Shown: piece after piece, positions 1 to 64,000 of the stretch | How the letters are laid out: each line of letters opens with the position of its first letter | Position numbering within the stretch: the stretch's first letter is position 1 | Assembly (NCBI RefSeq): GCF_029873635.1 | Contig: NC_080421.1 | Location: 3,905,629 to 3,969,628 of the forward strand | DNA: 64,000 nt | Source of the DNA: Malania oleifera | Lineage: Eukaryota; Streptophyta; Magnoliopsida; Santalales; Ximeniaceae | Direction: 5' to 3' | Position numbers and translations under genes: made by a program | Notes under the pieces: model-generated | Told to the model about the DNA's origin: nothing | The model's input: only the letters and a program-made list of their open reading frames with translations | The model's database searches: none

Positions 1-292
1 GATTCCAATGTGAAGTGGGTTGGGCCCTAAGTTAGAGAATGGGTGTGATTTGAATTTGAAATGATATGTTCAACATAGAAATTTTCTCATATTTTCTAGG
101 ATTGCAATGGGGAAGGGTGCTTAGGTTAGCAAATATGTAATTTTTTGGGTACCCTCAAGCTCAAAACAGAAAGGGCAGGTGCAGAGAGGAAAGGGAAGAA
201 CCAAAGAAGAGAAATCGAAAGCGAGGAAAATACCTATATGGGGGGAATGGTAAAAGCAGTTCTCTTTCTGTTTGTTTCCGAAACATCTATGT

Positions 293-412
293 CATGTTTG
301 GTTTGCAGATGGAATGAGAATAAGAAAGGAATGGAATGAAAAATTTAAATGGAAAATATGATGAAATCAAGTGAGAAATTCGATTCCATCCCATTCCTGT
401 GTGCCAACCATG
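293..412. repeat. Small MITE-like foldback
   Basis: The left end (CATGTTTGGTTTGCAGATGG) and the reverse complement of the right end (CATGGTTGGCACACAGGAAT) are imperfect inverted repeats about 120 bp apart, with GGAATG-rich arms. This looks like a very short non-autonomous DNA transposon downstream of the kinase gene. No clear target duplication was found. The rest of 1-766 is kinase 3' flank with nothing else recognisable. Confidence 0.35.
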
Positions 413-509
413 TGGCTAATACCATCTAGCCTGGATGAAAAGACTTCCAGACCACCTCGAAGTCACTCACAGCAGGTAAGAATTCCAACCCAGAAATGCA
501 AACAATTTG

Positions 510-515
510 TTTATT
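510..515 (-). promoter_or_regulatory. Candidate poly(A) signal of the kinase gene
   Basis: AATAAA on the minus strand, about 250 bases past the stop codon of the kinase gene ending at 767. The position is plausible for a plant near-upstream element, but the hexamer is common in AT-rich DNA. Confidence 0.3.
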
Positions 516-766
516 CTTAGAAGGGATTTCTTTGTTTTGTTGCTATTAAATTCATCAAAGCCAAACACACATTCAGGCTTGCACAGTTAGATCCTTCCAT
601 GGTATTAATTGCAACTGGATTCTACATGTCTAAATCTACAAACCACCTCAATTGTGATCGGGTGCAAACACTTCTTTCCCTCTCAATTTTACAAGAAAAA
701 CTGTAAATCTGCCAGCTGAGTTGATGACAAAACTGTCTCATCCAAAGTAAGATGGTAGAGGGGGTA

Positions 767-3700
767 CTAGTTGAAGCTTGATGACCGACTTCGCATTTTG
801 AAGTATTCCTCAATAGCGATACTGTTGCTTTGCTCCACACTACTGAGCGAAGTAGAGTCATCATCTACATCTAGAAATGCAAGACTCAAATGTGATTCCA
901 CGCTTGAGTCGGGATAAACTTCATCATCATTCTCACCCAGATTTTCCGAAACTTCTTGATCACTGGGTTGAGAAATCACAAAGTGGCTGACATCTTCTTC
1001 CCCTCTTAAGATTTTCAGTATCTGGAAAAAAAGGAAGAGGGCAAAAACAATGAGCTTCACTCCAATCATGGTATAACCTTTTTGCTAGGAATATGGCCAA
1101 TATATTTAAGTATCAGAAGTACTAAATTAACCTGGCTCATTCTAGGACGAAGCCGAGCTGTCCGGGTGATGCAGAGTGCAGCTCCAAGAACCATTCTTTG
1201 AACTTGAACCTCATCAAAATTTTGATTCAAGTTTGGGTCAAGTATGCCCCTTGGATCTCCACTCTCTAATATCGGCTTTGCCTGAATTCAAGACACCCAC
1301 CATAGAAACATGAACAAATATTATGAAAGTGAAAGTCTATTCGTGTAAGACCCTAAAGTTTACTCCTGTAGAAGACTCTTACCCACATGACTAAACTCTC
1401 TTGGGCCTTAGAAGTCTCAGAACCAATTGGTTTTCTTCCCGATAACAGTTCAAGTAGAACCACTCCAAAGGAGTAGACATCAATCTTGTCACTGATTTTC
1501 CCATACATGAAATACTCTGGAGCAAGATAGCCGAAAGTTCCAACTATGTCACCTTGAGTTAGAAGGTATGAAGTTGTTGGTGCCCATATTGCAAGCCCGA
1601 AATCCGATAACTGCACGGAGAAATAACTCGGTCATAATATTGAAAATTTTTTACATTTTAGATTTTCAACTACCATAACTACCATCTCCACAGCTAGGTG
1701 AATCACCTGTGGTTCAAACCCACTTGACAGTAGAATGTTCGAAGACTTGATGTCTCTATGTATTACGGGCCGAGAACATTCCTCATGTAGGTAACTTAAG
1801 GCTTCAGCAACCTGCAAAGCTATGTTAAATCTCACTTCCCATGACAACACGGACTTTTCTTCTGCATCTAAAATAAACTCTACATTAGTATATATAGGTT
1901 TATATTATAGGTACTCTAGGTTGTTATAGTGACAACAATCTTGATGATGACAATTGAAAATTATGAAATTCACTGGAAGCTAATTACCATGCAGGTTTTT
2001 CTCTAGACTTCCTTTAGATAAGTAATCATAAACAAAGATAAGATCATTATCTTCAATGCAGATTCCCAGCAAAGGCATAATGCTTTTGTGCTTCAATGAG
2101 GATATAATCTCAACTTCCAGGACAAAATCCTTCCATGCTTCCTTGGATGATTTCAAAATCTTTACCGCCACCGGTTTGCCATTAGGGAAAACCCCCTTGT
2201 ATACACGGCTGCACACTCCTCTTCCAATCAAATTTTCTACAGCAAAACCGAAAATTTCAGGAGCAGAAGTACTAAGCTTAGATTCCACCAGTAAAAAAAA
2301 AAAATTAGCTTGGTAGATCTCGGGGTTGATTAGAACCACAAACCTGAGGAAAAATTAGAAGTACAGTTCTTCAAAACCTCATAACTGAACCACTGGCACA
2401 TAGATGACATATTGCTGAGAAGAAGTTTCAACTTTTCTACTAGCTCACCAGTCTTTCCTCCCAAAGGAATTTCTTTGTTGTTTGAAGAAAATCTACCCTT
2501 CAGAGTAGTTTCCAGAGGAGACCGATTCGGCAAAGTCATTACCCATTGCACCACAGACATGTTTCTAGCTCCCAGGGCTTGTGATGTATCTACTGAAATC
2601 GCTCTTTGGAGTAGAGGCCAACCAGGACTCTGCTCTGAAGAGATTGAGAGTTCATCTGAAGAGAGAGAGACTGATCTCGCGGAAACTCGCCTGTGCTCAT
2701 CAACAAAACTAAAACAGTCATCCTTCAAAACTTCACTAACATTGCTCAATCCCTTTTCGAAACTCTGAACCACTTCGGAACCCAGCTTTTCTGTCTCTGA
2801 GGCCTCAGAATCACCATATTCCGAAGAATTTTCTTTGACAGTGGAGTTTCTTATTAGACAAATGCTTGGCTTTGGATCTCCACCAAGTCCTAACACAATT
2901 AACAGCAACTTAAATATTTCTTTTTATGAATGAAGCAATTAACAGAACAGTTTTGCAAGGAAACATATACAATACCCGGAAGAAGATTTCGAGAAAAGCT
3001 TCTGAAAATAACCTTCCCATCATGGATTGCCAGAACTTCGGTAGTCAGTGGCAATTGCTTGGCGCAATATCTGGCTTTTGAAGCCCAACCCCTGAGAAAA
3101 AACTTCTGTTGAGATTAATCAGAAAGGAATCTCACATGGTGAAATAAAATGCAGACTTGAGCTTCTGCTCCCCTTACCTGAGAGCATTCTGCCTGCTTAT
3201 CCCCAAAACTACAGCCGCGGCTGCATACTTCTTTGCCTCTCTCACCAAAACCTTTCGGATGGAGCTTCCCGACAAGGCCTTGCCAGTGAGTTCTACCTTC
3301 AAAAACCAAGTACATGGAATTATAATTCATTTCCTTTCTCCTTCTCAGATTGAACAAGGAAATTTATGAATCACAACCCTTCTTTCGATGACAAAAACTT
3401 CCATGAACTTCTAAGTAATCATTTCCCTCTCCTTCTCAGATTGAACACAAAAATTTAAGAATCACAAATCATCCAACAAGGTTTTCTAATAAGTCATAAT
3501 TCATTTTCCCCTCTCTTTCTCAGATTGAACTAAAAAAAATTTTAAAAATCACAAACCTGCTTCACATGACAAAGACCTTCATAATCTTCCAAATAATCAT
3601 CCAACAAGGCTTTATTCTTTGGACCGGATTCTGAAACATCGATGAAAAGCACAACACAAGTTCATGAGAAACCAAATACAAGTCAGTTCTCAGTAGCACA

Positions 3701-3889
3701 AAACCAGAATGAAACTTGAAATCTATCAGAACCTCTACAAACATGAATTGCAAGAACACGGTCGCCGGGTTCTGCAACTTTCACCAGAGCCCAGTTGAGC
3801 AGCTCTCTGCTCGTGCTGTCGATTAGGATCCCGACGAGCACGGCGCTCCTCTTCTCCACAGCCTTAACTTCCTGGCGATCAACTGTCAT
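767..3889 (-). CDS. USP-domain receptor-like cytoplasmic kinase (RLCK VI type)
   Basis: Ten exons on the minus strand: 3889-3733, 3630-3557, 3296-3178, 3091-2976, 2889-2344, 2236-1988, 1867-1707, 1610-1383, 1281-1132, 1021-767. All introns are GT-AG and phases join to 685 codons including stop (684 aa). Residues about 10-150 form a universal stress protein / adenine-nucleotide hydrolase-like domain. A Ser-rich linker runs to about 337, and a Ser/Thr kinase domain follows from 338. Visible kinase residues: glycine loop [12 protein letters not shown], Lys363 in VAVKILK, HRD Asp459 in [13 protein letters not shown] Asp477, and GTFGYLAPE. All catalytic residues are present, so it should be active. 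No signal peptide or membrane segment is visible; a soluble cytoplasmic or membrane-peripheral kinase is expected. The acidic C-terminal tail ([20 protein letters not shown]) is typical of the family. Exon 6 is placed at the GTAG before AAAATTTG because this keeps the frame and gives the family's usual junction before NLIGRG. The substrate is unknown. Confidence 0.93.
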
Positions 3890-4739
3890 TTTCCCAAATG
3901 ACTTCTTTGATCTTTCACAGATTCAAAACATTCTGCCAAATTCAAAATTTCTCAGTTCCTGAAAAGATCATCTCAAAAATTAGGTCACTTCAATGCTTTA
4001 AAGCAGCAATCCATGAATTTAAATCATACCCATTAAAGCATGCTGAGTGATAAAAAATTAAAAGAAGAAAACCAGGAGATATGAATCGTATGGACTTAAT
4101 CTGCATTATTGACAGAAAAATCAAATAAAAATGTCCATTGTGAAAAGAACAAACAACTGCCTGACGACATGAATCTCTATCGAATCGAAATAAGCATGTT
4201 TTAAAAAAGCAATTGCCGCGCCAAATTAAGATCGTCAGCCGACCTACCGCAACTAAATTCGAGATGGGAAAATGTTAAAATAACAAAAGGGTGGAATATT
4301 TGGCGACGACGATGACGATCGAGCTTATTTAAGCAAATGGGTATTCTTTTTTAAATCAGAGAAATATTTGAAATATCAAAGATAATGAGACAGTGGGGGC
4401 TGCAAGCGTCGGTGAGAGAGAGAGAGAGAGGAGAGGGCAAAAGTTTGAGCGTCGGAAAATAGAGGAAAGATAGGGAGATTTAAGGCATTTAAAGTTTTTG
4501 GGTCCGTTAAACTACCGGCTGATGTTCGCGGGAAACCCTTGCCATCCGGTCACTGCATCGACCCACAAAGGAGCCTGAAATCTCTCCACCGGCTACTGCG
4601 GGTAGACGAACAACGGGCACCTCGCACCCCCTACCAGATGTAACGGTAAAATTAACGGTAAAGTTCAATTTTAAGGTGCTAAATGCTAATTAATGAGAAC
4701 GGCAATTTTTGAACTTTGGATATGCAGAAAACGAAGTTC
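3890..4739 (-). promoter_or_regulatory. 5' flank and leader of the kinase gene
   Basis: No coding potential. Upstream of the start at 3889 lies a short GA/CT microsatellite (about 4412-4432), which reads as a CT-rich tract on the gene's own strand, common in plant 5' leaders. A relatively GC-rich patch follows at 4500-4640. The transcription start cannot be fixed from sequence alone. Confidence 0.4.
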
Positions 4740-6590
4740 TTCTCCTTATTATTTATTAATATATCATGACTTTCAGTGAAAGAATACCGTGATTACATTA
4801 CAAGTACTGAGAGATTACAGATAAAAAAGATATTAAAGGTCTCCCAAAAATAACACCAACTACCAACCAAAACAGGACTATAAATCCAAATAAAACTAAA
4901 TAAGAAACAAATCTAAATAAGCCTAATAAAAATAAAAATAATAATATAAATTAAAACTAAAAAAATATAAACCAACCAAACAAACATCGAGAGATAACTA
5001 ATGACAAAAGGAAGTGAGATCCAACCTATCCATTCAAAGAATACCTTTTAGAAAATGTGGTAAAAGATGTTGTTCTTCGTAAATGACATTGTTTCTTATT
5101 TCTCTCTCTAACGAGAAAATCAATCGCACTATTGTCTTCCTTATATTGATGGATCATCATGAAATTCACTCATTCTAATTCCGTTACAAGGTCCTTCCAA
5201 AAATCTCAAAGATACCATAAGGTATATCTACCTTTTCGAAACCAATCAACAACAATTCTCGAGTCACTTTCAATAATCACATTAAAATAATGAAGTTGTT
5301 TGCAAAAACGAATTCCTTCTTAGATTACTTTTAATTCCGCACTATTGTTCGTATTATTGCCAAAATAGCTTGAAAAAGCCGCTTTCACCATGACATGACA
5401 GTCCCGAATGATTCCTCCACCTCCTGAAGTACCCAGATTGCCCCTACAACTCCCATCACAATTAAGTTTTATCCATCCTATTGGGGATTTAACCCACGAG
5501 ATAATTTTTCTAGGCCTGACGCAAACTCCCTGATGCTGAATTTGAAACTCTTTCAAAATCGTAATGTCCGATATCTTTAATTTTTGAAAAGAATTAGAAC
5601 TCTCAGCTAAAGAACTAACCTAGTATCGAACACTTCTCCACGTCTAATCCGCACTTTGGTAAACTCCTTCCATTCTCGCTTTACATCTTCGATTCCAGAG
5701 GTACCACGTAATCAAATACAAAATCAAACTGATTAAAATACCTTTAATAGATTATTTTCTAACATAGTGGAACCAATTTGCAATTCTATTTTTCCAGGGA
5801 AGGAACTGTTGGAAAGAAATCCCCAACACCACACTAACCCGACGCCAAACCTCTGAAACCACCTCACCTAAAGAAAGAATGTGATCAGTGTTTTCCTGAC
5901 TTCTCTACACACAGCAATCACAAGTCAAAACCATCGATATTCCTTTTACCTGAATTCTATCATCTACTATCAAGCATCTAAATCAAACTTTCCATAAACA
6001 CATTAAGATTCTTCTAGTCAATAGAAAATGTCAAAACTACTCATTCCACTCAAAATTATCACTTCTACTTCTCACTGCCTCCCATGTCGTTTTTGTAGGA
6101 AAATTTTCATCAGGGGCAAGCTTCCAGATGAATATATCATGACCACTTTTACCAACTGATACATTATGCAAGATTTTCATTGTTCTGTCGACCCCAACCA
6201 ATTCCATTAATAAATAAGAGTTCCAGTTGTTATTCAGTCAGCAATCCTTAATACATAGTTTCTTGTTCGAAATATCCTCAATGTGCATCACTAACGGGCC
6301 TAATGTAATCCACCTATCAAACCAAAAAGAAGAATTCTCACCTCTCACCAAAATTTTAACAACATTATCCATAACTTCCGGAATTGTGGCCATCACTGAT
6401 TTCAAGAATCGAGAATCATTTGGTCTCCCCTTCCTTATTAATAAATGATCATTTCTACAATTTTTAACTCTGAAAAAATCTGACCATAGATTGTTAGAAG
6501 TGAGTAGTCTGAAGGAAAATTTCATAAGAAGCGATTTTTGGACTTCTTTAAGATCTCTCAAGCTCATACCCCCTTAAAACACACGCTGGA
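4740..6590 (-). mobile_element. 5'-truncated LINE (L1-type with RNase H), 3' half
   Basis: Read on the minus strand. About 6567-6238 matches the region after reverse transcriptase in plant LINEs (start MSLRDLKEVQKSLLMKFSFR, then LWSDFFR and FWFDRW). About 5556-5160 is a plant-LINE RNase H: WIKLNCDGSCRGNLG, GGGGIIRD, NNSAEL, then IIESDSRIVVDWF, showing the Asp-Glu-Asp catalytic pattern. The reading is interrupted by several stops and frame changes. Nothing of the endonuclease or RT core remains, so it is 5'-truncated at about 6590. The 3' end lies near 4740, in an AT-rich stretch on the element strand. No clean target duplication found. Confidence 0.75.
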
Positions 6591-6595
6591 AGGTT

Positions 6596-6961
6596 TTAGT
6601 GACCGTTTGAATAAGAATTTTACTTTTTATATTTTATTTTTTAACAAAAAATGAGGCTAATTTTTCTTCATATTTTTTTATTTATAATAATATTATCAAA
6701 AATAAAAATTATTCTATTATAATTAAAAATTAAAAGCAATCAATATTAATGACATAAAAGAATATTTTCAATTCACAAGATTTCTTACTTTGTGAGAATA
6801 GAAGGAGAGTTGTCACAAATTATACAGTGTAATTCTTTTTTTTTTTATACATACAAATTATTTCCTTAAATTCAAACTTGTGAACAATTATCACAAAGAA
6901 GTAACCTGACCTTTAATTTGATAAATTTCTATTAATCAAATTTTTTTCAATTAATTTGATC

Positions 6962-6998
<37 letters not shown>

Positions 6999-7076
6999 CT
7001 TTCCTTGATAATCAAATATGAAAAAATACACTCTTCTTATATTTCTTTAATATTCTCTAAGTTCCGAACAGGTAAG
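6596..7076. repeat. AT-rich dispersed repeat, copy 1 (MITE-like), with (AT)n
   Basis: Shares order and wording with the AT-rich segments at about 10925-11210, 20680-20960 and 23141-23910. All contain a motif like ATTATTTTAATATGATTAAA, a TTGATTTGGTATATTTTT-like stretch, then CTTTCCTTGATAA and a purine-poor end. This copy carries an (AT)n run at about 6965-6996. No coding potential. Confidence 0.45.
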
Positions 7077-7082
7077 ACATTT

Positions 7083-7516
7083 TTTTGCAGCCAAAAATTG
7101 AACGACCTTCACGATCCCTAATCGTAACCACCTGAAAAGAGATATATAAGTAAGGGTTGGAGGACCCGGGGTATACTCCGGGGGATCTCTCCGATGCCTA
7201 AGTCAAAGATTGGCTTGAGAGGTTTTTTATGCAACAGTAAAGTAGAGTTTAGAATGAGATACCTTAACCTCTTCTCTAAATCCCCATTTATAGTGATGGA
7301 GTTTCACCCAAGGGTGATGTGTCATTTATTGGCAAATTATGGTGCAAGCGTGAATCGCTCCGATTGTTATAGCATTGGCATAGATTGTTCTTGTCATCAT
7401 GGAGTTGGCATCAATTGCTCTGACTGAGCAGTTGACTTAGGTGGTAACTGCCCTCATCAATGTTGGGTTCTAGTCTCCTCTAGACTTATAGTAAATGATA
7501 TATTTGGCATATATCA
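7083..7516 (-). repeat. 3' LTR of the non-autonomous element
   Basis: 434 bp, aligned by eye over its full length with 9515-9944. On the minus strand it begins TGATATATGCC. It contains the conserved block with GGGGGATCTCTCCGATGCC shared with the LTRs at 33.7 and 55.7 kb. Its terminal TG/CA has decayed at the left edge (TTTTGCAG). Confidence 0.85.
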
Positions 7517-7687
7517 GTTCCCCCCCCCCCCCCCTCTTCAGTTTCGAATTTTTGAAGCTGGCTTCCGAAGTTCAAAAGTTGTTGTTATTTTATTTTTATT
7601 CATTTTTTGTCGAGCAGCTCTTCTTGAGGCATTTTGGGCTGCTTGTGGCTTAATGAGACGTGCTCTTCTTTTTTGCCATTTCTGGCC

Positions 7688-8115
7688 CAATGAGCTATGT
7701 TCATATTTTGGGTCGTTTATGGGTCTCACGAGTGTTGCTCGTCAGTTAGACCGATTCTTCTTTTCTTAATGAGTTGTGCTCATTTTTTGGGCAATCTTTT
7801 GGCCTCACGAGCGATGATCATTAGTGGGGCCGATTCTTCTTTGCCTAATGAGTTGTGCTCATTTTTTGGGCAGTCTTCTGGCCTTACGAGCATTGCTCGT
7901 AAGTTGGGCTGATTCTTCCTTGTCTAATGAGTTGTGTTCATTTTTTGGGATATCTTCTGGCCTCACGAGCGTTGCTCGTCAATTGGGCCGATTCTTCCTT
8001 ACCTAATGAGTTATGCTCAATTTTTGGGCAGTTTTCTGGCCTCACAAGTGTTGCCCATTAGTTGGACCAATTCTTTTTTTTCCTAATGAGTTGTGCTCAT
8101 CTTTTGGGTTATATC
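7688..8115. repeat. 79-bp tandem array, about 5-6 copies, two hairpins per unit
   Basis: The marker TAATGAGTTGTGCTCAT recurs at 7767, 7846, 7925, 8004 and 8084 (steps 79, 79, 79, 80), with a diverged copy at 7688. Each unit contains two inverted repeats: ATGAG-TTGTG-CTCAT and ACGAGC-GTT-GCTCGT. Point differences between units often keep the stems pairable. It lies in the interior of the non-autonomous LTR element, near its 3' LTR. Function unknown; no coding frame is conserved. Confidence 0.85.
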
Positions 8116-8119
8116 TTTA

Positions 8120-9020
8120 GTAACATTTTGGTAATTTATGATATTGGGATGGTTGTTCAATTCGACAGGATCTTGCAGTTTTGATTTCATTAAGGTTAAA
8201 AATGTGAGTTTTGGTATTTTCAATATTAGTTAAGATCGGAAAACAGTTCGAGATGGATTTGTTTCAAAGGGTTTGGACGTGTATGCACCAAGTGTTCGAT
8301 CATTTGCGGCAAAGGGAACTGCAGGTGAGCGTGCAGTGTTATAGATTTCGCAGACTACTTTCGTGTCGTCTGGGTCATTTGTGGGGTCTATAAACTCAGA
8401 TTATTCGATTATATCTCAGTTGATCCGTGAGTCTCATGTTGGATTTTATGGACATGGGGTTGTGAGTGCAGTGACAGATTGAAGTTTGAGATTGAGATCT
8501 GCGAGATGTCTATCATTGATGACGGTAATTTTATTACTATTTGTTTTGATTATGGTGTGGATTGTTCAGCTGATTGGGCTCCAGGTGCTCGATAGAATGT
8601 CACTAAGTAGCTCGATTTTGCTGTTTGAGGTTTTGTCAATTGCAGTTACTACAATTGTGCAATTTCAATGTGCGTCGCAATTTCAACTCAAATTTCTAAT
8701 TGCAATTTCAAATTCACTGTTCAGAGTACTGTTCAGCACACATGAATGTGCAAGAGTAATTATTGTCGACCCCATGGTGCATTCGGCCAACCCATTGGAA
8801 TTTCAAAGGTTGGCTTTGTTTATTTGACTGGCAGTGCAGTTGTCATGACCCCACTATGCATTTGATGCATAGGTCATTGTTCAATCAATTAAATAACTTG
8901 AACATCCTATTAATTATTATTAGTCATTAAGGCAGAGCTTTTCAAGTGTTGAAATTGTGGCATCTATTTATTTTTATTTTTTTAAAATTATTATTATATG
9001 ATGGAGAAAAAATCATACCT
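8120..9020. other. Non-coding interior of the LTR element
   Basis: No gag, protease, RT or integrase similarity is visible. Short open frames here are not supported by composition or homology. This is filler between the tandem array and the captured gene fragment. Confidence 0.4.
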
Positions 9021-9024
9021 TGAG

Positions 9025-9430
9025 AATAGGCACGTTGGCTACATAAATCTTGCACATAGAAACATCAATTGTAGTCGGATTTGCATTAGATCCAAAATTT
9101 CCCAATATCGCAAGCTAGGTCCCGGTTATTCATCCATCAATTTTCTTACTTGGCTTCTTCAACACGAGCAAAGCGTCATTGATGTACTTGAACGTAATAA
9201 ACTCGTACCCTTTACTTTTCCCAGTGACCTTGCCAAGGATCGCGACAGCTTCTTCGAAGTCACCGTAGGTGGAGAAGAGAGTGAAGAGGTTCTTGATGGT
9301 AGTGTCTCATCCAAGGCCGCGAATGAAGAGTTTGCATTGGGTAGGGTCCTGATCAGTGATGGATCAGATGGCGTCAAGTACGTCTAGGTGTCGGACAGCG
9401 GCATTTCGGACAATCTCAATCGAACCAATA
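9025..9430 (-). pseudogene. Captured fragment of a UBA2-type two-RRM RNA-binding protein gene
   Basis: Read on the minus strand, it shows IEIVRNAAVRHLDVLDA, then KLFIRGLGWDT (RNP2), GKSKGYEFITFKY (RNP1) and LKKPSKKIDG. After a short gap comes a second RRM start, MCKIYVANVP. The order and wording match plant UBP1-associated protein 2 (UBA2) proteins, nuclear hnRNP-like binders of U-rich RNA. Only part of the gene is present, without introns, and the frame is not open throughout, so it is a broken copy. It lies between the PBS and the tandem array, in the same orientation as its host element, as expected for a transcript fragment captured during reverse transcription. No parental gene is in this window. 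Confidence 0.72.
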
Positions 9431-9494
9431 CATTGACCTTCAATTATTTGATGTAGTCATGATCAAGGATTGAAAGAAAAAACCTCTCAAAAAG

Positions 9495-9513
9495 TTCCCA
9501 CAGACGGCGCCAA
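9495..9513 (-). other. Primer-binding site of the non-autonomous element
   Basis: The minus strand reads TTGGCGCCGTCTGTGGGAA directly after the 5' LTR end (ACAACA). It is identical to the site at 56156-56174 in the autonomous Tat-lineage element. Confidence 0.8.
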
Positions 9514-9514
9514 C

Positions 9515-9944
9515 TGTTGTAACAAAAAATTGAACAGCCTCCACGATCCCTGATCACAACCACTTGAAAAGAGATAAATAATTAAGGCTTGGAAGATCAA
9601 GGGTATACTCCGGGGGATCTCTCTGATGCCCAAGTTATCGGCTTGAGAGGTTTTTTATATAACAGTAAAGTAGAGTTTAAAATGAAATACCTTAACCTCT
9701 TCTCTAAATCCTTATTTATAGTGATGAAGTTTGACCCAAGGGTAATGTGTCATTTATTGACAAATTATGGTTCAAGGGTGAATTGCTCCAATTGTTATAG
9801 CATTGGCGTAAATTGCTCTAGTTATCATGAAACTGGTGTCAATTGTTCTGACTGAACAATTGACTTAGGTGGTAATTGCCTTCATCAATGTTAGACTTTT
9901 GTCTCCTTTAGACTTATGGTAAGTGATATATTCAGGGTATATCA
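9515..9944 (-). repeat. 5' LTR of the non-autonomous element
   Basis: 430 bp. On the minus strand it starts TGATATACCC and ends TTACAACA. Aligned along its whole length with 7083-7516. Contains the CCGGGGGATC block (minus: GATCCCCCGGAGTATACCC) common to all Tat-type LTRs in the window. Confidence 0.88.
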
Positions 9945-9949
9945 TATTT

Positions 9950-12568
9950 AAAAATAATTTTAAAAACATGTTTTTTATGGTAATTTTTTTGAAAAAGTGG
10001 AAAGGGACACGAATACTTAGTAGAATGGGACAAAATTTTGAGGGGGCAACAAAGGGCTATTTTGGTAATTAGACTAACAATGAATGGAGAATGTTTTAAG
10101 TGTGGCATGGGCCATGGGATTAACATTTGTTTTTCATGGCTTCATTGGAGTTCATGATGCATATGTTTTTTAATATATATATATTTGTTGTGTTTTTGGT
10201 TGAAGGCATTTATTGTAGGGATGTGTTTGATTTGTTATTATCTGATTTTGCACAAAAATAAAGCGTTGAATGGAATTATTCCATTTTATTCTTCAAATCA
10301 AATTAATAAGAGATAAATTTTTAAAAAATCAATTGTCGAGTTGCTCAAAATCTTTAAGATGATGAATTAAATAATTTGGTCTAAAAATAATTATCATTTC
10401 TCAAATATTAAGAAAAATTATAAATAATTTAAGGACCCAAATATTTTGAGGGAGCCCCAAATAAAATCTTTTAGAAAATCCAACCTAGCAGCCCACGTGT
10501 AAGCTAACATTATTGTACTCTGCCCTTCTGATCTTAGTTGAAGCATCACAATCAACTTTGAATTTTCCCCTTGGAATATTTTTTTTTTTTTTTTCTATTT
10601 AATGGTTGTGATGGACAACCAGAGTGGCCACAAGGTGACATTGGTCGTGGGGTGAAATGATAAATTCAAGAGCTGCACATGCTTGACTCACAATTTGGGT
10701 CTGGTTGTTCTCATAGAAATCATTTTCTCGGGAAATAGCATGTTACTTGCTACTTGCTATAGTGACACATACATCAGCGCATACGTTCCTTTCTAATTTT
10801 ATGATAGATGGTAGAATTGGGTGAATAATTTTGATTTTGAATATGGAAGATTATTATGTAATTCAAATAAGTTGGGTAATTGACTTATAATATAAATTTG
10901 TTGAATAAAAAATTAAGCTACTTGAAAAAAGGAAAGTAAGGGAAAATAAGAAAGAAACTCATTTTCCCTCATATTTTTCTTTTCTATTAAATACTATCAA
11001 AAAAGAAAAATTATTTTAACATAACAAAAGATTAAGAAAAATTAAATATTAGTGATATGTAATATCAAAATATCATTATAGATTTGGTATATTTTTTAAA
11101 TTTTCTTTCTCACTTTCCTAGATAACTTAATATGAAAATATGAATTCCTTGATATTTTTCTTTCCTTTCTCTAATATTTTTCGAATTTCAAATGTAACTC
11201 TAAGGGATAGCGCGTAAATTTAAATTGGCAAATGATGAATTTGTTATAAATGGACCGATTATATTAATTCTCATTTAGAGATGTGTCAACAGTCAACTCA
11301 TTCTTATCAAAATAATAATAAAAATAAAGTTGGACAAAGCAAAATGTAATAAACCCGGGTTAATGCATATCCTTGGCTTGCTTTTAGTGGAATGATAAGA
11401 TCAACTGAACACATCACAGATAAGACACTTAGGTTAGCAACCAGATGAGCACAACCGTGCCAAATTCAATTTCATGTATATATAATTATTGGATTATGAG
11501 TCATATTTAGAGGGTATCTACTTAGTATAGTTGCAAACCTTCTTATCTATTTAAACCAAGTTAATTGTGAAGGACGAAGTCACCATGATATATGGTATAA
11601 TATATTTGAGTCAAGACACAATATAATTGTATTATTATATGAAAGTATTTTAAATTTTTTGTATGGGACTATACATACATATTGTAGTCGAGGGTTGAAA
11701 CTATTAGTGAAGAATTAGTGAAGAATTCATCCACGTAAATTTGGTATAACCCTTAGAGATCAAGGCAACGATCAAAACATAATTTGAACACCTATATAAG
11801 AAAAGAAAATACAAACCTAAAATAACTTGAAATGAAAATTTGCTCTGAACTTTAACTTCATATTTTAGAGACTTTCCCCATCTTCGCAACAAATGTTTGG
11901 CAAAGATTCAATCCAACTAGCACTGAGCAAACATTTAATCCATAAAATAAAAGACACTGTCGAAGTTTAATTTCTAATAATACAAACTTCTTGCCAACAT
12001 ATGATCAATTCCTTCTTAATGATATAACATATATTATATAAAGAAACATGACTACAAGAAATTTCAGCAACATGAAAAAAGTACGAGAACTACAAGGAAC
12101 AGAGTATTTGTTTCCTACAAAATAATTTCACAGTTCCAGGACAGTAGGCTGTATGCAGCATCTTACATAATGCAACGTAACATTAGACATGCTGCCAAGC
12201 TGCTTGTCAACATAACAAAGCAAGTTACAAAAACATATATATAACCAAGTCCACTGAGGAAAATGGCAGGGTTTTGGCATTTCCATTGATGTAGTCTACC
12301 TGGGATCTGGTCAATACAACAATACCAATCTAGACCCAAAGAAACACAATATCAAGCACAATCACTGATATACAACTCACAACACAACTGTGAAAGCCAC
12401 GAACGAACCACCTGTTATGTTATATGAGCTTGGCAGTACAATCGGTTAGAGACTACAAGCCAAAGCCTACTGCTTACCCAAGGTGGAATGAGAAGAAAAG
12501 AGGTAGACGCTACTTGCACAGATGGGCTAGCTGAGTCAATCGTTTTCTGCCACAGCCTATATGCTTGA
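9950..12568. other. AT-rich intergenic DNA between the LTR element and the ROP gene
   Basis: No gene recognised. About 10925-11210 is a second copy of the AT-rich dispersed repeat seen at 6.6, 20.7 and 23.2 kb. The part nearest 12569 (about 12100-12568) should include the 3' UTR of the ROP gene. Short open frames here (for example at 11704-11892) have no support. Confidence 0.5.
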
Positions 12569-17571
<5,003 letters not shown>

Positions 17572-17757
17572 TCACGCTTCACTCTTCAACCATACATGCG
17601 AACTGTAAAGGGCAACTTCGAAACAGCGACAGAAACTCCCTACAGCTAAACCCTAGCAAACTCCAAACCCTGATCATTCATACGAACACTATGAACGCTG
17701 ATTTCAGATAGGTACAAAACCAATGTAGAGATACATCGAAACCCTAACACTAGGCAC

Positions 17758-17760
<3 letters not shown>

Positions 17761-17811
<51 letters not shown>
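17761..17811. repeat. (GA)25 microsatellite in the ROP 5' leader or promoter
   Basis: A perfect GA run of about 51 bases, roughly 240 bp upstream of the ROP start codon, reading as (CT)n on the gene's strand. CT/GA tracts near transcription starts are common in plants and bind BPC-type GAGA-binding factors; a role here is inference. Confidence 0.9.
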
Positions 17812-17813
<2 letters not shown>

Positions 17814-18006
17814 CACCTGCAACAGCGAGGAGAGAGAGACTCTGCACCGGGAAAGGATGCTGTAGAAGCGCTCGCTGACCAGACCAAGCCAGCATTCCGC
17901 CAGTTATTTTACTCTTACCTGAAAATCCCTGCAACCCAAACCCTCACCCCCTATATATTTTGCAAAATAAACATATATTCTTTTATTAAATCTTTTTATT
18001 TTTTTA

Positions 18007-18120
18007 GAAAAAAAATAAAAATATTATTAGATTCCTTAAAATAATTATTTTTTTTTTCTTGAAAAAAAAAATAAAAAGATTATTAGATTCCTTAAAATAA
18101 TTATTATTTTTTTTTTCTTG
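18007..18120. repeat. Two-copy tandem duplication (about 57-59 bp unit)
   Basis: ATTATTAGATTCCTTAAAAT followed by AATTATT and a T-run ending CTTG occurs twice in a row, separated by an A-rich stretch. A simple local duplication in AT-rich DNA. Confidence 0.85.
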
Positions 18121-18233
18121 AAATTTTCCCTTTTTAAAATTTAAATGAAATTTTAATTTATTATGAATGTTGTTATTTGAGCTCATAAATAAAGATAAGA
18201 TTACATTTTCAAATTTGGGAGTGATTTATAGTC

Positions 18234-20237
18234 TGTTGACCCTATGGGTCATATCCCGATTTTGATAATGACAAATACTCAAGTATTTGATGGTTTTCTA
18301 GTTCATGTGCATATCATGCATATCATTATTTGATGATGGTTAATGCATATCATGCATGTAGGAACTACAAAACTCAAAGACCTTAGAACGACTCTAAGTC
18401 CCTACACAAAATCATGACCTTAGAAAAACCTTAGAGATAACCCTTCGATCGACTGACCCTACTTAAAGAAGACCTAGAATAACCTTAGGACGCTCATACA
18501 TGCATATATATATGGTTATGTGGAAAGGGTGATAACATAATCAAATTGAATCGAAATGTATGAAAAATACATATTCAGTCGACCATACTTGAAAGTACAA
18601 TATCTCTCGGTCAACTGAACTAGGACCAGGTCAACAGTTTGACTACTGCCCGGTCAACCGAGCCATGCTAATTCATTCTCACCTGGTCAATCGAACTCCC
18701 TCGAAGTCAACTCTTTGACCTTACGGTCGACCGAGCCCAAAACATAAGCCAACGCCCTGGTCAACCGAGTTCTCATGTGTGAGAACTCAACGCTCCGGTC
18801 GACCAAATTACTCAGTTCAAAAGCTCTCGGTCGACCTAACTGTGAAGAAAAGAAAAATTGCCTTTGGGACGCCATGTCCAGTCGACCGAACTTCTAGTTC
18901 AATTTATGCCCGGTCGACCGAACGTGCACAACTCGATCAACCGAACCTTGCTTCGGTCGACCAATACTCTCGAGTTGCCCCAATATTTTTACCGTGGTTA
19001 AAATATTTAAACAGGGTTAATTGGATTCAAATGTTTTTAAAATAATATTAATAATACCCTACATGTCCTAATGATTATAATTTTTTCAACTTCTATATAT
19101 AGTCCATCATTTGCAAAGATTAATAGGGGGTTAGGATTCATGATTATAAAAAATCCTTAGAAAATATTTTGGCCCAAAATACTCATACTCATCTACTTCG
19201 TTTTCTTTGAACATCCAAGCCTAGAGAGAGTGTTTAGATTATTAGTGCTCCATTCTAAATAGCCTTATACTCTCATTGATATTTGTATTGTTTGATTTTT
19301 GTTGAGAGTTTGGCTAAGGTTCTTCCCACGGATTTAACTTGATAAATCTTGTGCTAAGAAAACTCTTTAACTTGAGGATCTTTGCATTGTCATTGCAAAA
19401 TTCCTTAAGTAATTATTTTTGTGTGCAAAATATTTTTCAAAACTTGTTTTCAAACAACTCTTATGCTTGATACAATTTGAGAAAATATTTTTGAATTCGT
19501 TTGAATAATATTACTAGCATCTGTGAAACACTAATCTGATATTTAGATTTCATACACTTTGCTTTCAAAGATTAGCTTGCTTGAACACTCTTGTACTTGA
19601 CTGAGTATAATCATTATATCGAGTATAGATTGCACATATACACCACTGAGCTTACAGTTTTTACATGTTTGGTGTGGATTGATTATTACTTGCGCATATT
19701 GTAGTATATATCTGCTTGATATGAGAAGCATATTTCCGTATACGTAAAAATTGTATTACACATTTGTTGTATTCCAGGCACGTGCCTGAAGAGGGAAACT
19801 AGCCCTGTTGAATAGTCTCAAACTGGCTTAGACCCGGTTAGGAAAGTTAGGTGCATCATCCTGGTAAGACATGTTAGTTAAGGTCAGCCCATTGAATTGA
19901 CCTAAGTGTAACCGGTGCCGCTTCACCCGTGAAGTGAGCCTTTAGTGGAATTCTCAGACTTGCGAGCTAGAGATGAGGACGTAGACATAGTTGGCTGAAC
20001 CCCGATAACATATCGCGCATGCATTTTATTTTTTCGTAAGTTATTTATCACGCATGTATGTTCTATTGTGAATATCGTGCATTACTTAATTTCCGAACAT
20101 TATATTTATCTGCACATTTGGAACTGTATAGACAGATCCTAGGTTGCGAATATACTACTGTTAGATTAGCTAAACTTAGGAATAAATTTTAATATTCCAA
20201 TTCATCCCCCCCTCTTGAGAATATACCAAAGCTAACA
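18234..20237. mobile_element. Solo LTR, 2.0 kb, TSD TAGTC
   Basis: Begins TGTTGACCC, ends AGCTAACA, with a perfect 5-bp duplication TAGTC at 18229-18233 and 20238-20242. No internal retroelement domains occur inside, so this is a recombined LTR. The lineage is unassigned; the CCCCCCTCTTGAG-type end resembles long-LTR Ty1/copia elements. It carries a block of GTCGAC-centred repeats at about 18574-18966 (separate entry). Confidence 0.88.
18574..18966. repeat. Block of about 14 GTCGAC-centred palindromic motifs inside the LTR
   Basis: Variants of CGGTCGACCGA recur every 20-40 bases, for example CCCGGTCGACCGAACG, ACGGTCGACCGAGCC and CCAGTCGACCGAACT. Many are perfect palindromes over 8-10 bases; others are decayed to GGTCAACCGA. 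Spacing is irregular, so this is an array of motifs rather than a true tandem repeat. Confidence 0.85.
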
Positions 20238-20242
20238 TAGTC

Positions 20243-21011
20243 CTTGAAAATATTTTTATTAGTGATATAATTTTTTACCTTTTGAATTATTAGAGAAATT
20301 TTTAAGTGATTAAAATATATCCCTTGATAAAAAATAAAATATAATTATGTTATGAAAATATGTAAATATTTAAGTATTTAACATGCAATTAATAAAAATA
20401 GTCGTACCTCATTCTAAGTAAACATAAATGATGAATTATTTTTTGAATTGAAAATTATGAGGATTAGTTTTTATTCCTAAAAAGCATCCCGTAAGTCTCA
20501 ACATCCAATCTCACTTTTTCTTTGCATGGAATTTTTTTTCATTTTTTTTTTTTTTTGTCTCCTACACTTTTTTTATCATATGTAAATGTTGAATAAATTT
20601 GGTGTGTATTTTTCATTAAAGATAATCTATTTTTAAAGCAAGTTATAATGTTGACCTTTTAAAAGTTTTAAGTGTATTGAAAATCTTCTCTTTATTTTTA
20701 AGATATATTTTAAAAATAAAATAGAATTTTAAAATATTTTTTATTTTATTTTTTCTCTATATTGAAATAAAAAAATATGTTCTACTATAATTAAAATGTA
20801 AGAAAAATTATATTTTATTTTTCTTCTCATTTTCTTCGATAACTAAATATGAAAAAGTATATTTTTCTTAATTTTTTCTTTACTTCCCCTCATATCTTCC
20901 TAGTTTTTTAAGAATTTTGTTTTAAAAGTGAAAAGAAAAATAATAGAAAATTTTATTTTTTAACATATTTTCTCTTTATGTCAAATATTGTTCTTAATGA
21001 AAATTTATTTT
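20243..21011. repeat. AT-rich interval with copy 3 of the dispersed AT-rich repeat
   Basis: About 20680-20960 shares motif order with the copies at 6.6, 10.9 and 23.2 kb (TTCTACTATAATTAAAATGT, then CTTCGATAACTAAATATG). The rest is AT-rich with no gene recognised. Confidence 0.4.
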
Positions 21012-21990
21012 TAGGTGTAGTGACCCGAATACTTATAACCTATTACAATCATAAATACTTTCTAATACTACACTTATATATAAATGCAATCCGTCCAAAC
21101 CAGGGAATCCCGGGTGTACCTACCATTACTGAAAATAAAAACCATACAGCGGGAGATTTCTAAAACATCCAAACGTTTTACCAGAGTTTTAACTGTTCCC
21201 AAATACATACATCTAACTACATGTCTATTTAATACAACCCAACCGAATGACAAAATAAAAGCACTGGTGACTTGCCAGGTCTGTCTAACACCCCCAGAAT
21301 GTTTAATCCCTACCTCATAGTGAGGGTCTTGAAAATGATTTGCATAATGGAGTGAAACACTTTTCAGTAAGACGGATTATATTATTATCAGTGTGTGGCT
21401 AGCATGAGTTCTTGTGTGAATATAAAACTTCCATTAATTAACCTTATATGAAAATTGCATTCAAACTGTACTAATCAGTATATTTGAAAATATATAATTT
21501 CTAAAAAATAAATTGTCAGCTCAATGTAACCCATTTATAATAAATTTGTCTATATATGCATAAAAGACACAACCTCGACTGCTGAAGTAGCGTCGTCACG
21601 CTATCACATACTCATACGATATGCTTCCCCCCATGACGAGTTGTACGACCTAAAGGCTGGACTCAAACTCACAGCCGACGGATCCGTAGCTGAGTCAAAA
21701 CTAATGTTGTAAGTACGATTATGCCTACCTATGGTCATCCAGAATTACCTCAGATGGGGCTCCCCGGCAAAAACCTCGAAGTAGTACTATGGCCTAGGTC
21801 TCCAATCAACTATCTCATATCATACTTCCATGCCCGCGTGATTGCATTCCCTACCCACATATAGTTACGGTACCGTGCTCACAATATCACATATCGCATA
21901 TCCACATGGTTCTAGAATCATATATGTCAATTTACACAATAAAAAATGTATTATAATTCATTTTGTATAAAAAAAATGTCATTCAATAAA

Positions 21991-22125
21991 ATCTGACCCT
22001 TGACCATCATATCAAAACTTGACCCTCGAACATTATATCGAAACTCGACCCCCAGCCATTATATCAAAACTCAGCCCCCGGCTGTTATATATCAAAACTC
22101 GACTCCCGACCGTCACATCACATAT
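21991..22125. repeat. Short tandem repeat, unit about 26-29 bp, 4-5 copies
   Basis: Imperfect units of the form ACTCGACCCCCAGCCATTAT followed by ATCAAA, inside the solo LTR. Confidence 0.8.
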
Positions 22126-22844
22126 TGTATAAAATCAGTTAAAACATTCTATTCACATATGTCATTTAAAAATTGTTCCCATGTCACACAATTTTCATTT
22201 GTTAACCATAAATAAAATAACTTGACTAGGAAAGACATAAGTTGCTAAAAATAGGGTACAAGCATCTCTAGGGTTTTATTTAACTTAAACTACATATTTT
22301 ATAGAAAATAGGAGATGATCAAACCATCCACAATAATTTTCCTAAAAAAATATACTGCATTTTATTCGGTCCATATTTTACAAAATAACTGACATAATAT
22401 AATTCTCTTACCTGTTTACTGCGAAGGTTCCTATGATGCGCCTAAAGTCCACCCTACGGCGATACAGAGTTCAAAATTCTGAAACCACATTTCCCTCAAT
22501 TCAATCAACTCAAATCTCATATTAGCAACGATTAAACATCCCTAGGCCCATACACTCCATTTAACTAATTACATGTTAGACAGATAGTCCATTTCTACCT
22601 TTACCTCAAATTTGCAATGATACCTTGAAAGACCTAATTCAAAAATCTACTCCGCTAAACTTGTAGAAAAATACTCTTAGATCCTCATGGCGACTTCCAA
22701 TCGTTGATTCGGGTGACGAACGACGAGAAATCATAGAGAGAAGGGGTGAGGACGTGGGTTTAAAGAGAGAGAGAAAAAAAAATATTTGATTTCTTAATAA
22801 AGAAGTAAGTTAAAAACCTATTTATAGGCCATTGACTCGGCCAA

Positions 22845-23055
22845 CTTCGTCGACAAAATGGAGCCTTTGTCGATGAATTGCAGAAGGACATTCGTCGACA
22901 AAAGAAGGGGTTCATCTACGAATCTTAAACTTGAAATTTCTTGTCGCTCGGTATTTCTTTGTCAACAACGCCTGAACTTCGTCGATGAGTCACAGAAGGG
23001 AATTCGTCGATGAGTCATGGAAGGGAATTCGTAGACGAAAACAAAAGATTCATCG
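22845..23055. repeat. Block of about 8 GTCGAC/ATCGAT-type motifs inside the LTR
   Basis: Motifs such as CTTCGTCGACAAAA, ATTCGTCGACAAAAG, TTCGTCGATGAGT and TTCATCGATGAG recur every 20-40 bases. They closely resemble the array in the unrelated solo LTR at 40.36-40.67 kb. Confidence 0.8.
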
Positions 23056-23140
23056 ATGAGTTCTGCTATTTGCCCTATTTAAATTTTCTTTTCTTCTTTT
23101 CTTATTTATTTCCTTATTTTTTGGGTTTTGGTTTCTACAT

Positions 23141-23910
23141 TAAGGCTTGTTTGAATTAAGGATTTGGTTACAAAAAGGAAAAGAAAAAAAAAAAAAAAAA
23201 AAGGTAACTCATTTTTCATTATACTTTTCCTCTATACCAATATTATTAAAAAAGAAAATTTATTTTAATATGATTAAAATAAGGGCGAAAAACATTGACT
23301 TTCATTGAAATTTGATAAAATTACACTAACCTCTCCTAAGAGTTCTAAAATTTCGAAGACCTATCATAATTTTTTTTCAAAACGGCACACACTTCTCATT
23401 GTATTTTATAATATAAAAAAATCTTTTAAAGGAAGATTTGTATTTTTTTGACAAATCTCAAAAAAAGTCAATGTAACTTTTGAAACCTCAAAGATGTCCT
23501 TATCTTTTTGCCAAGCCTCAGAGAGTTCAATGTTTTTTACTCAAAAAAAATAAAGAAAAATCAAATGTAAATGATTTGCTGGATCATGATTTTTTTCATT
23601 GGGTTGGCATAATTTTTGTTTTCTTTCTTATTTTTCTTGATAACCAAATGTGAGAAAATAAATTCCTTCAAATTTTTCTTTCCTTTCTCGCCAAGTAACA
23701 ATCAAGGTCTTAATATGATTAAAAATTAAGAATAATCTAATCTTAGTAATATGTAAAATCAAAATTTTATTCATTGATTTGGTGTATATTTTTATTTTTT
23801 CTTACTTTTTCTAATAACAAAACACCAAAACATAGAATCTTTCATATTTTCTTTTCCTTTCATCAATATTTTCCAAGCTCCAAAAGGGTCATAAGGCATA
23901 TTTTATTATG
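23141..23910. repeat. AT-rich dispersed repeat, copy 4, interrupted by a second MITE-like element
   Basis: The outer parts (23141-23280 and about 23560-23910) match the AT-rich family at 6.6, 10.9 and 20.7 kb. The middle is a different repeat (separate entry). The outer ends, TTAAGGCTTGTTTGAATTAA and CCAAAAGGGTCATAAGGC, are weakly inverted. Confidence 0.45.
23282..23556. mobile_element. MITE-like element nested in the AT-rich repeat
   Basis: The ends are inverted: AAAAACATTGACTTTCATTG at left, and AAAAACATTGAACTCTCTGA as reverse complement of the right end. A related copy lies at about 28910-29165. No coding potential. Confidence 0.5.
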
Positions 23911-25190
23911 AAAAATAGTTTTCATTTTTCATTTTCAAATTTCTAAATGATTATAGGAATGCCCCTTTGTTTTTTACTTTTTCAAAACAAATATTTTTTT
24001 CTAACTTTCACATACAAATTTAAAAATTTTGAAAATAAAACTGTATTCCATGAGTAAATAAGACCTTTTTTTTAAAAAAAAATTAGTCTTTAAATTACAA
24101 TAAATAAATGATGATGGAGGAAGCACTTATTTGAAATATTTTGCGCAAACTTAATTCATTTTTATTTATAGTATATTTTTAAATTTTGAAGTTTCAAAGG
24201 AATTAGAAAGAATAAAATAACGTACGCAAATAAAAAAGGAAACACAATACATTATTAGAGTAAGTGACAAAATAATAACTATCGAGTAGTTTACAATAAA
24301 TTCATCCTTTTATTTGAACGATTTTTTTTTGTAAATACAATGGTTGAATTAATTTTTAATGTATAGTAGGTATGTTCTAAGTTGGAGCTAGTAAAACTTT
24401 CCTATCAAAATTTACTCGCAATAATGGCAACATTGCAACCCATTCTTCAAACTTTTGTAATTAAGGGTAATTAAGAACCCTAACTTCACAATTTTAAATT
24501 AAAATCCAATAAGTCCAAAATTCAATATATGCATAATGATACAAAGAATTAATGTTGAAGGAAGACACTTAAATCCAGGTTCATGCACGTCCAAACAAGG
24601 TCGGAAATTTAAGTCCACAATCATCAAGAGACAAGAAATTAATTAGTAATGTTGCTGCTTGAAAATCGAACAATTTTTCATGAATTGTTCCCTGATCACG
24701 GATATTTGAAAAAGATCAAACAAGAATGATTTGGAGGACTGGAGGTGTATTTTGAGAGATCACTCCAATGTCTAAGTAAGAGACTAGAAAAAATTATTTA
24801 ATCTTCAATTAGATCTTAAATTTAAAACATTCAATTCCAACTAGACTGATTAATTATTAAGTTTGAAATTTTTTGAAATATTTGGAATAGTGGAACAAAG
24901 TACCATTATTTGGATTGTTTAAGATTTTTGACGCATAAAATCACCTCTAGTAATTTAATTATATTATGTACGTGTCAAAACTTTAAGTGTGTAAAGCACG
25001 AATGTTGCAAACTAGACTAACAAAGGCACCGGTAAAAGTCAATAATTTATTTTTATTTTTTGATTGCATTATTATTTTCTATTTATTATTTATTATATTT
25101 TTGGGGAGGGGTGGTTAAATATTAGAACCCAACTTTGGCTGCATTTAAAAAGGAGGTGGGTAGATAGGAAAAAGAAGATGGGGTCAAAAT
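23911..25190. other. AT-rich intergenic DNA with a decayed Tat-type LTR scrap
   Basis: No gene recognised. About 24650-24800 retains the order of the Tat-type LTR end seen at 9.5 kb: a GAACAA stretch, CCCTGATCACGG, GAAAAAGATCAAAC, GGAGGACTGG, then GAGATCACTCCAATGTCTAAG. It looks like an old diverged fragment. Confidence 0.4.
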
Positions 25191-25194
25191 CATT

Positions 25195-25196
<2 letters not shown>

Positions 25197-25236
<40 letters not shown>
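25197..25236. repeat. (TA)n microsatellite
   Basis: About 38-40 bases of alternating TA upstream of the SINE. Confidence 0.95.
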
Positions 25237-25238
<2 letters not shown>

Positions 25239-25289
25239 AGAGGATTAATTAGATCACTTACACGCAAGATGAAGGAAGAGAGAGAGAGA

Positions 25290-25500
25290 CTCCCAAGTTG
25301 TAGCTCAGTTGATAGGGCGGATGTTGGGAGTGCCTTTCAAGAGATCAGGGATACATCCCCCCGGGTTCGATTCCTGCGACTGGCTCCTGAATTTACCATC
25401 TCTGTGGAATTGTGGGGTCAGCTGCCACGGGGCGTGGGATTAGTCGCGTGGACCGTAAAAAGAACGTGTGGACACCCGGCGATATTCAAAAAAAAAAAAA
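25290..25500 (+). mobile_element. tRNA-derived SINE
   Basis: The head contains an RNA polymerase III A box (TAGCTCAGTTGATAGGG, from 25301) and a B box (GGTTCGATTCC, 25364-25374), as in a tRNA gene. A non-tRNA body follows, ending in an A13 tail (25488-25500). GAAGAGAGAGAGAGA occurs on both sides (25275-25289, 25502-25516) and may be the target duplication, though the GA repeat makes this ambiguous. A true tRNA cloverleaf is not complete, which supports SINE over tRNA. Confidence 0.8.
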
Positions 25501-25519
25501 TGAAGAGAGAGAGAGAGAG

Positions 25520-28330
25520 AGATGGTCATGCTGGTGAAATTATTGGTAAATTGAAGTACTGTTTTTTTTGTAAATCTAAATGTACTAAATTTCGATTTGA
25601 ATCTTGAGAAAGATAAAAAGGAAATATGAAATATGTGTAGGATTTTAATGGAAACGAGTTTCTTATCATCACGGCAAGGGGAAATTAGTTTAGAGATGGA
25701 TTATCTCTCACTTTATATATAATTTAGGTCTAGTGTGAGTCGCTAATCATTGACTAAAAAATGCATTAATTTCTTTACTCAAGAAGGGAATGCTACATTA
25801 CTTTTTGGAGAGTGAATCTAATGTTTTTTAAGAACATCCAATCCAATGATTACTGGTTAATTGAGATTTCTAATTTTTATAAGTTAATGTATTTTTTGGA
25901 GTATCAATGTTGGATCTCAAATTTTGACAAATCTCGTCAAATCCAAGACATGAAACCAAACTCGCAAACATAGAATAAATATTTCAGTTTCAAGTTTTGA
26001 GAGGCACTGGCAAGAGAGGATATGAAATGAAAAAAAGTTCAACTTTATTCTGTTGCATATCCCATGAAAATATATAACAGAAAATAAAGCAAAATATATA
26101 ATAAATAAAAAGGATAAAGAATTAATTTTCATTTTTTTAAACAGTAAACACTTGACTTTCATAATTTCAAATCATATCATAATTAAATTTATTTTTAATA
26201 ATATTTCATATAAAAATATATAATAAATATTTTTTATTTTTTATTTTAAAACAAAAATTCCCCATCTAGGTCAAAATGAAACCTAGATGAAGCTACCAAT
26301 TAATTAGGGACCGGTATCAGAGGGGGAGTTGGTTAATTATGTAGTAATTATGAGACCTTGGTTTTCAAGTCCGTTGACCCATCAAAATCAGTTGCTAAAC
26401 AAACCCACCTCAATCCATGCCGTTGAAGCTTGATTGATACATTAAGAAAAAGAAATGGAGATTGGAGATGGTGGTTGAGTGGGTGAGAGGCAAAATATTG
26501 CAGGAGGGGGCCTCTCAAACCAAACCCCACACTATTCATAATATAAGTGAAAGCCCTATTTATAGGTCTTAAATTAGTAATTTTTTTTTTAAAATGATGA
26601 TCAAAAACCTAAGATGGTCGGGGGCCACTTTGACGTTCGTGAACTAACGACCTCACACGTTAGATCAAACACTGAGTAATTCAAAGGTGACCCACTTAAA
26701 ATTAAGCTTAATTTATTTAGTAGCACTGTCCTTATTTTTTAAATATCACGCTTTTACATACCCACTTATCTACATGATTATACCATACACAAAGTATAAT
26801 AATATGCACAATGTAGCGGTGGGTAAATAAAAAATATGATATTTTGAAGGCAAATATAGTATTTCAGCAATTTGTTAGAGTGTGAGCCATATATAATGGC
26901 TATCGATTATCAAATATATATATATATATATATATTTCAAAGTTTTGCATGTGTAGAGGTAAGTGAAGTAGGCACAAGACTCATAATGAGAAAAAATAAA
27001 ATATTTTTCTTGAATTTAGATAAAATATAATATAAAATTATATTAAATTTCTTTCAAATTCACAAAAATTCAAATATAAGTTATAAAATTCGTGCTTCCA
27101 AATACCATCTTAACAAAAAGGTGGGTTACAACAGTAGATATACCAAGATTTTTTGAAATATTTTTTTAGCTCCAATACATTAATTTCAAACTTTATAGCA
27201 TATATGTGTTTTATAAATGTGCATTTATATATGAGATAGTATATAAGTTTGTTAAGATTTCAGTTGTATATACTAATATCAGTGTACTTTAGAGTTTGAA
27301 ACTTTTCTAAGGTATTGGGTTTGAATAGAGGTAAGAAGGGATATAGGATATATATATATAGTCAAACCAATTAGCCTCCAATTGACAAAACATATATATA
27401 CTTTAGTTGTTATTCTCTTATATTTAGTCTAACTCCATTAGGTTGTAACTTAAAAAATAAGGGATAATGATTAGACAAGATGAAAATTTGTAGCAAATAT
27501 GTAAATTTATAAATGTAACACTCTAACCTGAGTCTACGTCTCTTCTCCTCTACCTGAACCAGACGATAGGGGGACAGGTCTTATCAAACTAATGATTGGT
27601 CCCATAGACCAACACATGTCATTTTTAGTGTGTTTTATTTTCACTCACACACTTCCTAATAAAATTTCCCAAAAGATCACCTATCCTAAAATTATTCCAA
27701 ATCAAGCACGCTTAACCGTGGAATTCTTATAAGAAGACTCTTGAAAAGAAAAGTGCACCTTGTTGATATGGATGGTAACATTTAATCCTTTTAAATCTTT
27801 CTTCCACAGGGTATCACAATAAAGACCAATTCCATTTTATTTTTGTGTCCCAAACAAATCAATCTAATGTTTGATACATTGGAATGAAAAGGTAATTGGA
27901 AAGGATAGAATGGATTGAAAGCTACACAACAAATATGTAAAATTATAAATTTCTTTCTATTCTTACATTCCAAACAAATGATTAGAGAATAACATAGGAA
28001 AATATTTCGTGCATTAGAGGATAGTCCAAAAGAACTCAAAAGAATACATCCCCATGTTTGGAAATGTCTTAAATTTGGAGTTGTATTGGATTCGGATAAG
28101 ATGTACTATTAAAATGTATTGAAATTTGTCCAAATTTACACAAATATGTGTACCTAGACAGCTAGCTAGGTCCAATTAATATATTCAATGCTATGTATAT
28201 AAAAATTATATATGTAGATAGATAGCTATATGGTGGGGAACATCCTTAACCTAAATTTGTGGAAAATGTGTTGTAGCTAACATTTGGTGACACCCAATCT
28301 CTCCTCTAATAATGATGTTAACCATGCACA
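25520..28330. other. AT-rich intergenic DNA, no gene seen
   Basis: Low-complexity AT-rich sequence with short microsatellites (for example TA near 26918). A segment at about 27790-28030 has ATTCCA/TGGAAT arms like small MITEs, but no clean ends. Short open frames at 25917-26162, 26348-26539 and 27791-28039 have no recognisable domain and are not called. Confidence 0.5.
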
Positions 28331-28333
28331 AAG

Positions 28334-28354
28334 AACAACAACAACAACAACAAC

Positions 28355-28416
<62 letters not shown>

Positions 28417-28424
28417 TGATGATA
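28334..28424. repeat. Compound (AAC)n(AAT)n(GAT)n microsatellite
   Basis: About 7 AAC triplets run directly into about 20 AAT triplets, then a few GAT. Confidence 0.95.
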
Positions 28425-28909
28425 AAGGTTTGTATATAGAGTAATTATGAAGCAATTTTAGATAGTTAAAGACAAACAATATTGAAGATATGCATAAATT
28501 ATAGTAAAGTCAACGTTCAATAACAATAATGGTTAATTCTATACAGAGTTACGATATTACATAATCTTTGTTTTATGGTTTGAAACATAAGAAAAGTAGA
28601 TTACTATTTATATCTTGTTATATTTTAAATTCCATTTAAATTGAGTTTTCTAGTCACTTATAATACATTCTTGGTTAGAAGTTTTAATACAAAACTTTCT
28701 AATGAATTAGATTACCCATGGTGACCCAAATGGACCCCAAGGCCCAAAAGCACTAAAGGATTATTTAATTATACAAAATAGCTTTTATTTTATTTTCTAA
28801 AAAAAAAAAAGCATCCTATTTTTTTATATTTTTAAAGTATTCATCCAAAAATTATAAAACATCTTTTATGATTTTTTAAAGTCTCCACATAAATGTTAAA
28901 AAGCTAAAA

Positions 28910-29165
28910 AAAAAAATTAGCAAAAAATATTAACCTCCCCTAAAGTTTGACAAAAAGACACTAAGCTTTCCTCAAATTTCAAATTTTCAAGCTCCCCTTT
29001 TAGTTTTAAGAATTTTAAAAGCCTCCCCTTAGATTTGCCAAAACAAGTTTTTTCTAAGAAAGGTTTGTATCTTTTTGAAAGCCTGTGGTATTTTTAAAAT
29101 TTTAAAAAAAATCTCTTATCTTTTTATCAAATCTCAAAGGAAGTGAATGTCCGCTAAAAAATATC
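28910..29165. mobile_element. MITE-like element, second copy of the 23.3-kb family
   Basis: Matches 23282-23556 in layout: AAAATATTAACCTCCCCTAA, later GGTTTGTATCTTTTTG, CTTATCTTTTTATCAAATCT, ending near GTGAATGTCC. More decayed than the 23-kb copy. Confidence 0.4.
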
Positions 29166-30306
29166 AAAGATACATTTCTTGTAATTCTTCCAAAAAAATT
29201 AATAATAAAAACCACTTTCCGCAAAAGCCCTAAATCCTCTGCATTTATTTCCAATTTTCATGTTGATTATATGATTAAGTATAAAAACAAAAGAGATGAA
29301 AATAATCATCACTTATGGACAATTTCTTCGACCCACTGATTAATGGCCTGATTCCTTTTCACCCATTTTCACATCAACTTTGAGCTGCATTGAATTTGTG
29401 AAGAGTAAATAGAACCAATTGTCTATTTTCTTTCTTTTCTTTCCCCTCTAGCAAACAGGGGATTCTTTTTCACTCACTCTTTCCACTTTTTCCTTATTTC
29501 CCTCCTTTCAAACACAATGTCACATTCTTCTCCTCCCTCTGTTTCCTTTGCAACCAAGAATGCTATTTTGAGAGCATATATTAGCAAAGGAATCAAAACT
29601 TAAGTACAGCACCTGCTAAATCTCTTGGAACCACAGGTATAGCACCTGATATCCTCTACAATTCTAAACTCAGCTTTCTAAAAAAATCCAGGTATGACAA
29701 CACAGGCAGCAAAAGCGATTTTCCACCTCTAGCAGCATTAAAATTGAGGAACCTCATTGCAGTGCTGTGGTTATAAGACTTAAATTCTCATTAGGGGAAA
29801 AAATGATAGTAAATGCAAACCTATAGACCCAAATGTTCTAATCTGCATTTACAAAAAACAATGCCACTATTTTAGCATCACGCATTGACAGACTGACTTA
29901 AGTATTAACCCAGTTGAAACAACAAAGATTCAATCTGACCAATAATTGAATTGTTACATATTTGTTATGATTAATTATGAAGCTAAATCGCTTTATCTTT
30001 CAGCTCGTTCAACTCTTCTCACTGCAAAATGGTCTTCAATTGTGAAGGGAATTGCAGCAAATATATTGAGCCACGAAGCATTCTATTATTGCATGGAGCA
30101 ATATCCAATAAATAGAGGAGCTGATACCCATACCATGGTTATCAAGAAAATGACTGCTTCCCAACAAAGAAGTCTTCAAACAAGCGGATTTTGCGACCTC
30201 TACTTTTTCAACTTCATGACATGAGAGACACTGTCGCCTTGAATGCAATTCTCTGCTGTTCTGCAGTTCACTTCCACCAGATAAAAATCATCATTTGTTG
30301 GAAGGT
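29166..30306. other. 3' flank of MCM10
   Basis: No separate gene recognised. It should include the MCM10 3' UTR next to the stop at 30307. The open frames on the plus strand here (29946-30487) are antisense to the last MCM10 exon or lack support. Confidence 0.4.
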
Positions 30307-33300
30307 TCAGATATCTTCGTCTGAACTTACAAAATCTAGTTCGATCATCTTTTCTGTAGTCAACTTGGTGATTTTCCCTGCTGAATCCTGCACATGCTCA
30401 ATTTTCTTTCTTTTTGTATCCCGTTGTTTTCCAGTGACATCTGAAGGATCTAGTTTCATGGTTGATGATATCCTGAAGAATGGTTGATCGAACCAGTATT
30501 AAGCAGCAAGACACTCATAAACAGCAAATAGAGATTACAAAATCGATGAACTTTGCTTCACCTCTTGCCAGACTTGGGCATTTGTTGGTTTGGCAGTGCA
30601 GATCCTTTATTTGTATTTGTAGGACATGTTTTTCCTGTAATAAATTAAAATTGTCTAAGGGAATGTGATAAAATGAATTCAGCAGTAGCATAGAAGGTAG
30701 GATATGGAACCTGTGATCTCCGTAAGAAATCTTATTCCTTGTGAATGTGTATTTGTTGTGACTTTGCCTGCATTACTGTCCAAATGTTCATTCAAATAAT
30801 ATATTCAGTCTACTAATAATAGTAACTAGAAACCATATCTAATGGCCACTAGCATGAAAATGGGTGCATTCTGTGCATGTGCATATGTGGTGAGAGAGCA
30901 AGACAGAGAGATCTTGTATTAAACGTTTATGATTCAAAAATGCTTCCTCTTTCGAAAGGGGAAAAGGCATATTAAGAAATATGTGAGGCCAATTTGGATT
31001 TGGTTAATGGAAGTGCTGATAAATTGTGATTTTATATTCTATCAAAAACTCAAAGTAGCTTAGGATCTTCATTTCAAGTCACCTCTACTTCCAAGAGGGG
31101 AGTCATTAGAAAGAAAATGTACATAATTTAGCTGGTGAATAGATGTAGGAAAAGCAAAAATAATATGAAATATTTCAACAAATATTATCTTCCCAACAAC
31201 CAAATAGAGCACTTATGAATTGCTCAAGTATTTAAATAAAGTGATCAGTATGAGCAAAGAATAATTAAACCTTAGTGCCTTCTTCAATCCTTCCACAGAC
31301 AACAACTTCACTGGCTTTGCAGGCTTTACTATGTTTGTCCTGTCAACTAGAGGGTCAACCAGATAAATTCCTTCTGACTTGCGAGCACCTCTAAAGGCAG
31401 TTCTTAAGTTACTGAGATTTTTCAAAAAAAAAATGACAGTAATTAAAATGCACAGTTATGAGGAGAAAATCATAAAATATGAAGCAAGTCTTGTGCAAAT
31501 CATAAGCAACAACCACTGGATAGAGATTCAAATGGAGATGAACATTGAAAACCTACCCTCCTGTAAGCTCAGTTCGCGTGGTGGAATACTTTTCAGATGC
31601 TTTCTATATAGAAAATATTAGAAAAAAGAATCCATTAATAAATTGATTCACAATAAATTGTAAAACAATGCGAGTGTAGAGGAGTCATCCTTACCGACTT
31701 ATGGAATTTGCAAAATATCCCACGGCGTCTGAAATATAAAACAACCAGAGTCAGAATATGATGAAATCCTTACCATGACATTGTTTAAAAATTCAAAATA
31801 ATTGAGGGAAAAGGGAGGAGAGTTCTGTAAATTGCTTTCTTCCACAGTAGGATTTGGAATAAACTGGATAAGAATATATAGATGCTATGAAAAATTTTGA
31901 AAACAAACCAAGCAAGGACGTGTTAAGTTTTCATAGCTAGAGTACTTTCAATAACTTCTGAAAATGATTCTTTCCCTTCTCTCTCTTGACCTTTGTCTCT
32001 TTATCAATTTGCAATTTTTATAAATATTTTAGTTAAATATCAAACCACACATGTTAGTTATAGAAACAGGATTCTATTTTTATTCTCAAGCTGCCCTAGA
32101 TGTAATTAATCATCGTGGAGAAACTAGCTTGACAGGTGATCGTGGATTCAAGTTACAAGACAAATTTAACCAAACTGGCTGAAACTCATCTCATTCAACA
32201 TGCCACCTACGTTTATCAGGGACATAAACTTAAGATTAACCTCTCCCAAGAATATCTCATTGGGTTAAAAAGTTCGCATTTTAACATCCAGAAACATCAG
32301 AAGCTTCCATAATGCCATCACAGTAGAATTATTGGACCTTAATATTGAGGTAAAAATCATCAACTTCCAGTAAATTCCTAGCAAAACCTTCTCAGACACT
32401 GGATTCTCAGGTTCATTATTGAAGCAATCTGGAACGGTTAATCAGTGTAGGAGATGAAAGATTAACATGGGACACAAATCAGAATATGGCCAACTGTTTT
32501 CTTAGAGTCTGTCTTCCAATGTCTAAAAGGAGATTGCATGAAGTCAAGATTTGATGCCAAAGATGGTATCATAGCTGCCACTTTCACAGGACAAATTGGA
32601 CCATATGTTCATCGTTAAGACTTAAGGAAACTTTTATGACAGACCATGCATCCTAAAATGTTGATAATTCAGTGCCATTTTGGTCCTAACATGGAAAAAC
32701 ATGGAAAAAAAAGTGGTGATAATTAGAGCAGAATCCCATATTTAGCCATTGGAAATTAACAGAACAAAACAAAGCAGAACATAATATGTTATACTTTTCA
32801 CTAAGATAGCAACAGATTATTCTGTTAGGGAAGAACAATAAGTAAATAGTGTAGCAGTTAAGAACATATAGAAGACCTGCAGTAAGTGCACACACTTTTA
32901 GCTCAAAATAATTACTGAATATTGAGCACCAAGTACACAAGACAAAATTTTTGGTGAAGGACACCCTTAAAACCAAAAATTTAGTCTTTTAGACCAATTT
33001 ACACAGAAAACAACAATTTCAAGTGCATCTTGTTATAACAATCTCAAAATACAATATAGATGGAGTTTCCATAACATACTTATTTATAACTAGTGTACAG
33101 GCCATCCCATCCTTCCTTTTTCCTTTGCAAATCCCATAATCAACCGAAGAGCCCATCTTTAAAACTTGACTAACAGAATAAACACTTAAAGAAAATCCAC
33201 TGCCCTGCAAGGAAAATAATCGAAGTTAAACTTTGGTAAACCTCACAAATTCCAATTAATGTACAATGTTAGAAAATTTCCATAAGAAAGACATTCAACG

Positions 33301-36300
33301 TATTTTATGAACCATGATCAAGTAAAGATGAGGAAAGAAATTCAAAATATACCATACTCTATTTCTGTGGAGACAATCAAACTACGATGCAATTAGCTTT
33401 TCCTTCTATTCCTATTGATCAAATCTTTATCATGTAGAATACTACTTCATCATCTCTCCCCTTACTCTTATGTTTGGCTTAGTAATGGAGATTCTACCAT
33501 ACTTGATTATTAAGTGGTGAGAGGGACCAAGAGCGATTTATATAGAAATCCATAAGTGACTTAATCCATAAAAAAGTTATAAACATATATATGAATTTTC
33601 CCTTCTTTCAAGGCGAATGTACATTTGATTAAATGTGATACATTCCTTAATGATACACTAATTAAGGATATTCATGACTTTGACTAATGCATCTCCATTA
33701 TTTCAATGTATCTTGATTGGGAGGCTCTTTGTTAACCATTGATATACCCAAAATTAGTAGACATACTCATGAGCAAATTCGATTATAAAACTACCATTGA
33801 TATCTCACATAACCATGCTTGAGTTATTTATAACCCCCCGATACGATTACAAAATCACTATTGATATCCTACATAACCGCCCTTAAATTATCTATAACCC
33901 CCTAAACATAATAAATGCTTGTAAATACTAAGTTGAAGGAGGGTCTGCCTCCGCCACTATAAAAAGGGGATCCCAAGAGAAAGTAAGCATCTCATTCTCA
34001 CTCACTCTTCGCTTACTGTCGTAATCTAAATCTCCCATTTCCTAACTTAGGCATCGAAATGATCCCCCGGAGTACAACCTAGATCCTTCAAGCCATTCTT
34101 ATTTGATTCCTTTCAAGTAGTCGTGATTGGAGGACAATTTAACAAAAGTCATACTGTTGTAAATGAACTTGAAATTGCACATCGAAATTTAAACACAACA
34201 ATAATGAAGAATAAACATGGAACACACACACAGTATATCTGAAAGCAAGAACAACAACGCAAAGATTTACATGGTTCGGCAATGCCTACATCCACAGGAG
34301 CAATCGGCAAAGGTTTTCACTATGAAAATGTCAAAATAAACAATACAATACAATTCACAATGATCTTCCTCTCTTCTTCTTCCAGAATATACCCAGAATG
34401 GTATATTTATAAACACTTCAAAGGTTTCCCTCCAAACACCCAACTATATTAACGTTCACATTCAAATTTTGAAATCAATCTCACTACCTCAAGCCAAATA
34501 GTCGATTGATTGGCCCAATCAATTAACTGTTTCTGACAGAATGTAATTGTCTGAATTTTGGATCAAACCATCGACTGATTTGGCCAAATAGTTGACGATT
34601 TGCTGCTGCTCCTTAGCACAAGTGAGTTTCAACTATGTTTTCTTCCTTGTTTATGCACTCCATTAAGTATATGAGCCACAAAAACACAACAATCTCCACC
34701 TTGGCGAGTATACGCCCCTTAAGAGAACCTAAAAACATAGCTCGTTGCTCCACCTTGACCTTGGAACATTAGGTTGGGTCTGTCTCCCTTCTAGCACTTG
34801 GAGACATGAAGTAAGTTCAAGCAATGCTTGAACTTTTCAATAGTAATCGGTTTTGTCAAAATGTTCGTTGCGTTTTTAGATGTGTGAACTATCTCCAATA
34901 CAAGTTCACCTGAAGTAATCAATTCCCGGACCTTGTGGAACCTTACATCAATATACTAGGTTCTAGCATGGTACACTTAATTCTTCGCTTAGATAGCGTT
35001 CTAACTGTCACAACGTAGGATCATGCATATCTGTTTACATGAATTTGGCTTGAATATTTGAGCATGATTATAGAGTATTCAATTGAGTCAATTGTGCTAT
35101 CTTAGTTATTTATTTAGGCACTTCAAGTTCTTTTAAGTGCACGTAAGCTATTGTGGTTTGATGGATGTTAAATGCATACAATCAGAGAACAATCAAACTT
35201 AAGTTGAGACTTAAAACACTTGTAAGTAGTTGAGCCATTCTCATTCCTTAGAGAGGATTTATCATATTTGGTGTTATTATTTTTTTTTTCTATGACATTA
35301 TTTTGTTGCATGGTCTCATTATTTTTCTTATTTGGTTATCTTTTGGGAATGTCATTACATGGTTTGTGGTATGCTTGCTTGATTATACTTAGGAAGTGAT
35401 AAAGGTCAATGTAGGATAAAGTTTGAGTCTTTCAAGCCTACCGTGATTTTATTCATTAGATGCTACTTTGAGCCAAAATGTAAGCCTTTTTTTTTGTTAA
35501 CCTATATATTTTCGTACCCACTCCATATTGGAGTTAAGCCTGAAAGTAATACTTTCCTACCCTTAAAATTTGAGTATCTGCTAGGGGGGATAAATTGTTG
35601 GTTTGAAAAAAAAAAACAAAAGAATGAGAAATTTATTGAGATGGTTTGTATTGTTGCTTGCAAGCTTCATCAATGAAAAAAATAATAATAAAGAAGAAAA
35701 AAAAAAATGAGAAGAAGAATGTGTTGAATTGAAAAGAAATCAGTTGAAAGAAGAGAGTAAATTGTTGAGAAGTGGTGTATATTATACAATTTTTGGAAGA
35801 CCCCTAGTATTTACTTGAATCTATTTTTGAATTCCCTTATCCTTTGTTCTTTTCAACTTAACCCTAGCCCCATTACAACCCTTTCAATTGACCTTTTGAT
35901 CCTAAGTGGGTTTGGTGGAATGATTGGTTGAGTTCCCAATAGATGATATTCTTTCCGTGAAATCAATTTTTTCTTATGCCTTTATTCACATGCATTTACT
36001 CTTTCCATACATTTGAGTGGGCAACCCTTCTAAAATCTTGGAGTGATTCTTCAATGAGTATTATATACCCTTGTGAGATTTGAAGTCAAAACTTTTGTTC
36101 AAGTTGTTCTCGACATTGTATGTATTTGGGTTTGATGGTAAGATGGTTATTGGCTTAACACACACACATGTATTCTAAGTGTTTTGATAAACAAACTTTG
36201 ATAGCACTATTGATCTTTTGAGAATGCCTTATTTTGAGTGTTTGAATATTCTTGCTTAATTTTGCTTCAATTGCTAAGGTCTAGCAATAAGCTGGTTGGG

Positions 36301-39300
36301 GGGTGTGATGAGGCATAAAAGTGCACTCTAAACATTACTTTTTCTTGTTTATTTGCTAATTTATAAGGACAATTTGAATATGTTAGTGGTAAGTTTTTGA
36401 CTTGATCTTCATTTTATAAAAATTTTAATTCTAATGAATTTTCAATGATTTTTATCATATGAATGAAGTTAAAAATATTTGGAAGTCAACCCTTAGCATA
36501 AATGAAGAAGATAAGTCACCTAGATTGGAGGAAAGAATATTGGATATGATATAATCCCGTTTTGGAAGAGTCTCCGCGCACCGTTCAGTATTTTCATCAT
36601 AACTATCTCATCCGATATCGGTTTTGGGCGATTCAAGTTGCGTTGAAAACCTTACATAATGGGCTCCAATTTATCCCGAAATAGCCTTTTGCTAACTCAG
36701 ACTTTTACTAGGTCAAAAGTGGGCTGCAATCCAAGCCCGTCCAAGTCTAAGATTCTTTAGGAGACAGCCTGGGCATGTTTCTGTAATTTAATCATAACTC
36801 TCTCATATGATATTGGATTGACATGATTCAAGTGGCGTTGGAAAGCTTACGAAAAAAGCTACAATTCATTGTGAGATAGTATTTCGCTAATATGGACGTT
36901 TACTGGGTCAAAAGTGAGCCGCAATCCAAGCCCGAAAACCAGAGGATATTTTTCAGCATTTTTTTTTTGTTTATGTTATTCCCTTTTTTAGGGTTTTGAG
37001 AGGGAGATGTATAAGCAAAACATTGTGTGAAGAAAGGGGACGACTGGGGGCTGGGTTTTGTGAAGGTTCTCTTGAGAGTTTATTTTTCTTTCATCTTATG
37101 ATGAGGAACTAATTTCCTAGCCTTGGCTAGGAATGAACTTGATCAAATAAAGGTATTTCAATTTGCTTTTAATCCATAGTGTTGTTCTTCAATGTTTTTA
37201 TATTTTCTATTTATTGTTCATCAATTGTTATTTGTTTTATTTCGCGCTTGAATATTCATAGATTTGAATCTCTTCATGGATTTAGTCATGCTTTTTCCAT
37301 AGAATTGTAAGGATTCATGAATATGTTCAAGACAAACTATTAATTTTGTTACATCACTCTTCTGCTGCGATATTGTCTTTGGATATATTGTTGTCGTTAG
37401 ATTTTGTTAACAAAGTTAATAGCCTTTGAGTTTTTAACGAGATGAATAATATTTAGAAAATTTACTTTTGAATTTATCAAAGATTTGTAATTCTATATCT
37501 TCGGATTGGGGATTTGGGATATGAAATCTCCAATTGAGAAAACCAATGGATTAAAAATAGATTGATTATCTGATTTGTGAGAGGGATTCCTGATGCCTTG
37601 GTTCTTGCAAACTTGATTTTCCATCCACAAAAATAATCTTAATTTTAATTTTTTCTAAAAAGAAGTCATTTTTTTTCCTTAAAAATCATTTACTATTCTT
37701 TTTATTTTTATTTGCCCATTTGTGTTCCTTTTTCCATCTCCCTATGGAATCGACACCCTAAAGTTGTGCTACAACTACCGCATTATTCTTTGAACGTAAT
37801 CAAATTTTGGCGCCATTTCCGAGGAGATGGTACAAGAAGGAACATTGTGAGGAATATATTTTACTGAATTGATTCATCAAGGGCGGTAATCTCGTTCCTC
37901 TCTCTGTTATTTTATTTAGTTTTATTTTTTTTGGTTTAGCAAAGTAGTTTATTTTTATTTTTATTTAAGTGTATGCATAGGTATAGGGACGAATTAGGTA
38001 GATTCGCAAAGAGACTCGACATTGATTCTAATACGGACATTCTCTCTCCGAATCTATTTAATATGCCTCCTGATTCAGACACAACATCCATTGCATCACA
38101 ATCTTCATTCACAATGAGTCATCATGAGGACCAACCCATTAGAACTCTTCAAAAGTATCTCCATCCTACACGCACTACCACACCCTCATGTATCATGCTT
38201 CCACCTAATGTGCTACATTTTGATTTTAAACCAGGGATGATTCCACTTCTCCCCACTTTTTATGGACTTGAAAACGAAAACCCATATGTGCACATTAGGG
38301 AATTTGAAGAGGTAGTTGCAACTTTTCATAATCAACCTAGTACAATGAACGCAATCAGACTTAAATTTAAAAGAAAGAGCAAAGAGTTAGTTGTATTCAT
38401 TGAGACCACGTTCAATTGGGTCATGGGCTGAGATGACTCAAGCATTTTTTCATAAGTATTTTCCACATCACAAAACAAATGCTTTGAAGAGATAAATCTC
38501 AACCTTTGTTCAGAAAGAGAGTGAAACTTTATACCAAGTTTGGGAGAGATTTAAAGAATTGTTAAATTTGTGTCCCCACCATGAGTAAGAGAATTGGCGC
38601 TTAATGAGCTATTTTTATGAGGGACTTACACCTAGAGAGCGCCAATTTGTGGAGATGATGTGTAATGGTGAGTTCTTACAAAATGATCCTAATAAGGCCA
38701 TTGAATATTTGAATGATATAGCAGAAAAAGCCCACACATGGACAATACCTAGTGCTATTGAAAGCACAAATAGGTCACGACCTACAGGAAACTCAAATGG
38801 TGGTGGAATTTACCATCTCAAGGAAGAAGATAACCTAAAGGCTAAGGTTGAGATGCTCACTAGGGAGCTAAAGGTGTTAAAGACTATGGACTTAAAGCCA
38901 ACACATGTGGCTAACCATGCAGAGTCTATTAGACCATGTTTTGTGTGTGGCGAGGTAGATCACCTCGCCCAAGAGCATCCCACATTTGCTGAGATGAGAA
39001 GGATGTATGAGGAACAATGTAACGCCTTAGGTGTGTACAAAAAGCCTTTTACACCTTTCTCTGATACCTATAATCCGTGGTGGCACAATCACCCCAATTT
39101 TAGTTGGAAGTCTGGAAACCAGCCACCTACACAACTCCCTATATCTTATCCTGCACCATATCATGCACCTTCATCTTCTAGGAGTCCTTTACAAGACACT
39201 TTGCATGCTTTTATTGAGGCACAAGGTAAGACTAACCAAAAAGAATCTCTAATTACACAGGTTGTTGAAGAAAATAAGGACATAAAGAGCCAAGTGTCCA

Positions 39301-42300
39301 AATTGATGAGTTCCTTGAGTGTGAATGAGCGAGGTAAGTTTCCTTCTCAAGCTCAGTCCACACCCCCTGGTCAACACATGGTGCCAAAATTTGATTATGC
39401 CCAAAGAATAATGTGGTAGTTGTAGCACAACTTAGGGCGTCGATTCGACAAGGAGATGGAAAAAGGGACACAAATAGGCAAATAAAAATCAAAAGAATAG
39501 TAAATGATTTCTAAGGAAAAACAAATGACTTCTTTTTAGAAAAATTTAAAATTAAGATTATTTTTGTGGATGGAAAATCAAATTTGCAAGAACCAAGGCA
39601 TCAGGAATCCCTCTCACAAATCAGATAATCAATTTATTTTTAATCCATTGGTTTTCTCAACTAGAGATTTCACATCCCAAATCCCAAATCGGAAGATATA
39701 GAATTACAAATCTTTGATAAATTCAAAAGTAAAATTTCTAAATATTATTCCACTCGTTAAAAACTCAAAAGCTATTAACTTTGTTAACAAAATCTAACGA
39801 CAACAATATATCCGAAGACAATATTGTAACAAAAAAGTGATGTAACAAAATTAATAGTTTGTCTTGAACACATTCATGGATCCTAACAATTCTATGTGTT
39901 AGGCCAAGTAGTTAAGGGTTTTTCATTCCAATTGTGTTTTAATGACAACAACTCATTAGCAGTTCTTTAAGATTACTAACCTTTTTCTCTAGTCCAGCTC
40001 AGTTGCACAAAGTGGCTCAAAGCAAGCAAGTTTCAAACCAACCAAAAGCAACATGTGACATGACCAAAACTTGACCACTCAAACCAAAGCACTCTTGGAC
40101 TCTACATAACAAGCACATGTTCTAAGTTGAGTGCGAGAGTTAGAGAGATTGTTTCTGTAATCCTTAATGTATGGTGTGACTCAAAAGAACAAGCAAGAAA
40201 TGGGCATTTCACATGAATATCACTGCATAAGATGTCTAAAAACCCTAAAACATATTTTATTAAACCTAAGACATGTTAAAGTAGATCAGAGATCACTTCT
40301 CAAATAAAGATAAGGACCTTTTTACTTCAAACTTAAAGTAATTTTCAAAATAGTGAAAGAGGCCTCGTCGACGAACACAGGTCTTCGTCGACGACAACAA
40401 CACAGACCCTCGTTGACGTACACAAGACACTTGTCGACGAGAATATACCGAGAGTACCTAAAAGTTCAGAGCACCTTCGTCGACGAATACAGGGGATTCG
40501 GCAACGAAGTCTGTGCACATTTCGTCGACATACACAGGGTACTCGTCGACGAAAAGAAACCGAGACCTACCTAAATTCAAAACCAGTAACTTGTCGACGA
40601 ACGCAGGACTTCATCGACGAAATAACTGAAGAGCTCATCAACGAAGGCGAGACCTCGTCGACGAATGTCGGGCTGCAGACCTCATTTAATGCACCAAAAC
40701 AGCTAGTTTTCATCTTGTCTCATATCAATAAATGCCCAACAGCTCTCCAACGCCCAGCTCGCCCCTTTGGTGTTTAAAATAGGTCTTTTGCATTAACTTC
40801 AAGCTGTGACGCTCATTAGTTGTTGAAATCATTCATTGTACATTTACTCTAGGGTTTCATTGTGCAACCACTTGCCCTCTTACTCTTACTTTTGTTTACA
40901 CTCCATTGAAAAAGAGAATATAGTGTGAGGATTACATTGTGATATTCAACTCAAGAGGAACATTTAAGATTGTATCTACCTCTCTTAAACTACTTGTATT
41001 GTAAGACTCTTTGTAAGCCATTGTAAGAGCTCTTTGTGAGCAGCTGTTTGTATAGGCTTCTCCACCGAAAGGAGGATCATATAGTGGATTTTGGGAATCC
41101 TAGAGTTGGTCTCAAGGCATGGACGTAGACGGGGTGCCAAACCACGTTAACATCGCTGTGTTAAGCTTTTCTTCTCACTTCTCTCTTATGTTGCTCATCC
41201 ATTGTCATTCGTTTTTATTTTTATATTGTGATATAATACTCTTGTTCTTGGCAAGATTTTTTATGTTTGTAGAAAATTTGCATATTCGCGAAAAACATCT
41301 ATTCACCCCCCCCCCCCTCTAGACGCTTATCCGAGCCAACACTATGGAAAAAACATAACTAAATCCATGAAGAGATTCAAATGTATGAATATTCAAGCGC
41401 GAAATAAAACAAATAACAATTGATGAACAATAAATAGAAAATATAAAAACATTGAAGAACAACAATATGGATTAAAAACAAATTGAAATACCTTTATTTG
41501 ATCAAGTTCATCCCTAGCCAAGGCTAGGGAATTAGTTCCTCATCATAAGATGAAAGAAAAATAAACTCTCAAGAGAACCTTCACAAAACCCAGCCCCCAA
41601 TCGTCCCCTTTCTTCACACAAAGTTTTGCTTATATATCTCCCTCTCAAAACCCTAAAAAACAGAATAACATTTTTTTTTTTTTTTTTTAAAACACTGAAA
41701 AATATCCTCTGGTTTCCAGGCTTGGATTGCAGCTCTTTTTTGGCCCAGTAAACGTCCATATTAGTGAAATACTATCTCACAATGAATTGTAGCTCTTTTC
41801 GTAAGCTTTCCAACGCCACTTGAATCATGCCAATCCGATATCAGATGAGAGAGTTATGATTAAATTACAGAAATATGTCCACGCTGTCTCCTAACGAATC
41901 TCGAACTTGGACGGGCTTGGATTGCAGCCCACTTTTGACGTAGCAAAAGTCTGAGTTAACGAAATGCTATTTCAAGATAAATTGTAGCCCATTATGTAAG
42001 GTTTTCAACGCAACTTGAATCACCCAAAACCGATATTAGCTGAGATACTTATGATGAAAATACTGAACGGTGTGCGGAGACTCTTCCAAAACGGGACTAT
42101 ATTATATACAATATTCTTTCCTCCAACCTAGGTGGTTGATCTTCTTCATTTATGCTAAGGGTTGACTTCCAAATATTTTTAACTTCATTCCTATGATAAA
42201 AATCATTAAAAATTAATTAGAATTAAAAACTTTATAAAATGAAGATGAAGTCAAAAACTTACCACTAACATATTCAAATTGTCCTTATAAATTAGCAAAT

Positions 42301-45300
42301 AAACAAGAAAAAGTAATGTTCGGAGTGCACTTTTATGCACTTATCATAGCACAACTCTGCTTTACTATATACCCAGCTCTTTGACCAAACCAGTAAGCCA
42401 TAAAGCTACCTTTGTGGTTTTAGCAACTACCATATATTCAGATTCAGTTGTAGACAATGCCACCACAGATTGTATTATGGACCTCTAACGAATAGGTCCT
42501 CCCATAAGGGTAAATACATAACCCGTTGTAGACTTTCTGTCATCCATATCCCCTGCATAATCAGCATCAACAAACCCCACAACTGATGAACTATCCTGTT
42601 ACTTGCTGAACATGATGCCATAACTAGAAGTACCTCGTAAGTATCTAAAAATCCATTTAACGGCTTCACAATACTATCTATTCAGATTAGAACGATACTT
42701 ACTCACCGCACTCACTACACGTGCTAAGTTTGGTCTTGTACACACTATGACATACATTAAACTCTCCGTGGCGCTAGCATATGGGACTTTGACATGTCCC
42801 AAATATCATCATCCGTACTTGGGCATTCAGTAGTAGACAATTTAAAGTGACTCACTTGAGGTGTACATATCAGTTTAGAATCAGCCATACAGAACCTTTC
42901 CAACACCTTCTTCACATAACCGCCCTGAGATAACCACAACCTCCCTGCAGTTCTATTTCGACGAATCTCCATCCCAAGCATCTTCTTGGCTGGACCAAGA
43001 CCCGTCATGTCAAACTCTTTATGCAACAGATTCTTTAACTGATTTACCTCAATTAAATTTTTCGCAACTATTAACATGTCATCGACATACAACAATAAAA
43101 AGATAAAAGAACCATCATCAAACTTATTCACATACATGCAGCAATCATACTCACATTTTCTTTAACCTATCCTGATCATATAGAAATCAAATCTTTTATA
43201 CTATTGTCTGGGAGACTATTTCTGTTGAAACAGGAAAAAAAATAAAAAATAAAAAAATGAAACGATTTGGTATAAGACCAAACCGTCAATGGTTTCAAAC
43301 GGGTTGAGGGTCTTTAAGTTGCGAGAAGCCTAATATTATTTATATCTTCACTCTCCCATTTGAACTTTTCTCTCTTTCTCTGTCCCCCCCTTCCTCTAAT
43401 TCGTGTCCCACTCTCTCTTTCTCCCAAATTCTTTCCACTCTCGCTCTCCAATCGTCTCTCTCTCCTCTCAACTTGCCGGCTCCTCTCTCCTCGACAAGGT
43501 TTAAGGAAATTAGGGTTTCATCGTCCAAACACCAGGCACAGTTTTAGGAACATGGTAGGCATATCTTCAAGAATAGGTAAGGGGATTAGATTATGTCAAT
43601 TTATTTTGAAATTGAACCGATTAAACTTGAGTATGTGAATACAAAAATATTATATTAGATTTTATAAATGAATCAAACGTATGAAAATGATGATTTTGGT
43701 TTATTATACAAGTATTCGAGAAAGATTAAAGTGAGTAGGGTGATCATCTATTTTTTCCTATAAAATATATATTTTGAGTTAAATTAAAACTATCAAGGTG
43801 ATCATACCCTTATTTTCAGCAAAATATACCGAGTATATTATGATGTACTTTTTCCAATCAATTTATTAGATTATGATTTAACACTCAAATAGTGTGACAT
43901 GAGAATGATTTATTTTTATTGCATAATTAAACCTATTGGAATTTTTATGGTGTTATACAGCAAAAGTTGTCGTATTATACTAATTTCTTGAATTGTTGGG
44001 AATAATGTGGATATTGTGAATTTGACGTTTTAATACCAATCTTGTGGATGGTTGGAAAATTATGGAAAGACTTGCGAATTATGTGTTGAGAAAATGAGAT
44101 CATTTTACTATTTTATTATGTAAATTGCAATATATGGTTTAAAAACCCTGATGGACCAAGTGTGTTGAAAGCTCGGTACCATAACTAGAGAGAAATATTA
44201 GTGCAGTCACACTGTTGTGGTAGTGTAAGCGGTGGATAGTCGATTTAGCCTGAGAAAGGTTGTGTACCCTCCTGGGTCCAAACCAGGATGCGGTAGGCAA
44301 ATCATACTTACAGACATATTACTTTGACTTAGTTTTGGTCGGCCAACCAAGCTAAGTCCAGTCTTTGAACCTCACAACCCAATCATGGGAGTTAAACATG
44401 AAGTTAGTCCAAAAAGGGAGGTTCTTTTATGCATCTTTGTGGATTTATGTAAACGGGGCCATCTATTGAGCCGAAATTATGTTTCGAAGGAAAAATATGT
44501 ATTTTTTAATTATATAGGTGTGGGTACAGTTTACAAATGCCATTTCATTTAAAGTTAAATTAATGGATGTATTCTTCTTATACTAAAACTCATTTTAGCC
44601 ATACACTGATAATAATCTATTCCTTTTTACTGAGAGATGTCTCACCCCAATAACCATATCATATTTCAGGACATACAGGGAATCAAGTTTAGCGAGCTTC
44701 GGGACGGGGTTTAGATAATATAGTTTAGAGTAAGTGCTTGCATGACATTGAATTAAATATGCTTTTGTATTCCTTGTGATGTAATAATGTTACATGGAGA
44801 TACCTATGTAATTGTGGTGGTTTAGTACTCTGATATGGTATTTGAGGTTTAAATTATTTCCGCTGCTAGCATTGATTTGATTGATGGAAAGTCACACCCA
44901 GGACCCCACTGGGTTTGGGTCGTTACAATTGTAGTATCAAAGCAAATTTTTGGAACACTACAGTTAGTATCAGAGTTATAAGAACCCTATCGGGTTTGGG
45001 TTATCACAGTTGGTATCAGAGCTATAGGAACCCTATCGAGTTCGGGTTACTACAATTTCAGCCCATAAAAAGACTTCTTCAACTTACAAACTAAGTGTCC
45101 TTGTCCTGATTCACTAAATCCCTCCAACTGTACCATATAAATATGTTCCTCCAAGTCACCACAAAGAAATGTCGTCTTCACATCCATTTGTTCTAAATGC
45201 AAATCACAATGAGCTATTAACCCCAACACTACCCTAATGGAAGTGTGTCGAACACATGTAAAAAGATTTCATCATAATTCATTCCTTTATTTATAAGTAC

Positions 45301-48300
45301 CCTTTTGCCACTAATCGTGCCTTGAATTTCTCTCCTTCATTTTCTGAAGTTACTTTCTTCTTCCTATATACCCATTTGCAACCTATCGCCCTCTTCCCAT
45401 CTAGAAGCTCCACCAACTCCCAAGTTTGATTCTTATACAACAATTTCATTTCTTCAATCATAGCACCCATCCACCTATTTTTCTCCTGATCGTGCACTAC
45501 CTCTTGAAAAGTAGTTGAGTCATTGCAACTGATAATGAAAGCATAAGATACTAACTCTTCAAACCCATACTTTAGAGGTAGTCTGATAGTGGATCTGGAT
45601 CTCCATATAGGAATATTGTCGACTTGTTGGTTTCCCTAACTAAAACTCCCTGCAATTGGAGGACCAAGATCATTGTCATTGCCCTAAGTTTCTAACTCCA
45701 TCTACACAACATGTTTGTCTCTACTCTAGTTTTCTAGCTCTTGTTTCTCTTCATCAAATTCTTGAGTACGCTTCACCATAACTTTCTCATCGAAAACTAC
45801 ATCCTTACTGATCAACACCTTGTTTTCCATTGAATCTCACAACTTGAACCCCTTCACACTCTTGATATTCCAAAAAGATGCAGCGTCTAGACTTTATGTC
45901 AAGCTTCAATCTCTCCTCACTAGACACGTGAACATAGACTGAACAACCAAATACTTCCAATCCGAAATAGCCTACTACATTTCCCGTCCATACCTCTTCT
46001 GTCACTTTCCCCTCTAGTGATGCCTTTGGTGATCGATTTACCAAGCATACTAACTGCCTCGACCCAGAAGTTCTTCAGTAGCCTTGTATTAAGCTTGAAG
46101 CACCGAGCTCTTTCAGATAGAGTTCAGTTCACCCTTTCAACCACACCATTTTGCTTAGGTGTCCGACGAACATTGAAATGTCACTTAATGCCCTGCTGCT
46201 CACAAAACTCCATGAACCTAAAATCAACGTACTCGGTCCCATTGTTTGATCTGAAGCATTTGATTCTCCTTCCTATCTGGTTTTCCACTTTAGTTTTCCA
46301 CAACTTAAACCTAGCAAATGTATCAGACTTGTGCCGCATGAAGTATACCCAGACTTTTCGTGAGTAGTCGTCAACAAAACTCACAAAGTAAACATGTCCA
46401 CCTTTTGACGCTACTCTAACCAACCCCCAAACATCAAAATATATATAATCAAGAATACCTTCCATCTTGTGAATAGTTAATTTGAATTTTTCCCTATTTT
46501 GTTTCCTAAAAACACAAAACTTGCAAAAACTCAGCTTGCATGCTTTCATACCTTTCAAGAGTTTTCCCTTGTGAAGTTCTTTCATACCATATTCACCCAT
46601 ATGCCCAAGCCACATATACCACAAAACGGTTTCATCAAATTCTGAATTTACAGCTGCAGCCCCACCTACAACAGTAGTCTCCTGCAGTGCATAAATATTT
46701 CCATCTAACTTTTGCCCTTTCATCACCATCAAATTACCTTTGCACACTTTCATAATCCCACTTTCAAACTTGTAATTAAATCCATTACAATCCAAAGTGT
46801 CAAGTGAAATGAGATTTTTCCATGGGTCCGATATGCGTCTTACATTGCTCAAGGCTCTTACAGCACCATCAAGTATTTTAATTCTAACACTTCCAATGTC
46901 AATGATTTTACAAGACACCTCATTGCCCATAAGAACTAAACCTGAATTTACCAACCTATAAGTGTTGAACCACTCCTTATTTGGAGTCATATGGTAAGAA
47001 CATGCCGAGTTTAGGATCCAAGAGCCCATGAGGCGATCTGACCTCAACAAAAATGAAGCAAACTGAATTTCCTTCTTGAATTACATTTGTTGATTTTGAA
47101 GTCTCTTCATGCTTTTCAGCATTTCCTTTCTTCCAATCTGGACAATTTAGTTTAACGTGCCCTTTTTTACCGCAATTATAGCACCGGATATCCTTGTTCT
47201 TCTTGGATTGAGTTCAAGATTTTTGACTCGATCCATTTCTGAATTTTCCTCTCCCACGATCATGGTTACCTTTCACCACAAGTCCTTCTCCGTGTGAATT
47301 TTCATCGCAAATTTTCATCCTTTGATGAAACCCCAATAAGGCACTTGTCACCTATTCCAAGTTTAGGGTCTCTTTCCCCCGTGTAAGAGTAGTAACTAGA
47401 TTCTCATATGTGTGTCGCTGACAAGGAATTCAATAGCTTTAACGTCATATCATCCTCTTCAAATTTCACATCAACACGCATTAAATCACTTATGATTTGA
47501 TTAAATGCATTGATGTGTTGATATAAGTTTGAACCATCCACCATCTTAAGCCAATAAAGACACTGCTTAAGAAATAATTTGTTAGTAAGGGATTTGGACA
47601 TGTATTGGCATTCAAGCTTTTGCCAAACAACCGCGGGAGAATCTTCCTCCATGACATGATAAAGAACTTCGTCGGCCAGACATAGCCGTATTGTAGCAAC
47701 AGTCTTTACCTCTAATTCTCTCAAATTAGCCTCATCCATACCTTCCAGTTGAACACCATACAAAGTCTTCACCATCCCTTGTTACACAAGCAAATCTTTC
47801 ACTCTCCTCTGCTACAAACCAAAGTTTTCGATCCCATCAAATTTGACAACATCAAATTTTGCAGATGAAGTGCCCGATGGCATAACAACAACGCTCTAAT
47901 ACCAATTTGTTGTGAATGAACTCGGAATTGCACAACGGAATTTAAACGCAACAATAATGAAGAACAAATATGGAACACACCAGTATATCTGAAAGCAAGA
48001 ACAACAACACAAAGATTTGCATGATTCAACAATGCCTACATCCACGAGAGCAATCGGCAAAGGCCTTCACTATGAAAATGTCAAAGTACACAATAGAGTG
48101 AATTAATGATATTCCTCTCTTCTTCCAGAATATACCCCGAATAGTATACTTACAAACACTTTGGAAGTTTCCCTCCAAACACCCAACCATATTAACATTC
48201 ACATTCAAATTTTAAAATCAGCCTCACAGCCCCAAGCTAAACAGTTGACTGATTGGGCCAATAAGGCGACTATTTCAGACAGAATGTAATTGTCTGAATT

Positions 48301-49671
48301 ATGGATCAAACCATCCACTAATTTAGCCAAACAATCGACGGTTTGCTGCTGCTCCTCAGCACAAGTGACTTTCAACTATGTTTTCTTTCTTTTTTATGCA
48401 CTCCATCAAGTATATGAGCCACAAAAACACAACACGTACGATTTTTGGCCGCAACAACCATTATAGATACATGACTTTAGTCATTGTATCTTACACACCA
48501 ATAAATGAGGTACTTGACTTTGGTCAATGTACCTTTATAAATTCATTAATAAGTTAAGATAAAATTTAATACTTAATTAATCATTTATATAAAGACACTA
48601 TGCAATCATGAAGATTACCCATACATACATATATAAATTTCCAGCATTCAAAAGTTTCATACCATAGCATCTTTGCGAACATTGCAATTGAAAAGTGCAA
48701 AGATTGTGCCAGCCTGTTCTTTCGAGTGTTTCTGATAAGCATCTCCAAACAAGAAAACTGAAACAGTGCTCTCATCCAAACACCCAAATTTCCATATAGA
48801 ATAACTCTTTCCGGTAGAACTTGTCTTTGGATTCCCCTTCTCCGTCAAAACCCCAACGGTTGCCCAACAACCCGAAAGAGTATCACCCACCAACAAGTTC
48901 CTATGAGATCATCAAATGTAAATTATCCCTAACCACAGCAATATAATTGAAATAAATCCATATAATAATAACTGAGTGAGTGCATTCAATACTTTATGGT
49001 CAGTAGTCGGACGAATCGAATATCTGAAAAACGATTGCTAATCTCTGCCGGTGAAATCAGCTGATTTCTGTACAAGAAAAGATGAAGCAACAAGAACAAA
49101 GATTCAAAATCATGGGATTTTATGCACTTTCATTTCAGAATAAAAACATGGCAATGTATGATTACAGAAAATCTTCAGTTGCCCTCCGGAGGGACTGGGA
49201 AGGATTCTTCATTTGGATGTTTCTATATGAGATTTAATCAGCTAAACCTACCGAATCCGCAGACCCGAGAACTTCTCAACCTGAACATCATTTGAGTTCT
49301 TCGACCCGTTAAATTTGGGGGTTTGCTTGGTGGGCTCAGGCTCGGGCTCGTAATCAAGGTAGTCTTGAACAGCGTCCCTGAAGACAGACATGTCCGCATT
49401 CCGCATCCGCCATGAGGGCGATCCATCATCTGAAGGGTACCCTGCAAAATCAAGGGAAACAGTGAGAAACCCGTGTAGATTTTCACGAGAAAATGGACAA
49501 AAAATTGCAAACCCTAGTGTGATTCAAAGAGACACGCGTAAAGGGTTAGAGAGAGAGAGAGAGACCGGAAGAGTGGGGTTGCAGCAGGACTGAAGGAGAA
49601 GCAGGAGGGGTTTCTAAAACCCTGTCTTGAAGGGATAGGAGGAGGTCGAGGTCGTCCTGGTGGTTTGACAT
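30307..49671 (-). CDS. MCM10: MCM10 replication initiation factor, 11 exons
   Basis: Minus-strand exons: 49671-49566, 49441-49252, 49067-48993, 48900-48663, 33204-33080, 31728-31695, 31603-31557, 31411-31271, 30775-30711, 30634-30562, 30472-30307. All introns are GT-AG and phases join to 420 codons (419 aa). It opens [20 protein letters not shown] and ends [13 protein letters not shown], both typical of plant MCM10. Residues about 100-215 form the OB-fold ([45 protein letters not shown]). A CCCH zinc finger follows (Cys229, Cys239, Cys251, His254), then [23 protein letters not shown]10 binds single-stranded DNA and the CMG helicase and is needed to fire replication origins in the nucleus. Intron 4 (33205-48662, 15.5 kb) splits the OB-fold and is almost wholly retroelements. 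Without them it would be about 0.74 kb. The exons are undamaged, so the gene is probably still expressed. Confidence 0.95.
34155..34691 (-). repeat. 3' LTR of the copia element
   Basis: 537 bp, direct repeat of 47908-48434. Its middle has TCGA-type motifs (AGTCGATTGATTGG, CATCGACTGATTTGG, AGTTGACGATTTG), weaker cousins of the GTCGAC arrays in other LTRs. Confidence 0.9.
36306..37802 (+). repeat. Athila-like LTR, plus orientation
   Basis: 1497 bp. Matches 39392-42346 in reverse complement along its length; shared blocks include the one starting GGATTGGGGATTTGGGATAT. Starts TGATGAGGCATAAAAGTGC, ends TAATCA before the PBS. Confidence 0.85.
39897..41341 (+). mobile_element. Solo LTR, 1445 bp, TSD CTATG
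   Basis: Starts TGTTAGGCCAAG, ends TCCGAGCCAACA. Perfect 5-bp TSD CTATG at 39892-39896 and 41342-41346, and the interrupted Athila-like LTR closes exactly across it. The tail CACCCCCCCCCCCCTCTAGACG resembles the R/U5 of long-LTR Ty1/copia (SIRE/Maximus-like) elements, a tentative placement. Carries a GTCGAC-motif array at about 40360-40670. This is among the youngest layers. Confidence 0.9.
40360..40670. repeat. Array of about 12 TCGTCGACGAA motifs
   Basis: Palindromic cores recur every 16-36 bases: CCTCGTCGACGAACACAGG, CTTCGTCGACGAATACAGG, CTCGTCGACGAAAAG, CTTGTCGACGAACGCAGG and decayed forms. Some are followed by CACAGG or CGCAGG, so the unit is a motif plus a short tail. Confidence 0.88.
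43223..45054 (+). mobile_element. Tekay/Del-like solo LTR with a triplicated end, TSD ATTTC
   Basis: Starts TGTTGAAACAGG, ends GGGTTACTACA, with perfect TSD ATTTC at 43218-43222 and 45055-45059. It sits in the reverse transcriptase region of the copia element. The LTR proper seems to end at GGGTCGTTACA (44927). It is related to the solo LTR at 21.0-23.1 kb, which is in the opposite orientation. No gag or pol inside. Confidence 0.85.
44928..45054 (+). repeat. Three tandem LTR-end/PBS units
   Basis: After the LTR end come three units: 44928-44962 (35 bp, diverged), 44963-45008 and 45009-45054 (46 bp each). Each begins with a primer-binding-like stretch (TTGTAGTATCAAAGC, TTAGTATCAGAG, TTGGTATCAGAGC) and ends like the LTR (ACTACA, TTATCACA, TTACTACA). 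The last matches the initiator-Met tRNA primer site of plant gypsy and copia elements. Confidence 0.85.
47908..48434 (-). repeat. 5' LTR of the copia element
   Basis: 527 bp, direct repeat of 34155-34691, next to the TTGGTATTAGAGC primer site on its left flank. Confidence 0.9.
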
Positions 49672-50806
49672 TACTGCGAGAGAGAGAGAGAGAGAGAGAT
49701 CTGCTGCTTATTACAGAGAAGCTGGTGAATTGTCGATTCGTGATTGTGCGGTCTCTGCAGCCTTTGGAGGGAGATTCGAACATTTGGAGGGAACCAAATA
49801 TTTTTTAGGGAAGCTTGGAACCTTCGCACCCCATTTTTTTCAATTTAATTTTTTTATTAAAAAAAATTGAGTTGGAAGACTTGTGCAGACCATCACCTAT
49901 AAATTTTCATGTAATAACTTTGAGTAATGCTTCATTTTTTGAATTTGTAATCTCGAATTTGTCTCGGATTCTAATAATAATGAAACTTACATCTAAATTA
50001 TTGTAATATGTAACTCATATCGAGTGAAACACGTATAAAGAGAAGGCACGTTGATGACGAATGTAAAACAAAACGAAAAAATTGTTTCAGCCTTTTGGAC
50101 TTGTAATTTATTATTTTATTGGCTAAGATGATTAATAATTAGGACGATATTGGGCTTATAAGTATTCGTGACATATTCTAAATCATAAATTCTGAATGTT
50201 AAACTCTTTTGATTGTTTAAAAATATATATAACTTTTTTCAAAATGTGGAATGTTTATTGTAATGTAAACTCGCACATACATTTTTATTACAATATTGTA
50301 ATATTATATTATTTTAAAAATTAGATTCGTGTTTGATTTTGCAAATTGGTCCAATTGATTTTATTACCCCGATTCAACCACTAATTTATCATATTTTAAT
50401 TTGTATATTATAAGATATTATGTGAAAATTTTATGCACAACATATTAGATAAGTTTTAATATTATTTTTAAATACACACATAACATATATTCTATGTATA
50501 TTTGAATTGGAACCTCACTTTACATTCTTAAATGTTAATGGAAGTAATAAATTCATTTTCGTGTTGGAAATATTTTCATATATCTACATTAACATTTAAT
50601 GTCACTCTCCTCAAAATTTGCATATATATTAAAATTTGGATATTCATTTCAAAAATAACATAATTTATTTGAACGAAAACCTAAACTACTCAAACCCATA
50701 TCCTCCTCCCCTTGCCCCAATATGCCTCCTCACACACCTATGGTGAATCAAATTCCAATCATTCACATTAGGGAGTGAGTAGATGACAATTTTGTTGAAG
50801 TTCCAA
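49672..50806 (-). promoter_or_regulatory. 5' leader and upstream region of MCM10
   Basis: A (GA)n run at 49678-49699 directly precedes the start codon on the gene's strand, reading as (CT)n in the leader. Farther up the DNA is AT-rich with no gene recognised. Confidence 0.4.
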
Positions 50807-50812
50807 TGCAAA

Positions 50813-50849
<37 letters not shown>

Positions 50850-52962
50850 AAAGAGGGAAAGGGAGTAGTCACACGCAGGCGAGCCAAAAGATCTAATTAC
50901 AAAAACCTATAATACAACTAGACCTAATAGAATAAACCAATAAATATACGAAGATTAAAATGTCCATAATTAAATATATATTATTTAACATCCCCCCTCA
51001 AACTCACGATGGCACACCGAGAAGCATCGAGAGTTTGCCGCGTAGAAACTAGAAACGACTAATAGTGTGGGATTTTGAGAAGAAGTCAACCAACTGTATG
51101 GTAGAGGAAATGAATGGGAGAGAGATGGTACCAATGCGAAGATGATGACGTGTAAGATGACAATCAATTTCAATATGCTTAGTGTGTTCATGAAAGACGG
51201 AGTTATGAGCAATCTGAATAGCACTGGTGCTGTCACAATACATAGGAGTGGGTTCAGCAATTAAGACATGTATGTCAGCAAGTAACCAACGCAATCAAAC
51301 TATTTCAGCAGTAGTTGAAGCCATGGCACGATACTCAACCTCAGTAGAAGAATGAGAAACTATAGATTGCTTCTTGCATTTCCAAGAAATGAGAGTCACA
51401 AAAAAAAATACAAAAACCAATTATGGACTTGCGGTCCGTAGGATCTCCAACCCAATCAGCATCAAAATAAGCACGAAGTTCTAAAGTAGACGTAGAAGGG
51501 AGTAATATACTCTTATACAATGTCCCTTTAATATAACGTAAGATACAAAGAACAACAGTCCAATGGATTGTAGTAGGAGAGGAGACAAACTAACTCACAA
51601 TATGAACTGCATATGTAATATCACGTTGAGTAATAGAGAGAGATAAACCAAATTGCCAACAATGGTACGGTATAGAGTTCAATTCGCCAATGGAACTCCA
51701 TCAGAAGAGGTATAATGAACATTGAGTTCAAGAGGAGTGTCTACAATTCGAGTATTGGTAAGATGGGCTTTTTAAATGACATCTGCTGCATATTTAGTCT
51801 GAGAGAGGAGATAACCTTTAGGAGAATAGGCTACCTCAATACCAAGAAAGTGTCTCAAGGGTCCCAAATCTTTCATTTCAAAGTGGTGGTGCAGCTATGA
51901 TTTCAACTTTGCATTCTCATCTGTATCATATCCAGTTAAAATCATATCATCCACATAAAGAAGAAAAATAATACACTCAGCTAATGTAGAACAAGTAAAC
52001 AAAGTAGAATCATGATCACCTGAGCGAAAGCCAAAAAAAATAGCACTTCAAAGAACTTTTCAAACCAAGCCCTGGGAGCTTGTTTTAGACTATACAAAGT
52101 TTTTCTTAGTCTGTAGACTTGCCCTGGATGACGAGGAACACCGGGGAGTGGAGACGTATAAACTTCCCCTTTAAGATCCTCATTTAGAAAGGCATTATTT
52201 ACATTTAACTGTGAGAGTTTCCACTGATTAATAGAAGCTACTGCAATCAAAGTACGTACAAATGTCATCTTAGCAACTGGTGCAAATGTCTCCTTGTAAT
52301 CAAAACTAACTTTTTTAGTAAACCCTTTTGCAACCAAACGGGCCTTAGATCTTTCAACAGAATCATTAGACTTGGTTTTGTTCCTGTAGACCTAGCGACA
52401 TCCCACTATCGTTTTACCAGAAGGAAGAGGTACCAACTCCTATGTGTCGATCTTATACAAAGCAGCAAGTTCTTCATTCATAGATGGTTGCCAAAGAGGG
52501 TCAAGAGTTGCCTCCTTATAGGAAGCAGGCTCACAATAGGAATGAAGAGAAACTAAAAAGGTAGCAAAATAGAATAATAACAAGAATTAGATGCAAGAAC
52601 ATATGAATCAAGATGAGAAGAGGGCTTACGAAGTCGTGTTGGATAACGAGAAGATGCAAGGTCCACATGATCGGAAGATGAAGAGTCCACCAAGGAGGAT
52701 GGGGGATTTGTACCTGTATAAGAAAACGAAGGATAAGTAGAATAAATGGGAGCAAATGAGAAGACTCTGAATCAATATCACAAGTAAATGAATCAATATT
52801 TATAAGGTCAAACTCACTTAAGATGCTAGAACTTGTTGGAATAGAGAAGAAAGGAATGTGTTCAAGAAAGGTGACGTGATGAGAAACATAAAGTTTTAAT
52901 GTTTCCGGATCATAACAACAATATCCTTTTTCGTCCCTTGCCATAACCAAGAAACACACATT
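50807..52962 (-). mobile_element. Truncated Ty1/copia element
   Basis: Minus orientation. The left end is a probable short LTR (about 50807-50992, TG...CA, containing a GA microsatellite) next to a polypurine tract (GAGTTTGAGGGGGG). Inside lie RNase H (about 51300-51050, MYCDSTSAIQIAHNSVFHEH), reverse transcriptase (about 52340-51900, KETFAPVAKMTFVRTLIAVA and YSLKQAPRAWFEKF) and the integrase-RT linker (about 52960-52700). Gag, protease and integrase core are absent: the element stops where a different repeat begins at about 52963. Broken, with several breaks; a distinct lineage from the copia element in MCM10. Confidence 0.8.
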
Positions 52963-53240
52963 GTAATGACCCCAAAAATGTATACACGATTAAAGTATAA
53001 TAATAATAATAAAAAAAATGTTCATTAAGTTAATATCAATACGAAGTTGTTTCTCTGTTAGGATCCTTGATTCAATGTTTGATGTCTAAGAAATACCTTG
53101 TCTTAGTGAGTGCTTAGAGACCATTGCGACTCAGTTGTTCCCTGGAGGTCGGCCTGAAATCAATTAGGTTTCAGGTATAGGTTTTATAAAAAAATGTCCA
53201 ATTTACAGACGGCATGCTGCCGAAATTTCGTTAAAATTTT
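52963..53240 (-). repeat. LTR-end-like fragment
   Basis: Begins TGTAATGACCCCAAAAATGT, matching the TGTAGTGACCC terminus of the solo LTR at 21017, so it looks like the end of another gypsy LTR in the same orientation. The other end was not found. Confidence 0.35.
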
Positions 53241-53949
53241 TCCAAAATAAAATCAGGTACGAAGATAATTATAAAATGAATGTTAAAATATTTTTGAAAT
53301 GATGAATGAAAGTTAAACGAATATTAAATTTCATCCTTTATGTGAACAACATTGTAGATTATCCATAATGCGTTGAATGACTAAATCTTTTTGCGATCTC
53401 ATCAATAATTCCTTCAATGTATGTTTCCCATAACTGCACTTAAATTATTATACATCTCTCAAGTGTTTTTTTTTTTTTTCTTTTCTAGTTTTTTCTTTCG
53501 CATTAGTGTCTGAATCTCCGATTATTTTGCTATCAAATCATCAATACTTATGGTACGTATATATATATGTTCAAAAATTGTATACTATTTTTTTTTTTTT
53601 ATAATTCTTAATTTGTAGTGTTTGCAGTTGTCACAACATTAGCACGATGTCATGCACTACAGTCGAATGCAACTTTTGATTATTTTTTTGTATTTTGTTT
53701 GTTACCTGAACACATGGAATTTATGTATTTTAATTTAAATTTGTATAATGTATTTATATTTGAATTTGAATTTTAAATTTTTTGGTATTTTTTGTTATTT
53801 GAGTAAATGAAATTTCTGTATTTTAATTGAATTTGTATAATGTATTTGTATTTGCTTTTGAATTAGAATTTTTAATAATTTATGAATTTTTTAGTAATTA
53901 TGGTTTGATGTTATGTATGCAAAAATGTAATTACATATTTTTACAGGAA
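53241..53949. other. AT-rich interval, nothing recognised
   Basis: Low-complexity AT-rich DNA with T runs. The open frame at 53827-54132 is not supported and runs into the hairpin repeats. A CACTACA sequence at about 53655 is a weak candidate left end for the neighbouring CACTA-like element. Confidence 0.35.
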
Positions 53950-54515
53950 TTAATGATTAAAAAAATTATTAATTTTAAATTATTACTGACGGTTTTAAAA
54001 TCGTCACTAATAATTGTCCATTTTTTAAGTATTAGTGAAGGTTTCAAAATCGTCACTAATAGTAGAGTATTAGTGACGAATTTCAAAATATTAGTGAAGG
54101 TTTCAAAATCGTCACTAATAGTAGAGAATTAGTGACAAATTTCAAAGTATTAGTGATGATTTTAAATTCGTCACTAATAGTATATTATTAGTAACGGTTT
54201 TAAGTATTAGTAAAGGTTTCAAAACCGTTACTAATAGTAGAGTATTAGTGACAAATTTCAAAATATTAGTGATGATTTTAAATTCGTCACTAATACTCTA
54301 CTATTAGTGATGGTTTTGAGTCGAGCCAATGTAGAATTTTATAGTGACTGTATTAGGGTTTTAGTGACTGTTATAATCCAACACTAATACTTTAGTATTA
54401 GTAACAGTTTGTAAAATTCGTCACTAATAATTATTAGTAATCGCAATTATGGCAACTAATTCAAAACCGTCACTAATACTTATAAAACTGTCACTAATAC
54501 TATTAGTGATGCTGT
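53950..54515. mobile_element. CACTA-type subterminal hairpin repeat block
   Basis: About 20 half-sites of TTAGTGACGG/CCGTCACTAA occur, most in inverted pairs 30-45 bases long such as AGTGATGATTTTAAATTCGT-CACTA and AGTAACGGTTTTAAG. Dense palindromic GTGACGG/CCGTCAC motifs are the usual subterminal binding sites in plant CACTA (En/Spm) transposons. A full terminal CACTACAAGAAA was not seen, so the assignment rests on the repeats alone. Confidence 0.5.
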
Positions 54516-54707
54516 GTGAGAGGAGAAGGAGAGTGTTGGGTTGTGAGTTCATGTGTGTTTAAGCCGTGTGTGTGGGTGTGTATTTCCATGTGTGTGATCG
54601 TGTGTGTTTGAGAGAATGAGGGTGGCCAAAGATGGTGGTTGTTGGAGAGTGCGTGAGGGTACCGTTGTGTGCTCGTCGGGAGAGGAAGGGGTTGTGTGTA
54701 GAAGCCA

Positions 54708-55421
54708 TTATGGCTGCCTGAGAAGGAAACGATGAAGGCTAGATGGTGCCGGAGACAGCGAACGCATAGGCGTGGGGGAAGATGCTGGTGTAGGAACCAA
54801 TGTAGGTGATGACAACAGCACCAGAGTGGGCGTCACCGCTGAGGGTGTGGGTTCAAGCTTCGGTGTCGGTACCGCAACCTGCACTATGCATAAGCTAACG
54901 AGCAGAGCCAGCATCGTCAAAACCCAAAACACAAAACCAATCCTCTGTGAACCGCAAAGAGGACTTCTAAATTGAGGAAGAAGAGCCAAGGTGGATCGGG
55001 AGAACGATCGACCAGGAATTATATGCAAGAAAGAGAGAGATTGTGCATTCTCCAGCCCCCCTGGGATCTTCTGTGCTTGTGGGCTGGTGTGATAATAAGA
55101 GGAGTAAGGGAGATAGGAGTGGTGGTTGCAGATGGTGGCGCAGAAGGAGTTGGCCATGATCGTGGAGCGGCGAGGAGTGATCTGAATGATGCAAAGATCT
55201 AGAGGCGGCGTAGTCGTCATCGGAATCAGAGTGGAAGTGGAGGTGGGGCCAGAATCAGAGTGAGAGTAACGAGCGACAGCGGCCAAAGACTTGGGGATAG
55301 GATCGACGTAATCGACTTTCTTCTTCTGAGGGGGTAGATTAAGGACAAGAGAGGAATCGAAGATGAAGATGACGAAGATGGAGAGGTCTAGGTAAGGCCG
55401 TGTGTGAGTGAGGGTGAGCAA
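54708..55421 (-). CDS. Unrecognised 237-codon open frame
   Basis: Open for 237 codons on the minus strand, starting MLTLTHTRPYLDLSIFVIFI. One hydrophobic, possibly membrane-spanning stretch, IGFVFWVLTMLALLVSLCIV, lies about three quarters along, followed by a Thr/Pro/Ser-rich tail (repeats of PTP and TPT). The composition is proline- and serine-rich and the other frames are also fairly open, so codon evidence is weak. It lies between CACTA-type repeats and an LTR element, so it may be a gene piece carried by the CACTA element, or non-coding. No family recognised. Confidence 0.22.
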   Translation of the reverse strand: MLTLTHTRPYLDLSIFVIFIFDSSLVLNLPPQKKKVDYVDPIPKSLAAVARYSHSDSGPTSTSTLIPMTTTPPLDLCIIQITPRRSTIMANSFCATICNHHSYLPYSSYYHTSPQAQKIPGGLENAQSLSFLHIIPGRSFSRSTLALLPQFRSPLCGSQRIGFVFWVLTMLALLVSLCIVQVAVPTPKLEPTPSAVTPTLVLLSSPTLVPTPASSPTPMRSLSPAPSSLHRFLLRQP

Positions 55422-55717
55422 ATGGTTGCTGAAGAGTGGCTGTGAGGAGAGAAAAAGCGAGAGGGAGAGAGAGTGGAGAAGAGAAATTGGGAGCGAGAAC
55501 CGAATGTGCGTGTGAGCCCCCCAGTGGCTGTTTTGGCCTTGTTTAGTTCGGGTTCAGTGGGTATCGGGTCCGATTTGAGTGGATATCGGGTCTGGGTTTA
55601 GTGGATATTGGATCCGGGTCTGGGGGATTTGAAGGGGTCTAGTCCTTGTTTAGTCCAGGTTCAGGTTCAAGTTTGAACCTGAAGCTTGAGTGGAGATACC
55701 TGCATTCACATTATCAT

Positions 55718-56154
55718 TGATATGCCCATAACAAATCATGCTAATAAGGGCAGGTCAACGCCTGTCCCATACTTTCTCCAGCTCTGACTTTCTGACGAGT
55801 GATTAGCTCCGACCTAATGAAGAGGAGGAGAGATTCACACCGACGCCCTTAAAAGCCGAGTGATAGGCGCGTGCACTTATGGCCGGAGAGCGATGTGCGC
55901 CCCCACGCAATAAATCTAAGCCAACTAGCGGTCAACTCAAGCCCCTCTAAGAAGGGATTGGGAGTACAGGCACAGGTAAGTGACATAACACTATTCTACT
56001 GTTGCATTTAGCCTTCCTAAAAGCCTTCCTCTTACTTAGGCATCAGAGTGATCCCCCGGAGTACACCCCGGATCCTCCAAGCCTTTGTTCTTTTCTTCTT
56101 TCAGGTTAATGAAAATCGAAGGAGCATCCCAACTATTTTTTTTACCCCGCAACA
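55718..56154 (+). repeat. 5' LTR of the Tat-lineage element
   Basis: 437 bp, TGATATGCCC...CCCGCAACA. The block with GAGTGATCCCCCGGAGTACA matches the LTRs at 7.1, 9.5 and 33.7 kb, and the length is nearly equal (430-437 bp). Confidence 0.85.
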
Positions 56155-56155
56155 G

Positions 56156-56174
56156 TTGGCGCCGTCTGTGGGAA
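56156..56174 (+). other. Primer-binding site of the Tat-lineage element
   Basis: TTGGCGCCGTCTGTGGGAA, one base after the LTR. It is the reverse complement of 9495-9513. Confidence 0.85.
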
Positions 56175-59100
56175 GTTACTTTTAGGAGGCGATGTTATTT
56201 TGCTCTTGACTTTCAAACATTCAAGCAATGCCAACCTCACGCAATTCCACCTCCTTCCCTGATAACAAAGAACCATCCCAATCCATCCAATGGACCTCCA
56301 ACTCATCTGGTGTCAGTAAGGAGGAGTTCCTTGCCTTCCAGAAGGAAATGAAGGACATGCTCAACCAACTCTTACAACAGAAGAGTCAAGAAGGGCACGT
56401 CCTTCCCCAACTGCAAAAGAAAAGCAGCGCAGATAAACAAGCTGACGAACTAAGGGAGAAAGAAGAGAAAACTCACCCCAGTAAGAAGGTAGAAGATGCA
56501 AATAGCGTGGACGTCAACCAACAAAAATCCACTGAGCTCGAGGAAAGAATAAAGAAGATAGATTACATAGAGAAGATGATGAAAGAGGGCAGAACCAGGC
56601 CCTACTATGGGGAAACATCCCTAAAGTGCGCGGAGTCTCCGTTCAGCAAAGAGATCATGGAAGCTCCATTGCCCAGCAGATTCAAGATGCCCACCTTTGA
56701 GAGATACGAAGGTTTGTTTGACCCCATTGATCACCTGGAAAATTTCAAAATATTAATGTAGCTGCAAGGGGCTCCTGACGCCATCATGTGCCGAGCGTTT
56801 GCTACCACCCTTAAGGGTACCGCCAGAGACTGGTATCGAACTCTTCGACCAGGATCTGTTGGTTCCTTTCAAGGGATGGAGCAAATGTTCATCGGCCACT
56901 TCCTTAGTAGCCGGAGAGTTGCCAAAACAACAGGCCATCTAATGAGTATGGTGCAAGGGGACCGGGAGACTTTAAAGAACTTCATGCACCGTTTCAACAT
57001 AGCGACCCTAGAAATCCGCAACTTGGATATGGGGGTAGCCTTGGCCGCCCTGACAACGGCTCTCCAACCTGGAAGTTTCTTATACTCCCTGGGGAAAAAA
57101 CCGCCAGTGGATATGGGGGAGTTAATGATTCGAGCAGAGAAATACATAAACCTGGAGGAGATGATGGACACGAGAGGGAATCGTCTAGAGCGGAAAAGGA
57201 GAAACAACGGCAGAGAATCTGGAGACACGTATAGACCTATAAAAAGGCACGAAACTAGTGCGTTGCAAACAGGTCAAAAGAGTAGAGGACAGCACAACAA
57301 GTTCTCCACCTACACACCTTTAAATGTACCGCGCTTAGAGTTGCTGATGCAGATCAAAAAGAAGGACTACGTCTCATGGCCTGAACCTATGCGAACGCCT
57401 CTACATAAGCGGAACATGTCCAAGTTCTGCGCATTCCATAGGGATCACGGCCACGACACAGAAGAATGCATTCAGCTGAAGAAAGAAATCGAAGTCCTAA
57501 TAAGAAGGGGACATCTGTCAAGATTTGTAAAGAAAGAAAATCCACAAAGGGAACCACTCGAGCAGAGGAGGCACGGCGCAAAAGAGAAGGAAGAGCAAGC
57601 TATTGGGGAAATTGCGGTGATCTTCGGAGGATCCGCCAGTGGAGGAGATAGTGGGAGTGCACGCAAAAGATATGCTAAACAGGTGCTGACAATGGAAAAG
57701 GGGGAAACCAGTAGCAAACGAAATAAGAAAGGTGACGCCATAACCTTTGACAGCGGAGATGAAGAGGGAGTGCAGCAACCGCATGATGACGCACTAGTGC
57801 TCTCCCTACTCGTAGCCAATTACATGGTTAGAAGTATACTGGTAGACAACAGGAGCTCGGCCAACATCATGTTCTGGTCGGTCTTGGTAGGGATGAAGAT
57901 CAGCAAGGAACGATTGAAGCCCGTCTCGACCCCCTTGGTAGGATTTGGGGGAGACACTGTTCACCCCTTGGGAACCATCACGTTACCAGTGACAATAGGG
58001 ATGACCCCGCAGCAGGTAACAACGTTGACAGAGTTCCTGGTGGTTGACCGACCTTTAGTGTACAATGTCATCTTGGGTCGTCCTTTCCTTAACGCAGTTC
58101 GAGCGGTAACATCAACATACCACCTCAAAGTTAAGTTCCCTACACCACAAGGGATAGGATATGCCAAAGGAGATCAGGCCGCTGCCCGGAGTTGCTATGT
58201 AATGGCCTTGAAAGGGAAGATGGAGGCCAAAGAAGCTTTAACGGTGGAAGACCTAGAGGTCAGAGGAGAGTATCCCCAGATCAGTACATTATACGAAGAT
58301 ATCAACCACATACCACTACAAGGCTACCAGGAGAGAAGTATACAGATCGGGAATCACTTGCCCAACTCCTTGAAAGCGGAGTTAACTGAACTCTTGGACG
58401 AATTCTCTGATTTGTTCGCATGGTCGGCAGCAGACATGCCCGGCATCGACCCTGCTGTGATAGAGCACAGGTTGCAGGTCAACCCCAACCACCGACCTAT
58501 AAAACAGAAAAAAAGGAGCTTCGCGATGGAACGGATCAAAATAATTGACGAAGAGGTGACGAAACTGTTGCAGGCCAACTTCATCCGAGAAGTGGACTAC
58601 CCCGAGTGGCTGAGCAATGTGGTCCTGGTCAGGAAACCCAATGGAAAATGGCGCACCTGCATAGACTTCATGGACTTGAATAAAGCGTGCCCAAAGGACA
58701 GCTTTCCTCTCCCTCGAATTGATCAGCTAGTGGATTCGACCTCGGGACACGAGCTCCTCAGCTTCATGGACGCTTACTCAGGGTACAACCAAATCCCTAT
58801 GAGTCCAGCTGATGAGGAAAAAACTTCTTTCATCACCGAAAGGGGTTTATATTGTTACCGGGTGATGCCCTTCGGCTTAAAAAATACGGGGGCCACATAT
58901 CAGAGGCTAGTGAACAAGATTTTTAAAGAACAGCTCGGAAAAACAATGGAAGCTTACGTGGACGATATGTTGGTGAAGAGCATGCAAGCAGGGCAACATT
59001 GTAAAGATCTGAGGGAAACTTTCGAGCTCCTCCGCCGGTACCACATGAGGTTGAATCCCTCAAAGTGCGTGTTCGGCATTTCTGCAGGTAAATTCCTGGG

Positions 59101-59199
59101 CCTTTATGGCACTCATCCGCGTGCATCAGGGCAGCCCCACATCCGGCCTCACATACGAGCGGCTGCGGGACGCTTGGAGATGGCAGCTTCCAAGGACTA

Positions 59200-62100
59200 A
59201 ACAAAAAGGGAGATACCCCGTTAGCTGACCGGAACGGATAGCCTCCCTCAGTAGATTTATCTTTGCTCAGGGGACAAAGGCTTATCCCTTTCTTTTAGGA
59301 GCCACTTCGAAGACGAAGAAGGCGGCGGATTCGAAAATGGGGGGGAGCGACGCTCCAGGGATTGTCGCCTTCGAGAGCTAGGGGCTTAAGCAATCCCTCG
59401 GAGATCCCTTCCTTCTCTTGACAACAGCACAGGAATGGGGGAAGACCCTCTATCTATCTATAGGGGGGCCCCACGGAGGAAGAGCAATGCCGTTCAGCTC
59501 GGTTTGGTCCGGGGCGGGGCACAGGGCGGGTAAGGGAAGCCTCACGCCTATCGCTTACCAAGTTAAGGTATTCCCGTGGCGCCGGAGAAGAACTATTGTA
59601 CGGTTGGCAAGTAAAAAAAACAAAAAAGCCGCCTTCTCCATTTTCATCTGTGCAGGCGGCGGCTGGTTCAGTAAAATTAGGGCACCCTATTTTCACAAGC
59701 CATCGGGGTTGTGTGTTAACCAACACCTTGCCCATGAGGACCACCTTCTACAGCGGAACGGAGGGTCGGGGGCGTAGGAAGAATGACGAGGGGTGGTCGA
59801 TCGACATTAAGTGAAATTCGGAATACAGGATCAACCCGGGGCCCGGCGGCTTGGTTTCCAGGCTTTAGGTACTTCGCGGGATGATTTTACCAGGCAGGAA
59901 AGGAGGAAAAAAGGCTCCCCGAGTCATCCACCCCAGTAGGAGGAAGAATTGGACAGGATGGTGGGACATTGCACGTGATGGTTCCTCTAAATGTGCTGGG
60001 AAGGGGGGAGTCGGATTCATCTTTCTGGACCTGGAGGGCAATGAAAACTTCTCTTCGGGGGCCTTGAAAAACTAGAGTTCACAGCACCAACAAACGAGGC
60101 GGGAGTAGTGGAGACGAAGCCTGTTAGCCGGGCTGCGGCCTGCCTGGGCGAAGAGAAGCATAAGCATTAGGGGGGCACAGCTCAAACAGTTACAGTACTG
60201 AGTGATTTCCCAGTTGTGGTTAGGTTTATTTCGAGCAAATTCCAAAGGGAGAATCGGAAGGCTAGGGGATCAAGAATGGAAAGAAAATATCTCTCCAGCA
60301 AGAGGGGTACCTAGGAGGGCAATTCGGTCAGTTCGACATAGAACAACACGTACCGAGAGCCGGAGCGAATACAATTAAAAAGGCGACGCAACTAGGGAAG
60401 TTAGGCCTCGGCCAACCGGTTTTGGGAATGGAACAAAAGCCACCTATCTACGACTTTGACACGTAATAGGGGACCCCCTCCCCCTCGAGGCGGGACCGCA
60501 CTTATTAACTCAGTGGCGGTTCCGAATTCAGCAAGGACGGAGTGGCGAGAGGCCCTTATTTCCTGTACCCTACACGGGGGATTCCTCCTTCGGAGGGCTA
60601 CTAGGCGGGCTCCAATCCACAGGTGTGCGGGCGGGAAAAGCGGCCAGGATATCGTTGCTGGGCCGGGAGCTCTACAGGCGCTTTCCCTGCCCCATTGCCC
60701 CCTCCCTACCTTCGCCTGTTGTTTTTCGCCCCCCAAAAGACGGACGGGGCCTTCCATCTTACGAGCCACCATCCATTGCAGGCGTCATGCGGAAGGGGGG
60801 AACGGAGGGGAAAACCAACCCTTGGCCAGTAGGGGGGGGGCTCTAGCTCACAAACAGCTAGCGAATCAGGGATTTACTGGCCCCACCAATTGAGCAGGAC
60901 GCGGGTGGGTTGACACCTCGTCGATGTCACCGTGCGGCGAGTGGTACCACAGCACCCCTCTAGTCTACCTCTCCCTCTACCGGTCCCCTGCCCCTTTGCT
61001 CAATGGGGATTGATATCCTGTCGGACTCTTCGAAAGCCGACTGGCCAGCGGGGAAAAAATTCTTGTTTGGTAGTTACTAAGATAGTTCAACGAAGGGGTT
61101 AAAGGCCGCACCCCCTAGCCACCATAACAGAACGGGAAAATTAAAAATATTACCACGGCTGCGTGTGGACCTCCTGGTTTTTGCCGCTTATCTATGGCAT
61201 CCCTCCGCAAATAGTTACAGGGGGGGGGGGGGGGAAACACGGGGACGAAAGCGGTCGACACGACCGCTTCCACCAAGTTCTGTTCGGATCTACTCTATTA
61301 CGCTTTTCTCTTTCGCGTTCAGTGGCGGGCACCCCCAGAGCAATGGACAAGTAGAGAACATGGAATCGGCTTGCTTTTTGCAACGGAAGTGAGGGGAAAG
61401 GCGACTCGAATCATGCCACAGGGTAGATGGACAGAGGAACTCCCTTCCCTTATGTGGGTGTAACCACACCACCAAAGAGAGAAAGCAACAGGGGGCAACC
61501 CCCATTTCAGCTGATCTCGGAGCAAGAAACGAAAAGAAGCCGTCATCCAGGGGCAGAGGGTTGGGGTACCCTCTTGGCCGGCCGGCCTACTTCACGCGGC
61601 CGCCCCCCTCGCCCGGAGGCGCTCCGATCCGCCATTAACACCTACTGGAAAGAGCGCACAGGGCTTCCGGCGAGTTCCCCGTTTGCCGCGTTCCCCCGCC
61701 GGCGGGTCGCCACGAGTCCTCCAACCAACCGCGTTGACAGTCCGGGCTTTTTCAGCCAGGCGACTTCGTCTTGCGGCCCGCGGGCGAAACAACCGTCGCC
61801 GGCCCCCAGGGCGCATTCCTAAATTAACGCTCCCCGCCTCCCCTGGGCGGGGGCCCATCCCAGGTCACCACAGGAGGAGATATAAAACCGGGAACCTAAC
61901 GGTTTGGAAGCGATAGGGGGGGGCAAGAAAATGAAAGGCCAAACACGTTGGGCACTCCGGAAATTGTTTTCAAGAACTATATTTTCTAGAACCGCTTTGT
62001 GTTCGCGTTGTACTAAAAAAAGTGGTCTTTTCCACCACAAGTTGCATTACAACCCTACCCAGGTTTGGACAAATTCAAAATACATGTTTTGGCCCCCATG

Positions 62101-64000
62101 GCTAGGTTTGGCCTTACTCCCCTCTCCACTTCCAAATCCTCCCCTTCTTCATCCTCCTCTAGGTTCCTCTGCAGACTTCGGGACTTCTCGTCCGCCTTAA
62201 CCATGGAGAGCTTACACCGTCACGGGAGGAAAAATCTCAGGATGTTTTAGGTCCTTACTGAATCCCGGACACCTTCTGAACCCAATCCGCTAAGCTGGCT
62301 CGGTGTCGATACAACGGGAAATTGGTTCGACTCTTGTACTTCATCACCGGCGAGGGTTCGAGGAGTCTAGAAAGTAAGAAGCAGCAGACAGCAGCCTCTC
62401 TGGGAAGGGGAGTAAACGTTTCTCCTACGAAGGGTGATCGATCTCTGGCCTGCAGGAGGGGGGGGGGGGGGGGGCCCGCTAGCGGGCCTCGGCCTCGTGC
62501 AGTTCGTCTGCCGGCAAGGCCCATTTTTTTTTTTTTTTTTCCGGGCATCCGAGGGTCTGGCGGTACATCTCCGTGACCTTCTCCTCCCTGGGCTTAGAAG
62601 CCCATCGTCGCCACAGCTGCAGAGACTTACCAATCCAGGAAGTTAGGCCAAGGGTAGCGTACGTCCCACCGTTGTCATTATAACGGCCCACTTTTGAGTA
62701 GGCACCTGGTACGAAGTTTATGGCGGATTTTCGCAGAATGGAGGGCGTCAACGAAGGGTACATGGGCCTGCCCCAAAAAAAATCCTCCGCAGCCCGGCCC
62801 GACGGGGGGGCAGAGGCAGAATGGTCGGCTCGTGGAAGATGGCTTCAAAAACTGCGCCTGAGATGTTCCGTAGGAGGGCCGCATGACCTATCAGTAAGGG
62901 GGCGCCGGAAATCCCCTACTGCGGGTGCATCCCTGTTTGTGAGAGGATTCTCTTCACACCTCCCTTCCTTTATTCCTGGCCTCCTGCTACCCTTTGCTTT
63001 CTAGCCCTCTCCCATGGCGGCCGATTCATTTACCTGTTGAAAGTCCCATCTCTTGGCCCCAGGCTAATTAAAAGGAAACCCCCCGGCCGTCCAGCTACCC
63101 TCACCAGTTAATACCCCCGGACCGACAACCAACCCCAACCATCCCACATTTACACATTAATAAGGGGGGGAGCGGAACTGACTTGAAGCAAAGAAAGAAA
63201 ACGGGGGGTGAGTCCCCACTGCTCCGAGGACCCGCTCCTGGAGCCAGCTCCTCGTTGAGGGGATTTACAATAATCCACTGTTCACCGGAGGGGGGCACGA
63301 CGTTTTTACGGCATGGCATGCTTCAGGGGAACGTCTGGGGCGGAGATGGTGCCACCCGGAACTAACAACGGCCCAAAAGGGGCGTGTGCCAGGCGGAAAC
63401 GCTGAGTTTTAGGGCCGGATCACCTACGTGTGTAAGCCCAGAAACAAGAGGGTAGTAAAACGATACCACGACCCCGGTACCATCACGAGGAGGAAGGCCC
63501 CCAGACAAAAGGGGAGCCTGTGTAAATCCAGGCTCTTCCCGACGCAAAAAAAGAAGTAAGAGTAAAAAAAAGAAGTATAAAACGGGTTTATTCCAGGTAT
63601 ATGGGATGGAAGAGAACTGCCTGGTGAGAAAAGGCTAGATAAAACCTGGTAGAGAGTTGAAAATAATATAGCTTTTTCTCTGCAGCGTGAGATCGCCTTT
63701 GGAAAAAAACCAACCTTCTGAAGAGGGGGACGGTAGCGGTAGGCGGATGGTCCCAGCGTGTAAAAGACGGCACGAGAAAAACAGGTTGGGGGAAGGAAAG
63801 ATAAAAGGTTCGAACAAGTTTGAGTTGATGGTGCTATGCGATAAAAAACGGCCAATACCAACTTAGAAAACAACCGGCGGGGAAAACAAGGGGCCTCTCA
63901 GACCCCAACTCTAGGTAATCGGTAATTATACAGGCAGAGCTCCTCGGATTTTGGTCAGGGCGGATTCGGAAGAAGTGGGTAAACTAACAGTGGACATTGG
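59200..64000. other. GC-rich, homopolymer-rich, heavily broken stretch
   Basis: Contains long homopolymers (G about 61220-61234, G about 62458-62474, T about 62524-62540). Traces of RNase H and integrase are in the expected order, but open frames are short and in every frame. From about 61900 on, nothing is recognisable. The style differs sharply from the nearly whole first half of the same element, suggesting uncorrected sequence at a contig edge as one explanation. None of the overlapping open frames is called. Confidence 0.5.

Follow-up and report, generated by a model that had tools for sequence, protein, structure and literature searches.

Large introns built from transposable elements (TEs) are well described in plants. 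A survey of grapevine (Vitis vinifera) gives, in the part on which we draw, 2,697 large introns that are more than 80% repetitive and in which LTR elements are prominent (PMC3058033). Heterochromatic introns of the IBM2 type, which also hold TEs inside transcribed genes, have precedents in Arabidopsis and rice, as far as the cited portions of these studies go (PMC4417168, PMC7145194). A third system is more distant: the sections cited from work on defective HIV-1 proviruses describe plus-strand strong-stop DNA that switches to the other RNA copy, and also proviral inversions (PMC9278108).

The locus described here, in a window of 64,000 nucleotides of Malania oleifera DNA, can be compared with all three. 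As in the grapevine introns covered by the cited part of that survey, intron 4 of MCM10 is large, built of repeats and rich in LTR elements; unlike that survey, we deal with a single intron of a core replication gene, in which six nested insertions can be resolved and from which an ancestral length of about 73 bp can be derived. Since TE-swollen plant introns are so well described, this intron is striking but ordinary. It resembles the IBM2-type introns, as the cited portions present them, in its intronic TEs, whereas those are defined by repressive chromatin and by a full-length transcript that depends on IBM2, and ours is described from its sequence. A literature search on MCM10, Arabidopsis and introns gave, among the matches listed, no title about this intron.

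The gene and its intron are laid out as follows.

30307..49671, minus strand: MCM10, a gene of 11 coding exons that encodes 419 aa (evidence: splice sites, spliced frame, Pfam, PDB)
33205..48662, minus strand: intron 4 of MCM10, 15,458 bp, phase 0, inside the OB-fold
48647..48662, minus strand: original intron remnant on the donor side, 16 bp, outside the outer repeat R0
33205..33266, minus strand: original intron remnant on the acceptor side, 62 bp, outside R0
33267..33739, plus strand: left part of R0, the outermost, solo-LTR-like repeat, with TG..CA ends; it continues at 48462-48646
48462..48646, plus strand: right part of R0, ending 16 bp from the splice donor

Spliced translation of the 11 exons gives a single 419-aa frame with no internal stop. 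Across a GT...AG intron, exon 4 (48900-48663) is joined in phase 0 to exon 5 (33204-33080), the junction following residue 203, and because the Pfam domain MCM10_OB covers residues 92-218 (2.3e-57), intron 4 lies inside the OB-fold. A zf-primase domain follows at residues 221-266 (3.2e-14), and residues 86-273 align with PDB 7y01, an MCM10 structure, without a gap across the exon 4/5 junction (2.9e-72). Together with matches to 3ebe and 3h15, these hits identify the OB-fold and zinc-finger core. In a search of the assembly (1.49 Gb, 510 contigs), all ten MCM10 matches at E ≤ 1 fell within the window's single locus. A sequence-only reading of this DNA had described eleven intact exons and an in-phase exon 4/5 join within the OB-fold, and both hold; the second intact MCM10 locus that it had raised against itself was looked for in the assembly and not found.

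That reading had also put the ancestral intron at about 0.74 kb, and its growth at about 20-fold. The outermost flanks (33267-33739 and 48462-48646) are the two parts of one split repeat, R0, which are joined elsewhere in the genome: in six of seven fetched copies the left part leads straight into the right one, and in the other (L103) the match to the left part ends 49 bases early, the left-flank comparison covering the 7 copies retrieved via the right flank. Pentamers flanking R0 (TACAA/TTCAA) are alike at four of five positions. Since the 0.74-kb flank is itself repeat, about 73 bp of the original intron 4 remains (62 and 16 bp, less 5 bp of target duplication), which agrees with the size of four further MCM10 introns, 76, 89, 91 and 92 bp, and growth to 15,458 bp amounts to about 210-fold.

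Six insertions are resolved inside the intron: R0, L1, a Copia element, L3a, a rearranged Gypsy-type block and L4. R0 is outermost, followed by L1 and then Copia; L3a and the Gypsy-type block sit in Copia, and L4 sits in the block.

33740..34154, plus strand: left part of L1, a Gypsy-type solo LTR, continuing at 48440-48456; target duplication ACCAT
34155..48434, minus strand: Copia element, interrupted and degenerate, in the same orientation as MCM10
43223..45054, plus strand: L3a, a solo LTR in Copia; target duplication ATTTC, exact
39897..41341, plus strand: L4, a solo LTR in the inverted arm of the block; target duplication CTATG, exact

L1 resembles LTR ends at window positions 56031-56106 and 9553-9737; a possible TATA-like box in it, near 33957, was spotted by eye. 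The Copia element has the marks of Ty1/copia: LTRs with TG..CA ends (34155-34691 and 47908-48434, 87.9% identical), a primer-binding site (PBS), gag-IN-RT order and a target duplication alike at four of five positions (CATAC/CGTAC). On the minus strand its Pfam domains read Retrotran_gag_2, zf-CCHC, Pol_BBD, gag_pre-integrs, rve and RVT_2; the RNase H end and the PBS were recognised by eye, and the piece at 42475-42681 has no Pfam match. L3a ends in repeated U5-end/PBS-like units with a 46-bp period, a tandem repeat, and the whole length of L4 (1-1445) is matched at 24 other places in the genome.

In all, three of five target duplications are exact and two match at 4 of 5 positions, and the Gypsy-type block lacks one of normal length. 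The frame is intact over the splice junction, the splice sites are consensus GT/AG, and the interior consists of repeats with target duplications. Nested retroelements making up an intron of some 15.5 kb had been recognised from the sequence, as had LTRs in both orientations; both are seen here, and the promoters proposed in these LTRs are putative. We are confident that intron 4 is a ~73-bp intron of the single-copy MCM10, swollen by nested LTR elements to 15,458 bp. R0 would have entered this short intron first, sparing the donor site and the acceptor end, and later LTR elements would then have inserted into earlier ones, an order given by the sequence and a timing that we infer. MCM10 may tolerate the result because the untouched 16 + 62 bp still hold the splice signals that matter and the elements have decayed. 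Transcription presumably runs through the intron, which would then be removed by splicing in one piece, perhaps with help of the IBM2 type. The intron offers a layered record of ~210-fold growth in a replication gene whose reading frame was kept, and is well suited to testing how TE-filled introns are spliced.

The Gypsy-type block is the least ordinary of these insertions.

35016..42346, no strand assigned: rearranged Gypsy-type block in Copia, from 3' region to inverted LTR
36306..37802, plus strand: left LTR arm, with the polypurine tract (PPT) before it and the PBS and gag after it
39392..42346, minus strand: right LTR arm, inverted, interrupted by L4
39378..39384, plus strand: junction of gag with reversed U5-PBS, microhomology ATGG(T/C)GC

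Read along the plus strand, the block consists of the 3' internal region, PPT, LTR, PBS and gag, and then the inverted LTR. Its naming as Gypsy-type, with gag, rests on a 29-aa piece that matches Retrotrans_gag at 0.022, below the cut-off, and on motifs read by eye; its two long reading frames have no Pfam match. It does not look like a normal Ty3/Gypsy insertion: its LTRs are inverted, its left end is not an LTR and its target duplication is 0-3 bp. A 6-bp duplication, CACAAC, appeared to flank it and was rejected, for in the five of eight fetched Copia copies that show this site, CACAAC comes just before another stretch much like it, and three of the five, L041, L044 and L045, read CTGTCACAACGTAGCACAACC. 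The CACAAC on both sides is thus a natural Copia repeat, which leaves a target duplication of at most 3 bp. Seven of eight fetched Copia copies are continuous over the block's site.

Of 138 candidates, 40 matches were scored, and among these the window copy alone spans the gag/U5-PBS junction, a count that gives no support to the block as a mobile inverted-LTR family. The normal gag copies L017 and L023-L026 continue differently beyond the junction site. A 17-bp homology between gag and U5/PBS was also considered and rejected: these five copies read ATGGTGC (one), ATGGCGC (two) or ATGATGC (two) and then diverge. The idea had come from overlapping match ends.

How could such a block arise? Its edges coincide with landmarks of reverse transcription. 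The right edge lies where an LTR normally begins (of the 20 copies that extend this far, 8 have TGATGA as their exact first bases; the outer end reads TGATAAG in the right arm and TGATGAG in the left), and the middle edge is the U5/PBS boundary. At the left edge lies a G-rich tract found in nine of ten copies examined, seven of these nine with a run of at least 5 G; a second G-run besides the PPT, at 35584 in the 3' region of the window copy, makes an edge at a G-run less telling. Together these three edges suggest an error of reverse transcription rather than a later DNA rearrangement, and we lean towards a single aberrant product of reverse transcription as the origin of the block. In this model, plus-strand strong-stop DNA (U3-R-U5 and the first PBS bases) would pair with gag and prime there; gag would then be copied back to the 5' end of the RNA; strand transfer to the 3' end would follow as usual, with the molecule terminated at an internal polypurine tract; and this product would finally have inserted into Copia. 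The model demands strong-stop DNA that ends about half way through the PBS. Against it stand the arms, which are 92.9% alike and fall apart in the best tree (pairing them is not rejected, AU p 0.361), and the target duplication of at most 3 bp. Two co-packaged RNAs could explain arms that do not pair in the tree.

The complete reading, in which the block is a genomic fossil of strong-stop DNA primed on antisense gag, with inverted LTRs, an end at an internal PPT and a capacity still to insert, we regard as an even chance. It shares aberrant strong-stop transfer with the defective HIV-1 proviruses, to the extent that the cited sections describe them, and differs from them in that the block is a plant LTR element, with a proposed switch to antisense gag and an internal G-rich tract at one end. 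A literature search on inverted LTRs and reverse transcription in plant LTR retrotransposons gave no paper; wider searches gave related work, and among the matches listed, judged by title and the start of the abstract, we found no plant-element precedent for such a product. The only PPT mentioned in the part of PMC1142308 used here is one adjoining the 3' LTR. If the fossil reading is true, plants do generate palindrome-like products of reverse transcription, and these give rise to long inverted repeats within genes; the block in any case provides a specific, checkable model of how a reverse-transcription error may leave them behind.

Somewhat short of even, in our judgement, is an origin at the DNA level, in which at least two elements of the family inserted nearby in opposite orientation, after which deletions and microhomology end joining linked gag to a reversed LTR-PBS and removed the remainder. 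The short microhomology at the junction fits such joining, as do the small target duplication, the nested and decayed surroundings, which invite such events, and the tree, in which the arms stand apart, with the left arm closer to copy L072 (94.0%) than to the right arm. What speaks against this origin is that two independent breakpoints would have had to fall at the edge of the G-tract and at the U5/PBS boundary, and that the PPT-LTR-PBS arrangement would have had to come from a tandem or circular form.

Whatever formed the block, the consequences that the sequence-only reading proposed for the essential MCM10, namely inefficient splicing, alternative first or last exons and silencing chromatin, are possible and have precedents in the heterochromatic introns above. 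A stronger proposal, that the intron is regulatory, its LTRs supplying alternative first or last exons or dsRNA from the 1.5-kb inverted arms silencing the intron or the Gypsy-type family, strikes us as improbable. LTRs do lie in both orientations, and with L4 left out 1406 of the 1539 aligned columns are identical between the arms, with 24 perfect runs of at least 21 bp; but one arm is split by L4, the arms are 1.6 kb apart and the elements are decayed. Inverted repeats can be misassembled, but an assembly artefact, of intron 4 or of the inverted arms, is very improbable, since L1, L3a and L4 each have an exact target duplication and Copia is continuous over the block's site in seven of eight other copies. 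That the expanded gene is a declining copy, its function carried by another locus, is scarcely credible, for we found nothing that supports it, the frame is intact through 11 exons and every match lies at one locus, though the assembly may lack sequence.

In C9, a second locus of the same genome, Copia-type Pol_BBD and SH3_retrovirus separate two MCM-domain pieces that lie 13.8 kb from each other. The pieces score weakly (2.6e-6 and 5.5e-4) and PF00493 also matches 14 of 14 prokaryote control genomes, so that C9 may not be a replication gene; as a comparable TE-expanded case it is a weak candidate.

One further annotation falls inside the block.

38480..38587, minus strand: Rfam snoR71 match, antisense to gag

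An intronic C/D-box snoRNA in MCM10 was considered on this match and rejected as the sequence reads: the Rfam snoR71 consensus (RF00097), read antisense, itself matches Retrotrans_gag (6.2e-6, above the cut-off), and all 12 of the genome's snoR71 matches that were fetched are antisense gag. Retrotransposon gag can in this way pass as snoRNA genes in counts from plant genomes.

MCM10 lies on the minus strand, from 49671 to 30307, and our rebuilt gene model divides it into 11 exons separated by GT...AG introns, with 1260 coding bases for 419 residues and no premature stop. The protein carries an MCM10_OB domain (residues 92-218) and a zf-primase domain (221-266), both well above the Pfam cut-off, and its residues 86-273 align gap-free (2.9e-72) with PDB chain 7y01, named MCM10 by its depositors; 3ebe and 3h15, which we take to be from Xenopus, match more weakly. 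Against the whole assembly (1,494,336,490 bases, 510 contigs), the protein gives ten matches at E<=1, all ten in the present locus. The introns measure 124, 184, 92, 15458, 1351, 91, 145, 495, 76 and 89 bp. The fourth is a phase 0 intron that follows residue 203, within the OB-fold, and the sequence-only reading was right about its position, phase and size and about the number of exons. It holds the following insertions.

Nested insertions in MCM10 intron 4
33267-33739 and 48462-48646: R0, solo-LTR-like repeat, outermost; flanking pentamers TACAA/TTCAA, 4 of 5 bases alike
33740-34154 and 48440-48456: L1, TG..CA solo LTR of Gypsy type, inside R0; duplication ACCAT
34155-48434: Copia element inside L1, same orientation as MCM10; pentamers CATAC/CGTAC
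43223-45054: L3a, solo LTR in the Copia element; duplication ATTTC
35016-42346: rearranged Gypsy-type block in the Copia element
39897-41341: L4, solo LTR in the Gypsy-type block; duplication CTATG

Outside R0, 62 bp remain on the acceptor side and 16 bp on the donor side; because one copy of the 5-bp duplication has to be subtracted from their sum, we place the ancestral intron at about 73 bp, and growth since then at ~210-fold. The earlier figure of ~0.74 kb took R0 as original sequence and is not borne out. When the right flank of R0 served as a genome query, 39 other places matched (40 scored of 124 candidates), and seven of these were fetched. In six copies (L099, L100, L101, L102, L104, L105) sequence matching the left flank leads on to the right flank; this left-flank match has an internal gap in two of them, L099 and L101. 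In the seventh, L103, it ends 49 bases short of the right flank. We infer that the first insertion hit the stretch between donor and branch region; in an intron this short, no other part could be opened without harming splice signals.

L1 resembles LTR ends at other places in the window. The Copia element inside it retains, in order, Retrotran_gag_2, zinc knuckle, Pol_BBD, gag_pre-integrs, integrase core and RVT_2 pieces, and its piece at 42475-42681 has no Pfam domain match. Its LTRs are 87.9% identical (K2P 0.135), an age of ~5 or ~10 million years at the dating rates of 1.3e-8 and 6.5e-9 per site per year, which may not be those of the host lineage. The end of L3a (44900-45059) consists of repeated units, each like an LTR end plus primer-binding site (PBS; TTAGTATCAGAG / TTGGTATCAGAGC), as if the LTR had taken in primer-site sequence more than once. 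L4 has full-length matches at no fewer than 24 other genome places (42 matches including itself; 40 scored of 3605 candidates), some of them same-strand pairs 8.6-10.7 kb apart, as expected of the two LTRs of complete elements.

The Gypsy-type block reads, on the plus strand, as a 3' internal region, polypurine tract, LTR (36306-37802, the left arm), PBS, leader and gag to ~39384, and continues in reverse, with a PBS stub followed by the right-arm LTR (39392-42346), which L4 interrupts. The names gag and Gypsy are putative: they are drawn from a 29-residue piece whose Retrotrans_gag match (0.022) falls below the Pfam cut-off, from the snoR71 match described below and from motifs read by eye, and the long frames at 37940-38431 and 38589-39419 have no Pfam match. 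The arms are 93.7% identical in pairwise and 92.9% in multiple alignment.

Each edge of the block was compared with genome copies. At the right edge the reversed LTR finishes TGATAAG, where the left arm begins TGATGAG; 35 of 38 fetched loci matched and 20 reach the LTR start. Eight of the 20 start precisely at TGATGA and differ in the flanking sequence; the rest start a few bases earlier or later. At the middle edge, normal gag reads ATGGTGC (one copy), ATGGCGC (two) or ATGATGC (two) and then AAGAGAATT or a variant (L017, L023-L026); the window copy leaves gag at ATGGTGC and continues with the U5/PBS end in reverse, a junction spanned by the window only among 40 scored matches of 138 candidates. 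The passage from LTR to leader is continuous in 8 of 11 loci, counting the window's left arm; two of the remaining three end at the LTR end and one has the leader side alone. The left edge coincides with a G-rich tract followed by GTAGA in nine of ten copies (seven of the nine with a run of at least five Gs), L037 lacking the motif and L036 being excluded since its match starts later. This tract, mostly ACATTGAG.ACAATGTTC...GGTTGGGGGG or similar in L029-L035, L038 and L039, is much like the 3' polypurine tract followed by TGTGATGA, and is a candidate internal polypurine tract. Another G-run lies in the window's 3' region, at 35584.

We lean slightly towards reading the block as the product of aberrant reverse transcription, by strong-stop priming on gag. 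Plus-strand strong-stop DNA, comprising U3-R-U5 plus the initial part of the PBS, would detach from its template, anneal to gag and prime synthesis in antisense; this would reach the 5' end of the RNA, transfer normally to the 3' end and continue via U3, polypurine tract and 3' region, the other strand beginning at the internal tract. A single strong-stop error would thus account for the entire order of parts and all three block edges. For HIV-1 proviruses, PMC9278108 describes strong-stop DNA that switches templates between co-packaged RNAs, as well as inversions. Two points count against a single error: the block flanks lack a normal 5-bp target duplication, and the best tree leaves the sister status of the arms unsupported. 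That tree holds 20 copies from the 38 fetched loci, the others not covering the LTR; it joins the left arm to L067 (87/91) and the right arm to L071 (86/94), and a tree constrained to pair the arms is not rejected (AU p 0.361). The LTR nearest to the left arm is that of L072 (94.0%), and the one nearest to the right arm is the left arm (92.9%). Such separated arms are expected if the two RNAs packaged together differed in origin, and a DNA-level rearrangement of two elements, the rival origin for the block, would likewise yield arms that are not sisters.

Within the gag of the block, antisense, sits the window's sole Rfam match at gathering score, snoR71 (RF00097; 38480-38587 minus, 47.5 bits). 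On its antisense strand the Rfam consensus itself forms one uninterrupted reading frame, which matches Retrotrans_gag above the Pfam cut-off. At least 49 matches occur in the genome, all above the Rfam cut-off (49 scored of 390,541 first-look candidates), and none in 14 prokaryote control genomes. All 12 fetched snoR71 loci (L086-L097) have gag on the antisense strand, with stops in the best match in six; of the three peptides used as queries, two were taken from loci in this same set. Judged by sequence, Rfam snoR71 is antisense retrotransposon gag; the family may have been misannotated or may represent an RNA carried by retrotransposons. PMC5513076 handles snoR71 as a non-coding target class and does not use the word 'retrotransposon'; among the papers listed on the subject, no title or abstract opening concerns a plant snoRNA as antisense retrotransposon gag.

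How unusual is such an intron? MCM-domain pieces occur at eight loci of the same genome (33 matches). At one, C9, two adjoining parts of the domain within 19631138-19645143 are separated by 13,805 bp with Copia-type Pol_BBD and SH3_retrovirus pieces in between; gaps reach 3,569 bp at a second locus, C7, and at the remaining six the pieces lie within ~2.1 kb. Instead of a replication gene, C9 may represent a remote AAA+ relative or a decayed gene, because its two domain pieces are weak (2.6e-6, 5.5e-4) and its family also matches in 14 of 14 prokaryote controls. Two studies report 2,697 large grapevine introns with >80% repeats (PMC3058033) and intronic heterochromatin in >10% of rice genes (PMC7145194). 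MCM10 intron 4 thus belongs to an already known type.

With L4 excluded, the inverted arms are identical in 1406 of 1539 aligned columns and share 24 perfectly matching stretches, each 21 bp or longer. Because LTRs lie in both orientations, the Copia element is in sense and the inverted arms are long, the intron may affect transcript ends, silencing or small RNAs. Outside the gene, ~6.5 kb from the MCM10 start codon, a plus-strand Gypsy element (56210-59200) has open stretches of 183 and 812 residues, the longer carrying Retrotrans_gag and RVT_1, and the LTR end that precedes it resembles the intronic L1.
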